From: Croceicoccus sp.
GTDB taxonomy: Bacteria > Pseudomonadota > Alphaproteobacteria > Sphingomonadales > Sphingomonadaceae
Direction: 5' to 3'
DNA: 64,000 nucleotides
NCBI GenBank assembly: GCA_002694745.1
Contig: NZMY01000013.1
Location: 1-64,000 of the forward strand
Below, one piece after another: positions 1-64,000 of this stretch. The position numbers and the translations under genes were made by a program. The notes under the pieces were generated by a model. The model did not search any database. It worked only from the letters and a program-made list of their open reading frames with translations, and was not told where the DNA came from. Within the stretch, counting starts at the first letter, position 1; each line of letters opens with the position of its first letter.

Positions 1-82
1 CTGCGAGGCCTGGAACAAGCTCGTCGATCAGCCGTGGCGCATCATGACCATCGGCCGCCGCAAATGGGCCCGTAGGTTCTGA
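1..82 (+). mobile_element. IS630-type transposase, C-terminal fragment
   Basis: Frame 2 is open from the left edge and ends at TGA 80-82. The last residues include PWRIMTIGRRKWA, which resembles the conserved tail of IS630-family DDE transposases (typically WRIMSIG..EWA). Only about 26 codons are visible, so the catalytic DDE domain lies outside the window. The reading frame ends about 120 bp from the end of the minus-strand dehydrogenase gene, and the next minus-strand gene is truncated in exactly this interval. Identification rests on a short tail only. Confidence 0.6.
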
Positions 83-94
83 TCAGTGCAGGTT

Positions 95-204
95 GGTATC
101 AGTTCGGGCGCCGGCAGGTCGAGCTGCGCGAAATAGCCCAGCATTTTGCACAGCAGCCCGCTGTCGGACACTGCGACAGCGCTTATGCGGACCTGCCCGC
201 TCAT
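95..204 (-). pseudogene. 5' fragment of an unidentified gene cut by the IS630-type element
   Basis: An ATG at 204-202 overlaps the TGA of the dehydrogenase gene (201-203) in an ATGA junction, the same coupling used elsewhere in this operon. The frame reads MSGQVRISAVAVSDSGLLCK and continues for about 35 credible codons. Then, near 95-105, it runs into sequence next to the transposase end and stops at the edge of the transposase tail. The most economical reading is that a last operon gene was split by insertion, with its remainder left of the window. The product is not recognised, and the exact junction cannot be fixed without the IS terminal repeat. Confidence 0.45.
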
Positions 205-1274
205 GCCGCCTTCACCCTCCCCGGCGGCAGGCCGATCAGTTCGCGTGCCCGCGCATCGGCCGCGCGATGCGGGGGCAGTTTCCGTTCGTCCGCAAGGTCG
301 AAAACGGCGGACAGGCGCTGGCCGGTTTCCTTCACCCGGCGCTCGACCTCGACCTGCGTCCAGCCGAGATATTCGCCCGCGACGTTCACGATCCCGCCAG
401 AGTTGACGACATAATCGGGCGCATAGAGCACACCGCGCTCAGCCAGCCTGTCGCCATCGGCATCGGTGGCAAGTACGTTATTGGCGGCTCCGCACACGAC
501 GCGGGCCCTCAGCCTGACAACCGATTGCGCATCGATGACGGCACCCAGCGCACAGGGGGCGAACACATCGCAATCCGCGCCAAGAACGGCATCGGGCGAC
601 ACCACGCTGGCATGACATTCTTGCGCGACGGCCTCTGCCACGTCGCGGCGCATGTCCGCGACCACCAGACGCGCGCCCGCACGGTCCAGAAGGCGGCACA
701 AATGCGACCCGACATGGCCCAGCCCCTGCACCGCCACGGTCATTCCGCGCAGGTCCGATCCGAATTTGCGGCGCACGGCTTCCTCCATCGACAGGAACAC
801 GCCCAGCGCCGTCCATGGCGAGGGATCGCCGCCGGGCCTGCCGGACCGCGCTGACAATCCGGCGACATGATCAGTGTGGCTGCGCACGTCCTCCATGTCG
901 GCGACGCTGGTTCCGACATCCTCTGCGGTGACATAGGACCCGCCCAGCCGGGCGACCTCGCGACCAAAGGCTTCGAACAGGCGGCTGCGGTCGAACGGCT
1001 TTGACGGCAGGCGAAGCACCGCCTTGCCCCCGCCCAGCGGCAGGTCGGCCATGGCGTTCTTGTAGGCCATGCCCTCTGCCAGGCGGAACGCATCGCGCGT
1101 CGCGGCCCTGATGTCGGGATAGTGCCAGAACCGGCACCCGCCCGCCGCCGGACCGCGGCGCGTGGAATGCAGCACGATGACCCCTTCCAGACCGCTTTCG
1201 GGATCGGAAATCATGTGCACAGCCTTGGGCGGGGAACCGGCTGGGTGGGCGGCAAGACTGGTCAGTTCGGACAT
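201..1274 (-). CDS. Leu/Phe/Val (Glu-family) amino-acid dehydrogenase
   Basis: About 357 aa. NAD-dependent oxidative deamination of a hydrophobic L-amino acid to its 2-oxo acid is expected. The N-terminal catalytic domain has the glycine-rich PLGGGKAVL motif (79-87) with the catalytic Lys84 and the upstream substrate-binding lysine in MAYKNAM. The C-terminal Rossmann domain starts with AVQGLGHVGS (181-190), and GAANN follows later. The ATG at 1274 is chosen because AAAGGAG lies just upstream and family homology begins there; the frame is open further upstream. It follows an Lrp-type regulator gene after a 141-bp gap, probably in one operon. Exact substrate preference cannot be read from sequence. 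Confidence 0.85.
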   Translation of the reverse strand: MSELTSLAAHPAGSPPKAVHMISDPESGLEGVIVLHSTRRGPAAGGCRFWHYPDIRAATRDAFRLAEGMAYKNAMADLPLGGGKAVLRLPSKPFDRSRLFEAFGREVARLGGSYVTAEDVGTSVADMEDVRSHTDHVAGLSARSGRPGGDPSPWTALGVFLSMEEAVRRKFGSDLRGMTVAVQGLGHVGSHLCRLLDRAGARLVVADMRRDVAEAVAQECHASVVSPDAVLGADCDVFAPCALGAVIDAQSVVRLRARVVCGAANNVLATDADGDRLAERGVLYAPDYVVNSGGIVNVAGEYLGWTQVEVERRVKETGQRLSAVFDLADERKLPPHRAADARARELIGLPPGRVKAA

Positions 1275-1415
1275 GGAAACTCCTTTGTGTCGAGGAGTCT
1301 TGTCGGGGATTTCGAACGGTATTGCTGTTCTATTTGCGGGCCGGCGCGTGCTGTCTCGGAATGATCTCACCGCAATATTCATCAAACCGGGCGAATTTTG
1401 CCCCGGGCCGCGGTA

Positions 1416-1889
1416 CTACGGAACCGGCAGAGCCGTCGTCGCCTTGATCTCTGACAGCGCGACGGTCGAATTGACCTCCTGCACGCCGGGCAATTGCGAC
1501 AGGCAATCGAAGAAGAAGCGCTCATAGGCCTCGATATCGGGCGCGACGATGCGCAGCAGGAAATCGACCGATCCCATCATCACATAGCATTCCAGCACCT
1601 GCGGAAAGCCCTGTATCGCCTTGGAAAACTCGTCGAGATTGGCGCGGCCATGCGCGTTCAGCTTCACCTGCGCGAAGATATGGGCGTTGAGGCCCAGCTT
1701 CTTGCGGTCGGCAATCGCGACGCGCCGCTTGATGAAGCCCTCGCGCTCCAACCGGTCGATCCGCCGCCAGCAGGGCGAGGACGACAGCCCGACCTTCTCC
1801 GCCACCGCCGATGTCGAGAGCGAGGCATCCTCCTGCAACAGCGCGAGGATCTGCTTCTCATACCGGTCGAGCGTATCGGGTTCCGACAT
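1416..1889 (-). CDS. Lrp/AsnC-family transcriptional regulator
   Basis: 157 aa. The N-terminal winged HTH covers about residues 7-65 (LDRYEKQILALLQEDA, then VGLSSSPCWRRIDRLEREG). A C-terminal RAM ligand-binding domain follows (about 70-150, containing VLECYVMMGSVDFLLRI). Such proteins sense amino acids and often control the neighbouring catabolic gene. Here that would be the amino-acid dehydrogenase immediately downstream, separated by 141 bp that could hold its binding site. The start lies 10 bp after the stop of the M19 dipeptidase, so it is probably also transcribed from the long upstream operon. Confidence 0.9.
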   Translation of the reverse strand: MSEPDTLDRYEKQILALLQEDASLSTSAVAEKVGLSSSPCWRRIDRLEREGFIKRRVAIADRKKLGLNAHIFAQVKLNAHGRANLDEFSKAIQGFPQVLECYVMMGSVDFLLRIVAPDIEAYERFFFDCLSQLPGVQEVNSTVALSEIKATTALPVP

Positions 1890-1899
1890 GGCGTCCCTG

Positions 1900-3102
1900 C
1901 TACCGCGCCGCGGCTTCGGCGGCGCGCATGATGCGCAGCACGTTTCCGCTGGTCATCTTCTCGATATCCTCGGCCGAATATCCCGCCGCGAGCAGGCTTT
2001 CGGTGATACTGGGCAAGGCAGAGATCTCCATCAGTCCCTCGACACCGCCGCCGCCGTCCCAGTCCGCGCCAAAGCAGACATGATCCGTCCCCGCCACGTC
2101 GATCACGTGCAACAACGCCTGCATGTAACGGTCGAAATCGATGGTCCACAGCGGATCCGCCGCATCCAGTGCGCGTGTCCTGCGGGTCAAATCCTGCTGC
2201 TCTTCGGGGCTCATGCTGGCGATATGGCCATATTGATCGAACAGTTCAGAGCGTTCGGGCCCCATCTGCATCTCGCTCATGAAGATGGTCGACATGCAGA
2301 TTGCCCCGCCCGATTCCGCCAGGCGCTTGATCCTTGCATCGTCAAGGTTGCGCGGATGATCGAACGCCCAGCGCGGCGAGCTGTGCGACAGGATGATCGG
2401 TGTTTTCGACAGTTCGACAAGCTGGTCGAACGCGGCATCCGAAGAATGGCTGCCGTCGATCACCATGCCCAGCCGGTTCATCTCGGCCACCCATTCGCGG
2501 CCCAGCGGGCTCAGCCCGTTCCAGCGCGCATCGTCGGTGGCGGAATCGGCGAACTGGTTGGTGCCCGAATGCACCGGTCCCGCCATGCGGACGCCGCGCC
2601 GGTAGAATTCCTCCAGCAGCGAGACATCCTCGCCCAGCGGATAGCTGTTCTCGATGCTCTTCAGCGCGACCAGTGTGCCTGCCGCGGCAAGGCTCTCGAC
2701 CTCTGCGGCACTGGTCGCAAGGCGGATCATATCGGGATGGCGGGCGATTTCCCGGTCGATCGCGTCCGACCGCCCGCGAGCGAAGGCCAGCGCGTCGCGA
2801 TAGCCCTCGGCAGTCAGCGGGCCCTGATCGGTGAAGGTGACGAAGAACCCGCCATCGAGATAACCCTGCGCCATGCGGCCAAGATCGACCTGCGCGACAT
2901 CGCTTTCGAAACTGTGACTCGCGGCGAAATCCCAGCCTTCGCGCCCGAAGTTGACCGGCGTGTCGAGGTGGGTGTCGAGCACCAGCAGATCGCGGTGCAC
3001 CTGCTGCGGATCGGCCTGCATCGGGGCGGTATTGGGGGCCACGGCGCAGCCGGCCAGCAGGGCCAATGTAGCAAGCGAGAGAAGCGGATTAGGGCGGGTC
3101 AT
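1900..3102 (-). CDS. M19 family membrane dipeptidase, lipoprotein
   Basis: 400 aa. Zinc dipeptidase of the renal-dipeptidase family; members cleave dipeptides, often tolerating a D-residue at the C-terminal position. A lipoprotein signal ends in LLAGC (Cys19), placing it in the periplasm on a membrane. The binuclear zinc set is intact: HLD (His45, Asp47), the bridging Glu151 in SIENS, His219 in DGSHS, His240 in LSHSS, and an Asp in GADWDGG. The start ATG at 3102 overlaps the stop of the transporter gene (ATGA), indicating translational coupling. The context of a DgcN-like protein and a transporter suggests peptide or D-amino-acid scavenging. Confidence 0.88.
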   Translation of the reverse strand: MTRPNPLLSLATLALLAGCAVAPNTAPMQADPQQVHRDLLVLDTHLDTPVNFGREGWDFAASHSFESDVAQVDLGRMAQGYLDGGFFVTFTDQGPLTAEGYRDALAFARGRSDAIDREIARHPDMIRLATSAAEVESLAAAGTLVALKSIENSYPLGEDVSLLEEFYRRGVRMAGPVHSGTNQFADSATDDARWNGLSPLGREWVAEMNRLGMVIDGSHSSDAAFDQLVELSKTPIILSHSSPRWAFDHPRNLDDARIKRLAESGGAICMSTIFMSEMQMGPERSELFDQYGHIASMSPEEQQDLTRRTRALDAADPLWTIDFDRYMQALLHVIDVAGTDHVCFGADWDGGGGVEGLMEISALPSITESLLAAGYSAEDIEKMTSGNVLRIMRAAEAAAR

Positions 3103-4238
3103 GCGGGTTGCTCGCTCGTCTTGTGACTTTGCGCTGAGGACCGGAACAGCCGGTATACGCCCACTGTCATCAGCGGAAGGACGAAGGTTGCCAGGAACAC
3201 ATAGGCCATCAGCCGATAGCCCGAGGCGATCAGGTCGACCAGCCCGATCCGGCTGGCCACGAACATACAGCCAGCCAGAATGGCCAGCGTCAGCGCGGGG
3301 CGGAACCATCGCGGCGCCGGCCCCTTTCCCTTGCGTGCCGCGCGAAACGCCAGGGCGCGTTCGTTAAGCGCATGGATCACCCCGACCCCGCTTTCCAGCA
3401 GGGCGCCGAACACCATCAGCTGAAAGACGAAGCGGAATGCCGGGCTTCCCATGCGCTGCAGCAGATAGTCGGACGGAAGCGTTTCGGTCAGGATCTGCGG
3501 ATAGAAACCGACCATCGCGATCAGGAAGAACAGCGCGGGCAGCATTGCCATCGGACCGGCGATAGCCCCCGCGACAAAGGCCTGCCGCCGCGAGGTCTGG
3601 TGCTGAAGCACGGGCAGGATCATCACCGCCGCCACGATGTTATAGGCGCCATAGGTCACGCCCGACAACGCCCAGCCCGGCTCGATCCCTCCGGCGGCAA
3701 AGCTGGCCGAGATGCGGTCGCCGAAACTGGTCAGCGCAAGCACCAGAAACGCCGCATAGACGGTGTAGAGCAGCATCGAGACATATTTGAACATCGCCTC
3801 GACCGCGTTTTCGCCCAGTCCGGCGATGATCGCGATGCACACGGCCAGCGCCACGGTGCCGACCAGCGCCGGAAGACGGAACAGGCTGACGCCCAGCTCT
3901 CCCGCGGCCGCGCCGAAGACGGCGAGCAGCAGGATCGAGAACAGCAGGAAGCAGATCTCGAAAATCACCGCCGCGCGGCCCAGCAGGCGTTCGATGAAAG
4001 CGCGGTAGTCGTAGCTGCGGAAATGATGCGCCAGCGCGAATGTCATCGCCGCGATCAGGCTCCACATCGCGGCGGCCACCGCCATGGCGAGCATCGCGCC
4101 CACCGGACCTATGGTGAGGAAATATTCGATCAGCTCGCGCCCGGTGGAATAGCCGCCGCCGATGATGACACCCTTCAGCGCCAGCGCAGGGAGCAGATAG
4201 CGCCTGAAGACGCCAGCCTTAGCGGGTTGCTCGCTCAC
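3099..4238 (-). CDS. YkvI-like membrane transporter (APC/LeuT-fold type)
   Basis: 379 aa and very hydrophobic, with about ten predicted membrane spans. The first span carries GVIIGGGYSTGREL, matching the broken-helix GxG(Y/F)xTGRE motif of the YkvI family of uncharacterised amino-acid-transporter-like proteins. GTG (4236-4238) is the start: it overlaps the TGA of the preceding DUF1611 gene as GTGA, and family similarity begins there. The frame stays open upstream only as a shadow of that gene. It likely imports the amino acid, acyl-amino acid or peptide handled by its operon partners. The substrate is unknown. Confidence 0.75.
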   Translation of the reverse strand: MSEQPAKAGVFRRYLLPALALKGVIIGGGYSTGRELIEYFLTIGPVGAMLAMAVAAAMWSLIAAMTFALAHHFRSYDYRAFIERLLGRAAVIFEICFLLFSILLLAVFGAAAGELGVSLFRLPALVGTVALAVCIAIIAGLGENAVEAMFKYVSMLLYTVYAAFLVLALTSFGDRISASFAAGGIEPGWALSGVTYGAYNIVAAVMILPVLQHQTSRRQAFVAGAIAGPMAMLPALFFLIAMVGFYPQILTETLPSDYLLQRMGSPAFRFVFQLMVFGALLESGVGVIHALNERALAFRAARKGKGPAPRWFRPALTLAILAGCMFVASRIGLVDLIASGYRLMAYVFLATFVLPLMTVGVYRLFRSSAQSHKTSEQPA

Positions 4239-5275
4239 GCGAGGCAATGGTCGACCAGCGCGTCGAAGGCCCGCCCGCCCCGGACGGGGTCGGCAACCGG
4301 GATGCCCAGCCGGTCGCTTTCGCGCGCGATCAGGCGATCCGCTTCCTCGGCCGAATAGGAGCCTGTGTTGAAGCTGATCCCGCCGCAGCGGATGTCCGGA
4401 TTGGTCAGCTTGCCCAGACGGACCGTCATGTCGATCACCTCCTCGACCGGCGGCAGGCCGAACCCGTCGATGCCCAGCATCGCCTTGCGCGCGGGATCGT
4501 GGCAGACCACGAACACGTCGGGCTGGCTGCCATGCAGCAGGCCCAGTGTGACCGCGGCGAAAGATGGGTTGAACAGCGACCCCTGCCCTTCGATCACGTC
4601 CCAGTGCCCGGCAGGCGCATCGGGGCTGAGTACCTCGGCGGCCCCGGCCTCGAAATCCGAGATGACTGCATCCATGGGAATTCCGCCGCCCGCGATCATG
4701 ATGCCGGTCTGGCCAGTCGCACGGAAATCGGCGTCGATCCCCCTTTCGGCCATCGCGCGGTGAATGGCGAGCGCGGTGTATTTCTTGCCCACCGCGCAAT
4801 CGGTGCCGACGGCGAGCAGGCGCTTGCCCGACCGCTTGCGTCCGGTTCCAACCGGGATGCCCGCTGGCGGCGTACGCACGTCGATCAGGCGGCGGCCATT
4901 GCGCTTGGCCGCCTCGGCAATCGCCGGGATCGCGCCAAGCCGGACATGCAGCCCGCTGACGATGTCGAGGCCGGCGTCCAGTGCCTCGACCAGCGTTGCC
5001 TGCCAGCTTTCGGGAATGACGCCGCCAGAATTGGCGACGCCGATCACCAGCGCCTTGCCCCCTGCGGCCACCGCTTCGGCGGGTGTCATCGGCGTCAGGC
5101 CGACCGAAAGCGCCGAGCCGCCGATCGCAAGCTCGCCCACGCAGCGGTCGCTGGCCCAATGGGCAAGGCCGAACGCGGTCTTGGCAAAGCTGGGCTCCGC
5201 AACGTCGCCGAGAAAGAGAAGATAGGGCTGCGGCAGGTTCAATGAGCCGGCGAGCGTTTGCGATGGCGCGTTCAT
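4235..5275 (-). CDS. DUF1611 family protein, DgcN-like (D-glutamate N-acetyltransferase-like)
   Basis: 346 aa, the full family length. An N-terminal Rossmann-like half (1-140) is followed by a P-loop half with GTDCAVGKK at 157-165. Characterised DUF1611 members include DgcN, which N-acetylates D-glutamate so that a racemase (DgcA) and deacetylase can convert it to L-Glu. No DgcA-like enolase-superfamily gene is visible in the window, so the exact reaction remains open. ATG 5275 is preferred over an in-frame upstream TTG at 5317 because it begins the conserved part. The gene is coupled to the YkvI-like transporter by a GTGA overlap. A TTTTCCAAATGGAGAA element lies 35-50 bp upstream. Confidence 0.75.
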   Translation of the reverse strand: MNAPSQTLAGSLNLPQPYLLFLGDVAEPSFAKTAFGLAHWASDRCVGELAIGGSALSVGLTPMTPAEAVAAGGKALVIGVANSGGVIPESWQATLVEALDAGLDIVSGLHVRLGAIPAIAEAAKRNGRRLIDVRTPPAGIPVGTGRKRSGKRLLAVGTDCAVGKKYTALAIHRAMAERGIDADFRATGQTGIMIAGGGIPMDAVISDFEAGAAEVLSPDAPAGHWDVIEGQGSLFNPSFAAVTLGLLHGSQPDVFVVCHDPARKAMLGIDGFGLPPVEEVIDMTVRLGKLTNPDIRCGGISFNTGSYSAEEADRLIARESDRLGIPVADPVRGGRAFDALVDHCLA

Positions 5276-5309
5276 GTCAGTCCCGGATAAAGGCAAAGGA
5301 ATAGGCCGG

Positions 5310-5325
5310 TTTTCCAAATGGAGAA
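5310..5325. promoter_or_regulatory. Candidate operator upstream of the DgcN-like gene
   Basis: TTTTCCAAATGGAGAA is an imperfect inverted repeat (TTTTCC / GGAGAA). It shares the TTnYCAAA core with elements at 7454, 11096 and 11240. Its position 35-50 bp upstream of the start fits a promoter-proximal operator. No binding evidence is possible from sequence alone. Confidence 0.3.
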
Positions 5326-5374
5326 TAGTGGCCTGAGACGATAAGGCAACCTGCCATGGCGCATGATCCTTCCA

Positions 5375-7348
5375 TCAATACACCATGCCAAAGCCGTAGA
5401 GATTGAACTGAATTGTGACCCATCCGAAGACCAGTCCCGCAAGCAGAAGCAGCACCGCGCCGAGCACCATTGTCCAGCGCTGCTTGCCGCGAATACAAAG
5501 CCACAGGTGCCAGCCCGCAGTGATGATCAGGCCAAGCGCGGCAAGCGGCGTCAGGATGCGCAGCAGGGTGATCAGCCAGTCGAGCGGGCCGCCGATTGCA
5601 CCGATATCAGCCGAAAAGGCCATGACCAGCGCCACCCATCCCGCAACCGCAAGGATGACCAGCCACGCAAACAGGCGCGACAGGCGAAAGGCGGTCAGCG
5701 CGCGACCCTGAAGCATGAATTCGGCGCTGAATCGGCGGCGAACGATGGCGCGCAACGGCCATGCGAGCGCAGCCAGCACCACGATGAACAGCGCGGCCAG
5801 AACGACCGGCATCAGCCAGGCCGGATTGGTCGCGGCGGGTGCCGGTTCCATCACCATGAAGGGCGATACCGCGTCGATGCTGAAGCGCTTTACCTCGCCA
5901 TTCTCGACGGTGGCGGCCAGACGTTCGCCGGTTGCGCGGTCGCGCCATACGAAGGGTGCGACCTCTATCCAGTCGCGTGCGCCCGCGGCGATACCGTCCA
6001 GACCCGGTACCATCAGCGCGCCATCCGGTCCGACGGTTACTTCGATCCCGCCGGCAAGTCCCAGAACGCTCATGAAATTGGTGAACGAGCCGCGGCTGGA
6101 AACATAGGTCCCGGCCATCATCTCGGCATGCTGGCGCGCGGTTTCCGCGTCGATCGGCGTCAGATCGTCGGGCGCCGGGAAATAGCGGTCGGCGAAATTG
6201 TGGAATAGCGCGCTGCGGATTGCGCTCGCCGCGCCGTTCCTGCCGGCGCTGTTGACCGAGATATAGACGCCCACGTTCTCTTCGGGGAACAGCCAAAGGT
6301 CGCTGTGGAACCATTGCGTGTCGCCGCCATGGGCAATGGCGCGGCGGCCATTGACCCATTGTTCATAGAAACCCAGCGCCATGGTGTTGAGCGGACCCAC
6401 GCCCGGCGCGCGGTAGTCATGCATCTCCCGCGCGGTTTGGGGCTGAAGGATCGGCCCGCCATTGGCGAGATGCGCGATCATGAACTTGCCCATGGCCGAA
6501 CCGCTGGCCGCAAGGCTGCCCGCTGGGGCCGGGATCACCAGCTCGTAATCCTTGGGCGCCTGGGTCACGTCGACATAGCCCTTCGACATGAAGGGCTGCA
6601 GCCTGTCGGGCAAAGGCTGGCGGAAGGTCGCATATTGCATGCCCAGCGGCGTGAAAATGCGCTGATCGATATAGTCATCGAACGTCATCCCGCTGACGCG
6701 CTCAACGATATAGCCCGCAAGCGCGGTGCCGTAATTCGAATAGGCTGGCGTCGTGCCGGGCGCATAGACCTGCGCGGGCAGATCTTCGATGACGAATTGC
6801 CGCAACGGCATGATCGCGTCGGGCCGGTCGCTGATAAGGTGCCGGACGGATTCCTCGAACCCCGCCGTATGTGTCATCAGGTGCCGCATGGTGACGGGCC
6901 TGCCCTCGTAATGCGGCACTTCGAAATCGAGATAGGTGTTGATGTCGGCGTCGAGGTCGATCTTCCCCGCCTCGACCTGCTGCATCACCGCGGTCCAGGT
7001 GAACAGCTTGGACACCGAACCGGGGCGGAACAGCGTGGTCTGCGGATCGACCGGCTCACGCTCGGCCAGATCGGCATAGCCATAGCCCTTCTCGGCGATC
7101 GTCTCGCCGTCCTTGACGACCACGACGACCGCGCCGGCAATCCGGCCATGATCCAGCGCATAGGGCATGAAACCGTCGAGCCACGCGGTCACGTCCTGCC
7201 TGTTCAGCGTAGCTACGCCCTCCGGGCTCGGCTGTGATGGCGGAGCCTGCTCCATCGCCGTTTCCGGCTGCAATTGGGGAACCTGCGCCGCAAGCGCGCC
7301 CAGACCCAGCAGGCCCATCAGCACGATCAACACCCGGACAAAATGCAT
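5375..7348 (-). CDS. S12-type serine hydrolase (class C beta-lactamase/D-peptidase fold) with C-terminal membrane domain
   Basis: 657 aa. A signal peptide or anchor is formed by the hydrophobic residues 1-21. The penicillin-binding-fold catalytic set is complete: SVSK (Ser111-Lys114), YSN (Tyr203-Asn205) and HGG (340-342). Family members include DD-peptidases, D-aminopeptidases and esterases. After about residue 510 four to five hydrophobic helices form a C-terminal membrane domain (about 515-655), so the catalytic domain is held at the periplasmic face. ATG 7348 has a good ribosome site (GAGGGGTAGG). It is first in the operon, 100 bp ahead of the DgcN-like gene and divergent from the XRE-cupin regulator. 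A paralogue without the membrane domain lies at 11272. Confidence 0.85.
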   Translation of the reverse strand: MHFVRVLIVLMGLLGLGALAAQVPQLQPETAMEQAPPSQPSPEGVATLNRQDVTAWLDGFMPYALDHGRIAGAVVVVVKDGETIAEKGYGYADLAEREPVDPQTTLFRPGSVSKLFTWTAVMQQVEAGKIDLDADINTYLDFEVPHYEGRPVTMRHLMTHTAGFEESVRHLISDRPDAIMPLRQFVIEDLPAQVYAPGTTPAYSNYGTALAGYIVERVSGMTFDDYIDQRIFTPLGMQYATFRQPLPDRLQPFMSKGYVDVTQAPKDYELVIPAPAGSLAASGSAMGKFMIAHLANGGPILQPQTAREMHDYRAPGVGPLNTMALGFYEQWVNGRRAIAHGGDTQWFHSDLWLFPEENVGVYISVNSAGRNGAASAIRSALFHNFADRYFPAPDDLTPIDAETARQHAEMMAGTYVSSRGSFTNFMSVLGLAGGIEVTVGPDGALMVPGLDGIAAGARDWIEVAPFVWRDRATGERLAATVENGEVKRFSIDAVSPFMVMEPAPAATNPAWLMPVVLAALFIVVLAALAWPLRAIVRRRFSAEFMLQGRALTAFRLSRLFAWLVILAVAGWVALVMAFSADIGAIGGPLDWLITLLRILTPLAALGLIITAGWHLWLCIRGKQRWTMVLGAVLLLLAGLVFGWVTIQFNLYGFGMVY

Positions 7349-7407
7349 AACCTACCCCTCTTGCTTTCTGCCGATCTTGCGGGCCTTCGCCCTTCCGCCT
7401 AGACTGC

Positions 7408-7421
7408 GCTGAAAGTTCAGC
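7408..7421. repeat. Inverted repeat in the divergent S12/regulator promoter region
   Basis: GCTGAA-AG-TTCAGC gives 6-bp perfect arms with a 2-bp spacer, 60 bp upstream of the S12 start and 59 bp upstream of the regulator start. It is a possible regulator site for either direction. Confidence 0.3.
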
Positions 7422-7445
7422 CCGTGGGGGACATAATGATCCTGA

Positions 7446-7477
7446 TTGGAAAATTGTCAAACTTGGAATTGCAAATC
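7446..7477. promoter_or_regulatory. Candidate operator of the XRE-cupin regulator (tandem TTGGAA/TTGNCAAA elements)
   Basis: An A/T-rich patch just upstream of the regulator start holds two imperfect direct copies, TTGGAAAATTGTCAAAC (7446-7462) and TTGGAATTGCAAATC (7463-7477). The 11-mer AAATTGTCAAA (7451-7461) recurs exactly at 11093-11103 upstream of the second dipeptidase. Overlap with the leader next to the start codon suggests autoregulation. Confidence 0.4.
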
Positions 7478-7479
7478 TG

Positions 7480-8103
7480 ATGGCCACGCGTGAGAAACCG
7501 CCCACTCTGGGGCAAGTGATGCGCGGCATTCGGTCCCGGAATGGCTGGACGCTCAAGGAAATGAGCGAGCAGTCGGGCATCCCCGTCTCGACCCTGTCCA
7601 AGGTCGAGCATGACCGACTGACGCTGAGCTATGACAAGTTGCAGCAAGTCAGCCAGCGGCTGAACATCCGCATGTCCGATCTGTTCGCCGAGCAGTCCGA
7701 CGAGGCGATACCGCAGGTCACTGGCCGCCGCAGCCTTGCCACGCTGGACAAGGCGGTGCGGGTCACGACCGACAATTACGATTACTTCTACCTCTGCACC
7801 GATCTGCGGCAAAAGCGCATGATCCCGATCATCACCCGCATCCGCGCCCGCAGCGCCAGCGAATTCGGCGAGCTGGTTCACCATCCGGGCGAGGAATTCA
7901 TCTATGTGATCGAGGGCGCGATCGAGGTGCATTCGGAATTCTACGACACCGTGGTGCTGCACGCGGGCGAAGGGATCTATCTCGATTCCAACATGGGCCA
8001 CGCCTATGTCGCCGCCGACGGCTGCGACGAGGCCGTGGTGCTGGGCATGTGTTCCAGCGCGGGCGAAGGGCTGATGGATTCGCTGATGGACCTGCACGGC
8101 TGA
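7480..8103 (+). CDS. XRE-family regulator with C-terminal cupin domain
   Basis: 207 aa. The HTH_3 domain spans about residues 8-65 (LGQVMRGIRSRNGWTLKEMS, then GIPVSTLSKVEHDRLTLSYD). A cupin_2 sensor domain covers about 120-200 (HHPGEEFIYVIEG, then HAGEGIYLDSNMGHAY). Regulators with this architecture usually respond to an amino acid, amine or related metabolite and control adjacent catabolic genes. It is divergent from the S12-led operon and convergent with the D-aminoacylase gene (22-bp gap). It is therefore the best candidate local regulator for the island. The ATG at 7480 has only a weak ribosome site. Confidence 0.9.
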   Translation: MATREKPPTLGQVMRGIRSRNGWTLKEMSEQSGIPVSTLSKVEHDRLTLSYDKLQQVSQRLNIRMSDLFAEQSDEAIPQVTGRRSLATLDKAVRVTTDNYDYFYLCTDLRQKRMIPIITRIRARSASEFGELVHHPGEEFIYVIEGAIEVHSEFYDTVVLHAGEGIYLDSNMGHAYVAADGCDEAVVLGMCSSAGEGLMDSLMDLHG

Positions 8104-8125
8104 TCACGCCGACGACGCGACCGGC

Positions 8126-9838
8126 TCAGTTCGCGCAGGCCCCGCCATCGGGCCATCCGGTCCAGCCGGGCCCGCGCACCACCCTGCCAGGTGCCGCACC
8201 CGTATGCTCGCCCGCCGCGATGACCTGCGTACCGTTCACGAACACGTCGCGCACGCCGGCCGCATATTGGTGCGGCTGCGCATAGGTGGCGTGATCGGTG
8301 ATCGTTGCCGGATCGAACACCACGATATCGGCCTGATATCCGGGGGTAAGCTGCCCCCTGCCCCGCAAGCCCAGGTTCGATGCAGGCAGTCCGGTCAGGC
8401 CATGGATCGCCTGCTCCAGCGGCAAAGCCTTGTCCTCGCGCACATATTTGCCCAGCAGCCGCGCGAAGTTCCCATAGGTGCGCGGATGGACCGCGCTCTC
8501 CAGCGCCTCGCCCTCCGCCGCCGGAGCGCTTGCGTCCGAGCCAAAGCTCATCCACGGCAGCGCGGTCTGAGCCTTCACATTGTCTTCGGACATCATGAAA
8601 TAGACCGCGCCGATCCCGCCGTCCGCAATGACGAGATCGATCACCGTGTCCTCGATGCTGGTGCCGCGCTCCGCCGCGATCTCGGCCAGCGTCTTGCCCA
8701 GCAGCGGCTCGGCCTCCGCCGTCTCGGCCTCGACCAGCAGAACGCCTTCGCCCCCGCCCGCGGCGCGCAGCAGGTTTTCCCAGTCGTTCTCCTCCGCGCG
8801 CATATCGGCAAGGATGCGCGCACGGGTCGCCGGATCTCGCAAGCGTTCGACCATCGCCTCGCGTCCGCCGCTATGTGCCCATGGCGGGATCACCGCATCG
8901 AGGCTCGTCCCGCCCGCGGTATAGAGATACATGTTGGTGGTGATGCGAAGGCCGGACGCGCGTGCTTCCTCGATCTGTGCGACCACTTCGGGCAGCCTGG
9001 TCCAGTTGCGCTTTCCGGCGAGTTTCAGATGATAGATCTCGGCCGGCAATCCGCCCTCGCGGGAAATCGTGATGACCTCGTCGATGGCCTCGCCGATATT
9101 GTCGGCTTCGGACCGCATGTGGCTGATATACATGCCGCCGCAGCGCCCCGCCTCGCTCGCCAGCGCGACCAGTTCGGGCGTCTCGGCATAATTGGCGGGC
9201 GCATAGATCAGCGCGCTGCCGACGCCCATCGCGCCTTCCTCCATCGCCTGCCGCACCAGCGCTCTCATGCGAGTCAGCTGTTCGGGCGTGGGATCGACGT
9301 CCTTCTCGCCAAGCTCGTGAATGCGGATCGTCGTCGCGCCGACGAAGCTGGCGACATTGGGCGAGACGCCGCGATCCGCCAGCGTGTCGAGATATCCGCC
9401 CAGCGTCGTCCAGCCGGGGGCCGTGCCCAATTCCTCGGCCATTTCGCCGCGCATCGCGTCGTTCAACGGGCCCATCGTCCAGCCCTCGCCGAACACTTCC
9501 AGCGTGATGCCCTGTTTCAGGTCGGACATGCCGCGCCCGTCTTCCAGCAGCGAGCGATTGGCCCAGCTCAGCATGTTGATGAAGCCGGGGGCGACGGCCT
9601 TGCCCGATGCATCGACGACCCTGTCCGCCGCGCCCGAAAAGATGCCCACCGCCACGATCCGGTCGCCTTCCACCGCAACATCGCCGATATAAGGCGCGCC
9701 GCCCGACCCGTCGTAGATCGTGCCGCCCCGGATCACGAGGTCATAGGCGTCGTCCGCTTCCAGCGCTTCGCCGGACATTGTCGCACAGCCGAACAACAGC
9801 GGAAGCGTCAGCGCGGCAAACCCGTTGCGGATCGTCAT
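8126..9838 (-). CDS. N-acyl-D-amino-acid deacylase-like amidohydrolase, lipoprotein
   Basis: 570 aa. COG3653-type amidohydrolase; relatives remove acyl groups from N-acyl-D-amino acids. A lipobox LLFGC (Cys18) indicates a periplasmic lipoprotein. Later ligands are recognisable: His240 in YISHMRSEAD, His270 in IYHLKLAG and an Asp in FGSDAS. However, the usual first-strand HxH (PGFIDxHTH) is replaced by PGFINMLSW (84-92), and the usual cysteine motif GNCG by GEGW (117-120). Metal binding must therefore differ from the characterised D-aminoacylases. ATG 9838 is used because GAGAGGGG lies about 7 nt upstream; ATGs at 9844 and 9862 are alternatives. It lies 31 bp after the Tat-exported M19 gene, in the same operon. 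Confidence 0.8.
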   Translation of the reverse strand: MTIRNGFAALTLPLLFGCATMSGEALEADDAYDLVIRGGTIYDGSGGAPYIGDVAVEGDRIVAVGIFSGAADRVVDASGKAVAPGFINMLSWANRSLLEDGRGMSDLKQGITLEVFGEGWTMGPLNDAMRGEMAEELGTAPGWTTLGGYLDTLADRGVSPNVASFVGATTIRIHELGEKDVDPTPEQLTRMRALVRQAMEEGAMGVGSALIYAPANYAETPELVALASEAGRCGGMYISHMRSEADNIGEAIDEVITISREGGLPAEIYHLKLAGKRNWTRLPEVVAQIEEARASGLRITTNMYLYTAGGTSLDAVIPPWAHSGGREAMVERLRDPATRARILADMRAEENDWENLLRAAGGGEGVLLVEAETAEAEPLLGKTLAEIAAERGTSIEDTVIDLVIADGGIGAVYFMMSEDNVKAQTALPWMSFGSDASAPAAEGEALESAVHPRTYGNFARLLGKYVREDKALPLEQAIHGLTGLPASNLGLRGRGQLTPGYQADIVVFDPATITDHATYAQPHQYAAGVRDVFVNGTQVIAAGEHTGAAPGRVVRGPGWTGWPDGGACAN

Positions 9839-9869
9839 TTCCATTCCCCTCTCCCGGACCATGCCCCGA

Positions 9870-11009
9870 TCAAATCCACGTATCGCCCAGCAGCCGCCTG
9901 AAATTGCCACCCAGCACCAGCTTGATATTCTCGTCCGAGTAGCCGCGTCGGATCAACTCCTCGGTCAGGTCATAGGTCTTGAGCGGGTGATCGAAGCCGT
10001 CGGTGTCGATCTTCTCGCGGAATGCATAGGCCGTCTGGTCATATGCCTTGCGCAGCATCTTGTTCTGGTCGGCAGGCATATCGTCATAGCCGTTGAGGTC
10101 GGAGTCGGAGCCGATCCCGACATGTTCGATCCCCACCAGCTTCGCGACATGGTCGATATGCGTGGCCATGTCGGTGACGGTGACGGGTTCGTCCTTGCTG
10201 ACGAACATGCGTACTTCGGTGATGCCCATGACCCCGCCCTTTGCCGCGAGCATCTGGATTGCCTCGTCGCTCTTGTTGCGGACATGCGGATTGATCGCAC
10301 GGCAATTGGAATGGGTGATCGCGATGGGCTTGGGCGAGGCCTCGATCGCGTCCATCGTCGTGCGCTCCGCACAATGCGAGACGTCGACCAGCATCCCCAC
10401 GCGGTTCATTTCCTCGACGATGGCGGCGCCGAAATTGGTGAGCCCGCCATCGACCCTGTCGGTCGAACCCGATCCGATGAAGTTCTGGCTGTTATAGGTC
10501 AGCTGCGCACAGCGCAGCCCCATGCGGTAGAAATATTCGACATCGGCGGGCTTCTGGAACTGGTCGGCGTTCTGGATGCCTAGAATGACGGCGATCTTGC
10601 CATCGGCCTTCGCGCGTTCCAGGTCCGGCGCCTTGTCGACCAGTGTGAAGTGGTCGGACTGGCTGCCGATGTAGTACGACCAGCGGCCCAGATACTCCAT
10701 CGCCTGGTCCTTGCCGTTAAATCCTCCCAGCCCAACCGCCTGGTGGAAACCGGTGATGCCCGACGACTTGAATTCCTCCAGCGATTTCGCGTCGAAAGGC
10801 TCGTCGAAGAAGTCCTCGCGAAAATCGATCTTGAGCGGGGCCAGCATGTCGATCACCAGCGCCTCGTTCACAAGATCCATCGCGCGCCGCGAATAGGTGC
10901 GGCCCGGCGCGGCGGCCAGCGCATAGCTGCCCTTGTTGATCATGAACGCCGCAGCCGCTGCCCCGGCGGAAAGCTTGAGCGCAGAGCGGCGCGATTGGGT
11001 CGATTTCAT
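9870..11009 (-). CDS. M19 (membrane dipeptidase) homologue with Tat signal and altered metal site
   Basis: 379 aa. The N-terminus carries a twin-arginine signal (SRRSALK at 7-13, followed by an alanine-rich stretch), so it is exported folded. The M19 fold is clear: DVSHC with His212, ITHSN with His233, and a late GSDSD aspartate. The first-strand HxD zinc motif is replaced by IDMLAPL (53-59), and the bridging Glu is a Gln (Gln146 in LGIQNA). The first zinc site is thus probably lost. It could be a mononuclear or divergent enzyme, or a binding protein. ATG 11009 has AGAGGGGAAG upstream. It is first in an operon with the D-aminoacylase-like gene, and a regulator-like motif lies 87 bp upstream. 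Confidence 0.8.
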   Translation of the reverse strand: MKSTQSRRSALKLSAGAAAAAFMINKGSYALAAAPGRTYSRRAMDLVNEALVIDMLAPLKIDFREDFFDEPFDAKSLEEFKSSGITGFHQAVGLGGFNGKDQAMEYLGRWSYYIGSQSDHFTLVDKAPDLERAKADGKIAVILGIQNADQFQKPADVEYFYRMGLRCAQLTYNSQNFIGSGSTDRVDGGLTNFGAAIVEEMNRVGMLVDVSHCAERTTMDAIEASPKPIAITHSNCRAINPHVRNKSDEAIQMLAAKGGVMGITEVRMFVSKDEPVTVTDMATHIDHVAKLVGIEHVGIGSDSDLNGYDDMPADQNKMLRKAYDQTAYAFREKIDTDGFDHPLKTYDLTEELIRRGYSDENIKLVLGGNFRRLLGDTWI

Positions 11010-11092
11010 CAAGACTTCCCCTCTGGCCAACGCGGCCAAAGCGCAATGCGCCGGCTGCGTCATTTCAAATCAGGATGATGACGCCTGTTTAG

Positions 11093-11106
11093 AAATTGTC
11101 AAATGG
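11093..11106. promoter_or_regulatory. Candidate operator upstream of the M19/D-aminoacylase operon
   Basis: AAATTGTCAAATGG repeats the 11-mer AAATTGTCAAA found at 7451 in front of the XRE-cupin regulator. It also shares CAAATGGA with the element at 5310. It lies 84-97 bp upstream of the dipeptidase start. Confidence 0.4.
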
Positions 11107-11239
11107 ACCGATCGTTGGCGGGGCAAAGAGACAGGATTTCGCTACAGAAACCCCCGGATATGGGCCGGATTTGTAGCCTCCACGGCTGCTTTAGGGGTTA
11201 GGCGCTCTCACGGTTGACCTGTCCCGGATATCGGTTAGG

Positions 11240-11256
11240 TTTCCAAACAGAAAATT
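11240..11256. promoter_or_regulatory. Candidate operator upstream of the second S12 hydrolase
   Basis: TTTCCAAACAGAAAATT matches the TTnYCAAA pattern of the other sites in this island and lies 16-32 bp before the start codon. The downstream GAGGTGG (11261-11267) is the ribosome site. Confidence 0.3.
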
Positions 11257-11271
11257 TACGGAGGTGGAATC

Positions 11272-12810
11272 ATGTTTGCTATTGGCCGCAACCGGATGCC
11301 GGTTTTCACGACCGCATCGCGTCTCACCTTTGCGCTTCTCGCGGCTGCTCCACTTGCGTGTCCCGCCGCCGCAGCACAAACCGCCCCGGTCGCCGCCACC
11401 GCCTTCGATCCCGACGCGCATCTCGGCGGGCTGCAGGATTTCGTCGACGGCGTCATGGTCGAACAGATCGCCTCTCGCGAGGTTGCGGGCGCGGTGGTGA
11501 CGGTGGTGCATGACGGGCAGATCCTGTTCACCCGCGGCTATGGCTATGCGGATATCGATCAGGACCGGCCGGTCGATCCGATGCAGACCCTGTTCCGGCC
11601 CGGTTCGGTGTCCAAGCTCTTCACCTGGACCGCGCTGATGCAACAGATCGAGGCGGGGCATGTCAGCCTCGACGACGATGTTGCCAAATATCTCGATTAC
11701 GACCTGCCGCCCTTCGACGGCCCGCCGATCCGCGTGCGCGACCTGTTCCAGCACACGCCGGGCCTCAGCGACATTGGCGGCATCATCGTGCGCGATCCGG
11801 AAAACCTGCCCTATTATGCCGACTGGATGAAGGAGAACATTCCGGACCGCATGTGGGCACCGGGGACCGAGGTGTCCTATTCCAACTATGGCTCGGTCAT
11901 CGCAGGCTATATAGTAGAGCGTGTTTCGGGCGAGCCTTTCGCCGACTATGTCGAGAAGCATATCTTTAGGCCGCTCGGGATGAACGCCTCCACCTTCCGC
12001 GAGCCATTGCCCGCCTCGCTGAAGGCGAACATGGCTCTGGGCTATACGCTCGAGGACGGCCAGTTCGTGGCCCAGCCCTATGAATTCGTCAGCCCCGTCC
12101 TGCCGGCGGGATCGGTGGCCGCCACCGCGCCCGATATGGCGCGATTCATGCTGGCCATGCTGAACCGGGGACAACTGGGCGATGCGCGCATATTGAAGCC
12201 GGAGTCGGTGGAATTCCTCTTCAGCGATTCCTTCGCCAACACGCCGAACCTGCCGGGCATGGCGCATGGTTTCCTCGTCTATAACGAAGCCGGCCCGCGG
12301 CTCGTCGGCCATGCGGGCAACACCGGGGACTTCCATTCCGACCTGATCATCGCGCCCGAACACGGTTTCGGCTTCTTCGTATCGACAACCGGCGGGCAGG
12401 AAAGCGGCGCGGGGCGCACCGATCTGGGCCATGCGATCCTTGGCCGCGTATTCTCCGAAGAACCGACCCCGCGCTGGACCGGGACCGATGCGGTGCAGCC
12501 TCCGCTGGGCGCCTATCGCAGTAACCGCCGCGATTACAGCAAGGAGCCGCGCGCCGAATACGACCTCAAGGTTTCGATGCCCGAACCGCATCTCGTGCTG
12601 GTGGAAAGCTATGACGGAACCACCGCGTGGGAACAAATCGGACCGAACCTCTACGAAAAGGTCACGGCGGCGCGCGAAGGCGGACCGTTCACGCAGCTGG
12701 AATTCTACGGCCTGCCCGACAACCCGCGGCTATCCTTCTCCGACCACCCGTACGAGACCTATCACTTCGTCCCGAATGCCCCTGATGCCGCGGAGGCGGG
12801 CGAGGACTAG
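11272..12810 (+). CDS. S12-type serine hydrolase, secreted (no membrane domain)
   Basis: 512 aa. A signal peptide covers about residues 1-36 (cleavage near PAAAAQ). The catalytic motifs SVSK (Ser112-Lys115), YSN (Tyr203-Asn205) and HAG (347-349) are present. The protein is closely related to the product of the gene at 5375-7348 but ends without the C-terminal helices, so it should be a soluble periplasmic or surface hydrolase. The third motif differs (HAG instead of HGG). ATG 11272 follows a strong GGAGGTGG. It is divergent from the M19/D-aminoacylase operon and followed by a strong terminator. Confidence 0.87.
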   Translation: MFAIGRNRMPVFTTASRLTFALLAAAPLACPAAAAQTAPVAATAFDPDAHLGGLQDFVDGVMVEQIASREVAGAVVTVVHDGQILFTRGYGYADIDQDRPVDPMQTLFRPGSVSKLFTWTALMQQIEAGHVSLDDDVAKYLDYDLPPFDGPPIRVRDLFQHTPGLSDIGGIIVRDPENLPYYADWMKENIPDRMWAPGTEVSYSNYGSVIAGYIVERVSGEPFADYVEKHIFRPLGMNASTFREPLPASLKANMALGYTLEDGQFVAQPYEFVSPVLPAGSVAATAPDMARFMLAMLNRGQLGDARILKPESVEFLFSDSFANTPNLPGMAHGFLVYNEAGPRLVGHAGNTGDFHSDLIIAPEHGFGFFVSTTGGQESGAGRTDLGHAILGRVFSEEPTPRWTGTDAVQPPLGAYRSNRRDYSKEPRAEYDLKVSMPEPHLVLVESYDGTTAWEQIGPNLYEKVTAAREGGPFTQLEFYGLPDNPRLSFSDHPYETYHFVPNAPDAAEAGED

Positions 12811-12838
12811 TCCCCCTCGCCCCGTATTCCGGCTGACG

Positions 12839-12877
12839 GCAGGCCAGGCGCCGTGATGCGCCCGGCCTGCTTTTTTT
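12839..12877 (+). terminator. Rho-independent terminator after the S12 hydrolase gene
   Basis: A GC-rich hairpin pairs GCAGGCCAGGCGC with GCGCCCGGCCTGC across a short loop (12839-12870). It is followed directly by seven T residues (12871-12877) and lies 28 bp after the stop codon. Confidence 0.85.
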
Positions 12878-13394
12878 GTCACGCTTTTATGCGGGCAGCA
12901 GCAATCCCCCGGACCGTATGTCGACATCAAACAATGTTCGGGTTGCAGAAGTGAGGGGCTGCCCGAAATTCGACCCGTCGTGTCGTTAACGACAAGAAAA
13001 TCATCCTGCTCAGGACATCATGGTCCCATCGCGGGCCGCCTGGTGAGCAGGTGTGCCAGCGATATAAACCGTCAGATGCTCGATCTGCTTCGGACTGAGG
13101 CGCAAAGCCATCGGCAGCGAACGCCCGGCCTTACGCTGCGAATAGTTGCACGGAACCCACAGCATTGGGTTTTGTGCAAGAATACGTTGACAATCGTCCA
13201 GATTAGAGCAGAACTTTCTCCATATAGGCTTTTGTCGTCTCGATCAGGTCAATATGATCGTGAACGGAAGGCCATCGGGTAGGCGGCGGTAAGGGACGAC
13301 CGGCGAAACCCTGGTCGTTCGATCGACCGGGGGTCCGCAGCCAGATTTGCAAGGCGTGGTGGCATCGCGCTCTTGGTTCAGGGAGAAATTGCAC
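12878..13394. other. Long intergenic region ahead of the TonB receptor
   Basis: About 515 bp without a convincing intact gene. It is more A/T-rich than its flanks. It contains a TTGACA (13187-13192) without a good partner -10 box at 16-18 bp, and a small minus-strand frame (13010-13165) that may be a gene remnant. The TonB receptor promoter is presumably here. Confidence 0.6.
13010..13165 (-). pseudogene. Possible small ORF or gene remnant
   Basis: An ATG at 13165 opens a 51-codon frame ending at TGA 13010. Its peptide has a protein-like stretch (RSLPMALRLSPKQIEHLTVY). The same frame is open about 20 codons further upstream without a start, and another minus frame ending at 13203 also looks protein-like (HIDLIETTKAYMEKVLL). 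Together they could be a frameshifted, decayed gene. No ribosome site is visible and the family is not recognised. Confidence 0.2.
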
Positions 13395-16118
13395 ATGCGT
13401 TCATTCAAGCCCGCGTTTCGCGCGACACTTTCGCTATCCGCGGCCGGCCTTGCACTTGTCGGTGCAGGACAGGTGCTTGCTCAGGAAGCGCAGTCGGACG
13501 AACTGGAACTCACCGAAGTCGCGCCGAGCGAGGAAGAGACCATCGTCGTGACCGGATCGCGGATCAGGCGCGCCGGTTTCGACCAGCCCACCCCCACCAC
13601 TGTCGTCACTGGCGCAGAGCTGATGCAAGGCAGCCCGGTCAATATCCAGCAAGCGTTGAACGATCTGCCGCAGCTGCGAAATTCGGTATCCGCCAACCAG
13701 TCCATTGCGAACACGTCGGCAGGCACGGCTCCCGTCGAATTGCGCGGCCTTGGCACCCAGCGGACGCTGACCCTGGTTAATGGCCGCCGCTTCGTTGGCG
13801 ACAATAATCTCAATTTCGTCCCCGCCAACCTGCTCGAACGTGTCGAGATCGTGACCGGCGGCGCATCGGCAGCCTGGGGTTCGGGCGCAGTAGCAGGCGT
13901 GGTCAACCTTATCCTCGACGATGATTTCGATGGTCTCAAACTCGGTGCGCAGACCGGGATCTCCGATCGCGGCGACGGTGCCCGCTATCAATTCGACGGC
14001 GCGTTCGGGACAGATTTCGCCGATGGCCGCGGCCATTTCATGATCGGTGCCGAATATGTCCACGACAAGGGTATCGGCCCCGGCGGACGCAGGGACCGCC
14101 CGTGGTATGGTGCGGGCCTTGTCAGTGTCGGCAATGGCCAGGTGGAGCTGCAGCCCGACGTCGACAATTTGGTCGTGGCGCCCGGCATTCCGATCACGCT
14201 GGGCGGCACGATCTTCAGCGGCTCGCTTGCCGGACAGGTGTTCGATCCCGACGGATCGCTGCGCCCGGCGCAGGACCGCGATTTCCGCTCGCTCTACGAC
14301 AATCTGATCGTGGGCAGCCCGCTCGACCGCATCGGCAGCTATGCCCGTGCGACCTATGACATCGGCGGCGCGACCCTCTGGGCCGACGTCAGCTATGGCC
14401 GGTCGAAGGTGGACCAGTTCTTCCTGCCCGATCCCGGCGGTTCGGTGCTGGCATTCGCGGTCATGGCCGACAACCCGTATCTGGAACAAAGCGTTCAGGA
14501 CCGGCTGGCAGCGGCAGGCGAACCCTTCTTCCTCCTGGCAAGGCTGTCGGCCGATGCGTTCCCCATCGGCTTCATCGCGACGCGCGAAACGATCGAAGGC
14601 GCCATCGGTATCGAGGGCGAATTCGGCGGAGGCTGGGAATATGACGCGCATTACAGCCACGGCGAGGTTGATACCGGCGAACGTCTGACCAATTCGGCAA
14701 TCAGCGCGAATTTCGCGCGCGCCATCGACGCGGTCGAAGCCAATGGCGCGATCGTGTGCCGCGTGAACGCGGATGCCGATCCGGCGAATGACGATCCTGC
14801 CTGCGCGCCCTTCAACCCGTTCGGCAATGGCGCGCCATCGGCAGAGGCCCGCGCCTATACCACTGGCACGCAAAGGTCGGACGCGGTGTCGAAACTGGAT
14901 GCCGCCGCCGTCCGGGTGCAAGGCGATCTCTTCAACCTGCCTGCCGGCCCGCTTTCGATCGCCTTTGGCGCCGAGGCCCGCTGGGAGGAGCAGGACGAAA
15001 CGGTCGGCGAACTCGACGCCGCCAGCGCTTTCGCCACGCCGCTCTATCCGCAGGCACTTTCGGGCGGCTTCAACGTCAAGGAGGGCTTCGTCGAAGCGCT
15101 CGTCCCCATTCTCAAGAACGATGGCTTCGAAGTCGATTTCAACGGCGCGGCCCGCTATTCCGACTACAGCCTCAGCGGCGGCATCTGGTCGTGGAAGCTG
15201 GGCGGCACGACCCGCCTGTTTAACGACCTCCTGCTGCGTGCAACGCGTTCACGCGACATCCGCGCACCCAATGTGGGCGAGCTGTTCTCGCAGGGCGGGC
15301 TCAACATCCGGCCCATCGTCGACCTCGACACTGCGGGCCGCAACGATCCCAATTACAATCCCAACCCGACGGCACGGGTCATCAGCGGCGGCAATCCTGA
15401 CCTCGTTCCGGAAGTCAGCGAGACCCTGATCCTGGGCGGGTCCTATACCCCGTCCTTCGTGCCGGGCCTGCAGCTGTCGGTGGATTATTACGACATCAGC
15501 ATCAACCGGGCGATCGCCACGGTGACGCCATCGGACATCACCGCCGCCTGCGCCGCCGGGGACCAGGTCGCGTGCGATGCCGTGATCCGCGATGCGACCG
15601 GCACGATCACCGACGTATTCGCCACCTCGCAGAACCTCGCCAAGTTCGAAACCAGCGGTTTCGATATCGAGGCTTCGTATCGTATTCCGCAATTCGCGGG
15701 ACTGCCGGGCATGATGTCCTTCCGCGCGCTTGCCACCTATGTCGACAAGCTGGTCACCAAGACGGGAACGAACACGAACGACACCGCAGGCGACGTGGGC
15801 GATGCGATTGCCGGGCTCCCGAACTGGCGGGCAAACTTCGACATCGACTACATTACGGAGGATTTCAGCCTCAATGCCCGTGCCCGCTATGTCGGCGGCG
15901 GCGATTTCAACGACCAGCTCGACATCGTAAACGGCAAGATCAGCGCACGCACCTACATCGATCTAGGCGCCGAGTTCTCGGTCATGGACAATTTCACGCT
16001 GTTCGGGAATGTCCGGAACCTGTTCGACAAGGATCCGCCGCTGGTGACCACCACCTATAACGCGCATTACGACGTGGTGGGGCGCTTCTTCACCGTGGGC
16101 GGACGCGTAAACTTCTGA
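13395..16118 (+). CDS. TonB-dependent receptor (Caulobacter/Sphingomonad type)
   Basis: 907 aa outer-membrane beta-barrel. A signal peptide (1-30, ending VLAQ) is followed by a TonB-box-like EEETIVVTGSRI (47-58), a plug domain to about residue 180 (QQALNDLPQLRNS, LVNGRRFVGD, VEIVTGGASAAWGSGAVAGV), and a barrel ending in the aromatic-terminated VGGRVNF. It has the long-loop architecture that sphingomonads use for organic nutrients as well as metals. There is no substrate-specific signature. The position right after the peptide island suggests a peptide or amino-acid conjugate, which is inference. ATG 13395 is chosen since the signal peptide begins there and AGGGAG lies upstream. Confidence 0.9.
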   Translation: MRSFKPAFRATLSLSAAGLALVGAGQVLAQEAQSDELELTEVAPSEEETIVVTGSRIRRAGFDQPTPTTVVTGAELMQGSPVNIQQALNDLPQLRNSVSANQSIANTSAGTAPVELRGLGTQRTLTLVNGRRFVGDNNLNFVPANLLERVEIVTGGASAAWGSGAVAGVVNLILDDDFDGLKLGAQTGISDRGDGARYQFDGAFGTDFADGRGHFMIGAEYVHDKGIGPGGRRDRPWYGAGLVSVGNGQVELQPDVDNLVVAPGIPITLGGTIFSGSLAGQVFDPDGSLRPAQDRDFRSLYDNLIVGSPLDRIGSYARATYDIGGATLWADVSYGRSKVDQFFLPDPGGSVLAFAVMADNPYLEQSVQDRLAAAGEPFFLLARLSADAFPIGFIATRETIEGAIGIEGEFGGGWEYDAHYSHGEVDTGERLTNSAISANFARAIDAVEANGAIVCRVNADADPANDDPACAPFNPFGNGAPSAEARAYTTGTQRSDAVSKLDAAAVRVQGDLFNLPAGPLSIAFGAEARWEEQDETVGELDAASAFATPLYPQALSGGFNVKEGFVEALVPILKNDGFEVDFNGAARYSDYSLSGGIWSWKLGGTTRLFNDLLLRATRSRDIRAPNVGELFSQGGLNIRPIVDLDTAGRNDPNYNPNPTARVISGGNPDLVPEVSETLILGGSYTPSFVPGLQLSVDYYDISINRAIATVTPSDITAACAAGDQVACDAVIRDATGTITDVFATSQNLAKFETSGFDIEASYRIPQFAGLPGMMSFRALATYVDKLVTKTGTNTNDTAGDVGDAIAGLPNWRANFDIDYITEDFSLNARARYVGGGDFNDQLDIVNGKISARTYIDLGAEFSVMDNFTLFGNVRNLFDKDPPLVTTTYNAHYDVVGRFFTVGGRVNF

Positions 16119-16144
16119 CCGCGATTACGGGGCAGGCGATCACA

Positions 16145-16178
16145 GGGCAGGCGGGCAAACCGCCTGCCCCTTTACTTT
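16145..16178 (+). terminator. Terminator between the TonB receptor and the convergent DUF2279 gene
   Basis: A perfect 10-bp stem GGGCAGGCGG / CCGCCTGCCC with loop GCAAA (16145-16169) is followed by CTTTACTTTG. It starts 27 bp after the receptor stop and ends just before the convergent gene, so it may serve both. Confidence 0.75.
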
Positions 16179-16182
16179 GCCC

Positions 16183-17289
16183 TCAGAACGACCACTCGCC
16201 CTGCGTATCGCGGCGCACCGAGGTATAGGGCAGCTGGATATAATCCAGCGCCGAACGCGCCGCCCGCCCGACCCGCGACGAGGAGTTGGAGAACAGCAGC
16301 TCGCCCACGTTCAGGCCCACGCCGACGAACAGGTGCCGCTTGGGAATGATGCCCTGTTCGCGGTCGCTGTTGAGGAAGTCGCTGGCGTAATAGCCGACCT
16401 GCAGGTCGAGATAGCGCAGCGGCGTTTCGCGCACGTCCTCGAACCCGGCGCCCTTCACCGACATCATGAAGCGTTGCTGCTCGTAATGCTTCTTGCCGAC
16501 ATGGCTGTAGATCTGGTCGTTGGGCACGATCTCAAGCTTGAACGCCAGCTTTTCCTTCATCCCCGGAGTCGTGTTGCGCAGCGCGGAAAAGGCGGCGCCC
16601 GCGACGTTCATGATGATGTCCTGCATCGAATAGCCGCTGTCGGGCTCGATCGCATCGGATATCTCGTTCACCGCCATCAGGCCCGATGCCAGCACCGCCG
16701 CGGTAACCGCATCGCCCTCGCTGCCGTTGGTGTTGCGATGGATTCGGTAATGCAGCAGTTCGGCGATCAGATAGGTGTTGAAGGCATGGGTCAGCTTGTC
16801 CATGCCCAGGCTTTGCGTGTCCTTGCCGAACCAGCCTTCGTCCTTGAAATGGAACCCGGTGGTCGGCTTGAACAGCTTTGGCACGGATTGCAGCCCGACA
16901 TAGGCGGTCAGGATCGCCATCTCGGTCCCCACGCTGCCCGCCTGCTGAAAGAATTCCCGGTGCGAGGCGAATTCGCGCGGGACATGGCCGGTGGCGTCGC
17001 GCGGCAGGTTCGGCTCCGGATCGGCGGGGCCGAAAGTCAGATCGGCGTCCTGCGGCGCTTCGGGCCCGGCGGCAGGCTGGGCCGAGATCGCGCTGCCATC
17101 GACCTGCGCCAGGCGAGAGAGGTCCCATTCCGCAGCGATCGTCACCATCGCGCTATTGCCCTGCACGGCCAGCGGGGCGGCCAGCTCCGGCATCGGACCG
17201 ATATCCTGCGCCGCGGCGTCGGCGCACAGCCACCCGGCAAGCCACGGGGCCAGCGCAAGGGCGGTCGATAGCTGGAACCTCGTCTTCAT
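16183..17289 (-). CDS. DUF2279-like predicted periplasmic protein
   Basis: 368 aa. An N-terminal hydrophobic signal (about 7-27, ending near ADAAAQ) precedes a proline/acid-rich linker. A central region contains LGMDKLTHAFNTYLIAELLH, resembling the DK..H....Y motif of DUF2279 (YfiM-type) proteins, then amphipathic or hydrophobic helices (TAAVLASGLMAVNEISD) and a beta-rich C-terminus ending in an aromatic residue. The start at ATG 17289 has GGGGG upstream; an ATG at 17301 is the alternative. Function is unknown. It is a single gene, convergent with the TonB receptor. Confidence 0.6.
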   Translation of the reverse strand: MKTRFQLSTALALAPWLAGWLCADAAAQDIGPMPELAAPLAVQGNSAMVTIAAEWDLSRLAQVDGSAISAQPAAGPEAPQDADLTFGPADPEPNLPRDATGHVPREFASHREFFQQAGSVGTEMAILTAYVGLQSVPKLFKPTTGFHFKDEGWFGKDTQSLGMDKLTHAFNTYLIAELLHYRIHRNTNGSEGDAVTAAVLASGLMAVNEISDAIEPDSGYSMQDIIMNVAGAAFSALRNTTPGMKEKLAFKLEIVPNDQIYSHVGKKHYEQQRFMMSVKGAGFEDVRETPLRYLDLQVGYYASDFLNSDREQGIIPKRHLFVGVGLNVGELLFSNSSSRVGRAARSALDYIQLPYTSVRRDTQGEWSF

Positions 17290-17454
17290 GCATGCCCCCA
17301 TGGCAGAACGGCTACCCCGACAGGCAATCCGTCATCCTTGCCGGAAACCGGGCCAGCGGCCCCAATCCGGCGTGTAGCGCCAAGCCTTTCCAAGGATGCG
17401 ACCCCTTCCGATGGCCTTGCCCGTGTTTCCGTTTCGCCGCGCCTGATATGGTCC

Positions 17455-18504
17455 CTATTCGCTTTCGTCCAGCGGCGTGTCGATCGCGCGCCGCACACCC
17501 GCCGGTTGCCACGGCTGCCCGATCTGCGCCGCGAACCGATCACGGAAAGCCCACAGCCATCCGACTCGCCGCTCGGCGACGCCGGGCAGGCTGAGCAGGT
17601 CGCCGCCCAGCCACGGCAGGAAGGGATTGCGCCGCGCATAGGACCAGATCTCGCCCCGCTCCCCCGCCTGCGCCGCCGCGCCGCGCGCGTGAAAGCCCCC
17701 GGTGTCGGCCACCACCAGCGTATTGGCCGGAACTGCCAGCCCTTCCGCCGGACCAAGATTCATCGAGGCGAGATCCTCCTCGGTCACGCGCGGCGAACCG
17801 CGGGCCGACAGGCGGTCGATCTGTTTTGGATCCGACAGGCTGCGCCGATATTCCCACGCCAGCCGTTCGGGCGTGAAGCGATGCGATCCGCGCACATAGG
17901 TAAACGGCCCATCCTCCAGCCGGACGGGATTGAGGAACAGCCACGCCTTCATCGAGGAATGGAAACTGTCCGCATGCACCGCTTCTTGCGGATCGGGACC
18001 GTCGCCGCTCGACTGGCTGACGATGGTCTGGATGTAATGCAGCGGCTCGGTCCGGAAGCTGGCGACATAATGGAACAGGGTCCGGATATCGCGCCGCGCC
18101 AGCAGCGCCCCCAGCGCCGGGATCGCGTCCAGCATGTCGGGATCGACCGCCATGCGCCGCGTGATCGCATCGCCCTGCCGCATTTCGCGCGCGGGGCCTT
18201 CATAGGACAGCAGCGCCTTGCGCAGCGCGGGAAATTGTCTGGGCGGAACGACATCCTCGATCACCACGAAACCGTCGCGGTCGAATGCCTTGCGCCAGTC
18301 CGCACGGACATGGCGCGCAAGCCTGCGCCGCCGCCAACGGCATAGCATGTCCGCCAGCCTGACGCGGCCGCGGTGCAGCCCCATACGGTTCAGCCGCGCC
18401 GATCCGATCAGCGGATGGTCGAGAAAACTTTTGGCCGAGGTAGCCAGCTGCAGCACATGCAGCGGCGTCAGCACGATCCTCTTCAGGCCGGCAGCGACCG
18501 TCAT
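17455..18504 (-). CDS. Phytanoyl-CoA dioxygenase (PhyH)-family Fe(II)/2-oxoglutarate oxygenase
   Basis: 349 aa. The PhyH double-stranded beta-helix shows the iron triad: His177-x-Asp179 (AVHADSFHSSMK), a distal His272 (GGFHARG) and the 2-oxoglutarate-binding Arg274 nearby. Such enzymes hydroxylate an unactivated carbon. The start is 3 bp after the kdsA stop, so the two are co-transcribed and probably translationally coupled. This ties the enzyme to Kdo or capsule metabolism rather than to phytanic acid. Candidate substrates are Kdo, a capsule sugar or its lipid anchor; none can be chosen from sequence. Confidence 0.8.
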   Translation of the reverse strand: MTVAAGLKRIVLTPLHVLQLATSAKSFLDHPLIGSARLNRMGLHRGRVRLADMLCRWRRRRLARHVRADWRKAFDRDGFVVIEDVVPPRQFPALRKALLSYEGPAREMRQGDAITRRMAVDPDMLDAIPALGALLARRDIRTLFHYVASFRTEPLHYIQTIVSQSSGDGPDPQEAVHADSFHSSMKAWLFLNPVRLEDGPFTYVRGSHRFTPERLAWEYRRSLSDPKQIDRLSARGSPRVTEEDLASMNLGPAEGLAVPANTLVVADTGGFHARGAAAQAGERGEIWSYARRNPFLPWLGGDLLSLPGVAERRVGWLWAFRDRFAAQIGQPWQPAGVRRAIDTPLDESE

Positions 18505-18507
18505 GGC

Positions 18508-19371
18508 TTACCCTTGCTGCAGCGCCGTCATAGGGGCCCGATCGCCGCTCTTCACCAGCGCATCGATGGCCTGAAGCTGGCGCAGCAATGGCTCGAACAT
18601 GTCGAGACGAAGCGCATTGGGGCCATCGGACAGCGCCTTGTCGGGATCGGGATGGGTTTCCATGAACACGCCCGACACGCCGGCGGCGACCGCCGCGCGC
18701 GCCAGCAGCGGCACATATTCGCGCTGCCCGCCCGATTTCGTGCCCAAACCGCCCGGCCGCTGCACCGAATGGGTCGCGTCGAACACCACCGGGCATCCGG
18801 TCTCCGCCATGATCGACAATCCGCGCATGTCGGAGACCAGCGTGTTGTAGCCAAAGGACGTGCCCCGCTCGCACAGCAGGATATTCTCGCCATCGTGCCC
18901 CGCCGCCCTTGCCGCATTGCGCGCCTTAGCGACGACCTGCTTCATATCTGCGGGCGCCATGAACTGCGCCTTCTTGATGTTCACGGGCCTGCCCGTGGCG
19001 GCCACGGCGGCAATGAAATCGGTCTGCCGTGCAAGAAATGCGGGGGTCTGAAGCACGTCCACAACTTCCGCGACCGGTTTCGCCTGCGCAGGCTCGTGAA
19101 CGTCGGTCAGCACCGGCAAACCCGTTTCCGCCCGCACCTTTTCAAGGATGCGAAGGCCCTCTTCCAGTCCGGGGCCGCGAAAGGACTGGTCCGAACTGCG
19201 GTTGGCCTTGTCGAAAGAACTCTTGTAAATCAGCAGGATATCAAGACGGCGCGCGATGTCAGCCAATGTCTCCGCGACCATCAGCGCATGCGCCTCGCTT
19301 TCGATCACGCAAGGTCCCGCGATCGCGAAAAGCGGGCTGGTCGTCGATAATTGCTGTCCGCAAAGGTCCAT
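18508..19371 (-). CDS. kdsA: 3-deoxy-8-phosphooctulonate synthase (Kdo-8-phosphate synthase)
   Basis: 287 aa, typical length. It condenses phosphoenolpyruvate with D-arabinose-5-phosphate to Kdo-8-P. Visible family motifs are [46 protein letters not shown] and [16 protein letters not shown]. The isomerase that makes its substrate (kpsF) is divergently encoded 190 bp away and the CMP-Kdo synthetase follows that gene, so Kdo supply is grouped with capsule export. ATG 19371 is preferred over an upstream in-frame start because homology begins at FAIAGPC shortly after it. Confidence 0.95.
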
Positions 19372-19483
19372 GGCTGTGCTGCTGCTATCTCGCCATGCCG
19401 ACACGGATGGCATTGAAATCGTTGATCAATCTGGACGAAAACGGCGGGGCCGGAACATCAGTGGATCAAACTGTGTCGCTCCT

Positions 19484-19515
19484 TTGACAAAAAAACCGGT
19501 GTCAGGCAATTGCTA
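19484..19515 (+). promoter_or_regulatory. Possible promoter for kpsF
   Basis: TTGACA (19484-19489) lies in the 190-bp gap between the divergent kdsA and kpsF genes, followed by AATTGCTAA about 18 bp later. The -10 match is poor, so this is only a candidate for the rightward transcript. Confidence 0.25.
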
Positions 19516-19561
19516 ACCATTCCTGGCGTATGTCACCGGGGTCGCAGGGTGGTGGGCCGAT

Positions 19562-20581
19562 ATGGCCGATGCTAAGTTGAAACCGAACATGAATTTTCAC
19601 GTCGCGCCGTCGCCGCACAGGCTGTCGGCTCTCCGCACGCTGGATATCGAGATCGAAGGTCTCGTCGCGCTCAAGGACGCGGTCACGAATCCGGATCTCG
19701 GCCAATCGCTGGAACGGGCGATCAAGGCCATCGCCAGCACCTCGGGACGCGTCATCGTCACCGGCATGGGCAAGAGCGGGCATGTCGCGCGCAAGATCGC
19801 GGCCACCATGCGTTCGACGGGAACCTCGGCGCTGTATCTGCATCCTGGTGAGGCGAGCCACGGCGACCTTGGCGTGATTGCCGCAGGCGATGTCGTGCTG
19901 GCGATCACCTGGTCGGGCGAAACGCGCGAGCTGGACGACGTCTTCCATTACTGCCGCCATTACGGGATCACGCTGGTGGTCGCGACGGCGCATCCCGATA
20001 GCACCGCCGGGCGCGCCGCCGACATCTGCCTTGCCCTGCCCCATGTGCGCGAGGCATGTCCCAATGCGCTGGCACCGACGTCCTCGACGACGTTGCAGCT
20101 GGTGCTGGGCGATGCGCTGGCGGTCGCCCTGATCGAGGCGCGGGGCTTTTCCCCGAACGATTTCCGCGTGTTCCATCCCGGCGGAAAGCTGGGCGCGATG
20201 CTGGCGACGGTCGGCGAAGTGATGGGCACGGGCGAGGCGGTTCCGCAGGTATCGACCACCACCTCGATCATGGACGCCACGATCGAGATGAACCGCAAGC
20301 GTTATGGCTGCACCGCCGTGGTGGACTCGCGCGACCGGCTGGTGGGTGCCTTTACCGATGGCGATCTCAGGCGCTGCATCACGGTGCACGACCTCAGGGA
20401 AGAGATCGCGCGCCACATGTCGCTCAACCCGGTCACCATCGACCCGGACAGCCTGTGCAGCGAAGCGCTGACGGTCATGAACGAGAACGCCGTGTCCGTG
20501 CTGTTCGTGACCCGCAAGGACACGCTGGTGGGCATCATCCACATGCACGACATCGTGAAGCTGGGTATCGAGCGGGGTTGA
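19562..20581 (+). CDS. kpsF: D-arabinose-5-phosphate isomerase (SIS + CBS domains)
   Basis: 339 aa. It interconverts ribulose-5-phosphate and arabinose-5-phosphate, the first step to Kdo. The SIS domain (about 45-180) has VIVTGMGKSGHVARKIAAT and HPGEASHGDLGVI. Two CBS domains follow (about 215-335; RYGCTAVVDS, SVLFVTRK). It is first in a tight five-gene operon kpsF-kdsB-phosphatase-KpsC-GT4. The name kpsF is used because of this capsule context; kdsD is the housekeeping equivalent, and which role it has here cannot be told apart by sequence. Confidence 0.93.
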   Translation: MADAKLKPNMNFHVAPSPHRLSALRTLDIEIEGLVALKDAVTNPDLGQSLERAIKAIASTSGRVIVTGMGKSGHVARKIAATMRSTGTSALYLHPGEASHGDLGVIAAGDVVLAITWSGETRELDDVFHYCRHYGITLVVATAHPDSTAGRAADICLALPHVREACPNALAPTSSTTLQLVLGDALAVALIEARGFSPNDFRVFHPGGKLGAMLATVGEVMGTGEAVPQVSTTTSIMDATIEMNRKRYGCTAVVDSRDRLVGAFTDGDLRRCITVHDLREEIARHMSLNPVTIDPDSLCSEALTVMNENAVSVLFVTRKDTLVGIIHMHDIVKLGIERG

Positions 20582-20584
20582 GCC

Positions 20585-21454
20585 GTGCCCGGGAGTGACA
20601 CGTCCGCGCGCGCGCTGATAGTGATTCCCGCCCGATTTGGATCGACCCGCCTGCCGGGCAAACCCTTGCTGGCCATCGCGGGACGAACCCTGCTGGAACG
20701 CGTGCTGGCCAATGCAAGGGCCGCGGCACGCGTGGCGGGCAATTGCGAAATCGTTGTCGCCACCGATGATAAGCGCATCGCCAATCATGCGAAAGAATTG
20801 GGCGCGTGTGTCGCCATGACCTCGCCCGATTGCAATTCCGGTTCGGCGCGCGCTTTTGCCGCCGCGCAGCAGCAAGCGTCCAGACCAGCCCATGTGATCA
20901 ACCTTCAGGGTGACGCACCCTTCGTCGCGCCTGCCACGATCGCCCTTCTGATCGGCGCGCTGCGCACGGGTTCGGCCGATGTCGCGACGCCGGTCTATCG
21001 GCTCGACTGGGCACGGCTCGACCGGCTTCGCGCGCACAAGCTGGCGGCGCCCTTCAGCGGGACGACCTGCGTACGCGATGCCGAAGGCCGCGCCATGTGG
21101 TTTTCGAAGTCGATCCTTCCCGCGATAAGGGACGAGGCGCGGCTGCGCGGCGAGAGCGGTGTCTCACCCGTGTGGCAGCATCTCGGTCTCTATGCCTATC
21201 GGACGGAAGCGCTGGAATGGTTCGCCGCCGCGCCGCAGGGTCATTACGAGGCGCTGGAAGGGCTGGAGCAATTGCGCTTTATCGAGAATGGCTGGACCAT
21301 CGCCACCGTGCCGGTCGACCCGCCCGAACATGCGCTGTCGGGCATCGATACGCCTGAGGATCTCGCGCTGGCCGAGGACGCGATCACGCGGCTTGGGGAT
21401 CCGTTTCCGGCAGATGCTGCGACTCCAGTATCCACAGAGATCGGACCGGCCTGA
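20585..21454 (+). CDS. kdsB: 3-deoxy-manno-octulosonate cytidylyltransferase (CMP-Kdo synthetase)
   Basis: 289 aa, somewhat longer than the usual 245-260. It activates Kdo with CTP. Motifs: VIPARFGSTRLPGKPL (CTP binding), VATDD, INLQGDAPFV and QHLGLYAYR. The start is GTG at 20585, 3 bp after kpsF, since the frame and homology begin there. CMP-Kdo feeds the KpsC/KpsS Kdo transferases encoded in this locus (kpsU is the capsule-linked name). Confidence 0.93.
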   Translation: MPGSDTSARALIVIPARFGSTRLPGKPLLAIAGRTLLERVLANARAAARVAGNCEIVVATDDKRIANHAKELGACVAMTSPDCNSGSARAFAAAQQQASRPAHVINLQGDAPFVAPATIALLIGALRTGSADVATPVYRLDWARLDRLRAHKLAAPFSGTTCVRDAEGRAMWFSKSILPAIRDEARLRGESGVSPVWQHLGLYAYRTEALEWFAAAPQGHYEALEGLEQLRFIENGWTIATVPVDPPEHALSGIDTPEDLALAEDAITRLGDPFPADAATPVSTEIGPA

Positions 21455-21472
21455 CGCCGGGCATTGGCCGTC

Positions 21473-22084
21473 ATGTTCATCATCGTCCGCCATGGCAATA
21501 CGTTCGAAGCCGGTGAACCGCCGCGCCGCATCGGAGCGCGCACCGACCTGCCGCTGACGGCGCAGGGCAAGGCGCAAGCGGATGCACTGGGCGAGCATTT
21601 CGCGGGGGCATCCGTCCGGTTTTCCAAGGCGCTGATCTCGCCGCTGCTGCGCACGCGCCAGACGGCCGAGGCCATCCTGTCGCATCAGCCGGGCGGCGGC
21701 CCGTCCCCCGAAACAGCCGATTTCCTGCGCGAGATCGACCACGGCCCCGACGAGAACGCCACCGAAGAGGCCATAACCGCCCGCATCGGTGCCGAGGCGC
21801 TGGCCCGATGGGACGCGCGGGCAGTCCCGCCCCCCGATTGGCAAGTCGATGTTGATGCGCGTATCGCCGCGTGGCGCGCGCTGTTTGCGCAGGGCGGCGA
21901 AAGCGGTCATATCCTGCTCGTCACCAGCAATGGCGCGGCGCGCTTTGCCTTGATGGCGGATCCGGGGCTTGCCGATGCGGCAACGGCGGCGGGGACGCTG
22001 AAATTGCCGACGGGGGGTTACGGCGTGATCACACGCGATGCCAAGGGTGCGCTGGAACTGAAAGGCTGGGGCATCCGGCCATGA
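21473..22084 (+). CDS. Histidine phosphatase family protein
   Basis: 203 aa. A phosphoglycerate-mutase-like phosphatase with the N-terminal catalytic FIIVRHGNTFEAGE motif and LISPLLRTRQTAEAIL. It sits between kdsB and the KpsC gene and overlaps the latter by ATGA. A plausible role is dephosphorylating a pathway intermediate such as Kdo-8-P, since no kdsC-type HAD phosphatase is visible here; this is inference. ATG 21473 is used rather than an upstream TTG (21464). Confidence 0.8.
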   Translation: MFIIVRHGNTFEAGEPPRRIGARTDLPLTAQGKAQADALGEHFAGASVRFSKALISPLLRTRQTAEAILSHQPGGGPSPETADFLREIDHGPDENATEEAITARIGAEALARWDARAVPPPDWQVDVDARIAAWRALFAQGGESGHILLVTSNGAARFALMADPGLADAATAAGTLKLPTGGYGVITRDAKGALELKGWGIRP

Positions 22085-23784
22085 CCGCACAACCATTGCT
22101 GCGCCCGCCCACGTTTCCGGGCGGCCTGCCCGTGCGCTCGCAGCGCTCCGCACCCCCCGCCGATACGCCCCTTGCAACGGCGGACCGCGAGGCGCTGTTC
22201 GAGCAGGTCAGGCAGGCCCGCGTCGGCGGTGATTTCTGGGGACCGCGTGCACGGCCGACCTCGCCATTCGAGGTCGTCTTTCGTCCGCGCAGCCTTTCCG
22301 ATGTGCGCAAGCTGCTCCCCTTGTTAGACCGCGCCGCGACCTTGTGGATCGTGCGCGATCCGGCATTGCGGCGCTTGCTTCACGAACTGGGCGCAAGCGG
22401 CGAGGTGCTGTGCGCGGGCGACGTCGATCCATGGTCGGTGCTTCCGGATACCGGCCTTATTCGCGCGCATGGCGATGACGAATGGTTGGCGATTGCGCGG
22501 ATCGCCGGGGTGCGGGTCGAAATCATTGCACCCGGACGATACGGCAAGCCCGGCGACGATGCCGAAACGCTGGATTCGCGCGCCGCTGCGGCGCTGAATC
22601 GCGGGATGGCGGATCCCTTCGGCAGTGGGTGGCTGAACGCGCGGCAAGCCATCGCACTGCTTGCCGACTGGCGCCGCACGATCGACGCCAATCGCGGCGA
22701 ACCCGGCCATACCATCGTCGCGGCCAGCGGCATCGCATGGTGGAAGCGCGCCGAAATCCGCCATTTCCTCTGGACCCCCGGCCAGCGCCTGCGCATCGTA
22801 TCCAGCCCGCGCCGCGCCGTTGCCGTCGCCGCCAAGAGAGGCGGCGCGCTGGCGATCTGGCCCTCGCGCGTGTCTCCCGCGCTTCTGGCCGATGCGGAGC
22901 GACAGGGCGTTCCGGTCGTGCGGGTCGAGGACGGCTTCGTGCGTTCGGTCGGGCTGGGCAGCAATCTCGTTCCGCCATCGTCGATCATCGTCGACCGGCG
23001 CGGCATTCATTTCGACCCGTCGGCACCGAGCGCGCTGGAGGACATCCTCGCCACTGCCGATTTCAGCGAGGAGCTGCTGATCCGCGCTCGCGCGCTGGCG
23101 GAGACCATCCTGTCCGCAGGGATCAGCAAATATGCCGCTGGCCGCGACGACAGCGCCCTGCCCCCGCGCACGGACCGCCGCGTGGTGCTGGTGCCCGGTC
23201 AGGTCGAGGATGACATGTCGGTGCTGGAAGGCGGCGGCGGGCTCACGTCCAATCGCGAACTGCTGCGCCGCGTCCGCGCGCTTGAGCCCGATGCCGAAAT
23301 CTGGTGGCGGCCCCATCCCGATGTCGATGCCGGCCACAGGCGCGGCGCGGTGGCGGACGAGGACGCGATGATCCATGCCGACCGCATCATGCGCGGAGGC
23401 AGCATGGCGGCGCTGCTCGACCGGGTCGATGCAGTGCATGTGCTGACCTCGCTGACCGGGTTCGAGGCTTTGATGCGCAGTCGCGAGGTCATTTGCCACG
23501 GCACGCCCTTCTATGCAGGCTGGGGCCTCACGCGCGATCTGGGTCCGGTTCCCGATCGGCGGGGGCGCAAGCTGGATATCGACCAGTTAGTGGCTGCTGT
23601 GCTCATTCTCTATCCGCGCTATCTCGATCCCGTGACGCGCCTGCCTTGCCCGCCTGAAACGCTGGTGGCCCGCATGTCGCAGGATAGCGCGGTCAACCGG
23701 CAGGGATGGGTCGGGCCGCTCCGCCGCTGGCAGGGCCGTGCCATGTCCCGCTTGCGCAGCCGCTTAAAGCCAGGCTCGCGATGA
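22081..23784 (+). CDS. KpsC-like capsule Kdo transferase, short (one intact module)
   Basis: 567 aa, against about 675 for E. coli KpsC, which carries two related Kdo-transferase modules. Here one complete module occupies about 205-550, with the family hallmarks VEDGFVRSVGLG (282-293), VPPSSIIVD, RPHPDVDAGHR (410-420) and PFYAGWGLTRD (476-486). Residues 1-200 look only weakly related and lack the hallmarks. The enzyme would add beta-Kdo residues of the lipid-anchored linker in the cytoplasm. It overlaps both neighbours by ATGA. A degenerate first module is inferred; a structural comparison would settle it. Confidence 0.8.
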   Translation: MTAQPLLRPPTFPGGLPVRSQRSAPPADTPLATADREALFEQVRQARVGGDFWGPRARPTSPFEVVFRPRSLSDVRKLLPLLDRAATLWIVRDPALRRLLHELGASGEVLCAGDVDPWSVLPDTGLIRAHGDDEWLAIARIAGVRVEIIAPGRYGKPGDDAETLDSRAAAALNRGMADPFGSGWLNARQAIALLADWRRTIDANRGEPGHTIVAASGIAWWKRAEIRHFLWTPGQRLRIVSSPRRAVAVAAKRGGALAIWPSRVSPALLADAERQGVPVVRVEDGFVRSVGLGSNLVPPSSIIVDRRGIHFDPSAPSALEDILATADFSEELLIRARALAETILSAGISKYAAGRDDSALPPRTDRRVVLVPGQVEDDMSVLEGGGGLTSNRELLRRVRALEPDAEIWWRPHPDVDAGHRRGAVADEDAMIHADRIMRGGSMAALLDRVDAVHVLTSLTGFEALMRSREVICHGTPFYAGWGLTRDLGPVPDRRGRKLDIDQLVAAVLILYPRYLDPVTRLPCPPETLVARMSQDSAVNRQGWVGPLRRWQGRAMSRLRSRLKPGSR

Positions 23785-24992
23785 GCGGCGTGATACTCGA
23801 CATCTCGCGCCTGATTTCGCGTGTGCGCCATGTCACGCCGTCGGGCGTGGACCGCGTGGAAATGGCCTATGCGCGGGGATTGCTGGACGCATATGGGCAG
23901 GATCTGTCGTTTGCTGCCGTGCATCCCTCGGGCCCCTACGGCAGGCTGAAGAGAGAGGCGGCGCTCGCCTATCTCGACGAGCTGGAACGGCGCTGGGCGC
24001 ATGACAAGGAAGACAGCCGCCAGCGGTCGCTGGGATCGGCTGTGCCTTGGCTGACGGCCCTGCGTCCCATTGCGCGCGGGATTGGGCGCGGCAGCGGACC
24101 CGGCGGTGTGCTGGTGCAGGTCTCGCCGCATCATCTCACGCGAAAGGGTCAGGTCGGCAGAATACTGACGCGTGAGAAGGCTCGCTACCTCGTTCTGGTT
24201 CACGATCTGATCCCGATCGAATATCCCGAATATGCGCGTCCCGGCGGGGCGGAGCTGCACGCAAGGCGCATGGATACGGTGGCGACCCACGCCGATGCGG
24301 TGATCGTCAATTCGCAGGCGACCGGCGCATCGCTGACCCGCTGGATGGGCGCAAACGGGCACAAGGTCCCGCCCATGCATGTCGCGCTTCTGGGTACGGA
24401 GCCCGTGAGCGAAGCGCCGCCTTTCGGCTTCGACGACAAGCGGCCCTATTTCCTCTGCCTAGGCACGATCGAGCCGCGCAAGAACCACTTGCTGCTGCTC
24501 CATCTATGGCGGCAGATGGCCGAAAGCCTGCCCGCGGAATCGATCCCTCGCCTTGTCATCGTCGGGCGCCGGGGATGGGAGAACGAGCAGATCCTAGACC
24601 TGCTGGATCGCTGCGAGGCGCTGAAACCGCATGTGACCGAGATTAACCGCTGTTCCGACCGCGAACTGGCCGGACTGCTGCGCGGTGCGCGCGCGCTCGT
24701 CATGCCCTCCTTCGCCGAAGGGTACGGCATGCCGATTGCCGAGGCGCTGAGCGTAGGCACGCCCGTCATCGCCAGCGATCTGCCTGCCCATCGCGAGGTG
24801 GGCGGCGACGTGTCCGATTACCGCGATCCGCTGGATGGTCCGGGCTGGCGGCAGGCGATCATGGACCATGCCGCGCCAGACGGCGGAACGCTCTACAAGG
24901 AACAGATCGCGCGAATCGGCGGTTGGCATGCGCCGGACTGGCCTGCGCATATGGATATCGCGCGCAAGGCCATCGAAACGCTGCGCCGCTGA
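23781..24992 (+). CDS. Glycosyltransferase family 4 (GT-B)
   Basis: 403 aa. The C-terminal GT4 nucleotide-sugar domain has CLGTIEPRKNHLLLL, VIVGRRGWEN and the E-x7-E loop FAEGYGMPIAEALSVGTPVIASD. LVHDLIPIEYPEYARP in the N-half is typical of mannosyl- and rhamnosyl-transferase-like members. The start ATG 23781 overlaps the KpsC stop (ATGA). It likely adds an early sugar of the capsule repeat after the Kdo linker. Its stop is 4 bp from that of the convergent hydroxylase gene. Confidence 0.88.
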   Translation: MSGVILDISRLISRVRHVTPSGVDRVEMAYARGLLDAYGQDLSFAAVHPSGPYGRLKREAALAYLDELERRWAHDKEDSRQRSLGSAVPWLTALRPIARGIGRGSGPGGVLVQVSPHHLTRKGQVGRILTREKARYLVLVHDLIPIEYPEYARPGGAELHARRMDTVATHADAVIVNSQATGASLTRWMGANGHKVPPMHVALLGTEPVSEAPPFGFDDKRPYFLCLGTIEPRKNHLLLLHLWRQMAESLPAESIPRLVIVGRRGWENEQILDLLDRCEALKPHVTEINRCSDRELAGLLRGARALVMPSFAEGYGMPIAEALSVGTPVIASDLPAHREVGGDVSDYRDPLDGPGWRQAIMDHAAPDGGTLYKEQIARIGGWHAPDWPAHMDIARKAIETLRR

Positions 24993-24996
24993 ACCC

Positions 24997-25608
24997 TCAG
25001 CGTTTCAGCGAGCGCACCCTGCTGCCGAACAGGCGGTCCCACACGATGAGCGTCACCGCGAAATTCGCATCGCTGTCGATGTGGTGATGGCGCATATGAT
25101 GCCGCTTGATCGCCCGCGCGAGCCGGCCGCGCATCGGCAATTGATGGCAGGCGAAATGGGTAAGGTCATAGATCACGTAACCGATCATGAAGCCCAGGAA
25201 CAGCCACGTTCCCGCATCGCCCAGCAGCAGCGCGAAGATACCCCAGATGCACAGCCCCACCGGTATGCTGACGACAGGCGGCATCAGATTGCGCAGCCGG
25301 TCATTCGGCTGAGCATGGTGGCTGCCATGGATTAGGAAGGTCACTGCCCTCAGCGGCGCGAACCGGCCTGTCCAGTGGAACAGGTAACGGTGCATCGCAT
25401 ATTCGAACAGGCTCCACACCAATAGCCCCGCCGCGATCAGACCCAGCCCCTGCAGCGGTTCGACCGCGCCCCAGCCCGCCAGCGCGATCAGGGGCAGCAG
25501 GACGGCCCAGGTCGCCAGGAACCAGAATGCGGATACGACCGTCAGCCGTTCCAGCCATGCATTCTGGAACAAAGCCATGCGGTTATCGATGGATGCGGCG
25601 CGTTTCAT
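24997..25608 (-). CDS. Fatty-acid hydroxylase/sterol desaturase superfamily membrane protein
   Basis: 203 aa. Four hydrophobic segments carry the di-iron histidine boxes EYAMHRYLFHW, HGSHH, THFACH and KRHHMRHHH. Such enzymes hydroxylate or desaturate lipids in the membrane (ceramide or fatty-acid 2-hydroxylase, or carotenoid hydroxylase). ATG 25608 gives a standard length; the open frame extends upstream without need. It is convergent with the capsule GT4 gene and divergent from an SDR gene 84 bp away. The substrate could be a sphingolipid or carotenoid, as is common in sphingomonads. Confidence 0.82.
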   Translation of the reverse strand: MKRAASIDNRMALFQNAWLERLTVVSAFWFLATWAVLLPLIALAGWGAVEPLQGLGLIAAGLLVWSLFEYAMHRYLFHWTGRFAPLRAVTFLIHGSHHAQPNDRLRNLMPPVVSIPVGLCIWGIFALLLGDAGTWLFLGFMIGYVIYDLTHFACHQLPMRGRLARAIKRHHMRHHHIDSDANFAVTLIVWDRLFGSRVRSLKR

Positions 25609-25692
25609 CGCCCCAAGTCTGGACAGAACGCGGAACTCCCTGTCAAGCGCTTCGCATCGAATTGGCACCATTACGGGGCAGATAGCTGCAAG

Positions 25693-26484
25693 ATGTCGAA
25701 AACAGGTCGCACTTTAGGCCGCCTCGGCCCGCCAGAACGCATATTTGTTAGCGGCGCATCGGGCGGCTTGGGTTGGGCTTTGGCCCGCCATCATGCCGCG
25801 CCAGGGGTGTTCCTGTGCCTGTGGGGCCGCGATCTGCCGAGGCTGGAGGAAGTTGCAGCGAAGTGCCGGGCCAAGGGGGCATCGGTCGAGATACGCTCGC
25901 TCGATCTCGCCGACGGAGACGCTGCATTGCGCGCTCTGACGGAGGATGACGAGCGTTTTCCTTTCGATCTGGCCTATCTGGTGGCGGGACGCGGCGATAC
26001 GCGCGCACCGGATGATGCCATCGAAAGCCCGCAACTGGCGCTGCGCCTTGGCCAGATCAATTTCAGCGTTCCGTCAGCAATGGCCAGCGCGCTTGCCGGC
26101 GTCATGGCAAAGCGCGGCGGCGGACGGGTGGTGCTGATCGGATCGGCGGCGGGGCAGCACGCGCTTCCCTTTGCCGCCGCCTATGCTGCCAGCAAGGCGG
26201 GGCTGGCCCGCTATGCACAGGCCTTGCGCATAGCCGCCGCGCCGCTGGGCGTCAGCGTGACGCTGGCCGCGCCGGGTTTCATCGACACCGCAGCCGGGCG
26301 CGCCGTGCCGGGGGCCAAGCCCATGCTGCTGAGCGCCGATGAAGCAGCCCGCCGCATCGCGCGGGCAGCGCTGGCCGGCAAGGGATATTACGTGACGCCG
26401 TGGCCCTTCTCGATACTCAGGTTGGTGGACCGCCTTCTGCCCGCGCCTCTGCGGGACCGGCTGCTACGCGCCCTTGCGGTCTGA
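25693..26484 (+). CDS. Short-chain dehydrogenase/reductase
   Basis: 263 aa. Classical SDR: cofactor motif VSGASGGLGWALA, the VLIGSAAG serine strand and the catalytic YAASK. The C-terminus is basic and amphipathic. It lies alone between the hydroxylase and the iron module, possibly sharing the divergent promoter with the hydroxylase gene, which would suggest lipid or capsule tailoring. The substrate is unknown. Confidence 0.85.
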   Translation: MSKTGRTLGRLGPPERIFVSGASGGLGWALARHHAAPGVFLCLWGRDLPRLEEVAAKCRAKGASVEIRSLDLADGDAALRALTEDDERFPFDLAYLVAGRGDTRAPDDAIESPQLALRLGQINFSVPSAMASALAGVMAKRGGGRVVLIGSAAGQHALPFAAAYAASKAGLARYAQALRIAAAPLGVSVTLAAPGFIDTAAGRAVPGAKPMLLSADEAARRIARAALAGKGYYVTPWPFSILRLVDRLLPAPLRDRLLRALAV

Positions 26485-26607
26485 CCCTGCGCAGGGTCCC
26501 GAGCTAAAAAGCACGGACTGCACTTCCAGCAAACAACGGGCGCTCGCGCCTGCTTTTCGCTTTTGAATTGCGTACATGACATTTCCCGATAAGTGGAAAT
26601 ACCCTGT

Positions 26608-26637
26608 TGCAACTGAGAATGACTCGCATTACTTGCA
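26608..26637. promoter_or_regulatory. Fur box upstream of the siderophore receptor
   Basis: An A/T-rich palindromic element has outer TGCAA/TTGCA arms and a core GAGAATGACTCGCATTA (26616-26632). This closely matches alphaproteobacterial Fur sites of the form AATGAGAATGATTCGCATT. It ends 24 bp before the receptor start, so iron-dependent repression of the receptor-PepSY operon is expected. Confidence 0.7.
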
Positions 26638-26661
26638 GCCCCATCAAACGAAGGGGACCCC

Positions 26662-28788
26662 ATGCAATTGCTGAAATTCTCGATCCTGTCGGCCACCATG
26701 CTCGCGCCGGTCGCTGCCCTCGCCAATGAAAACGCGGTGGAAGCGGAGCAGCCGCGCGACATCGTCGTGTCCGGCGCAAAGCAGGAAAGCGCGTCCGCAA
26801 CCAAGACCGACACGCCGCTGATCGAGGTTCCGCAGCCGGTCACCATCATCGAGGACGAAGTGTTCGAGGCGCAGGGCGCCATCTCGGTCAGCGACACGCT
26901 GAATTACGTCGCGGGCGTCACCGCCAATCCCTACGGCCCCGATAGCCGCGTCGACGGGGCGCTGGTACGCGGGATCAGCGCGCTGCAATTCCGTGACGGC
27001 ATGCGCGACATCTTCAGCTTTTACGCCAGCATTCGCGCCGACCCGTATAATTTCGACCGCATCGAAATCATCCGCGGGCCCGCTTCGGTCCTGTTCGGTC
27101 AGGGTTCGCTGGGCGGCATTATCAACATGGTGTCCAAGACCCCGCAGTTCGAAACCGGCGGCGAGGTGTCGCTGCGCTATGGATCGTTCGACCGCAAGGA
27201 AGCGCTGGCCGACATCACCGGTCCGATCACCGACAATCTGGCAGGCCGCGTCGTGGCGCGGGTGCGCGATTCGGGTACGCAGACCGACAATGTGCCCGAT
27301 GACCGCGTGCTGTTCTCGCCCTCCCTGACCTTTGCGCCGACCGATGCCACGCAGGTTACGCTGATCGGCCTTTATCAGGAGGACGATGGCGGTTCGACGT
27401 CGCAGTTCCTGCCGCTGGTTGGCACGATCCTGCCCAATCCGAACGGGCAGCTGGGCAACGATCTCTTCATCGGCAAGCCCGGCTGGGACCGCTATGACGG
27501 CCGCCTGCTGCAGGGAACGGTGATCGCCAGCCACGCCTTCTCGCCAGACCTGACGCTGAATGCCAAGGCGCGCTATATCGACAGCGACCTCGACTATTTC
27601 ACCCATTATCCGAACAGCTATTCGAACCCGCTCGATCCCTATCTGGACGAGGAGCAGCGGCTGATCTCGAATTACGCAAGCGGCAGCCTTGCGAACATGG
27701 AGATCTTTTCGACCGACAATAATCTGCAGTACGATTTCCGCACCGGCGATGCGGTCGAACACACGCTGCTGGCGGGCGTCGACTACAGCTGGAACCGGGT
27801 CCGCAAGGACAGCGGCTATGCGCTGGAGCCGATCGACATCTACGACATCGATTACGATGCGCTGTCGGATTATGGCGGCTCGATCCCGATAACCGGCGAT
27901 CCCGGCTTTCTCTACAGCGTCCTGGAAGACACGAAGCAGACCCAGATCGGCCTTTACCTGCAGGACCAGATCCGCCTGTGGGACCGCGTTTCGGTGGTGC
28001 TGGGCGTCCGGCGCGACGAGGCCCGCTCGACCTCTTTCGGCGAGGAAGTCTATGACCAGGGCGCGACCACGTTCCGGGCCGGGGTTATCGGCGAAGTCGT
28101 CACCGGCGTCTCGCCCTTCTTCAGCTATACCGAGAGCTTCGAGCCGATCAGCGGCGCGGACCTTTACGGCGATCCCTTCGTCCCCAAGACGGGCCGCCAG
28201 TTCGAGGCGGGGGTGAAGCTGCACCCGACCGATCGCATCCTCGTCACCGCAACCGCCTATCACATCAAGGAAGCGAACCGCCCCATCGCCGCCGTGGTGC
28301 CCAGCCCGGACGACCCGGACATCGTCCTGAACGGCCAGCTGCAGATCGGATCGCTGACGTCAAAGGGCGTCGAGTTCGAAGCCAATGCCACGCTGCCGGG
28401 CGAACTGCTGCTGATCGCCAACGCCAGCTATAACGAGGCGGAAGTGGAGGATACCGGCCAACAGCTCGACAATGTGCCAAAGTTCAATGCCTCGCTCTGG
28501 GCGATGAAGGACTTTCGCCTGAGCGGCGAGACGACCGCAAGGCTGGGCGCAGGCGTGCGTCATGTCGGCAAGAACAAGTCCTATGGCCCCGCCTTCCCCG
28601 ACGGCATCACGACGCCCGGCTTCACCCTGGTCGATGCGGTCGCCGAAGTCAGCTGGCGCAACTGGAGCCTTGCGGTCAACGCGACGAACCTGCTGGGCAA
28701 GGATTATTATTCCGCCTGCCTCGCCCGCGGCGATTGCTTCATGGGCAGCGAGCGCAATGTGTTCGGCACCGTGAGCTATCGGTTCTGA
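26662..28788 (+). CDS. TonB-dependent siderophore receptor
   Basis: 708 aa, typical for siderophore receptors. A signal peptide (1-21) precedes the TonB box DIVVSG (33-38) and a plug (about 50-170) with IEVPQPVTIIEDE, VRGISALQFRDGMRD and FDRIEIIRGPASVLFGQGS. The 22-stranded barrel ends in FGTVSYRF. ATG 26662 has AAGGGGA upstream. Its Fur box and two downstream membrane-protein genes (2-bp gap, then an ATGA overlap) form an iron-uptake operon. No siderophore biosynthesis genes are visible, so it probably uses a foreign siderophore. Confidence 0.93.
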   Translation: MQLLKFSILSATMLAPVAALANENAVEAEQPRDIVVSGAKQESASATKTDTPLIEVPQPVTIIEDEVFEAQGAISVSDTLNYVAGVTANPYGPDSRVDGALVRGISALQFRDGMRDIFSFYASIRADPYNFDRIEIIRGPASVLFGQGSLGGIINMVSKTPQFETGGEVSLRYGSFDRKEALADITGPITDNLAGRVVARVRDSGTQTDNVPDDRVLFSPSLTFAPTDATQVTLIGLYQEDDGGSTSQFLPLVGTILPNPNGQLGNDLFIGKPGWDRYDGRLLQGTVIASHAFSPDLTLNAKARYIDSDLDYFTHYPNSYSNPLDPYLDEEQRLISNYASGSLANMEIFSTDNNLQYDFRTGDAVEHTLLAGVDYSWNRVRKDSGYALEPIDIYDIDYDALSDYGGSIPITGDPGFLYSVLEDTKQTQIGLYLQDQIRLWDRVSVVLGVRRDEARSTSFGEEVYDQGATTFRAGVIGEVVTGVSPFFSYTESFEPISGADLYGDPFVPKTGRQFEAGVKLHPTDRILVTATAYHIKEANRPIAAVVPSPDDPDIVLNGQLQIGSLTSKGVEFEANATLPGELLLIANASYNEAEVEDTGQQLDNVPKFNASLWAMKDFRLSGETTARLGAGVRHVGKNKSYGPAFPDGITTPGFTLVDAVAEVSWRNWSLAVNATNLLGKDYYSACLARGDCFMGSERNVFGTVSYRF

Positions 28789-28790
28789 CG

Positions 28791-29366
28791 ATGGGCGACG
28801 TGATCCTCCTCACCGGTTATTTGCTGGCCGTCGCCGGGGTGCTCGTGCTGCGCCTGTCCTGGGGCCTCGCTGGACGGTCGCGCATGCTGAATGCCGCAGG
28901 CTGGGCGGCGCTGGCTGCCGCCGTGCTGTGCGGGGCGGTCGCGGCAGGTGCGTGGGGGATCACGGTCGTCTCGCTGTGGGCGACGGCAACCGCCTTCGTG
29001 CTGCTGGCCGTCGCCGGATGGACGGCGCAGCCCTCGGTAAGGCGCGCGTCCGACCGGCGGGCTGGCATGCTGCCCGAAGGCACGGAGCCGCTGCGTCTTG
29101 GCGGGCGCGTGCTGACCTTTGCGATTGTCGCGGTGCTGTCGATGGCGGCGTCCATCGCAGCCGCCCTGTTCGTCCGCTGGGCCGCGCTGCTATGCGGCGC
29201 GGCAGAGGGCAATGCCTCGGTCCTCGCGCTGTTCGCGGCGCCGCTGGTTTGGACGATGCTGGCCTATCTTCTGCTGATGACCGGCAGCCGAAAGCGGCAA
29301 TTCGCGATTCTGGGCGGGACGATCCTGACTGCCCTTCCCCCGGTCCTGTCAGGAGCTATGACATGA
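28791..29366 (+). CDS. Small integral membrane protein of the iron-uptake operon
   Basis: 191 aa with about six hydrophobic segments and a basic loop (VRRASDRRAG). No recognised domain; it is similar in size and setting to the uncharacterised membrane proteins that accompany PepSY iron reductase-like proteins behind siderophore receptors. It starts 2 bp after the receptor stop and overlaps the PepSY gene by ATGA, so the three are coupled. Confidence 0.75.
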   Translation: MGDVILLTGYLLAVAGVLVLRLSWGLAGRSRMLNAAGWAALAAAVLCGAVAAGAWGITVVSLWATATAFVLLAVAGWTAQPSVRRASDRRAGMLPEGTEPLRLGGRVLTFAIVAVLSMAASIAAALFVRWAALLCGAAEGNASVLALFAAPLVWTMLAYLLLMTGSRKRQFAILGGTILTALPPVLSGAMT

Positions 29367-30667
29367 GCAAGCCCGTCGAAGCCGGCACGGTGAAGCGAGC
29401 CCTGTCCGCCCATGCCGCCATCGGGCTTATCGCCGGCGCGCTGCTCTATCTGGTGTCGCTGACGGGCACGGTCGCGGTGTTCTATGCCGAACTGCAACGC
29501 ATCGAGCAGCCCGATGCGCCCGAGATGACATCCATCACGCCCGCAGCGGTGCAAAAGGCCGTCGAAACCGTGCTCGGCCGCCAGCCGGCGGAGGCACCGA
29601 CCACCCATCTCTACGTGCATCTGCCCGTGGAAGACCTGCCCCGTGCGACGATCACCACCGACACCGAAGCCATGCACCTGACTGCCAACGGCGATCTTGC
29701 CATGCCCGAGCAAATCGCGTGGTCCGATTTCCTCGTCCAGCTGCACTACACGCTGAACCTGCCTTCACTGGTGGGCATTACCATCGTCGGCATATTGGGC
29801 GTCATGATGATGGCGCTGTCGCTGTCGGGCGTGGTCGCGCTGCCGCGCATCTTCCGCGATGCATTCCGGTTTCGGGCGCGCAATCCGGGCGGCGTCGGGC
29901 TTGCCGATTGGCATAACCGGCTCAGCGTCTGGACCCTGCCGTTTGGCATCGCCATCGCGCTGACGGGGGCGTTGATCGGGCTGGCGACCGTGACCGCCTA
30001 TGCGATTGCCGCCAATGACTACGAAGGCGACGTCGCGGCGGTCTATGCGCCGATCTTCGGCGACGAACCGGAAGAATACGACGCGCCCGCTCCCGCACCC
30101 GATGTCGCCGCCGCGCTAGCCTATATGACGGCGAACCATCCCGAGATCGAACCGAGCTACGCCATCCTGCACGATCCGCTCACGCGCGGCCAGCATGTGC
30201 AGATCATCGCCCTGCACGACAAGCGGCTGATTTTCGGCGAATATTACGGATTCGACGCGGATGGACGCTTTATGGGCACGGCGGGACTGGCGGACGGCGA
30301 CTGGGGCCAGCAAGCGGCGGCCTCCATCTATCAGCTACACTTCGGGACATTCGGCGGTATCTGGGTCAAGCTTGCCTATGTTCTGTTCGGCGCGGCGCTG
30401 ACGGCGGTTTGTGCGACGGGCACCTATATCTGGCTGGGCAAGCGCCGCCGACGCGGTCACGACGAGCCGCGATTGCGTGCATTGTGGAGCGGCGTGGTGG
30501 TGGGCGCGCCGGTGGCGCTGGCGATCAGCTTCGCGGCGCGTATGACGCTGGGGAACGAGGCACCGCTGACGGCGATCTTCTGGCTGTCCTATGCAGCGGT
30601 TATGGCCGGCTACGTCGCCATGCGGGGGCGACCGCGCAGCAGAACTGCACTCGCCACGCCAGCCTGA
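29363..30667 (+). CDS. PepSY-associated transmembrane protein (iron-regulated)
   Basis: 434 aa. Four main membrane segments (near residues 18-40, 137-160, 190-215 and 335-360) with PepSY-type periplasmic parts. Conserved histidines lie in HAAIGLIAGALLYLVSLTG, LHYTLNL, DWHNRLSVWTLP and QLHFGTFGG. Proteins of this family are proposed ferric-siderophore reductases or release factors in the inner membrane. Start ATG 29363 has AGGAG upstream. Its TGA (30665-30667) abuts the convergent GH9 stop in one TGATCA palindrome. Confidence 0.85.
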   Translation: MSKPVEAGTVKRALSAHAAIGLIAGALLYLVSLTGTVAVFYAELQRIEQPDAPEMTSITPAAVQKAVETVLGRQPAEAPTTHLYVHLPVEDLPRATITTDTEAMHLTANGDLAMPEQIAWSDFLVQLHYTLNLPSLVGITIVGILGVMMMALSLSGVVALPRIFRDAFRFRARNPGGVGLADWHNRLSVWTLPFGIAIALTGALIGLATVTAYAIAANDYEGDVAAVYAPIFGDEPEEYDAPAPAPDVAAALAYMTANHPEIEPSYAILHDPLTRGQHVQIIALHDKRLIFGEYYGFDADGRFMGTAGLADGDWGQQAAASIYQLHFGTFGGIWVKLAYVLFGAALTAVCATGTYIWLGKRRRRGHDEPRLRALWSGVVVGAPVALAISFAARMTLGNEAPLTAIFWLSYAAVMAGYVAMRGRPRSRTALATPA

Positions 30668-33244
30668 TCATTCCGGCGGATTGCCCTGCCCGCCATAAAG
30701 CGCGTCCGCCGCGAGCGCGAGGAACATGTAGTTCGTCGCGCCACCGCCCATCACATATTCGCCCTGCTGCCAGAAAAACGGCCATTCCTTCAGTTCGGGC
30801 AAGTCCGGCCGCACCAGATTGGTGCCTGAAATGACGCCGCCCGGGATATAGGACCAGTCCGCCCGGTTCACGCCATAGGCCACGATCGGCGAATCCGCCC
30901 CGACACCGGAAACGAAGCTTTCCCCGTTCGCGCCCGGATGGACGCCCAGCACGAAATTGAGCGCATTGAGGAAGCCGTCGCGCGACGTCGCATCGGGCCA
31001 CCCCTTGTGGAAGAACCACTGGCGCACGCCCAGCGACTGGATCGTCCAGCCCGCGCCCCAGATTTCGGGTTCATAGGGCACGCCATAGGGGCTATCAGTG
31101 CGGGCACTGTCCTCGACCTTGCGCTGGTGTTCGGCGACGGCGGCGGCAAGGCGCTGCCGGAAACCTGTGGGGAGCCTATCCTCGATCGAAGCGAGCCGCC
31201 AAGCGCTGCCCGCCACATCGGCGATGATCTCACCCTCCATCGCGGCAAGCTGCGCGATATAGCGTTCATCGCCGGTCGATTGCGCCAGTTCGGCCAGCGC
31301 GAAGGTCCGGTTAGAGGTGTTCTCCGACTTGCCAAGCGCCGCTGCGGTAATCGCGGCGGCGGCGTCGATGGCTTCCCGCCCCAGCGGCGAACCATTCGCC
31401 CGCATCACTCGCCCGGCCGCGGCCAGACCGCCCGCAGTATAGAGTTCGCGGTCCGGATTATTCTCGGTAAAAACCCAGCGGTCGTCCCAGCGGATCGGGT
31501 CGCCACTGGTGTCGAGGCCAAGCCCGTCCACCGGCTTTTTCGAGACATTGTCGGTATGGTTGGCCGCATCGCCCAGCATCACATAGGCCCGCAGGCTGGG
31601 CGTGATGATCCCGCGATAGAGGCGCCCGAGCGCGCGATAGCCGCCAAGAACCGTGAGCAGCCCGTGCTCGATCTGCTGGACCGCGTCATTGACGCCGTCG
31701 GGGTCGTGGATCTCGACCAGCCGGTTCTGCTGATCGATGGTGGTCGCGTCATAGTCGAGCCCGAATTCCTCGACCATCTTGGCCAGCATGTATGTGGTGC
31801 CGATCTGCGATTCCACGCGCAGATCGTAATCGCCCGCATCGTGCCACCCGCCGCGGTCCAGCCCAGGCACGTGATCGCCCGGTGCATATCTCGTCAGCGT
31901 CGTGGGCCCCTGCACATAACCGTCGATATGGTTGAGATCCGTCGGCGCCATCAGCGCATCGTCAAGATGGTCGAGCCCGTGCCAAACGCGATATTTCTCG
32001 TTCACCCGCATGTGGCACATCTGGACAGGCAGGAAATATTCCAGCGTCGGCTGCCACGCGTGCCGCGAAAAGACCTGCGGGTCGATACGGAAAACGTGCG
32101 AGGTCGAACCGCCATATTCGATCTCGTAAAGCCCCGGCTGCTGCACCGCGCTGAAATCGAACTGGGCATAGTCATAGCGCAGGAAGTCACCCCATTTCGC
32201 AGGCGCGGCCGCCTTGACTTTCTCGCGGCCGGAAGCCGTCAGGCGGTAAAGCGTGGCCTCGCCCGCAGGCGCGCTGCCGGATGCCGTCTCGATCACCGCG
32301 CGCTTGGGCTGCGTGGGGGCATAGCCAAGCTGCGATACCTGGATGACGGGCTCATATCGCCAGTCCTGTTCGGTATTCGGGGTGACGATCCATTCGACCA
32401 CGCCCTTCGTGACGCCTGCCGGGATCGGGGTGCGCACGATGAACCAGCCATTGTTATGCGCCGAGCGGCCGTCGATCAGCTGCAGTTCGCCCTGCCCGAC
32501 ATTGCGGAACTGGATCCGCTGAAGATCAGCATCGGGCGCGACGGTCAGCAGTTGCCCGCTCGCCAGCGGGGCGGCCAGCACCTGGCCGTTGGGGTCCTGC
32601 ACTGGCCCGTTCACCTGCACGTTGCGCGGCACCGGAACCTTGCCGCCCTCTGCGGTGACCAGCGGCCCCTCAGGCTGGCGATTGAACAGGCCCGATGCAT
32701 CGTCCAGCAGCCATGCCTTGCCGAACAATTCGCCGGGAAAGAGCTCCATGTTGAAACCGGCGCGCCCGACCCATTCCGCCGGCAGCGGCTTGTCGAGGTC
32801 GACGCTCACGCGGAAGGAATTGCCACCCGCAGGCGTCACCGAAACCGTGTAGGCAAGGTCGAGGTCGGGATAGAAGATCGGATTGAAACCCTTACCGTTC
32901 TTGGCAGGGTCCGGATAGCGCAGGGTCTGGCGGATGGTTCCGGTAGCCGGATCGATAGTCCGCTCACCCGCCGATACGGGCATGGGCGACCACTGGCCGG
33001 GTTCCGGTTCAAGCCGGACATCGCCGTTCGCCGCAACCCGGCTTCCGTGCTGAACGATGGTGACGCCGGTCTGGTGCCCATCGGGATAGATGTCGTCGAA
33101 CACGATGACGTCGAGACCATGGGCGGATAGATAGCCCTTGTCGGGATCGAGCGTCAGTTCCCCGCTGTCTTCCGGCCCCGCCGCCAACAGCATCGGCGCG
33201 CCGATCAAAGCGCCCGTCCACACGCAGAGCCTGCGATACTTCAC
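30668..33244 (-). CDS. Glycoside hydrolase family 9 protein, secreted
   Basis: 858 aa. Signal peptide about 1-22; a large beta-rich N-terminal region (30-290) of unknown type; a CelD_N-like Ig domain (about 298-388, QVSQLGYAPTQPKRAVI); and a GH9 catalytic (alpha/alpha)6 domain (390-855). It has the nucleophile/base motif GGWHDAGDYD (465-474), NFVLGVHPGANG, and a C-terminal GEYVMGGGATNYM with the likely proton-donor Glu. GH9 enzymes include endo- and exo-glucanases and glucosaminidases. GTG 33244 is used because GAGGGGGGTGG precedes it. Location inside the capsule locus suggests action on a self-made or environmental polysaccharide. Confidence 0.85.
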   Translation of the reverse strand: MKYRRLCVWTGALIGAPMLLAAGPEDSGELTLDPDKGYLSAHGLDVIVFDDIYPDGHQTGVTIVQHGSRVAANGDVRLEPEPGQWSPMPVSAGERTIDPATGTIRQTLRYPDPAKNGKGFNPIFYPDLDLAYTVSVTPAGGNSFRVSVDLDKPLPAEWVGRAGFNMELFPGELFGKAWLLDDASGLFNRQPEGPLVTAEGGKVPVPRNVQVNGPVQDPNGQVLAAPLASGQLLTVAPDADLQRIQFRNVGQGELQLIDGRSAHNNGWFIVRTPIPAGVTKGVVEWIVTPNTEQDWRYEPVIQVSQLGYAPTQPKRAVIETASGSAPAGEATLYRLTASGREKVKAAAPAKWGDFLRYDYAQFDFSAVQQPGLYEIEYGGSTSHVFRIDPQVFSRHAWQPTLEYFLPVQMCHMRVNEKYRVWHGLDHLDDALMAPTDLNHIDGYVQGPTTLTRYAPGDHVPGLDRGGWHDAGDYDLRVESQIGTTYMLAKMVEEFGLDYDATTIDQQNRLVEIHDPDGVNDAVQQIEHGLLTVLGGYRALGRLYRGIITPSLRAYVMLGDAANHTDNVSKKPVDGLGLDTSGDPIRWDDRWVFTENNPDRELYTAGGLAAAGRVMRANGSPLGREAIDAAAAITAAALGKSENTSNRTFALAELAQSTGDERYIAQLAAMEGEIIADVAGSAWRLASIEDRLPTGFRQRLAAAVAEHQRKVEDSARTDSPYGVPYEPEIWGAGWTIQSLGVRQWFFHKGWPDATSRDGFLNALNFVLGVHPGANGESFVSGVGADSPIVAYGVNRADWSYIPGGVISGTNLVRPDLPELKEWPFFWQQGEYVMGGGATNYMFLALAADALYGGQGNPPE

Positions 33245-33328
33245 CGATCCACCCCCCTCGTTCCTGTTATCGGGTGTTAGCGCTATCACGCGCTGCACGG
33301 CATTGTCGAGACAGGCGGGAAGCGCCGA

Positions 33329-34918
33329 TCAATCGGCAACGGAGACCACGGCGCCCAGCGCATTGTCGAGGATCAGATGATGCAGCGCGGCGGGCGTCAG
33401 GTCGCGGGGCTGCCCATCCCCTTTGACCAACTGTCCGCGAGCATCGAACCGCAGCACCACATAGGGCGTGTGACGGTTGCCGCCCGGTTCGCTGGCACCC
33501 GGAATGCTGGGCCGGTGATCGCCGAAAAAGACCAGAAGGGCGGGCCTCTGCAGGGCCGCGATCCCGGCGCGCAATTCGGCCAGCATCGTATCGCCCTTGC
33601 CCACCAGCCTCCGATATTTCTCGACCAGGAGACCGGGCGAGCGGCTGTCTGATCCCTGCGCCGCCGCGTCCTTGTCCGCCGACCATGGGCCGTGGTTCTC
33701 GATCGTCACGGCATAAAGCAGCGTCGGATCGGTCGCTTCGGCTGCACGGGTCAGGATCTCGTGCGCGATGGCCGCGTCGGTGACATAGCGACCCTCGCCC
33801 TTTGCGGGCGGGGCAAAGCTTTCCTCGCCGACCAGCCGGTCGAATCCGCTGGCGGGCAGGATCCGGTCGCGACCGTAAAAGCGCATGTCGTGCGGATGGA
33901 TGAACAGGCTGCGCCACCCCGCCGGTCGCAGCCGAATCGGCAAGGCATACGAACTGTCGCGCAGCGCCGTCAGGAACGGATCGAACCGGCGGAAACCCAG
34001 ATCGCTCTCCTCGCGCCCGAACAGCAACGCATATTCGGTGCGCATCGTGTAGGCGCCGAACCCGCTGACCAGCAGATTGCCCCAATGCCACGCGTCGGCG
34101 CGCGCCGCTGTCAGCCCCGGCAGAGCCATCGCGGGATCGCCAAAGAGCTCAACCGGATCGGCAAAGGATTCGCACTGGATCGCGACGATCAGCTCGGGCG
34201 GGGCGAGGCCGGGGGCGATGGCGCTCCTCTGAACGGGCGGGCATGGCGGGGCATCGGGCATTTCGCGCCAGCGCCGCCAATGCAGGATCAGCGTTGGAAC
34301 CAGCCCCAGACGCGTCATGTCCGCATCGGGATCGGGCCGCGGTGCGAGCGCACGAAAACCCGGCAACCGCAGGATAGAGGTCAGCGCCGCAACACCGACC
34401 AGCGCCAGCCCCGCCCCGATGCCATGCGGTACCGGATCGGCCACGAACAACCACGCCAGCGCCAGCGCCAGCAACGCCGCCACCGCCGCCATTGCCAGCT
34501 TTTGCCAGCCCGACAGAGCGGATAGGTAGAATTGCGGATGGCGGAATATCGCGCCCATCAGCGCAAGGTCGGAAAACAGTAGCGGCTCGCCCAGCATGGC
34601 CCGCTTTGCGTTCGACGCCAGCGCCAGCAACGCCAACAGCGCGAAGGCCAGCAGCGCCGACAGACCGGCATTGCCGCACAGCGCCAGGAACCCACCATAA
34701 AGCGCCGTGCTAACCAGCGTGAGCAGGACAGCACCCTTTGCGCTGCGCCAGGGCAGGCCGAAACGGCGCAAGGGCCGCGGCCGCACCAGCCAGTCGAGCG
34801 CCAGCGCACCTGCCACCAGCGGAAGGATCAACAGCAGTATAGGTCCGATCACCGAGGGATCCGTCAGGACGCGAAGGTCCGGTTGAAACATGTCATCAGG
34901 GCCATGTCCGTTGCGCAT
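33329..34918 (-). CDS. LTA synthase-like membrane sulfatase/phosphoglycerol transferase family protein
   Basis: 529 aa. Five N-terminal membrane segments (about 22-190) precede a periplasmic alkaline-phosphatase-superfamily domain (240-515). Metal and active-site residues are in place: IAIQCES (Glu250), GAYTMRTE with the candidate nucleophile Thr291, ENHGPWS and FFGDHRPS. The protein could transfer phosphoglycerol (or another phospho-alcohol) onto the capsule or another glycan. It is divergent from KpsS, 107 bp apart, which supports a capsule role. The start is uncertain: ATG 34918 or ATG 34891; neither has a strong ribosome site. Confidence 0.8.
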   Translation of the reverse strand: MRNGHGPDDMFQPDLRVLTDPSVIGPILLLILPLVAGALALDWLVRPRPLRRFGLPWRSAKGAVLLTLVSTALYGGFLALCGNAGLSALLAFALLALLALASNAKRAMLGEPLLFSDLALMGAIFRHPQFYLSALSGWQKLAMAAVAALLALALAWLFVADPVPHGIGAGLALVGVAALTSILRLPGFRALAPRPDPDADMTRLGLVPTLILHWRRWREMPDAPPCPPVQRSAIAPGLAPPELIVAIQCESFADPVELFGDPAMALPGLTAARADAWHWGNLLVSGFGAYTMRTEYALLFGREESDLGFRRFDPFLTALRDSSYALPIRLRPAGWRSLFIHPHDMRFYGRDRILPASGFDRLVGEESFAPPAKGEGRYVTDAAIAHEILTRAAEATDPTLLYAVTIENHGPWSADKDAAAQGSDSRSPGLLVEKYRRLVGKGDTMLAELRAGIAALQRPALLVFFGDHRPSIPGASEPGGNRHTPYVVLRFDARGQLVKGDGQPRDLTPAALHHLILDNALGAVVSVAD

Positions 34919-35024
34919 AGTTCAGCGCAGGGTCAAGGTTGGTCCGCTTTGGATCCGTCTATTGCGATGAACCGTGCCGGGCAATCTTGGATTTCCGGCC
35001 AGAACGCAGTAGCGGCAAAGGCAC

Positions 35025-36383
35025 ATGTTTCGTTCGATAGACAAAGAAAATACCGCTTCACCCGCGAAAGCCGCTGCCGCGCAGCCGGCTGACGGCGCCG
35101 GGGATGCGCGTGCGCCTGACGTGGCCACGGAGCTGGCAGTCGCGGGACCGCATTCGCGCAGCCACGCCCCAAAGCGCAGCGTGTTGCTGCTGCAGGGCCT
35201 GATGGGTCCCCTGTTCCGCAGGCTGGGGCAGGAGCTGATTGATGCGGGGCACGACGTTCACAAGGTGAACTTCAACGGCGGCGACCGGCTATACTGGCGG
35301 CTGCCCGGCGGCATCGAGTATCGCGGATCGCTTGAGCAATGGTCCGGGGCCTTCCGCGACATCCTGAGCGAAAAGCAGGTGACCGATGTCGTGCTGTTCG
35401 GCGATTGCCGCGTCCATCACCTCGCCGCCACCGCCGTCTGCCGCGAGATGGAGGTTCCCGTCCACGTGTTCGAGGAAGGCTATATCAGGCCCGACTGGGT
35501 GACGCTGGAACTGGGCGGCGTGAATGGCCATTCGCAATTGCCGCGCGACCCGAACTGGTATCGCAAGACGGCCGCCGCCTTGCCGCCCGTTCCCGCACAT
35601 CAGCAGGTTCCGTTCTCGTTCCGGAGGCGCGCGATGGAAGGGCTGCTGTATAACTGCGCCGACATCTTCACGCGCCGTTTCTATCCGCACTGGACCAATC
35701 ATCGCCCATGGCACCCAGTGATCGAGGGTGTGGGATGGACGCGCAAGCTGGCCCGCCGCAAGAAGGTGCGCAAACATGCCACCGCCCTGATCGAACGGCT
35801 GCTGGTCGAGAAGCCCGACTACTACCTGTTCCCGCTACAGCTCGACAGCGATGCGCAGATCCGGCTGCATTCGCCTTTCGCGGGCGTCGCGGACGCGATG
35901 CGCCTGGTCTTCGAGTCCTTCGCCCGCCACGCGCCGCCGCATACGCGGCTGGTTGTAAAGGAGCATCCGCTCGACAACGGGGTGCGCAACTGGCGGGAAG
36001 AAGCGGATAGCCTTGCCGCCCTGTTCGGCATTTCGGAACGCGTGGATTACATCGGCTGGGGCGATATCGTGCCGGTCGCGGCGCATTCGCGCGGCATGGT
36101 GACGATCAACAGCACCAGCGGCACTTTGGCGCTGGCGCTGGGCGTGCCCGTCGTCGTGCTGGGCCACGCGGTCTATGACATTCCCGACATCACTTATCAG
36201 AACGGGCTGGATGCGTTCTGGAACGATCCGGTCGCGCCCGATGAGGACACCTTCGCGGCATTCCGGCGCGTGCTGATCGAACGCTGCCTGATTCCCGGCG
36301 GGTTCTTTTCCGAAGAAGCGCTGGACAAGGTCGTGCGCCACGCCGTCGCGCGGTTCGAAGGCAGGGCGCTGCTACCCGAATGA
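35025..36383 (+). CDS. kpsS: KpsS-like capsule Kdo transferase
   Basis: 452 aa. Capsule_synth family. The first 50 residues are low-complexity and alanine-rich. The enzyme body follows with RSVLLLQGLMGPLFRRLG, VVLFGDCRVHH, the hallmark VFEEGYIRPDWVTLE (148-162) and VVKEHPLDNG. KpsS attaches the first Kdo to the phospholipid anchor of ABC-exported capsules. It stands alone between the LTA-synthase-like gene (divergent) and the KpsD gene (convergent, 48-bp gap). Confidence 0.9.
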   Translation: MFRSIDKENTASPAKAAAAQPADGAGDARAPDVATELAVAGPHSRSHAPKRSVLLLQGLMGPLFRRLGQELIDAGHDVHKVNFNGGDRLYWRLPGGIEYRGSLEQWSGAFRDILSEKQVTDVVLFGDCRVHHLAATAVCREMEVPVHVFEEGYIRPDWVTLELGGVNGHSQLPRDPNWYRKTAAALPPVPAHQQVPFSFRRRAMEGLLYNCADIFTRRFYPHWTNHRPWHPVIEGVGWTRKLARRKKVRKHATALIERLLVEKPDYYLFPLQLDSDAQIRLHSPFAGVADAMRLVFESFARHAPPHTRLVVKEHPLDNGVRNWREEADSLAALFGISERVDYIGWGDIVPVAAHSRGMVTINSTSGTLALALGVPVVVLGHAVYDIPDITYQNGLDAFWNDPVAPDEDTFAAFRRVLIERCLIPGGFFSEEALDKVVRHAVARFEGRALLPE

Positions 36384-36431
36384 TCCGCCCGAACGGCCCC
36401 GGCGCATGGCCGGGACCGTCGGTGCGACGGA

Positions 36432-37562
36432 TCAATTGCCCAGGCTGTTGGCGACGGTGGTGACCGTCACGACCGGCGCGAACAGCTGGCTGATCGTCTG
36501 GATCAGCAGGCGCGGCTGGTTCGCCTCGGCATTGCCGAAGTAGAGGATGTCGTCGTCGCGTAGCGCGAATTGCTGTGCCAGGAAATAGGTCGGCGTCTTC
36601 ATCAGGTTGAAGTGATAGACCACCGGCTCCGCCCCGTTCGGCCCGGTAAAGCGCAGCAGGAATACCGCCTGCGGGTCCGCCGTACTGCGATCCGGGCCGC
36701 CTGCATTGGCGATCGCCTCCATCACCGTCATAGTGTCGCGGGTGAACGCGAACTGCTGGACCCGGCCCGATGCCCCCATCACCGAATACATCATCGGTTC
36801 GGGCAGGATCGTCAGCCGGTCGCCCGGATAGGCCTTCAGATCCTCATACGCGCCGGCCATGACCTTGCTCAGCCGGATGCGCGCCTCGTTCTCGCCGCGC
36901 TTCACCCTGAGGACAAGGTCCTTGGGATCGCCGCGATAGCCGCCCGACAGCGCGATCACGTCGGACATGCTTTCCTGGTTGGTTTCCAGCACAAGCCGAC
37001 CCGGTTGCACCACTTCGCCCGCGACGATCACCGAATTGGTGATGACTTGCTCACGGTTCACCAGAACCTGCGGGTCCTGCGACAGGGTGCGCAGCGACTG
37101 GCCGATCATCTCCTGCACTTCGGTGACGGTACGGCCCATCACGTTAAGGCGGCCGACATAGGGGATCGTGATCTCGCCATCGTCATTAACGCGGCTGGCG
37201 GGCAGCGCCTGCATCTTGACCGCGGGGTCGAAACTGCCGCCGATCTCCGCGCTCGCGCCCGTGCTGCCGAACAGGGGGATACCCGCTTCATAGATGCTGA
37301 TCGCCAGCACGTCGCCCGGTCCGACGATGTCGGTCGGCGTCGTGGGCTGCATCGGCAAAGCCCACTGAACGGGGGGCAGCACCGGCGGCACGACTTCCGC
37401 GCGGTCCACTTCGACAATGGCAATCTGCGGGCCCGCTCCGGTCTCGACCGCTTCTTCCGCGGTCGATCGGATCTGGCTGCCGGTGGGCCCCGTGCTGGGC
37501 AGCGTCGAACAGCCGCACAGGACGCCCAGCGCGACGGGCACCAAGCAATGTTGAAATTTCAT
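36432..37562 (-). CDS. kpsD: Capsule polysaccharide export lipoprotein (KpsD/Wza family)
   Basis: 376 aa, the short form of the family. A lipobox LGVLCGC gives an outer-membrane lipoprotein. The Poly_export domain begins at IVGPGDVLAISIYEAG and continues IPYVGRLNVMGRT; SLBB-type domains follow (VIVAGEVVQPGR, SVMGASGRVQQF). It forms the outer-membrane exit channel working with KpsE and KpsMT. ATG 37562 is used; a TTG four codons upstream is unlikely. It is divergent from a GT2 gene. Confidence 0.92.
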   Translation of the reverse strand: MKFQHCLVPVALGVLCGCSTLPSTGPTGSQIRSTAEEAVETGAGPQIAIVEVDRAEVVPPVLPPVQWALPMQPTTPTDIVGPGDVLAISIYEAGIPLFGSTGASAEIGGSFDPAVKMQALPASRVNDDGEITIPYVGRLNVMGRTVTEVQEMIGQSLRTLSQDPQVLVNREQVITNSVIVAGEVVQPGRLVLETNQESMSDVIALSGGYRGDPKDLVLRVKRGENEARIRLSKVMAGAYEDLKAYPGDRLTILPEPMMYSVMGASGRVQQFAFTRDTMTVMEAIANAGGPDRSTADPQAVFLLRFTGPNGAEPVVYHFNLMKTPTYFLAQQFALRDDDILYFGNAEANQPRLLIQTISQLFAPVVTVTTVANSLGN

Positions 37563-37739
37563 GCGCAATTGCAAACCAGTCTGTTATAGCGATCGGCCCA
37601 CCTAACGAATTACCACTGGCAGGCCTAGTCCGAACTCGCTCTACTCGTCGAACCGATGTCGCCTTGCGGGGAACGCTGTCGCCGCTGCATGGGCGCGCAC
37701 GGCATGGCCGGGTCGAGGAACGCGCTTCAACCAACTGCA

Positions 37740-39524
37740 ATGACACGATTTTCTTCCCGTTTTCAAACATCGAGACGGCTTGCGTGGATGCGCGATGCGT
37801 CGCTGCTGATCCTGTGCCGCCCCGCTCGTCTGGCAGGCGCAGGATGGGCGCGGCTGTGCGGCAAGCGAGTGCGGGCGCGCAACCGGCTGCAAAGCGCCAT
37901 CGCCAGCCTGCCTTTCGCGCATCAAAGGCTGATGCAGGCCGGCGCGCTGACCGATTTCGAAACGCTGTCCGCCCGCGAGGACGGCGAGATACCCAGGATC
38001 GGCGTGCATTTGCACCTGACTGCGGGGGACGCGCCCGACGCATTCCAAACCGCCCTGGCGTCGGTGCAACGGCAGAGCCTGCCGCCAGAGGCGATATTCG
38101 TGACGTCCGCGCAAGGCACGCCGGACATCGCATCCGCCGGTGCGGTCCAGATCGTGGAAGGGCATTTTCCGGACAGGACTGCGGGGCTTCGCGCCGCGCT
38201 CGATGCGGCGACTGGCTGCGGTGTCGATTTGATGGTGCCGCTCGCATCCGGCGATGCGCTGCCGGGCAATGCGCTGGCGGCCTATGCGGCGTATTATACG
38301 GGCGCGGCGGCTGTGCTTTATGGCGATCAGGACGAATTCGGGCGCGGCGGCATAGGCCGCGAACCCTGGTTGAAACCGCAATGGGATCCGCGGCTGTTTC
38401 TGTCGCAGGACTACGTCAGCCATGCCTGCGCACTGCGGGTGGATCGGGTGTCTGCCCCGCTAACCGCCGCCCCGCCGCGCGAGGGGGAAAGTCTCTACGA
38501 AGTCCTGCTGCGCTTGACGGTCGATCCGGCGGGCCCCGCGCTTCCAGTTGGCCACGTCCCCCGCGTCACAGCCCGTACGCCGGCGGGTGCATGGCAGCGC
38601 GAACAGGACAGCCGCCATGCCGCCGTGGCGCGTTTGCTGGACGGGCGGGCCGAAGTGCAAAACGGTCAGCACGGCACGGTCGATGTCCAATGGATCCTGC
38701 CCTCCCCGCTGCCCCGCGTCAGCATCGTGGTTGCCACGCGCGACCGCGTGGAACTGCTGCGAAAATGCATGGAAGGGCTGCTGGAAGGCACCGATTATCC
38801 CGATTTCGACATCGTTCTGGTCGACAATGACAGCCGCGATCCCGAAACGCTGGACTACATGGACAGCGTCGCCGCCGACCCGCGGGTCCAGCTGCTGCGC
38901 TGGCCGCATCCGTTCAACTATTCGGCGATCAACAATCATGGCGCGCGCCATGCGGCCAGCGAATATCTCTGCCTGCTCAACAACGATATCGAGATCATCC
39001 ATCCCGACTGGCTGACCGCCATGATGCGCGAGGCCGTCCAGCCGGGCGTCGGCGCGGTGGGCGCGCGGCTGCTGTATCCTGACCGCTCGATCCAGCACGC
39101 AGGCGTCGTCATCGGCATGGGCAACGCCGCGGGTCACGCGCATCGCGGACTGCCCGAAGGCGAGCCAGGCTATTTCGCGCAGGCCCATGTCGCGCGCGGG
39201 GCCAGCGCGGTTACCGCTGCCTGCCTGCTGGTGGCCAAGACGCATTTCGACGCGGTTGGCGGGCTGGACGAGGAAGGGTTGGCGGTCGCCTATAACGACG
39301 TCGACCTGTGCCTGAAACTTCGCGCCCTGGGCCTGTCCAATATCTACACCCCCGCCGCGACACTGGTGCATCACGAAAGCAAGTCGCGGGGGCTGGACTT
39401 CGCGCCCGAACACATGGAACGCTATTTGCGCGAACTCGCCGTGTTCCAGCAGCGCTGGGACAGCATCGGACATGTCGATGCATGGCATCACCCCCACCTC
39501 GACCGGACGAGTGAGGTCTATTGA
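37740..39524 (+). CDS. Glycosyltransferase family 2 protein
   Basis: 594 aa. A GT-A domain in the C-terminal half starts at PRVSIVVATRDRVELL and has VLVDNDS, CLLNNDIEIIHPDW, AVGARLLYPD and YNDVDLCLKLR. The N-terminal 300 residues form a divergent module shared with the paralogue at 52225-53820. ATG 37740 is chosen since the paralogue's start aligns there (both begin MT...RR..., then GKRVR); the frame is open 84 bp further upstream. It likely assembles the capsule repeat. Two inverted repeats lie 20-95 bp after its stop. Confidence 0.85.
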   Translation: MTRFSSRFQTSRRLAWMRDASLLILCRPARLAGAGWARLCGKRVRARNRLQSAIASLPFAHQRLMQAGALTDFETLSAREDGEIPRIGVHLHLTAGDAPDAFQTALASVQRQSLPPEAIFVTSAQGTPDIASAGAVQIVEGHFPDRTAGLRAALDAATGCGVDLMVPLASGDALPGNALAAYAAYYTGAAAVLYGDQDEFGRGGIGREPWLKPQWDPRLFLSQDYVSHACALRVDRVSAPLTAAPPREGESLYEVLLRLTVDPAGPALPVGHVPRVTARTPAGAWQREQDSRHAAVARLLDGRAEVQNGQHGTVDVQWILPSPLPRVSIVVATRDRVELLRKCMEGLLEGTDYPDFDIVLVDNDSRDPETLDYMDSVAADPRVQLLRWPHPFNYSAINNHGARHAASEYLCLLNNDIEIIHPDWLTAMMREAVQPGVGAVGARLLYPDRSIQHAGVVIGMGNAAGHAHRGLPEGEPGYFAQAHVARGASAVTAACLLVAKTHFDAVGGLDEEGLAVAYNDVDLCLKLRALGLSNIYTPAATLVHHESKSRGLDFAPEHMERYLRELAVFQQRWDSIGHVDAWHHPHLDRTSEVY

Positions 39525-39543
39525 TAAAGACGATACGACGTTC

Positions 39544-39560
39544 TGCTACGATCCGTAGCA
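39544..39560. repeat. Inverted repeat after the GT2 gene
   Basis: Perfect 7-bp arms TGCTACG / CGTAGCA with spacer ATC, 20 bp after the GT2 stop. There is no T-run, so it is not a canonical terminator. Confidence 0.5.
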
Positions 39561-39589
39561 ACTCGGTTAGAGCCCGGCCCTGACAAGGA

Positions 39590-39617
39590 GGCGGATTCCA
39601 ACGCGTCGGAATCTGCC
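39590..39617. repeat. Second inverted repeat, possible attenuator or recombination scar
   Basis: GGCGGATTCC / GGAATCTGCC arms (one mismatch) around an 8-nt loop are followed by AAAAA on the plus strand. It lies at the point where base composition changes into the less GC-rich glycosyltransferase cassette. Confidence 0.45.
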
Positions 39618-39759
39618 AAAAACCGGTCACATTTCAGGGGAATGCGTCAGCAACAGCTTATCATGACGACAACGCTGCTATAGGGCTTTACAGAACCGCC
39701 CAAGGACTACTGAGAGATAGAGGCCCTGATGAAAAACTGCAGCATTCGGATGCAAGCCG

Positions 39760-42700
39760 GTGAAAATTAAGAATAATACATCACAGGTTTTGTCCGAGGC
39801 TGAGAAGAGGGGGCCAGTTGAGCAGCCTCGCCAGATGATCGTGTTGGGCATGCACCGCTCAGGCACATCCGCGCTGACCAATGCCCTCGCCCGCATGGGC
39901 GTGTTTGTTGGTGATCAGGACGAACTGACTGCAAGCAACTGGGAAAACCCGCATGGCTTCTTTGAGCGCCGGGATGCGCGGCGTATTTGCGATGCGCTTT
40001 TGCATCGCGGCGAGGCCGACTGGTGGAAAATCTCTCGTTTCGACGCTGGGCAACTGACCAATCCGGTCCTGGGCCCGGCACGCGAGGATTTCATCTCTCT
40101 AACCGAAAAGCTGGACGCCAAAGGTCACTGGGCGATCAAGGAGCCGCGCCTGTGCGTGCTCCTGCCGATCGTCCTGCCGTTGCTGCGACGGGTTTTGCCG
40201 ATTGTCGCTTTGCGGCATCCGATCGAAATCGCTCATTCTCTTTATCATCGCAATGGATTCTCAATCCAGGCCTCTTTGGCACTTTGGGAAACCTACATCC
40301 TGCGTGCTTTGCGCGATTCCGATGGTCTAGACCGCTGTTTCGTTCATTACGATGCGCTTATCCGTGATCCTGCTGCTACACTGGAACGGCTGGCGACGCG
40401 GCTACAAAGCCTCGGGGTAAGCGGCCTGGATCCCGAGCAGGGTGTAGCAGCGATCGATCCCGCACTTTTTCGGGAAAAGCAAGACGGCGGGCAGGATTGG
40501 CGCCTTTCGCCGGAGCAAGCACACCTCTGGGCCATGCTGAAGGACCTTGGCGTAGACGGTGCCGGACTCGAAATCCCGGCAGTTTCGCTACATGCCACAC
40601 AGATTCTCCGCGAGTTCGAAATCGACCAGACAGCGCGACGTTCCTTGATTTCCGAAAAGGAAGCCAGCGAACGTGAACGCAGCAAGGCCGAGGCCAACCT
40701 ACAGCGACATCAGGCAGCGGCCGACGAAGCGCGAGCGAAGCTAGGCGCGACCGACGCACAGTTGAAGACGACACGCGCCGAGCTCGAAGCAGCAAAGGCG
40801 CGTTCGGCCGAGACTGAAGCGAAGCATGGTAAAGTCTCACGCGAACTGGATGAAACACGCACGAATCTGGCTGGGCTAAACGATCGGTTCGACAGCGCAC
40901 GCCGTGAACTCGAGGTGACGACAAAGCGACTTCTGGAAATCGGCGACCATCATAACAAGACGCTTTCAAAGCTCGGAGAAGATCGCGAGCGGCTGGTCGG
41001 CGAGCGCGAGGCATTGAAGGGTGAACTGACGGCCCAACGCCGGTTGTCGGAGAAGCAGGCGCGAGCACATCAGGACATACTCCGGCGAGCGATGGAGCGT
41101 TCCGCCGATGAGATCCGTGCGTTTGGCCGGGCACGCCACAAGGCGGCCACTCAAATCGCCAAATTCGAGTGGAACCTGAACCTGGCCGTCAGGGACAAGG
41201 TGTTGCTCGAAGCCGAACGGGCCGCTCAAGCCGCTCTACTCGATGCCATTCTGGGATCGACGCTTTGGCGCGTGCTCTCTCGGATCCGCAAACTGACGCA
41301 CAATCCCATCGCTGCAAGACGGCGGCGGGATCGAGTGGCGCGCAGCGTTTCGATGGCCGAGGTGATGGCGCTGTTCGATCCCGACTGGTATCGCATGCGC
41401 AATCCCGACGTCGCTTTGACCGGTCTGGATCCGCTCGATCACTATTTGCTGCGAGGGGCCGTCCGTGGCCGCGATCCCGGTCCGCTATTCCATGTCGATT
41501 TCTACCTCGCGTCGGCGAAAACTATCGGCGAAGACGAGGAAGCGGCCCGCAATCCGCTGATCCACTATCTGACAAGCGGAGCAACGGCCGGCCTCAGCCC
41601 CCACGCGCTTTTCGATCCTGCTTTTTACGCGACAGAAAATCCTGATGTCGTCGAGAGCGGCATGAACCCGCTGGTCCATTTCATACTGCACGGCGGACAG
41701 GAAGGGCGATCGCCCAGCCCCTGTTTCGACGCGCGCTGGTATCTGGACATGTACCCGGATGTGGCAGCTGCCGGCTGCAATCCCCTGCTGCACTATTTGG
41801 ATCACGGCACGGACGAGGGGCGCGATCCCGCACCAGATTTCTCGACAAGCGGTTATCTGAAATCGTACCCCGATGTCGTGCGCAGCGCACAGAACCCGCT
41901 CATGCATTACCAGCTTTTCGGGCGTTACGAGGGCCGCAATCCTCGGGGCATCGGTGATCCAACCGCTACCGACGGGTCTACGCAGCAACAAAAATCGCCG
42001 CAGCCCGTGCCGGCAAACCTCTCTACGATGCGGCCAGTTGCGCCACTCTCCGCCAGCCCGAAGCCTTCCAGGCAGAACAAACTGCCGCTAAGCGCGCTTT
42101 TGATCTCCTGGGATATCGGCCATAATCCGGTGGGCCGCGCTTACATGCTGGCCGAAGCTGTGGACCGCGTGGTCGAACACACGGTCATCGCGGGATTTCA
42201 GTTCCCGCGATACGGATCGCGGGTCTGGGAGCCGCTGCGCGATTCGCGCCTGCCCGTAATCCCGATCCCCGGACACAATCTGCCAGACATGATCGAACTG
42301 GCACGCTCGATTGCGGATCAGGTCCGCCCCGATGTCGTCATCGCCTGCAAGCCCCGTCTGCCGGCCTTGCAACTGGGCATGCAGATCCGGGATGCAGCCG
42401 GTTGCCCGCTGATCCTCGATATTGACGATCACGAACTTAGCTTCTTCGCCAATCGCGATCCGATTACGATGGAACAGTTCGAGGCAGTCCAGCCCGGCGA
42501 ATGGGCAAATCATGTCGAGCCTTACGGCGAGGAATGGACCCGCTTGTGCGAAGGCTTGACTGGAACCGCAGATCGAATCCTCGTCTCCAATACGGCTCTG
42601 CAGAAGCGGTTCGGGGGCGTTGTCGTGCCGCATGTTCGCGACGAATCGGCCTTCCAGCCGGTCGATGCCAGCGCGCGGGTGGCGGTCCGCAACCGGTTCG

Positions 42701-44592
42701 GGGTGCCGATCGACGCACGCGTCGTGCTGTTTTTCGGCACGCCGCGGTTGCATAAAGGGATAGGCGAACTTGCCGCCGCCGTGGCCGCGATCGATGATCC
42801 ACGGGTGCGACTTGTTATCATCGGCGACGCACCGGATAAGTCGGTAACCGCAAAGCTCAACCAGATCGCGCCGGGCCGGGTCATCCAGATACCCGGGCAG
42901 CCATTCTCGGCTATTCCTACGATCATGGCGCTGGGCGATGTGGTCGCATTGCCCCAGGATGTCGACCATCCGATCTCGCAGTTCCAGCTTCCTGCAAAGG
43001 CGATCGATGCGATTGCTGCAGGGCTGCCGCTGCTGGTCACACCGACTCCGCCGTTGATGGACCTCGTTTCGGCAGGGCTTGCGGTTCCGTTCGAACCGAA
43101 GGGTCTGAAAGATGCCATTGTCGCGGCATTGAACAAGCCGGTTACGCCAGAATCGCAGGCCGCTGTGCGAGAGCGCTTCCTGAGGGGCTACAGCTATCTT
43201 TCCGCCGGAGAAAGCCTGCGAAAAATCATCGGCGAAGCGGTTGCGCAGAAGCCCTCTGAAGCTGCGGTTGGCAGCGGCACACGACTTGTCGCTGCGCAAT
43301 ATCGCGCTCTTGGCTGCGAGCCTCCGCAACCCTCCAAGACACTTCCCGAGCAAGGCCGAGACATCGTCATGTTCTGGAAGCAGAACGACAGTGCACTTTA
43401 TGGCCGCCGCAACGACATGGTCGCGCGCTATCTTGCCTCACGCGACGACGTCCGCCGGGTCATTGTGTTCGATGCGCCGATCTCACGCAACAAGCTAATA
43501 GAATTACGCGACCGCGGGCGTTCCGGCGATCAGGACCGCCTCATCTACACGCGCACCATCGAGAAGCAGATGGGGCTTCGCGACGAAGGCAAAATCGCGC
43601 GCCGGGTTCTGGTCTACCAGCCACGTCACGTGCGCAACGTGAAGTCAAATGCCCTGCAGGACCAAGTGGTCAACCATGTCAGGGCTACGCTCGAACAGGA
43701 AGGTGTCGATCCGTCGCAGGCCGTGTTCTGGCTTTATCCGCGCAATCCCTTCCTCGAAACTCTTGTCGACACGTTCAAACCTGCGCGAGTTGTTACCGAT
43801 ATCGTCGACGACCACCGCGCCTGGCCAAATGTGTCGGAAGACCAGCGCCGGGAACTCGATCAGCATTATACCCGAGTGCTGGGTTTTGCCGATTTTGCCA
43901 TGGCCAATTGCGAGCCGGTGCGCGCCTCGATGGCGAAGATACGCCCTGATATCCGCCTGATACCCAATGGCTGCGATATGCCCTCTACGGATACCACGCC
44001 TTCCTCTTCCGCATTCCAGCGCGTGACCGAATGGCCGGGCAAGGTAATCGGTTTTACCGGCAATCTTGAGGCAAAGATCGACGACGAGTTGATCAAACGC
44101 CTGTCTCGGGAGCTTCCGGATGCGCTGATCGTACTCGTCGGTTCGACACACGCCAACCCATCCGTGCGGGAATTGGCGGAGTTGCCGAACGTATTGATGC
44201 CGGGGGTGGCGCCTTACGAAGAACTTGGAGCATGGGTCAGCCGCTTCGATGTCGCCATCATTCCGCATCGGCGTATGGCGTTGACCGAGTCAATGAACCC
44301 GCTGAAACAATACGTCTACCTCTCCCACGGTGTTCCAGTCGTCGCCACGAACATCAGCGGCCTCGAGGACGTGCCAGGTATTACCGTGGCCTCTGATCAG
44401 GAATCGTTCGTTATCGCTGTGCGAGCAGCCCTGGAGGCCCCACGTGCGGCAGTCGCAACACAGGATTTCATCCGCGAGCACAGTTGGGACGCACGGCTTT
44501 CCGGGTTCGTCGACGAAATCCTGACGGACGAGAATTCGTCGCCAAAACCTGTCCGGCATGGTTTTGACGAACAGGCAAACCCGTCGGATTGA
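39760..44592 (+). CDS. Giant multidomain glycosyltransferase: sulfotransferase-like + coiled coil + five repeats + two GT-B domains
   Basis: 1610 aa. In order: a sulfotransferase-like domain (about 25-245) with the PAPS P-loop-like LGMHRSGTSAL (29-39), ENPHGFFE and LRHPIEIAHSLYHR; a charged coiled coil (about 290-445); a basic linker; five tandem 38-41-residue repeats (539-730; pattern F-D-x-x-W-Y ... P-D-V ... N-P-L-x-H-Y ... G ... E-G-R-x-P); a first GT4-like GT-B domain (about 775-1160; LFFGTPRLHKGIGEL); and a second GT-B domain (about 1200-1590; VIGFTGNLEAKID, then AIIPHRR). GTG 39760 is taken as the start; an ATG at 39835 would drop 25 residues but keep the P-loop. It could couple polymer extension with sulfation, which would need activated sulfate genes elsewhere. 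Confidence 0.75.
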   Translation: MKIKNNTSQVLSEAEKRGPVEQPRQMIVLGMHRSGTSALTNALARMGVFVGDQDELTASNWENPHGFFERRDARRICDALLHRGEADWWKISRFDAGQLTNPVLGPAREDFISLTEKLDAKGHWAIKEPRLCVLLPIVLPLLRRVLPIVALRHPIEIAHSLYHRNGFSIQASLALWETYILRALRDSDGLDRCFVHYDALIRDPAATLERLATRLQSLGVSGLDPEQGVAAIDPALFREKQDGGQDWRLSPEQAHLWAMLKDLGVDGAGLEIPAVSLHATQILREFEIDQTARRSLISEKEASERERSKAEANLQRHQAAADEARAKLGATDAQLKTTRAELEAAKARSAETEAKHGKVSRELDETRTNLAGLNDRFDSARRELEVTTKRLLEIGDHHNKTLSKLGEDRERLVGEREALKGELTAQRRLSEKQARAHQDILRRAMERSADEIRAFGRARHKAATQIAKFEWNLNLAVRDKVLLEAERAAQAALLDAILGSTLWRVLSRIRKLTHNPIAARRRRDRVARSVSMAEVMALFDPDWYRMRNPDVALTGLDPLDHYLLRGAVRGRDPGPLFHVDFYLASAKTIGEDEEAARNPLIHYLTSGATAGLSPHALFDPAFYATENPDVVESGMNPLVHFILHGGQEGRSPSPCFDARWYLDMYPDVAAAGCNPLLHYLDHGTDEGRDPAPDFSTSGYLKSYPDVVRSAQNPLMHYQLFGRYEGRNPRGIGDPTATDGSTQQQKSPQPVPANLSTMRPVAPLSASPKPSRQNKLPLSALLISWDIGHNPVGRAYMLAEAVDRVVEHTVIAGFQFPRYGSRVWEPLRDSRLPVIPIPGHNLPDMIELARSIADQVRPDVVIACKPRLPALQLGMQIRDAAGCPLILDIDDHELSFFANRDPITMEQFEAVQPGEWANHVEPYGEEWTRLCEGLTGTADRILVSNTALQKRFGGVVVPHVRDESAFQPVDASARVAVRNRFGVPIDARVVLFFGTPRLHKGIGELAAAVAAIDDPRVRLVIIGDAPDKSVTAKLNQIAPGRVIQIPGQPFSAIPTIMALGDVVALPQDVDHPISQFQLPAKAIDAIAAGLPLLVTPTPPLMDLVSAGLAVPFEPKGLKDAIVAALNKPVTPESQAAVRERFLRGYSYLSAGESLRKIIGEAVAQKPSEAAVGSGTRLVAAQYRALGCEPPQPSKTLPEQGRDIVMFWKQNDSALYGRRNDMVARYLASRDDVRRVIVFDAPISRNKLIELRDRGRSGDQDRLIYTRTIEKQMGLRDEGKIARRVLVYQPRHVRNVKSNALQDQVVNHVRATLEQEGVDPSQAVFWLYPRNPFLETLVDTFKPARVVTDIVDDHRAWPNVSEDQRRELDQHYTRVLGFADFAMANCEPVRASMAKIRPDIRLIPNGCDMPSTDTTPSSSAFQRVTEWPGKVIGFTGNLEAKIDDELIKRLSRELPDALIVLVGSTHANPSVRELAELPNVLMPGVAPYEELGAWVSRFDVAIIPHRRMALTESMNPLKQYVYLSHGVPVVATNISGLEDVPGITVASDQESFVIAVRAALEAPRAAVATQDFIREHSWDARLSGFVDEILTDENSSPKPVRHGFDEQANPSD
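41374..41949 (+). repeat. Five tandem protein repeats (about 39 residues each) within the giant GT
   Basis: Units begin at residues 539, 577, 618, 656 and 694. Each has an aromatic start (FDxxWY/FY), PDV (absent in unit 2), NPLxHY and GxxEGRxP. Unit 2 is the most divergent. The DNA copies differ at many positions, so this is an old duplication rather than a recent slippage array. Confidence 0.8.
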
Positions 44593-44647
44593 TCTAGATA
44601 AGACCTTCGGTCCGATCCTAAGGGCAGCGACCGAAACTGGAGGTAAC

Positions 44648-45385
44648 ATGGAATTCGACGCGGACAGCTATTTCGGATCGTGCCCTGTGTGCGGATGGGT
44701 CGGAGAATTCGTGCGCAACCATCGCGCGATCCGGGAAACCTATAACTGCGGCGGCTGTCGAGCCTCATTGCGCGAGCAGGGACAGGCTGATGCCCTCGTG
44801 CGGCATTACGCCCTACCCGGCGTGACGTCATTGGCAACACTCGTCACTTCGACAAGCATTGCCAGGCTTTCCGTATACGAACCGGGACTCAGCGGAACCC
44901 TGCGCCCGTATTTGGGCCGGATCGCGGATTATACACAGTCCTTCTACTACACTCCCGAAGAACGCGCCGCCGCGCCAGTCCGCCATGAGGATTTGCAGGC
45001 TCTCAGCTTTCCCGATTGCCGTTTCGACCTGGTCGTAACGTCCGATGTCCTCGAACACGTTCGACATCCTTTATCAGCTTTCGCCGAAATCTTTCGAGTA
45101 TTGAAGCCTGGCGGTTTGAATCTGTTCACGGTGCCGCTTCAAGAGCCATTGAGGCAACAAACCACTTGGCGCGTGGATACCAGCGGACCGGAAGACGTGC
45201 ATCTCCTTGAAGAGCAATATCATGGCGACGGCCGTGGCGGCAGGTCGCTGGTCTATGCCAATTTCGGGCGGGATATCGTCGACATGCTGGCAGAAACAGG
45301 ATTCGAAACCGAACTGGTCTATCCTCGCACGCCGAGCGAAATTGCCAACCGTGCCATCACTGTGAAGGCCGTGCGCCCGTCTTGA
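44648..45385 (+). CDS. Class I SAM-dependent methyltransferase with zinc-finger-like N-terminus
   Basis: 245 aa. The N-terminus has a CPVCGW ... CGGC four-cysteine knuckle (12-45). The Methyltransf_11 core is seen in DLVVTSDVLEHVRHP and VLKPGGLNLFTVP. The canonical early glycine loop is less obvious (LSVYEPGLSGTL). ATG 44648 has a good GGAGG. It lies 55 bp after the giant GT and probably methylates a sugar or a glycan intermediate in this cassette. Confidence 0.82.
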   Translation: MEFDADSYFGSCPVCGWVGEFVRNHRAIRETYNCGGCRASLREQGQADALVRHYALPGVTSLATLVTSTSIARLSVYEPGLSGTLRPYLGRIADYTQSFYYTPEERAAAPVRHEDLQALSFPDCRFDLVVTSDVLEHVRHPLSAFAEIFRVLKPGGLNLFTVPLQEPLRQQTTWRVDTSGPEDVHLLEEQYHGDGRGGRSLVYANFGRDIVDMLAETGFETELVYPRTPSEIANRAITVKAVRPS

Positions 45386-45585
45386 TTTTGGTCCGCCAAT
45401 TGAAGCGCTTGGTGAGTTTGCATCGGTAGGGCGATTTGCCTGCCAGGCCCGATACCGATCTGTCACGGAAGAATGAACGGGTTCGTCTGGAGGAACCGCG
45501 CGCTGCGCCAGAAGAAGGGACAATCGAGCCCAGAGTGGCGACGAGAATTTCCCTTTTGCGTTGCTGATCGCTAACGCGGAACACA

Positions 45586-48423
45586 ATGAAACACTTCATT
45601 ACGACCGTCGTGCCGAACTGGCTTCGCAAACGGTTTTCGCGAGAGAAACCGTTTCAGGGAACGCTCGATGCCATAATTGACGGGCGCGTTTTGGGCTGGG
45701 CCCGGTCAGCGGACCACGACGGTCCGATCCGTATCGACCTCCTGATCGACGGGCGGGTCGTAGCCATTGATGAACCGGCGAATGTACTGCGTCCCGATCT
45801 TCGTGACGCCGGGATAGGCGATGGAGCCTATGGCTTTGAAATTGCGGTGCCCCCTGAATGCCTCGGGCCAGATACGCTCTCTGTCACGATCCGTCCGCAT
45901 GGCAGCGAACAGGCAGGCCTGACACAGGCAATGAGATTCCACCGCGAGCATGGCGAATATCGTCCGTTGCAGAGCATAAACGCGGCCTCGGACATCACCA
46001 TCACGATCGACAGTCTGACCGATGACGCCCTCGAAGGATGGTGCGTCGACAGCAGCGAAAGAGGGCGGATCCTCGAGCTCGATATCATTGTCGACGGCGA
46101 ATTCTTCGTTTCCATTAGAAATGACGGGCCTCGCGGCGATCTGGAGAAGCTGGGAATTTCCAAAGGCCTTGGTGGATTTCGAGCTGACTTGCCTCTTCGC
46201 TGGCTCGATCCCGGCCCTCACATCGTCGGAATTCGAGCGTCCGGCAGAACGTTGCAGGAAACTTCGGTAAATGTCCCGGAACACCGCGCCTTCGTCGATC
46301 TCCGGAGGGTCGCAAAGCCTATTCGCGATGTCTCGATCATTGTTCCGGTTTTCAACGCACCCGGCGATCTGGAAGTCTGCATCCAGCGCCTGTCCGCGTG
46401 GACGCCGGACTCGGTCCAGATCCTGTTTATCGACGACGCGTCAACGGACCCGGAAGTTGCGAATCTGTTGCGAAGCGCAGCCGAGCGGCCAAACATGCGC
46501 TTTTTGCGCAACGAAGCGAATCTGGGCTTCACCCGGAGTGTCAATCGAGGTTTCGACGAAACCGGCCGCGACGATGTCATCATACTGAATTCCGATGCAC
46601 GGGTCACGAGAGGGTGGGTAGAGGGACTGGCCGTTGCTGCGCATTCGGCACCTGGCATCGCCACCGTGACACCCATGTCCGATCGGGCAGGCCTTTTTTC
46701 AGCGCCTCGGCCAGGAAATGACAACACCCTGCCCGAGATGGTCGGCGAGATCGCCTACGCCCGGGCTTTCCGCCGGCAGAGCCTGGGGCTCTATCCAACC
46801 GTGCCAACCGGCAACGGGTTCTGCATGTTCATACGCCGCGCCTGCATCGATGAGGTCGGCGGTTTCGATGCGAAGGCTTTTCCGCGCGGGTATGGTGAGG
46901 AGAACGATTTCTGCATGCGATCCATGCGGAATGGCTGGCGACACATCATCGACGACCGGACTTACGTATTCCACGCAAGGTCGAAAAGCTTCGGTGAAGA
47001 GCGGCACGCATTAATGCAGGCCGGGCGGGCGGTGCTTGATCAACGCTATCCTGAATACGAAATCTCGATCCGCAAATTCACTCAAAGCGCCAAAATCGGG
47101 CTCGCACGGCAACGCGCACGGGTTGCCCTGACCGATTGTACCAACCGCCCCTCGCCGCTTCCACGTGTCCTCTTCGTTGTGTCGACGCAGACTGGCGGAA
47201 CCCCACAGACCAATCGCGATCTCATGGCCGGGCTCGCGGATAAGGTGGACTGTTGGCTGTTGCAATGCGACGGCAAGACGCTCGAATTGCAGCGCATGCT
47301 TGGGCCTGAAGATGGCGCCGAAGATAGTTCGGGCGATCGGCGGATCCACCGCCTGGATGAAGCCATTGACCCGGTCTCTCACCGCTCGGAAGAATACGAC
47401 GCCGTAATCAGTGAATGGTTGCTGAGGCTCGATGCCGACATCGTGCATATCCGCCATCTGGGCTGGCACGGACTGGCCTTGCCGAAAATCGCAAAAGCGC
47501 TTGGCAGCAAGGTCGTGTTCTCCTTTCACGATTTCTACGCACTATGTCCTACCGTCAAATTGCTCGACGATACCATGCAGTTCTGTGGTGGCGCCTGTAC
47601 CCCTGGGGATGGGCATTGCCGAACAGAACTATGGCCTGATGGTTCTCTCCCCGAGCTTAAGCATAAATGGGTCCATGTCTGGCGGCAGCGTTTCTCCGAA
47701 GCCCTGGCGCCCTGCGATGCCTTCGTCACCACATCGAAGAGCGCGCGGGCACGGATCCTCGAACATATGCCGGCGGTGTCGCCCGAACGTTTCACGGTGA
47801 TCCCCCACGGGCGCGATTTCAGCAATTTTTGCCGCCTCGCCCATTTGCCCGATGACGACGCAGTCCTGCGCATTCTCCTGCCTGGCACCATCACGCGCGC
47901 GAAGGGCCTCGATATCGTGCATGAGTTGCTTGCACAGGATCAAGCGGGACGGTTGGAATTCCATATTCTGGGTGAGGTTCTGGACGATAGCGGGGCGCCC
48001 AAACGCAGACATCCGCGTTTGATCTGCCATGGCCGCTACGAACGCGACCGCTTTGCCGAGCGGGTCGAAGCAATCCGTCCCCATCTCGGGGCTGTCTTCT
48101 CGATCTGGGATGAAACCTATTGCCACACGCTGACCGAACTCTGGTCTGTCGGCGTGCCAACATTTGTGTTGGATTTTGCTACCTTGGCCAGTCGCGTCCG
48201 TGAGAGCGGCGGAGGCTGGGTACTGCGGCACGACGACATCGCCTCGCTCTACGCAAATATCGTGAACATTGGCTTTGACCGGGAAGCGCGTTCTGTCGTG
48301 GATGCCGCACTTGTCCAATGGCAGAACCAACAGGCCGCGCGCAACTCAGTCGCCACCATGGCCGCCGCATATTTCGACCTCTATCGCGGCATCCTGGCAA
48401 AACCGCACGACAATGCACTGTGA
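45586..48423 (+). CDS. Bifunctional glycosyltransferase (two beta-domains + GT2 + GT4)
   Basis: 945 aa. Residues 24-115 and 135-225 are two related beta-rich domains (GRVLGWARS ... DLLIDGRVVA ... GYGF-like end; EGWCVDSSERG ... DIIVDGEFF ... GLGGFRADLP), of a type found attached to glycosyltransferases and probably glycan-binding. A GT2 domain spans about 246-500 (VSIIVPVFN, ILFIDDAST, VIILNSDARV, GYGEENDFC). A GT4-like domain spans about 527-935 (LFVVSTQTGGTPQTN, VFSFHDFYALCP, RILLPGTITRAKGL). ATG 45586 has a weak ribosome site. The two catalytic domains would add consecutive sugars. Confidence 0.83.
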   Translation: MKHFITTVVPNWLRKRFSREKPFQGTLDAIIDGRVLGWARSADHDGPIRIDLLIDGRVVAIDEPANVLRPDLRDAGIGDGAYGFEIAVPPECLGPDTLSVTIRPHGSEQAGLTQAMRFHREHGEYRPLQSINAASDITITIDSLTDDALEGWCVDSSERGRILELDIIVDGEFFVSIRNDGPRGDLEKLGISKGLGGFRADLPLRWLDPGPHIVGIRASGRTLQETSVNVPEHRAFVDLRRVAKPIRDVSIIVPVFNAPGDLEVCIQRLSAWTPDSVQILFIDDASTDPEVANLLRSAAERPNMRFLRNEANLGFTRSVNRGFDETGRDDVIILNSDARVTRGWVEGLAVAAHSAPGIATVTPMSDRAGLFSAPRPGNDNTLPEMVGEIAYARAFRRQSLGLYPTVPTGNGFCMFIRRACIDEVGGFDAKAFPRGYGEENDFCMRSMRNGWRHIIDDRTYVFHARSKSFGEERHALMQAGRAVLDQRYPEYEISIRKFTQSAKIGLARQRARVALTDCTNRPSPLPRVLFVVSTQTGGTPQTNRDLMAGLADKVDCWLLQCDGKTLELQRMLGPEDGAEDSSGDRRIHRLDEAIDPVSHRSEEYDAVISEWLLRLDADIVHIRHLGWHGLALPKIAKALGSKVVFSFHDFYALCPTVKLLDDTMQFCGGACTPGDGHCRTELWPDGSLPELKHKWVHVWRQRFSEALAPCDAFVTTSKSARARILEHMPAVSPERFTVIPHGRDFSNFCRLAHLPDDDAVLRILLPGTITRAKGLDIVHELLAQDQAGRLEFHILGEVLDDSGAPKRRHPRLICHGRYERDRFAERVEAIRPHLGAVFSIWDETYCHTLTELWSVGVPTFVLDFATLASRVRESGGGWVLRHDDIASLYANIVNIGFDREARSVVDAALVQWQNQQAARNSVATMAAAYFDLYRGILAKPHDNAL

Positions 48424-48496
48424 TCAGGGCGGGCTGCTAAGGCGTGCGATGAATGATCAGCGATCGTGATAGTCGAGGCCGTATCGACCGAAGCAA

Positions 48497-48573
48497 TTCC
48501 CGTAGCGGTTCGGTTCTGCTCTTTGGGGAAAGGTACAAGTGGCTGACTTCCCGTAGCAGCCTTCTGCTCTTTG
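48497..48573. repeat. Imperfect direct repeat between the GT cassette and kpsT
   Basis: Two copies (48497-48525 and 48548-48573) share TTCCCGTAGC followed by TTCTGCTCTTTG, with a 3-nt length difference between the shared blocks. They lie in a 285-bp gap (48424-48708) between convergent genes, which otherwise holds nothing recognisable. Confidence 0.5.
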
Positions 48574-48708
48574 AGTAGCGACTGAGAACGCCATAATGCA
48601 TGATCTGTCGGCACAGGCGCGCGGCATGGCCGATGCCAGCACTCTCTCAATAAGCAACTCCGGCGCAACGGCGCCGACGGCGCTGGCAGGCAGCTTCTGT
48701 TGGCATGC

Positions 48709-49356
48709 TCACAAGGCTTCGTAAATGGCCAGCGCCTCGCCCACGTCTTCATACATGGTGGCGACGCCCTGGTGCAGGACGATCGCCCGATTGCAGTATT
48801 TCTTGACCATGGTCGTGCTGTGCGAGGCAAGAAGCAGCGCGCGGTCCTGCCGCTGTTCAAAAAATTCCTCTTCGCATTTTTTCTGAAAGGCGCGGTCGCC
48901 CACCATGATGACCTCGTCGATCAGATAGCATTCGAACTCGATCGCCAGCGACAGCGCAAAGGCAAGCCGCGCGCGCATGCCCGAGGAATAGGTCTTGACC
49001 GGCATGCGCAGCTGCATGCCCAACTCGGTGAATTCCTCGATGAATTCGCGCATTTCGCGATAGGGCTTGTCATAGATGCGGGCGATGAAGCGCGCATTGT
49101 CGAAGCCCGTCAGACTGCCCTGGAACCCGCCGTTGAAGCCCAGCGGCCACGAACAGCTCATCTTGCGCACGATCTTGCCCGATGTCGGCATCTCGACCCC
49201 GCCGATCAGCCGGATCAGCGTCGACTTGCCCGCGCCGTTGCGGCCCAGCAGCCCGATCCGGTCACGCGGATTGATCGTGAAATCGACGCCGCGCAGAACC
49301 GTCTTGGTCATCGCACCGCTGCGGTAATGCTTGTGAAGGTCGCGGCAGTGAATCAT
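48709..49356 (-). CDS. kpsT: Capsule export ABC transporter, ATP-binding protein
   Basis: 215 aa. Walker A GRNGAGKST, signature YSSGMRARLAF and Walker B CYLIDEV are intact, with the conserved switch His in LLASHSTTMVKK. Length and order match KpsT. ATG 49356 overlaps the KpsM stop in ATGA. It energises export of the Kdo-linked capsule polymer through KpsM. Confidence 0.95.
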   Translation of the reverse strand: MIHCRDLHKHYRSGAMTKTVLRGVDFTINPRDRIGLLGRNGAGKSTLIRLIGGVEMPTSGKIVRKMSCSWPLGFNGGFQGSLTGFDNARFIARIYDKPYREMREFIEEFTELGMQLRMPVKTYSSGMRARLAFALSLAIEFECYLIDEVIMVGDRAFQKKCEEEFFEQRQDRALLLASHSTTMVKKYCNRAIVLHQGVATMYEDVGEALAIYEAL

Positions 49357-50135
49357 GAGACTGCCAGCGTCCGGCGAACCCGGCGGCAAAGGACCAGGCC
49401 CACGAAAATGCAGGCAAAGCTGACCGTTAGTGCTTTGGGCACGTCGTAATAGGGTATCACCAGTTCACCGAACAAACCGGCACGCATCAGTTCCATGCCC
49501 GTCACTAGCGGCGACCACATCAGATATTCGCGCAGGTTTTCAGGCAGCCACGACGCCATGTTGAACACGCCGGAAAATGGAATGGCGAGATAGACGCTGA
49601 CCGGCACCAGCTTTTCGACTGCGGTGGAAACCTCGGACAGGGGGGCAAGGACGAGGCAGACGGAGAGCACGAAGAGCACGTAAATGGCCCAACCCGCGAT
49701 CAGCAGGGCGACATCGGCGGGAACCGGGAATTGGCCGAGGAACAGCAGCACCGTACCGCCGAACAGATAGGCCATCATCGCGCCGATAGCCTCAAGCGAG
49801 ACGCGCACGAAGATGAAGTCGAGCACCTTGACCTGCCGGTGATAAAGCAAGGCACTGTTAGCAACGAAGATCTTGGCCGATTGCGCAAAGGAATGGCGCA
49901 TGAAGGTCAGCGGGATATAACCGCTGACCACGAAAGGGATGACCCCGATGCCGTGGCTTTCGGGCCCTTTCATGAACGACCACGCCACGCCGACCAGTCC
50001 TGCAAACAGAAGCGGTTCGGCCATGATCCAGAGGAAGCCGATATTCTCGCGCCCGAAGCGGGTCACCAGTTCGCGAACCATCAGCGCCTTGATGACCTTG
50101 GCCTGGACGCGCAGGCCTTCAGCAAAGCGTGTCAT
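49353..50135 (-). CDS. kpsM: Capsule export ABC transporter, permease
   Basis: 260 aa with six membrane segments, ABC-2 type; RFGRENIGFLWIMAEPLLF and YHRQVKVLDFIFVR are family features. ATG 50135 overlaps the KpsE stop by one base (TGATG), so the three export genes are translationally coupled. It forms the inner-membrane channel. Confidence 0.95.
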   Translation of the reverse strand: MTRFAEGLRVQAKVIKALMVRELVTRFGRENIGFLWIMAEPLLFAGLVGVAWSFMKGPESHGIGVIPFVVSGYIPLTFMRHSFAQSAKIFVANSALLYHRQVKVLDFIFVRVSLEAIGAMMAYLFGGTVLLFLGQFPVPADVALLIAGWAIYVLFVLSVCLVLAPLSEVSTAVEKLVPVSVYLAIPFSGVFNMASWLPENLREYLMWSPLVTGMELMRAGLFGELVIPYYDVPKALTVSFACIFVGLVLCRRVRRTLAVS

Positions 50136-51316
50136 CAGTCGTCCGGCGCGTGCTCGAGTATGCCGACGACCAGCATCCAGCCGACTAGATAGAGGCACAG
50201 ACAGGCAAACAACACGGCCAGCACGCTCTTGACCCGATTGGGCAGAAGCGCATCGTCGGGCCGGTTCGGCTCCACCACGCGCTCAAGGTAATATTGCTGG
50301 CTGACCGCTTCGGCGCGGGCCTGTTCCAGCGAGGCTTGCGCCGTCGTCAGCATCTGGGTGGCGAATTCCTGTTCGACCAGCAGCGTTTCATAACCCGCCA
50401 GCTTGGACGCGATGCCCCCCGGCGTGCCCACGGCGCGGCCGGTCTGTTCGGCCACCTGCTGCGCCAGCGCCGCGACGCGCTTGCGCATGGCGGGTAGCGA
50501 CGGGTGGTTGGGCGTCGCGGCCTGCACTTCGGCCAGCTTGGCACGCATGGCGGCTTCCTGGGTGACGAGATTGCTCGACACCGCCAGCACGGCCTGTCCC
50601 TGCTGTTCGGGGTTGAGCAAATCGGACCGGTTGCGGAATGCGGCCAGTTCCACGCGCGCATTGCGCACGCGCTGTTCGGCAAGCCGCACGCGCTCTTCGG
50701 CCTCGTCGATAGCCCGTGCATTCACGCGCTCGTTCAAGCGGTTTACCAATTGTTCGCTCAGGTCCAGCAGCCCGGCGTTCAGCGTCTGCGCATCTTCCGG
50801 TCGGTAGGCATTGACCTTCAGAACCGTCAGTCCCGTTTCGGCATCGGGAGCAGCAAAGACCATCTCGTTGTAATAACTGTAGAGGTCTTCGAAATTGCCT
50901 GCGCTTAATGGGCGAGGAAAGCGATTCAGCCAGTCAGCCTCTTCCGCCGAAAAGATCGCGCGCACGTCGACGGTTTTCGACACGTCCTGCAGCGCATCGC
51001 GCGAACGCAGATAGCCCAGGATCTCGCTGCTCTGCTCCTGTCCGCCGCCAAGGCCCGCACCCTGCATGAAGCTGCTGAACGAGCCCATCGAACTGTTACG
51101 CTTGTCCGGAGCCTTCACCACGAAACGCGATTCCGACACGTAGACGTCCGCCGCGATCAAGCCGTAATATAGCGAGGCGATCGCCGTGGGCGCGATCACG
51201 AACAGCGCGAACCAGCGCCATTTGCGCAGGCGTGCGCCCAGCTTGCCGAGCAGGCCGCCTTGCTTTTCGGTGCCGACCTCTACGGCCAGACGCTGAAGTT
51301 CCGTATCGTGATGCAT
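50135..51316 (-). CDS. kpsE: Capsule export inner-membrane/periplasmic adaptor
   Basis: 393 aa. Two membrane segments (about 33-55 and 363-388) flank a periplasmic domain with a long coiled coil (about 195-345), and LLPNRVKSVLAVL lies before the second segment: the polysaccharide co-polymerase (KpsE/Wzz-like) layout. It bridges KpsMT to KpsD. Start ATG 51316 has no strong ribosome site. Confidence 0.92.
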   Translation of the reverse strand: MHHDTELQRLAVEVGTEKQGGLLGKLGARLRKWRWFALFVIAPTAIASLYYGLIAADVYVSESRFVVKAPDKRNSSMGSFSSFMQGAGLGGGQEQSSEILGYLRSRDALQDVSKTVDVRAIFSAEEADWLNRFPRPLSAGNFEDLYSYYNEMVFAAPDAETGLTVLKVNAYRPEDAQTLNAGLLDLSEQLVNRLNERVNARAIDEAEERVRLAEQRVRNARVELAAFRNRSDLLNPEQQGQAVLAVSSNLVTQEAAMRAKLAEVQAATPNHPSLPAMRKRVAALAQQVAEQTGRAVGTPGGIASKLAGYETLLVEQEFATQMLTTAQASLEQARAEAVSQQYYLERVVEPNRPDDALLPNRVKSVLAVLFACLCLYLVGWMLVVGILEHAPDD

Positions 51317-51422
51317 CGGGAGTGTTCTTACAGCGCGCCTCTGAAGCGCAAGTTAATACGGTTAAACGGCCTTAATCATCATTCATGGCCGCTATGCAAA
51401 GGGTTTCGCGTTTCTTCCCCGG

Positions 51423-52223
51423 CTAGTTTGCCCGTCGAAAGCGTCGCCAAAGCCTGGCGTCGGCCAGCTTGCGACCGATCATCGTCACGGCGCGCCGCGC
51501 CCCCTTATCCCCGCGCAGGACGCTGCGCAACAGGTCGCCGAAATCGGGCCTGAGGCTGGATCGCTCGTCCAGCGAGGCATAGGCGTTCCAGAAATCCTCG
51601 CCCCCCAGCACGCGGGGCATCAGGAAAACGCCGTGATATCCGAAGCTGGCGTCCGGATCGCCCGCGCGCTCGGCGGCGAAGCGGTCGGCCAGTTCGCGGG
51701 GCGCGAAACGCATGTCCCGCGCTTCCAGAAAGGCGCGATTGGTGCGGCCTATGGCGATGTCTTCGGGGTGATGCGCGGTGAACTCGCTTGAGCGGCACAA
51801 GGCCATCAAGCGGCGGCTGCGCAGCGAAAAACCGCCATTTCCAACGTCATGACCGTCATCGAACTGCGGCCAGCTGGCACCGATATAATCGTAGTCGAGG
51901 AACTCGTCCCGCCAGCGGCCCGCATCGATGACATGGCCGTCCCATTGCACGACCAGGCAGAAATCGCTGGCCACATGGTCGGGCAGGCCATGCAGGATGA
52001 AGTCCGAATAGGCCGGCGAAGACAGCAGCGGTGCGATCTCGACGATCCGGATCGCGGGGTCGACAGGCGCCAGCCGCGCGGTAGAGGCGCTGTCGGTAAA
52101 CAGCAGCACTTCGGCGAAATCAATCTGCGCCATGCAAAGTTCGAGCGCGCGGACGGTCGCGGCGAGGTTCACCGAACTCGCCGCACAAAGCGTCACCTGG
52201 CTGAGATCAAGGCGTGTCGTCAT
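51423..52223 (-). CDS. DUF5672 family protein, probable glycosyltransferase
   Basis: 266 aa. Recognised by VVQWDGHVIDAGRWRDEFL, YDYIGASWPQFDDG and VGNGGFSLRSRRLM, the conserved core of DUF5672 proteins, which are GT-A-like. It starts 1 bp after the stop of the upstream GT2 gene and lies 106 bp before kpsE. Likely a capsule-repeat transferase. Confidence 0.82.
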   Translation of the reverse strand: MTTRLDLSQVTLCAASSVNLAATVRALELCMAQIDFAEVLLFTDSASTARLAPVDPAIRIVEIAPLLSSPAYSDFILHGLPDHVASDFCLVVQWDGHVIDAGRWRDEFLDYDYIGASWPQFDDGHDVGNGGFSLRSRRLMALCRSSEFTAHHPEDIAIGRTNRAFLEARDMRFAPRELADRFAAERAGDPDASFGYHGVFLMPRVLGGEDFWNAYASLDERSSLRPDFGDLLRSVLRGDKGARRAVTMIGRKLADARLWRRFRRAN

Positions 52224-52224
52224 G

Positions 52225-53820
52225 TCAGAGCCGCACCACGAAGCGTTCCGAAAACGGGCTGAGCGACGGATGGTGAAACGGATCGATTCCGCCCCCGGTG
52301 CCCCAGTGCGCCTTCAGGGCGACCAGTTCGCGGGCCAGACGGGCCGCGCCGACGGGATCGCGGTCCAGCCCGCGCGACACCGATTCGTGATGGATGAGCG
52401 ACGCGCGCGGCTCGTAGAACGATTGCCAGCCACGCGCATTCAGCCGCAGGCACAGGTCGACATCGTTGAAAGCTACCGCGAAATGAGCCGCATCCATGCC
52501 GCCGACCGCCAGCAGCTTTGACCGCTGTGCCACCAGACAGGCCGCCGTCACCGCCGACACGAATTGCGGCAGCGCATGGCGGCGGAAATAGCCTTCGTCC
52601 TCCGGGCGAAGCAGCCGGTGGGCATGCGCCGCGCCGCCGCCGATCCCGGTTACGACCCCGGCATGCTGGATCCGCCCGTCGGGATAGAGCAATTGCGCGC
52701 CCACCGCGCCGACTTCGGGCCGCAGCGCCTGCACCGCCATCGTCGTTAGCCAATCCGGATCGCGAATCTCGATATCGTTGTTGAGCAGGCAGACCAGATC
52801 ACCCGTGGCTTCCTCGATCGCGCGATTGTTCATCGCGGCGAAGTTGAATGCGCCCGGATGGCGCATGACCCGCGCGAAATCCGGGTCCAGCGCGTTCAGA
52901 TAGTCGAGCGTTTCCGGATCGTCGCTGTCATTGTCGATGACGATGATCTGCAGCGCGCCCGGATATTCCGTGCCCGCCAGCCCCGTCAGGCACATGCGAA
53001 GCAGATCCACGCGGTTGCGGGTCGGGACGATGACCGTGATGGAAGGCAAGTCCCGGAAGGCGGCGTGATCGATCGCCGCGGGTCGGACCGGGTCGGGACG
53101 AACGCGTCGGTGGTGCAGGATGCGCGGCACATGCTCCGGCTTTCCGCCCTGTGCGAGGGTGCGGTCCAGCACGCGGCAGGTCAGCGCCTTGGCCCAGCCT
53201 TCGCCCGGCAAATCCGCAAGATCGCCGTCCTCCACCTGCAGCAGCGCAGCGCCGGTCAGGTAATCGTGGTGATGGAACAGTTCCGCGTTCCAGCCCGGTT
53301 TGAAATGCGGCTTCTCGCGCTGGCCGGCCGTCCCGAGAAGATCGTCGTCGGCGTACAGGATACGCGTGGCATCATCGGCGTTTGCGGCGCTCTGGCGATA
53401 AAATGCCCCGGCGCCCCTTGCCAGCGCATCGCCCGCCAAAAGCGGCATGACCCACCCCGCGCCGATGTCGGTCGGCACCTCGGAACCCCGCCCGATGACA
53501 CGATGCGCGATGGCTTCCCGGTGCAAGCTGGCGAGTGTCCGGTCCAGACCAGCCCCTTCCTCGATCAGCGCGAGGATAGCCGGCTCGCCAGCCTCGGGCA
53601 CCGGATCGTCCTCACCCTGCAGCAGCCACAGCCGATAGGCCCTTGGCGAGGCGCCCAGCAGCGGCGCCATCTGCGAGCGCGAACGCACCCGTTTCCCCAA
53701 CAGCCGCCACCACGCCGCCACCGCCCATGCACGCGGGTGGGCGCGCAGGGCATCGCCGTGCACGGCCAGACGCAGCAGCGTCCGCCGCACGGCGCCGGCA
53801 ATGGAAACGGATCCCGTCAT
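52225..53820 (-). CDS. Glycosyltransferase family 2 protein, paralogue of the gene at 37740
   Basis: 531 aa. A C-terminal GT-A domain has ITVIVPTRNRVDLLRMCL, IVIDNDSDDPETLDYL, CLLNNDIEIRDPDW, VGAQLLYPDGRIQHAGVV and FNDVDLCLRL. The N-terminal module (1-230) is shared with the GT2 at 37740-39524 (ILYADDDLLG here, LYGDQDEFG there). ATG 53820 aligns with the paralogue start. It heads the minus-strand operon GT2-DUF5672-kpsE-kpsM-kpsT and is divergent from rmlA. Confidence 0.88.
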   Translation of the reverse strand: MTGSVSIAGAVRRTLLRLAVHGDALRAHPRAWAVAAWWRLLGKRVRSRSQMAPLLGASPRAYRLWLLQGEDDPVPEAGEPAILALIEEGAGLDRTLASLHREAIAHRVIGRGSEVPTDIGAGWVMPLLAGDALARGAGAFYRQSAANADDATRILYADDDLLGTAGQREKPHFKPGWNAELFHHHDYLTGAALLQVEDGDLADLPGEGWAKALTCRVLDRTLAQGGKPEHVPRILHHRRVRPDPVRPAAIDHAAFRDLPSITVIVPTRNRVDLLRMCLTGLAGTEYPGALQIIVIDNDSDDPETLDYLNALDPDFARVMRHPGAFNFAAMNNRAIEEATGDLVCLLNNDIEIRDPDWLTTMAVQALRPEVGAVGAQLLYPDGRIQHAGVVTGIGGGAAHAHRLLRPEDEGYFRRHALPQFVSAVTAACLVAQRSKLLAVGGMDAAHFAVAFNDVDLCLRLNARGWQSFYEPRASLIHHESVSRGLDRDPVGAARLARELVALKAHWGTGGGIDPFHHPSLSPFSERFVVRL

Positions 53821-54013
53821 CGCGGCAGGCGTTAATGCGGCGGCGGCGGGACGCAAGCCCTGTCAGGAAAACCACCTGCCGGAAAATGTGCGGAATGAGC
53901 GGCGATCCATCACTTGCCACGCGAAAACATTGTCCTTAGGCACCCGATCCCGACATCACGGTGCACGCCCCTTCTAGCGGCACGGCACGCAGACGCACGG
54001 ACGTAAGGCCAAC

Positions 54014-54901
54014 ATGACATTGCAGCGCAAGGGTATCGTATTGGCGGGCGGGTCGGGAACACGGCTCTATCCGCTGACCAAGGGCGTGTCGAAACAGCTG
54101 GTCCCGGTCTATGACAAGCCGATGATCTACTACCCGCTGGCGGTGCTGATGCTGGCGGGGATCCGCGAGATCCTGATCATCACCACGCCAGAGGATCAGG
54201 CGCAGTTCAAGCGCCTGCTGGGCGACGGGTCGGACTGGGGCGTCTCGCTTGATTATGCGGTGCAGCCCAGCCCCGACGGGCTGGCGCAGGCCTTCCATAT
54301 CGGTGGCGATTTCGTGAAGGGCCATCCCAGCGCGCTCGTGCTGGGCGACAATATCTTCTACGGCCACGGCCTGCCCGAACAGCTTGCCGCCGCCGACGCG
54401 CGCACCGACGGGGCGAGCGTGTTCGCCTATTGGGTGGCCGATCCTTCGGCCTATGGCGTGGTCGGCTTCGACAAGCAGGGCAAGGCCACCAGCCTTGAGG
54501 AAAAGCCCCAGCAGCCGACGTCCAACTATGCGGTGACCGGCCTTTATTTCTATGACGAGACGGTGGTGGACCGCGCCCGCGACCTCAAGCCCTCGCCGCG
54601 CGGAGAGCTTGAGATCACCGATCTCAACCGGCTCTATCTCGACGACGGTTCCCTTTCGGTGGAGATCATGGGGCGCGGCTATGCGTGGCTCGATACCGGA
54701 ACGCATGGATCGCTGCTGGACGCGGGCACCTATGTGCGCATTACCGAGGAGCGGCAGGGGCTGAAGATCTGCTGTCCCGAGGAAATCGCTTGGCGCAAGG
54801 GCTTCATCGGCGACGACCAGCTGCGCAGCATCGCCGCGCCGCTCAGGAAATCGGGCTATGGCGATTATCTGATGGGCCTGCTCGAACACGGACCGGACTG
54901 A
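54014..54901 (+). CDS. rmlA: Glucose-1-phosphate thymidylyltransferase
   Basis: 295 aa. First step of dTDP-L-rhamnose synthesis. Motifs: [46 protein letters not shown] and [20 protein letters not shown]. It leads the rmlA-C-D-B operon, whose product presumably feeds the capsule glycosyltransferases nearby. A divergent promoter lies in the 193-bp gap to the GT2 gene. Confidence 0.96.
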
Positions 54902-54912
54902 AAGGCGCACGC

Positions 54913-55458
54913 ATGAACATCGTCGAGACCCGCCTGCCCGGCGTATTGATCGTTGAGCCCAAGGTGTTCGGGGACGAGCGCGGCTTTTTCCTGGAAAGCT
55001 GGAACCGCGCGCGCTTTGCCGATGCGGGGCTGGATATCGATTTCGTGCAGGACAACCATTCGCGGTCGAACCGCGGCGTGCTGCGCGGCATGCATTTCCA
55101 GAACCCCGGTCCGCAAGGCAAGCTGGTGCGCGTGGTATCGGGCGCAGTCTATGACGTGGCGGTCGATCTGCGTCGTTCCAGCGCGACCTTCGGCCAGTGG
55201 TTCGGCGTGGAACTGAGCGCGGCCAACCACCGCATGCTGTGGGTGCCCGAAGGCTTCGCACATGGCTTCCTGACATTGGAGGACGGCACCGACTTCCTCT
55301 ACAAGTGCCGCGGCGGATATGACCCCAAGGCGGAGCATTCGCTGGCATGGGACGATCCCGATGTCGGCATCGAATGGCCGCTGGAGGGGATCGAGCCGAT
55401 CCTGTCGGGCAAGGACGCGCAGGGCACCCCGCTGGGTGAAGTGGAGACGTTCCCATGA
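54913..55458 (+). CDS. rmlC: dTDP-4-dehydrorhamnose 3,5-epimerase
   Basis: 181 aa. Motifs: DERGFFLESWN, FVQDNHSRSNRGVLRGMHFQ with the catalytic His, and WVPEGFAHGF. ATG 54913 is 11 bp after the rmlA stop; the gene overlaps rmlD by ATGA. The frame extending upstream of 54913 is a shadow of rmlA. Confidence 0.96.
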   Translation: MNIVETRLPGVLIVEPKVFGDERGFFLESWNRARFADAGLDIDFVQDNHSRSNRGVLRGMHFQNPGPQGKLVRVVSGAVYDVAVDLRRSSATFGQWFGVELSAANHRMLWVPEGFAHGFLTLEDGTDFLYKCRGGYDPKAEHSLAWDDPDVGIEWPLEGIEPILSGKDAQGTPLGEVETFP

Positions 55459-56312
55459 AGGTCCTGATCACCGGCGCGAACGGACAGCTGGGCCGCGCGC
55501 TGGCAGCAACCGCGCCCGAGCAGCACGAGATTGCCGCGCTGAGACGCGCCGAACTCGACCTCGCGGATGCGAACAGCATCGCCTCGGCCATCGCGGAGCG
55601 CAAACCCGACGTGGTCATCAATGCCGGTGCCTATACCGCGGTCGACAAGGCCGAGAGCGAGACCGATCTTGCGCAGCGAATTAATGCCGACGCGGTGGGC
55701 CTGCTGCGGCGTAGCTGCGCCGACATCGGCGCGCGGCTTGTCCATGTCTCGACCGATTTCGTGTTCGATGGCCGCGCGTCCGCCGCCTACACAACCGACG
55801 ACATGCGCAATCCGCTGTCCGCCTATGGCCGCACCAAGGCCGCAGGCGAGGACATGGCCGGCCCCGACGCGCTGATCGTGCGCACCGCCTGGGTCTATGC
55901 CGCGGGCGGCGCCAGCTTCGTCGCCACCATGCTGCGCCTGATGCGCGAGCGGGACGAGATCGGCGTCGTATCCGACCAGATCGGCGCGCCGACATGGGCG
56001 ACTTCGCTGGCGCGCACGATCTGGGGCCTTGTCGCCAATGGGTCGAGCGGGATCCACCATTTCTCCGACGCCGGGGTCGCCAGCTGGTACGATTTCGCGG
56101 TCGCCATCGGCGAGGAAGCCGCCGCCATCGGGCTGATCGACCGGACCATCACGGTGAAGCCGATCACCACCGAAGATTACCCGACGCCTGCCGTGCGCCC
56201 CGCCTTCTCGCTGCTCGACAGCCGCGCGACGCGCGAGGCCGCTGGCGTCGATCCCGTTCACTGGCGCGAGAACCTGCGCCACATGCTTCAAGAGGTAAAA
56301 CAGCTTGGCTGA
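55455..56312 (+). CDS. rmlD: dTDP-4-dehydrorhamnose reductase
   Basis: 285 aa extended SDR. Cofactor motif LITGANGQLGRAL, VINAGAYTAVDKAE, STDFVFDG and catalytic YGRTK. Last step to dTDP-L-rhamnose. It overlaps rmlC (ATGA) and rmlB (8 bp). Confidence 0.96.
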   Translation: MKVLITGANGQLGRALAATAPEQHEIAALRRAELDLADANSIASAIAERKPDVVINAGAYTAVDKAESETDLAQRINADAVGLLRRSCADIGARLVHVSTDFVFDGRASAAYTTDDMRNPLSAYGRTKAAGEDMAGPDALIVRTAWVYAAGGASFVATMLRLMRERDEIGVVSDQIGAPTWATSLARTIWGLVANGSSGIHHFSDAGVASWYDFAVAIGEEAAAIGLIDRTITVKPITTEDYPTPAVRPAFSLLDSRATREAAGVDPVHWRENLRHMLQEVKQLG

Positions 56313-57360
56313 TCTGCTCGTCACCGGCGGGGCCGGATTCATCGGCGGCAATTTCGTGCATTACTGGCGCGAGCGGCATCCCGGCGACACGATCATCGTG
56401 CTCGACGCGCTGACCTATGCCGGCAACCGCGAGACGATCGAGGATGTCGACAATATCGAACTGGTCGTCGGCAATATCTGCGACACCGCGCTGGTCACCC
56501 GCCTGCTGGAAGAGCGCGGGATCGACACCATCGTGCATTTCGCGGCCGAGAGCCACGTCGACCGCTCGATCAGCGCGCCGGACGATTTCATCGAGACCAA
56601 TGTCATCGGCACGCACAGCCTGCTCAAGGCCGCGCGCGATGTCTGGGTCGAAAAGGGATCGGGCCGTCCGCACCGCTTTCACCATGTCTCGACCGACGAG
56701 GTGTATGGCTCGCTCGGCCCCAACGATCCGGCCTTCAGCGAGACGACGCAATATCAGCCGAACTCGCCCTATTCGGCGTCTAAGGCGGGATCGGACCATC
56801 TGGTGCGCGCCTATCACCACACCTTCGGGCTTGAGGTGACGACCAGCAATTGCTCGAACAATTACGGGCCTTACCAGTACCCGGAGAAGCTGATCCCGCT
56901 GTTCCTGCTGAACGCGCTGTCGGGCAAGCCGCTGCCGATCTATGGCGACGGCATGAACGTGCGCGACTGGCTGCATGTCGAGGATCACTGCCGCGGGATC
57001 GAAGCGGTTCTCAAGAACGGCAAGCCCGGCGAGACCTATAACATCGGCGGCGGGCAGGAACTGCCCAATCTGACGGTGATCGAGGAGATCTGCCGCGGCG
57101 TCGATGCGATCTTCGCCTCCGATCCCTCGCTGGCACAGCGCTATCCCGACGCGCTCGCCGCCAAGGGCCAGCCGACCGAGACGCTGAAAACCTTCGTCAC
57201 CGACCGCAAGGGCCACGACCGTCGCTACGCCATCGACGAGACCAAGGCGCGCGAGGAAATCGGCTACACGCCAAGCCGCGATTTCCCGACCGGCTTTGCC
57301 GAGACGATGCAATGGTATCTCGACAACGAGGCATGGTGGCGGCGGCTGCTCGCCAAATAG
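56305..57360 (+). CDS. rmlB: dTDP-glucose 4,6-dehydratase
   Basis: 351 aa extended SDR. LVTGGAGFIGGNFV, FAAESHVDRSI, STDEVYGS, catalytic YSASK and NNYGPYQYPEKLIP are all present. The start codon is TTG at 56305, inside the end of rmlD, supported by AGAGGT upstream and by the family N-terminus beginning there. It is the last gene of the operon although it catalyses the second step. Confidence 0.96.
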   Translation: MADLLVTGGAGFIGGNFVHYWRERHPGDTIIVLDALTYAGNRETIEDVDNIELVVGNICDTALVTRLLEERGIDTIVHFAAESHVDRSISAPDDFIETNVIGTHSLLKAARDVWVEKGSGRPHRFHHVSTDEVYGSLGPNDPAFSETTQYQPNSPYSASKAGSDHLVRAYHHTFGLEVTTSNCSNNYGPYQYPEKLIPLFLLNALSGKPLPIYGDGMNVRDWLHVEDHCRGIEAVLKNGKPGETYNIGGGQELPNLTVIEEICRGVDAIFASDPSLAQRYPDALAAKGQPTETLKTFVTDRKGHDRRYAIDETKAREEIGYTPSRDFPTGFAETMQWYLDNEAWWRRLLAK

Positions 57361-57367
57361 GCGGCGG

Positions 57368-58861
57368 TCAGCGCGCGGCGAAGTAGCGTTCGAGCGCCTC
57401 GCGCTGCGCGGCGTCCAGCCTGAGGCCAAGCTTGGTGCGGCGCCATAATATGTCGTCGGCAGTCATAGCCCATTCGCGGGCGCGCAGGTAATCCACCTCG
57501 CGCGCGGTCAGACCGTGGCCGAAATACTCGCCGCAATCGGCCAGCGCATGCGCATTGCCCAGAATGTCGCGCGCGCAGGTGCCATAGCTGCGGATCAGCC
57601 TGTCCGCCATTTCGGGCGAAAGGAACGGGTAGTCGCGCCGCAAGGCCGCGATCTGTTCGTCCGCCGTGCCGACCGGAAAATCGCCGCCCGGCAGCGGTGC
57701 GTCCGCCGTCCAGCCCGGTCCGGCCAGTTCGGGCAGGCGCGAGGACAGTTTCCCCACTGCATCCTCGGCCAGATGGCGAAAGCTGGTAATTTTGCCGCCG
57801 AACACCGACAGCAGCGGCGCACCTGCGAACCGCTCCGACAGATCGAGCGAATAGCCGCGCGTCGCCGCCTCCGGCCTGCCCGATCCATCGTCGATCAGCG
57901 GGCGCACTCCTGCATAGGACCACACCACATCGGCGGGCGCGACGGGGCGCGCGAAGAACCGGCTGGCCCCTTCGCACAGATAGGCGATTTCCGCAGCGCT
58001 CGCTTCGACCTTTACGAGGCTGCCCCGGTGGTCCGCGTCGGTGGTGCCGATCAGGGTGAAATCATGCTCGTATGGAATGGCGAAGAAGATGCGTCCATCG
58101 GGAAGCTGGAAAAAATAGGCGAATGCATGGTCGAACAGTTTGGGCACCACGATATGCGATCCACGCACCAGTCGCATCTTGCGATGCGTCGGCAGATGGC
58201 CGATGCGCAGCAATTCCAGCACCGCCGGTCCCGCCGCATTGACGACGGCGCGGGCGCGGAAAATCTCGTCCCCCGCCTCGATGCGCCAGATATCTCCCTC
58301 GCGCGCCAGCCCCGTCACGCGGCAGCGCGTGCGCACTTCGGCGCCCCGGTCCACCGCATCGCGCGCGTTCAGCACCACCATGCGCGCATCGTCGACCCAG
58401 CAATCGGAATAGACGAAACCCTTCGCGAACTCGTCCTTCAGCGGCGCGCCCGCGGGATGGCGCGTCAGGTCGATGCTCTGCGTCGCGGGCAAGGTCTTTC
58501 GCCCGCCGATATGGTCATACAGGAACAGCCCCAGACGCAGCAGCCACCGCGGCCGCAGCCCGCGCACATGGGGCAGCACGAAGCGCATGGGCCACACGAT
58601 ATGCGGCGCGATGGCCAGGATGCGCTCACGCTCGATCAGGCTTTCGCGCACGAGGCCGAATTCGCGGTGCTCCAGATAGCGCAGCCCGCCATGGATCAGC
58701 TTGCTGGAGGCCGAGGACGTGCCGCTGGCCAGATCGCCTGCCTCCAGCAGCAACACACTGGCCCCGCGCCCCGCCGCATCGCGCGCGATCCCGCAGCCGT
58801 TGATACCGCCGCCAATGACGGCAAGGTCGTAAGGCCCGGAAGGATCGACGCCGCGCGCCAT
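57368..58861 (-). CDS. glpD: FAD-dependent glycerol-3-phosphate dehydrogenase
   Basis: 497 aa. FAD-binding DLAVIGGGINGCGIARDAAGR, SSASSKLIHGGLRYLE, VRGSHIVVPKLF and SVFGGKITSFRHLAE are typical for aerobic GlpD, which passes electrons from G3P to quinone at the inner membrane. Start ATG 58861 overlaps the aldo-keto reductase stop by one base (TGATG). Together with the divergent glpK it makes a glycerol-use module. Confidence 0.94.
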   Translation of the reverse strand: MARGVDPSGPYDLAVIGGGINGCGIARDAAGRGASVLLLEAGDLASGTSSASSKLIHGGLRYLEHREFGLVRESLIERERILAIAPHIVWPMRFVLPHVRGLRPRWLLRLGLFLYDHIGGRKTLPATQSIDLTRHPAGAPLKDEFAKGFVYSDCWVDDARMVVLNARDAVDRGAEVRTRCRVTGLAREGDIWRIEAGDEIFRARAVVNAAGPAVLELLRIGHLPTHRKMRLVRGSHIVVPKLFDHAFAYFFQLPDGRIFFAIPYEHDFTLIGTTDADHRGSLVKVEASAAEIAYLCEGASRFFARPVAPADVVWSYAGVRPLIDDGSGRPEAATRGYSLDLSERFAGAPLLSVFGGKITSFRHLAEDAVGKLSSRLPELAGPGWTADAPLPGGDFPVGTADEQIAALRRDYPFLSPEMADRLIRSYGTCARDILGNAHALADCGEYFGHGLTAREVDYLRAREWAMTADDILWRRTKLGLRLDAAQREALERYFAAR

Positions 58862-59775
58862 CAGGGAAGCGGTTCCCCGCGCGCGGCGACGAGCACGGCA
58901 TACCAGTCCTGCCGCGTCCAGCGCATCTCCAGCGCCTGCATGGCCTCGGCAATCCTTTCCGGCGATTGCGATCCTATGATCGGCACGATCCCCGCCGGAT
59001 GCGCCATCAGCCAGCCGAACGCCGCGACCGACCGGCCGACGCCCTGCGCCTGTCCGATCCGGTCCAGCTCAGCCGCGACCGCGGCATCGCGCGCATTGCC
59101 GGGCGACAACAGCCGCCCTCCCCCAAGCGGCGACCATGCGAAGGGCGTCATTCCCAGACGCATCGCCTGATCAAGCTCACCGTTTTCGAAGCAGTCTATC
59201 CTCAGCGGACTGATCTCGGGCTGGGTGGAGACGATGGGCAGGTCCATGAAATGCGCCAAAGCCTCGATCTGCGGCTGGGTGAAGTTCGACACGCCAATGG
59301 TGCGGATCTTGCCCGCCGCCACCGCATCTTCAAGCGTGCGGGCCAGTTCCTGCGGATGAGTCAGAATATCGGGCCGGTGGATCTGGTGCAGGTCGATCAT
59401 GTCCACCCGCATCCGCCGCAGCGAGGCGTCGATCGCGGACGACAGATAGCCGCGCGACTGGTCGTAGGGCAGCGGCGGCATGATGCCCCCCTTGCTGGCC
59501 AGCACCATGCGCGGCCGCAGCGCCGGTTCCGCCGCCAGCACCTCGCCCAGCAGCGCCTCGGCATCGCCGAACCCGCCATTGCCGTCGAAGCCGTAGATAT
59601 CCGCCGTGTCGAGCAGGGTGATACCCGCATCCAGCGCGGCATGAACCAGCCTCGACGCTTCGGACACGCTGCGCCCGTTTTCGGCAAGGCGCCACATGCC
59701 CCACGCCAGCGGAGAGATGACGATGTCGCTCTGGCCAAGGCGGCGCGAGGCTGGCGGGGCGGGCAGAAGGCTCAA
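58861..59775 (-). CDS. Aldo/keto reductase (YdhF-like)
   Basis: 304 aa TIM-barrel oxidoreductase. The catalytic tetrad is seen as LLDTADIYG (Asp, Tyr), LASKGGI (Lys) and LHQIHRPD (His). NADPH-side features are IGVSNFTQPQIEAL and IIGSQSPERI. The start is TTG 59775 (AGGGATA upstream). It is first in an operon with glpD, suggesting a role with glycerol, glyceraldehyde or dihydroxyacetone; the substrate is not proven. Confidence 0.85.
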   Translation of the reverse strand: MSLLPAPPASRRLGQSDIVISPLAWGMWRLAENGRSVSEASRLVHAALDAGITLLDTADIYGFDGNGGFGDAEALLGEVLAAEPALRPRMVLASKGGIMPPLPYDQSRGYLSSAIDASLRRMRVDMIDLHQIHRPDILTHPQELARTLEDAVAAGKIRTIGVSNFTQPQIEALAHFMDLPIVSTQPEISPLRIDCFENGELDQAMRLGMTPFAWSPLGGGRLLSPGNARDAAVAAELDRIGQAQGVGRSVAAFGWLMAHPAGIVPIIGSQSPERIAEAMQALEMRWTRQDWYAVLVAARGEPLP

Positions 59776-59913
59776 AACAATATCCCTGTGGCGCGCGTGT
59801 CGGAGGACGAGCCGCTTGCTTGCGCCCGGCTGGCTTGGCGGCTAAAAATTATGGAAGTGCAACAGATAAGGCAAGCTGCCCCAACAGGCGGCGGCCATCG
59901 GCAGGGGACGGGA

Positions 59914-61395
<1,482 letters not shown>

Positions 61396-61478
61396 TCGAC
61401 GCGCCGCGCCATTGCGCAAAAGGCTAGGTCGAGCCGCCGCGCGAATATGGCATGCATTCCATTCTGGGAGATGAATGC

Positions 61479-63098
61479 ATGAACGAGAACTGGGACTATA
61501 TCGTCGTCGGCGCGGGATCGAGCGGCTGTGTCGTTGCCGAGAAGCTGAGCGCCGATCCGCGCAATCGCGTGCTGGTGCTGGAAGCGGGCGGCGAGAGCGG
61601 TTTCTGGAACCGCGTGCCCAAAGGCGTGGCGAAGCTGGTCACTAATCCCGACCGAATCTGGGCCTATCCCGTCGCGCAGCCGCGTGAGGAAAACGGCCCC
61701 GCGAACGAAGTCTGGATCCGCGGCAAGGGCGTGGGCGGGTCAAGCTCGGTCAATGGCATGATCTGGAGCCGGGGCGAGCGCGAGGATTACGACGCGTGGG
61801 AACGCGATCATGGCGCGGCCGGCTGGAACGGCGACAGTATGACCGAGGCATTCCTGCGGCTTGAGGATCATCCCTATGGCCCCTCGCCGATGCTGGGTTC
61901 GGGCGGGCCGGTACACGTCGAGCCCGAGATCTACACCTATCCGCTAGCGGACGAGATGATCGCCGCGGGTGAGGCGCTGCAACTGAAACGCGTGCGCGAA
62001 CTCAACGAACAGCCGGGGCCGCGCGTCGGATATTACAGCCACAACATCCGGCGCGGCAAACGCGAGAGTGCGGCGCGCACCTTCCTCGATCCGGCGCGCA
62101 GGCGTCCGAACGTGCGCGTGGTGACCGGCGCGCGGGCCGAGCGCATCACTTTCGACGGCAAGCGGGCCACCGGCATCGACGTGCTGGTGGATGGAGAAAT
62201 GACGCATTTCGCCTGCTCGGGCGAGATCGTCGTGTCGGCGGGCGCGATCGAAAGCCCGCTGCTGCTCCAGCGGTCGGGCATCGGCGATGCGGCATGGCTG
62301 CGCGGCAAGGGCGTCGATCCGCTGATCGACAATGCCCATGTCGGCGCACATCTGAACGAGCATCTGTCGCTGTCGATGCCCTATCGGCTGAAGTCGGGCA
62401 AAGGCACCAATCGCCAGTTCTATGGCGCGGGCGCGGCGCTGGCAATGGCGCGCTACATGCTGACCGGCGGCGGGATCATGGCGACCGGCCCGTTCGAAGT
62501 GGGCGCGTTCCTCAATGTCGCGCATCCCGACGGGCGGGTCGATGCGCAGTTCTATCTGGGCGCCTATACCTTCGAGGTGGGGGACGAGAACAATCCGGTC
62601 CCTCTGGACAAGATCGACCGGCAGCCGGGCATCACCATCTATGCCTCGCTGCTGCGGCTGAGCAGCGAAGGCAGTATCAGGATCGGCGGAGCGGGCGTGT
62701 CGGATGCGCCCGACATCCAGCCCAATTTCCTCTCGACCGAGCATGACCGGGCGAGCGCGGTGGCGCTGGTGCGGCGGATGCGTGCCTTCATGGACGCGCC
62801 GCCGCTGGGCGCGCGGGTGGGCGAGGAATTGCTGCCGGGACGCGATGTCGAGGGGGACGAGGCGATACTGGCGTTCTTCCGGCGCTATTCGACCTGCGGG
62901 CTGCATGGCATCGGCACCTGCCGGATGGGCAGTGGCGACGACAGCGTGGTGGACGCACAGCTCCGGGTACGCGGCGTGACGGGGGTGCGCGTGGCGGATT
63001 GCTCGATCATGCCCGGACAGGTCACCGGCAACACCAATGCGCCCGCCATGGCCATCGGGCTGCGCTGCGCCGACATGATGCGACAGGCGCCCGCCTAG
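61479..63098 (+). CDS. GMC-family FAD oxidoreductase (choline dehydrogenase-like)
   Basis: 539 aa. FAD-binding DYIVVGAGSSGCVVAEKLS with LVLEAGG, GMC signature KGVGGSSSVNGMIW, VVSAGAIESPLLLQRSGIG, and the C-terminal active-site His region STCGLHGIGTCRMG and PGQVTGNTNAPAMAIG. It oxidises an alcohol. Close relatives include polyethylene-glycol and other alcohol dehydrogenases of sphingomonads; the exact substrate is unknown. ATG 61479 has GGGAG upstream. The P450 gene is convergent, 12 bp away. Confidence 0.9.
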   Translation: MNENWDYIVVGAGSSGCVVAEKLSADPRNRVLVLEAGGESGFWNRVPKGVAKLVTNPDRIWAYPVAQPREENGPANEVWIRGKGVGGSSSVNGMIWSRGEREDYDAWERDHGAAGWNGDSMTEAFLRLEDHPYGPSPMLGSGGPVHVEPEIYTYPLADEMIAAGEALQLKRVRELNEQPGPRVGYYSHNIRRGKRESAARTFLDPARRRPNVRVVTGARAERITFDGKRATGIDVLVDGEMTHFACSGEIVVSAGAIESPLLLQRSGIGDAAWLRGKGVDPLIDNAHVGAHLNEHLSLSMPYRLKSGKGTNRQFYGAGAALAMARYMLTGGGIMATGPFEVGAFLNVAHPDGRVDAQFYLGAYTFEVGDENNPVPLDKIDRQPGITIYASLLRLSSEGSIRIGGAGVSDAPDIQPNFLSTEHDRASAVALVRRMRAFMDAPPLGARVGEELLPGRDVEGDEAILAFFRRYSTCGLHGIGTCRMGSGDDSVVDAQLRVRGVTGVRVADCSIMPGQVTGNTNAPAMAIGLRCADMMRQAPA

Positions 63099-63110
63099 CG
63101 CCTGCGCCCT

Positions 63111-64000
63111 TCAGCCATCCCAGCGCAGCACCAGCCGGTCGATATGCGCGTTGATCCCGCCTGCCTGCCGCAGTTCGGAGGCATTGGCGACGGTGAAATC
63201 GGGAATGCGCCGCAGCCATTCCTGCAGCGTAATCGCCACTTCGCTGCGCGCCAGTTCCTGCCCCGGACAGCGATGCGGCCCCTGCCCGAACGCCGAATGA
63301 CGCGGCCGCGCGCGGTCGATGTCGACGCTCATGGGATCCTCGTTCTCGCGCTCGTCGACGCCGTGCACCACCGTCGGGCAGGCGACCAGATCGCCCGCGC
63401 GCAGATGGATGCCGTGATACTCCATGTCCTGCCGCACGATCCGCGCGATGGTGACCGAGCCATAGCGGCGGAACAGTTCGGCCACCGCGCGCGGGGCCAA
63501 ATCCGGATCGGCGATCAGGCGGCGGCGCATCTCTTCATCGCCCGCCAGATGCAGCATGGCAAAGCCGAGGAAATTGACGACCGTGTCCATCCCCGCGACC
63601 AGCACCTGCAGCGTCAGTACCAGCGCTTCCTCTGCCGTCATGCTGCGCCCTTCGAACGGGCGGCCGACCATGCGGCTGATCATGTCCTCGCCGGGGTTTT
63701 CCATACGCCGCGTGACGACCGGCAGCAGATAGGCCGCCATCTCGTCGCGCGCCTCGGCCATGGTCATTTCCGAACCGGGATTGGTCATCATGTCGGTGAG
63801 GTATTTGAGCCGCGGCGCATCGCCGGCCGGTAGGTCGACAAGGTCCATGAAGATGCGGATCGGCAGGATCGCGCTGTAATGCTCGATAAACTCGACCTCG
63901 CCGTCGTCCACGAAACCGTCGATCAGCTCGCCCGCCAGCTTGCGGATGCCGGGTTCGAGGTCGCGCACGAATTTCAGCGACAGGTTCTCGTTCAGCTGCT
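63111..64000 (-). CDS. Cytochrome P450, N-terminus outside the window
   Basis: About 296 C-terminal residues are visible; the frame stays open to the right edge (upstream residues QLNENLSLKF). The I-helix LVAGMDTVVNF, an ExxR-like ELFRRYGS and the heme-binding FGQGPHRCPGQELA with the ligand cysteine identify a soluble bacterial P450, possibly of the camphor/terpene-hydroxylase type. Neighbourhood with a GMC alcohol oxidase suggests a hydroxylation-then-oxidation route, which is inference. Confidence 0.9.
   Translation of the reverse strand, partial: QLNENLSLKFVRDLEPGIRKLAGELIDGFVDDGEVEFIEHYSAILPIRIFMDLVDLPAGDAPRLKYLTDMMTNPGSEMTMAEARDEMAAYLLPVVTRRMENPGEDMISRMVGRPFEGRSMTAEEALVLTLQVLVAGMDTVVNFLGFAMLHLAGDEEMRRRLIADPDLAPRAVAELFRRYGSVTIARIVRQDMEYHGIHLRAGDLVACPTVVHGVDERENEDPMSVDIDRARPRHSAFGQGPHRCPGQELARSEVAITLQEWLRRIPDFTVANASELRQAGGINAHIDRLVLRWDG

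What the first reader, a model, noticed from the sequence alone, without database searches (positions are those of the whole stretch)
201..12810. Candidate D-amino-acid / N-acyl-peptide scavenging island
One 12-kb block combines two S12 (D-peptidase fold) hydrolases, two M19 dipeptidase homologues, a D-aminoacylase-like lipoprotein, a DgcN-like protein, an amino-acid-transporter-like permease, an amino-acid dehydrogenase, and two amino-acid-type regulators. Export signals (lipobox, Tat, Sec) put the hydrolases outside and the permease, DgcN-like protein and dehydrogenase inside, a consistent import-and-use order. I know of no described pathway with this full set.
Basis: partly seen in the sequence, partly recalled or inferred. 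Interest (0 to 1): 0.7.

Follow-up and report, generated by a model that had tools for sequence, protein, structure and literature searches.

The report
D-peptide scavenging island, split in two
A block of genes in a sphingomonad bacterium looks like half of a conserved kit for digesting peptides that contain mirror-image (D-) amino acids; a missing key enzyme lies elsewhere in the same genome, beside a copy of the same switch.

Summary
In detail: all ten named genes are there, and a TonB receptor (13395-16118) belongs with them. The neighbourhood is conserved. In Croceicoccus marinus, Novosphingobium and Sphingobium (which lacks POT) it is an operon: XRE-cupin regulator | S12 hydrolase - DgcA-type epimerase - POT peptide transporter - TonB receptor - DgcN - permease - S12, then often M19 or amidohydrolase. 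In G025, another genus, about 26 kb holds every window gene except the amidohydrolase. The window lacks DgcN's partner DgcA. The same genome has DgcA and POT on contig C42, beside a paralogous regulator with the same promoter site; no third exact site was found. C42 matches the C. marinus operon except for 4.7 kb (receptor-DgcN-permease) and the terminal amidohydrolase. Best reading: exported hydrolases free D-residues (probably acidic), transporters import them, and DgcN with C42's DgcA converts them to L-amino acids. The microcystin mlr cluster uses the same families; MlrE is 43% identical to window M19a, and the one mlr genome found also carries the full operon. Cautions: M19b and the D-aminoacylase-like protein lack canonical metal ligands; no substrate is shown; DgcA may instead be a dipeptide epimerase.

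The parts
201..1274 (-). ELFV-family amino-acid dehydrogenase (leucine/tryptophan-dehydrogenase-like); the ORF can start at 1385
   Evidence: Pfam PF00208/PF02812; nearest solved structures leucine dehydrogenases; 67% in C. marinus and 56% in G025 islands
1416..1889 (-). Lrp/AsnC-family regulator
   Evidence: PF01037; 67% and 71% homologues beside the dehydrogenase in two island relatives
1900..3102 (-). M19a: lipoprotein dipeptidase with intact HxD/Glu/His/His metal motif; same subfamily as MlrE
   Evidence: PF01244; 401 bits to dipeptidase 2rag; 43% to MlrE; alignment
3099..4238 (-). Permease, LeuT/APC fold; gene overlaps M19a and dgcN by 4 bp
   Evidence: AlphaFold model pLDDT 84.8; Foldseek to LAT1, AdiC, ApcT, AgcS; adjacent to dgcN in 6 of 6 island-type loci of the 59 relatives
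4235..5275 (-). DgcN-type N-acetyltransferase (DUF1611), island group
   Evidence: PF07755; NF041892 451 bits, cut-off 480; best PDB match 7xrj, N-acetyltransferase DgcN-25328
5375..7348 (-). S12a: exported S12 serine hydrolase with C-terminal membrane helices; SVSK, YSN, HGG motifs
   Evidence: PF00144; motifs and helices; nearest solved: PBP-related 2qmi, IS11 7spn, alkaline D-peptidase 4y7p
7430..7455 (+). Promoter/operator-like site of the XRE-cupin regulator, shared with contig C42
   Evidence: 40.9-bit PWM site (itself one of the eight used to build the matrix); only two exact pattern matches in the genome, reversed-pattern control 0
7480..8103 (+). XRE-cupin regulator (HTHcup), PuuR-like layout
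   Evidence: PF01381 + PF07883; 65-71% homologues at island operons
8126..9844 (-). D-aminoacylase-like amidohydrolase lipoprotein, non-canonical metal site (no HxH, Cys to Glu)
   Evidence: PF07969; D-aminoacylase 1rjp E 1e-76; alignment of relatives
9870..11009 (-). M19b: Tat-type exported M19 homologue lacking HxD and bridging Glu
   Evidence: PF01244; 4 of 59 relatives have it at E 1e-60, 3 of the 4 beside dgcN; alignment
11272..12810 (+). S12b: exported S12 serine hydrolase
   Evidence: PF00144; 62% homologue in the G025 island; nearest solved include 2qmi and ClbP
13395..16118 (+). TonB-dependent receptor, right end of the island; not orthologous to the receptor inside the C. marinus-type operon
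   Evidence: PF00593/PF07715; 52-54% homologues flank the island in G025 and G023; 24% over 177 residues to the operon's own receptor

Best explanation
The block is one of two physically separate parts of a D-peptide utilisation regulon in a Croceicoccus genome. Exported S12 and M19 hydrolases (and perhaps the amidohydrolase) trim D-residue-containing peptides outside the inner membrane. The TonB receptor brings pieces through the outer membrane; the APC-fold permease imports freed amino acids, and the POT transporter of contig C42 imports di/tripeptides. Inside, DgcN acetylates the D-amino acid (most likely D-Glu or D-Asp type) and the C42-encoded DgcA inverts the N-acetyl product, which is deacetylated to the L-amino acid; the ELFV dehydrogenase deaminates co-released L-amino acids. 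The two XRE-cupin regulators act on the same promoter site. Shown here: gene content, conservation, the shared site, the segments missing from C42, the predicted fold of the permease, and the grouping of DgcN and DgcA in trees. Inferred: direction of transport, substrates, chemistry, regulation, the deacetylase (not identified here), and that the C42 DgcA serves the window DgcN.
For: Operon present with annotation on plasmids of C. marinus, Novosphingobium EMRT-2 and S. yanoikuyae, and, with some changes of order, in G003, G023, G025 and G209. Island DgcN form one group (100/100, 10 rows) and island DgcA one group (83/96, 10 rows, two of them the same G025 gene). Island-type DgcN and DgcA are each in 5 of 59 relatives and together in 4 (P 5e-5); the permease is in 14 of 59, 13 of them with a DgcN, against 20 of 59 for DgcN overall (P 2e-7). 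7xrj (DgcN) is the best structure match. C42 holds regulator | S12a-DgcA-POT-S12b, collinear at 89% with C. marinus except that 4.7 kb with receptor-DgcN-permease is absent. The only two exact promoter-site matches in the genome are the two regulator promoters. M19a has an intact metal site. A permease homologue is divergent from a DUF1611 gene in a haloarchaeon.
Against: DgcN and DgcA both score just under their NCBIfam equivalog cut-offs (451 of 480; 380 of 400), so substrates may differ from D-Glu. G434, another order, has the operon with DgcA and POT but no DgcN or receptor in the 20 kb examined; G012, a congener in 810 contigs, has regulator, S12a, DgcA and POT but no DgcN in its genome. 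G018 has island DgcN and permease without an island DgcA or regulator. M19b and the amidohydrolase lack canonical metal ligands. 8 of 16 permease hits are not within 10 kb of a DgcN, two of them on contigs under 10 kb. The window's receptor is not the operon's receptor. Other sites in the window score no better than background (13-14 bits; one outside the island also 14.0), and no site of 18 bits or more was found in 5 of 16 loci scanned, one of them (L076) with a 77% regulator homologue.
Confidence: 0.5

Rival explanations
1. The epimerase works on dipeptides, not N-acetyl amino acids: POT imports L-Xaa-D-Glu-type dipeptides (for example from peptidoglycan), DgcA epimerises them, and peptidases finish; DgcN serves a separate free-D-amino-acid branch.
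For: POT directly follows DgcA in C. marinus, EMRT-2, G209, G003 and C42. G434 has DgcA and POT without DgcN in 20 kb. E. coli L-Ala-D/L-Glu epimerase 1jpd is the second-best solved relative (E 1e-57), with the lysine and metal motifs (roles recalled) conserved.
Against: The DgcA model fits better (380 bits) than the E. coli-type epimerase model (245 bits), though neither cut-off is met. S. yanoikuyae's operon has DgcA and DgcN but no POT.
Confidence: 0.25
2. General N-acyl-amino-acid or peptide catabolism with no D-specificity; the D-specific names come from family labels only.
For: The amidohydrolase and M19b have altered metal sites; S9 and S15 peptidases sit in some relatives' islands; the dehydrogenase resembles L-leucine dehydrogenases; the S12s match D-peptidases, beta-lactamases and esterases alike.
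Against: DgcN and DgcA groups are tied to the island, and dgcN is described as the key gene of an irreversible racemisation pathway for acidic D-amino acids and their amides (PMC12363236, passage).
Confidence: 0.15
3. Detoxification: exported S12 D-peptidases and M19 enzymes destroy D-residue-containing peptide antibiotics, with nutrition as a by-product.
For: A D-stereospecific peptidase that hydrolyses gramicidin A is reported in Bacillus (PMC9541196, title and start of abstract seen in the listing); S12b's solved relatives include ClbP.
Against: Uptake and amino-acid-processing genes dominate, and no efflux or target-protection gene was recognised in the block.
Confidence: 0.1

Closest known systems
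DgcN-DgcA D-glutamate catabolic pathway (EC 2.3.1.312 and 5.1.1.25)
   Same: DgcN is DUF1611 with a DgcN crystal structure as best match; the genome has a DgcA-like epimerase.
   Different: Both proteins form groups apart from the DgcN/DgcA of the other loci examined and fall just under the curated cut-offs; here they sit with S12/M19 hydrolases, POT, APC permease, TonB receptor and XRE-cupin regulator, and in this genome on two contigs.
mlrABCDEF microcystin-degradation cluster (Sphingopyxis C-1, Novosphingobium, Sphingosinicella)
   Same: MlrB is S12, MlrD is POT, MlrE is M19 (43% to window M19a), MlrF is D-aminoacylase-like (34% to the window protein).
   Different: No MlrC-family (PF07364) protein in the window genome and no mlrA primer site with up to 1 mismatch; MlrF keeps the canonical metal motif that the window protein lacks; MlrB is only 25-32% to the island S12s.
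E. coli L-Ala-D/L-Glu epimerase murein-peptide route
   Same: Enolase-superfamily epimerase with conserved KxK, VDAN, EQPL, ADES and LDK motifs.
   Different: Scores higher to the DgcA model than to this family's model and has POT, S12 and DgcN partners.

Membership tests
DgcN-DgcA D-glutamate pathway | DgcN of the curated equivalog family (NF041892, cut-off 480 bits) | tested here: inconclusive
   451.2 bits, full length but below cut-off; a DgcN next to a DgcA that passes (L037) also scores below, 471.7; DUF1611 Pfam cut-offs met; 7xrj best match
DgcN-DgcA D-glutamate pathway | DgcA (NF042940, cut-off 400) present | tested here: inconclusive
   Not in the window; C42 protein 379.8 bits, below cut-off
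DgcN-DgcA D-glutamate pathway | dgcN and dgcA together in one locus | tested here: not met
   Separate contigs in this genome; together in G003, G006, G023, G025, EMRT-2, S. yanoikuyae and G209
DgcN-DgcA D-glutamate pathway | D-Glu N-acetyltransferase and N-acetyl-Glu racemase activity | not testable with these tools
   Needs enzyme assays
mlr microcystin cluster | MlrA microcystinase | tested here: inconclusive
   No mlrA primer site with up to 1 mismatch in the own genome; no protein-level search of the own genome was made
mlr microcystin cluster | MlrC (M81, PF07364) | tested here: not met
   0 matches in the own genome
mlr microcystin cluster | S12, POT, M19 and D-aminoacylase genes in one cluster | tested here: not met
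   Three of the four families are in the window; POT is on C42; homology to MlrB/D/E/F
Canonical binuclear M19 dipeptidase | HxD, bridging Glu and two His metal ligands in M19a | tested here: met
   Aligned with 2rag and MlrE; residue roles recalled
Canonical binuclear M19 dipeptidase | the same motif in M19b | tested here: not met
   HxD replaced and Glu to Gln in all 4 M19b sequences aligned
D-aminoacylase (A. faecalis type) | HxH and Cys zinc ligands | tested here: not met
   Both replaced in the window protein and in L031, L032, L033, L037 and L059; L030 keeps HxH but not Cys; MlrF and L044 keep both; residue roles recalled

The most novel reading that the evidence does not exclude
Sphingomonads carry a D-peptide regulon, in several cases on megaplasmids, in which exported D-peptide hydrolases, dedicated transporters and irreversible D-to-L conversion by an island-specific DgcN/DgcA group form one circuit under one XRE-cupin operator. 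It supplies the unassigned downstream half of microcystin breakdown (fate of D-Glu and D-methylaspartate), and shares ancestry with mlrD and mlrE. In the window genome the circuit was broken by deletion at one locus and restored by a second island of different origin.
Probability: 0.25. Interest if true: 0.72.

Novelty: new variant of a known kind. Interest (0 to 1): 0.55.

Why it matters
D-amino acids are counted among recalcitrant dissolved organic matter (abstract starts). [quoted passage not shown]

Tried and rejected
The ORFs 3372-4358(+) and 4247-5245(+) were scanned and dropped: no family match; they lie antisense to permease and dgcN. A mlrA primer scan of genome contigs gave one hit, L090 (Pseudoduganella), rejected as chance because none of the island queries matched the 8 kb. 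MlrA against the plasmid collection gave nothing. A genome-wide regulon from the promoter site was not obtained: beyond the two exact sites, two 3-mismatch sites on C8 and C57 were not followed. A looser pattern in the window alone was not above chance: 6 matches against 4.1 expected, 25 of 100 shuffles as high. Sites at M19b and the TonB receptor in the window were considered and not claimed. The island does not stand out by base composition (GC 0.637 against 0.643). M81/MlrC-family genes near DgcN (G058) and within about 2 kb of distant XRE-cupin homologues (G022, G048) were noted from coordinates only. The 60% identity line used for 'island type' was chosen after seeing the hits; the trees agree with it.
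Full report
WHAT IS THERE. The window is bases 1-64000 of contig C35 of a 4.02-Mb genome in 59 contigs, so window base 1 is a contig end. One same-genus genome (G006) has a contig of 761,621 bases with dgcN at the same coordinates as Croceicoccus marinus plasmid pCME4A9I, so the genus is taken to be Croceicoccus. All ten genes of the finding are confirmed; a TonB-dependent receptor at 13395-16118 belongs with them. M19a and permease, and permease and dgcN, overlap by 4 bp, and Lrp follows M19a by 10 bp, so at least dgcN-permease-M19a look co-transcribed on the minus strand.

CONSERVATION. Sixty genomes (own plus 59 relatives) were searched with DgcN: 20 of 59 relatives have a match, 35 matches in all. 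Stretches of up to 20 kb around all 35 were mapped by tblastn. Six of the 35 loci belong to the window's DgcN group (L028-L033). All six have the permease next to dgcN and an S12 gene (in L030 only a 31% match); five of six have the XRE-cupin regulator at 65-69% identity; four of six have an island-type DgcA within about 10 kb (L029, L031, L032, L033); two have M19b; three have the amidohydrolase at 59-69%. L028 lacks the regulator and an island DgcA, and L030 lacks an island DgcA in its stretch. Of the other 29 loci, two have the permease (L040, L043) and none has the regulator at 60% or more (L043 41%, L052 25%); 21 of 29 have a DgcA-like gene next to dgcN. G025, in another genus of the family, holds in about 26 kb (C35, 43.6 to about 69.7 kb; L029 and L080) homologues of every window gene except the amidohydrolase, plus DgcA, POT, a second TonB receptor, further S12s and S9/S15 peptidases.

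ANNOTATED COPIES. Plasmid records show the operon plainly: C. marinus (XRE | serine hydrolase - dipeptide epimerase - peptide MFS transporter - TonB receptor - DUF1611 - hypothetical - serine hydrolase - amidohydrolase; Lrp and dehydrogenase on the other side), Novosphingobium EMRT-2 and Sphingobium yanoikuyae (no POT by annotation or tblastn, with a dipeptidase).

STATISTICS. With 60% identity as the line for 'island type' (chosen after seeing the hits), DgcN is in 5, DgcA in 5 and the regulator in 6 of 59 relatives. Overlaps: DgcN-DgcA 4 (P 5e-5), DgcN-regulator 4 (P 1.6e-4), DgcA-regulator 5 (P 1.2e-6). The permease is in 14 of 59; 13 of these have a DgcN (20 of 59 overall; P 2e-7). Eight of 16 permease hits lie within 10 kb of a DgcN. 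Relatedness of the genomes is not corrected for. M19b (E 1e-60) is in 4 of 59 relatives, and 3 of the 4 sit beside dgcN. In trees, island DgcN (10 rows) form one group at 100/100 and island DgcA (10 rows, two of them the same G025 gene, one of these partial) one group at 83/96, in 81% of bootstrap trees; one DgcN row (L039) was left out by the program.

THE SECOND LOCUS. No epimerase was found in the window; the genome's three matches to the epimerase domain are at C35:144822, C42 and, weakly, C45, and only the C42 protein matches as a DgcA. It lies in the order regulator | S12a-DgcA-POT-S12b. Against the C. marinus operon this gives two collinear blocks at 89% identity, with 54 bases where C. 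marinus has 4,708 holding receptor-dgcN-permease; the amidohydrolase that ends the C. marinus operon is absent too. G003, EMRT-2 and G209 keep the receptor-dgcN-permease segment, so a deletion in this lineage is the simpler account; G434 of another order lacks receptor and dgcN but keeps the permease. The window's DgcN groups with G018 and not with its congeners, while C42's DgcA groups with Croceicoccus: the window copy looks like a replacement of different origin. The window's receptor is not an orthologue of the operon's (24% over 177 residues). Whether C35 and C42 are one replicon is unknown.

SHARED SWITCH. Promoters of both regulators carry GACATAATGATCCTRATYRGARAATT. A 20-base pattern with up to 3 mismatches has two exact matches in the genome, these two, plus two 3-mismatch sites not followed; the reversed control gave 0. 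A matrix built from eight sites was run on 16 loci. Sites of 18 bits or more occur in 11 of 16. Strong ones not used to build it lie at the regulator of S. yanoikuyae (39.9 bits), upstream of S12a in G025 (32.3), and upstream of the TonB receptor in G012 (36.2), G023 (34.0), S. yanoikuyae (25.7) and G003 (24.6). L028, L040, L043, L075 and L076 have none of 18 bits or more, although L043, L075 and L076 carry regulator homologues (41%, 53%, 77%). Five single-base shuffles of the window gave 0.6 hits of 9 bits or more per 64 kb; the window from 20000 on has 3, the best 14.0. Weak sites near M19b and the receptor in the window (13-14 bits) are therefore not claimed. Matches to a pattern are not proof of binding.

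CHEMISTRY. DgcN: best PDB match by sequence and by fold is 7xrj, titled N-acetyltransferase DgcN-25328 (model pLDDT 73.7); the P-loop GTDC-VGK-YTA is shared. Its NCBIfam score is just under the cut-off, as is that of C42's DgcA, so a shift of substrate is possible. PMC12363236 (passages) calls dgcN the key gene of an irreversible racemisation route for acidic D-amino acids and their amides; EC numbers are from PMC11747546 (passage). The founding paper was not held. Permease: LeuT/APC fold, among the closest LAT1, AdiC, ApcT and AgcS. Of seven distant homologues on plasmids I examined five: one is divergent from a DUF1611 gene in Haladaptatus halobius, the other four have no DgcN match within 6-7 kb. 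S12a and S12b keep SxxK and YxN and match D-peptidases, FLP, ClbP, esterases and beta-lactamases, so D-specificity is not shown. M19a is canonical; M19b and the amidohydrolase are not (ligand roles recalled). No deacetylase was identified.

LINK TO MICROCYSTIN DEGRADERS. Okano et al. 2015 (PMC4520899, passage) report mlrE (dipeptidase) and mlrF (D-aminoacylase) beside mlrB. A published mlrA primer with one mismatch found one such locus among 396 genomes of the order (L092). It holds ORFs fitting MlrA, MlrB (S12), MlrC, MlrD (PTR2), MlrE (M19) and MlrF (amidohydrolase) in one block; Pfam was run on MlrB, D, E and F, while MlrA and MlrC are named from position, length and the primer sequences of PMC6563193. 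MlrE's best match among the sets compared is window M19a (43%; next 24%), MlrD's best are island POTs (42-46%); MlrF is 34% to the window protein but 50% to another sphingomonad protein (L044), and MlrB is 25-32% to the island S12s but 34% to one in L037. The same genome carries the complete operon regulator | S12a-DgcA-POT-receptor-DgcN-permease-S12b on another contig. That is one genome; 5 of 59 relatives have an island-type DgcN anyway, so the link is a lead. That microcystins contain D-Glu and D-methylaspartate is from PMC9144602 (passage).

AGAINST THE READING. G434, in another order, has the operon without DgcN in the 20 kb examined; G566 is cut by its contig end; the other two permease genomes of the class sample show none of the other island queries nearby. 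G012 has DgcA and POT but no DgcN. DgcA may therefore be a dipeptide epimerase fed by POT. Only 4 of 384 other genomes of the class sample have the permease at E 1e-30, so the system is sparse.

PRINT. Searches for DgcN with D-glutamate, DUF1611 or dipeptide epimerase, N-acetyl-D-glutamate with racemase, a six-term sphingomonad search, D-aminoacylase with renal dipeptidase, DgcN with Sphingo and D-amino acid, and DgcN with transporter listed no paper that, by title, abstract start or the passages I opened, describes this operon. The library is open-access only, one search listed 20 of 25 papers, and subscription papers are not covered.

VERDICT. Most likely a D-peptide regulon built around a DgcN/DgcA variant, split over two loci in this genome.

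Noticed in passing
window 1-83 (+): The contig begins with the end of a frame reading ...CEAWNKLVDQPWRIMTIGRRKWARRF* (translated by eye), which looks like a transposase C-terminus (IS630-type, recalled), so the island may be cut at or near an insertion sequence.
   Followed up: no
window 39760-48423 (+): Two long ORFs (1610 and 945 aa) with glycosyltransferase domains, the first also with a sulfotransferase domain, lie in a low-GC stretch (about 0.585-0.60), probably a surface-polysaccharide locus.
   Followed up: partly
G058:C1:2827811-2828665, G022:C2:2081021-2081878, G048:C1:1067858-1068709: MlrC-family (M81) genes sit beside dgcN (G058) or within about 2 kb of distant XRE-cupin homologues of about 40% identity (G022, G048).
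   Followed up: no
window 9870-11009 and its orthologues in L029, L030, L040: An M19 subfamily with HxD and bridging Glu replaced in all four members aligned, kept beside dgcN: possibly a different chemistry from known M19 dipeptidases.
   Followed up: partly
L070 7501-8997; NZ_CP019603.1 583875-590038: In C. marinus a tryptophan-halogenase-family gene, an alpha-L-fucosidase and another TonB receptor follow the Lrp/dehydrogenase pair beside the island.
   Followed up: no
L067 12644-18453: On C42 the gluconolactonase-like, GntP permease, GH3 and Gfo/Idh/MocA genes next to the second regulator look like a sugar-use locus.
   Followed up: no
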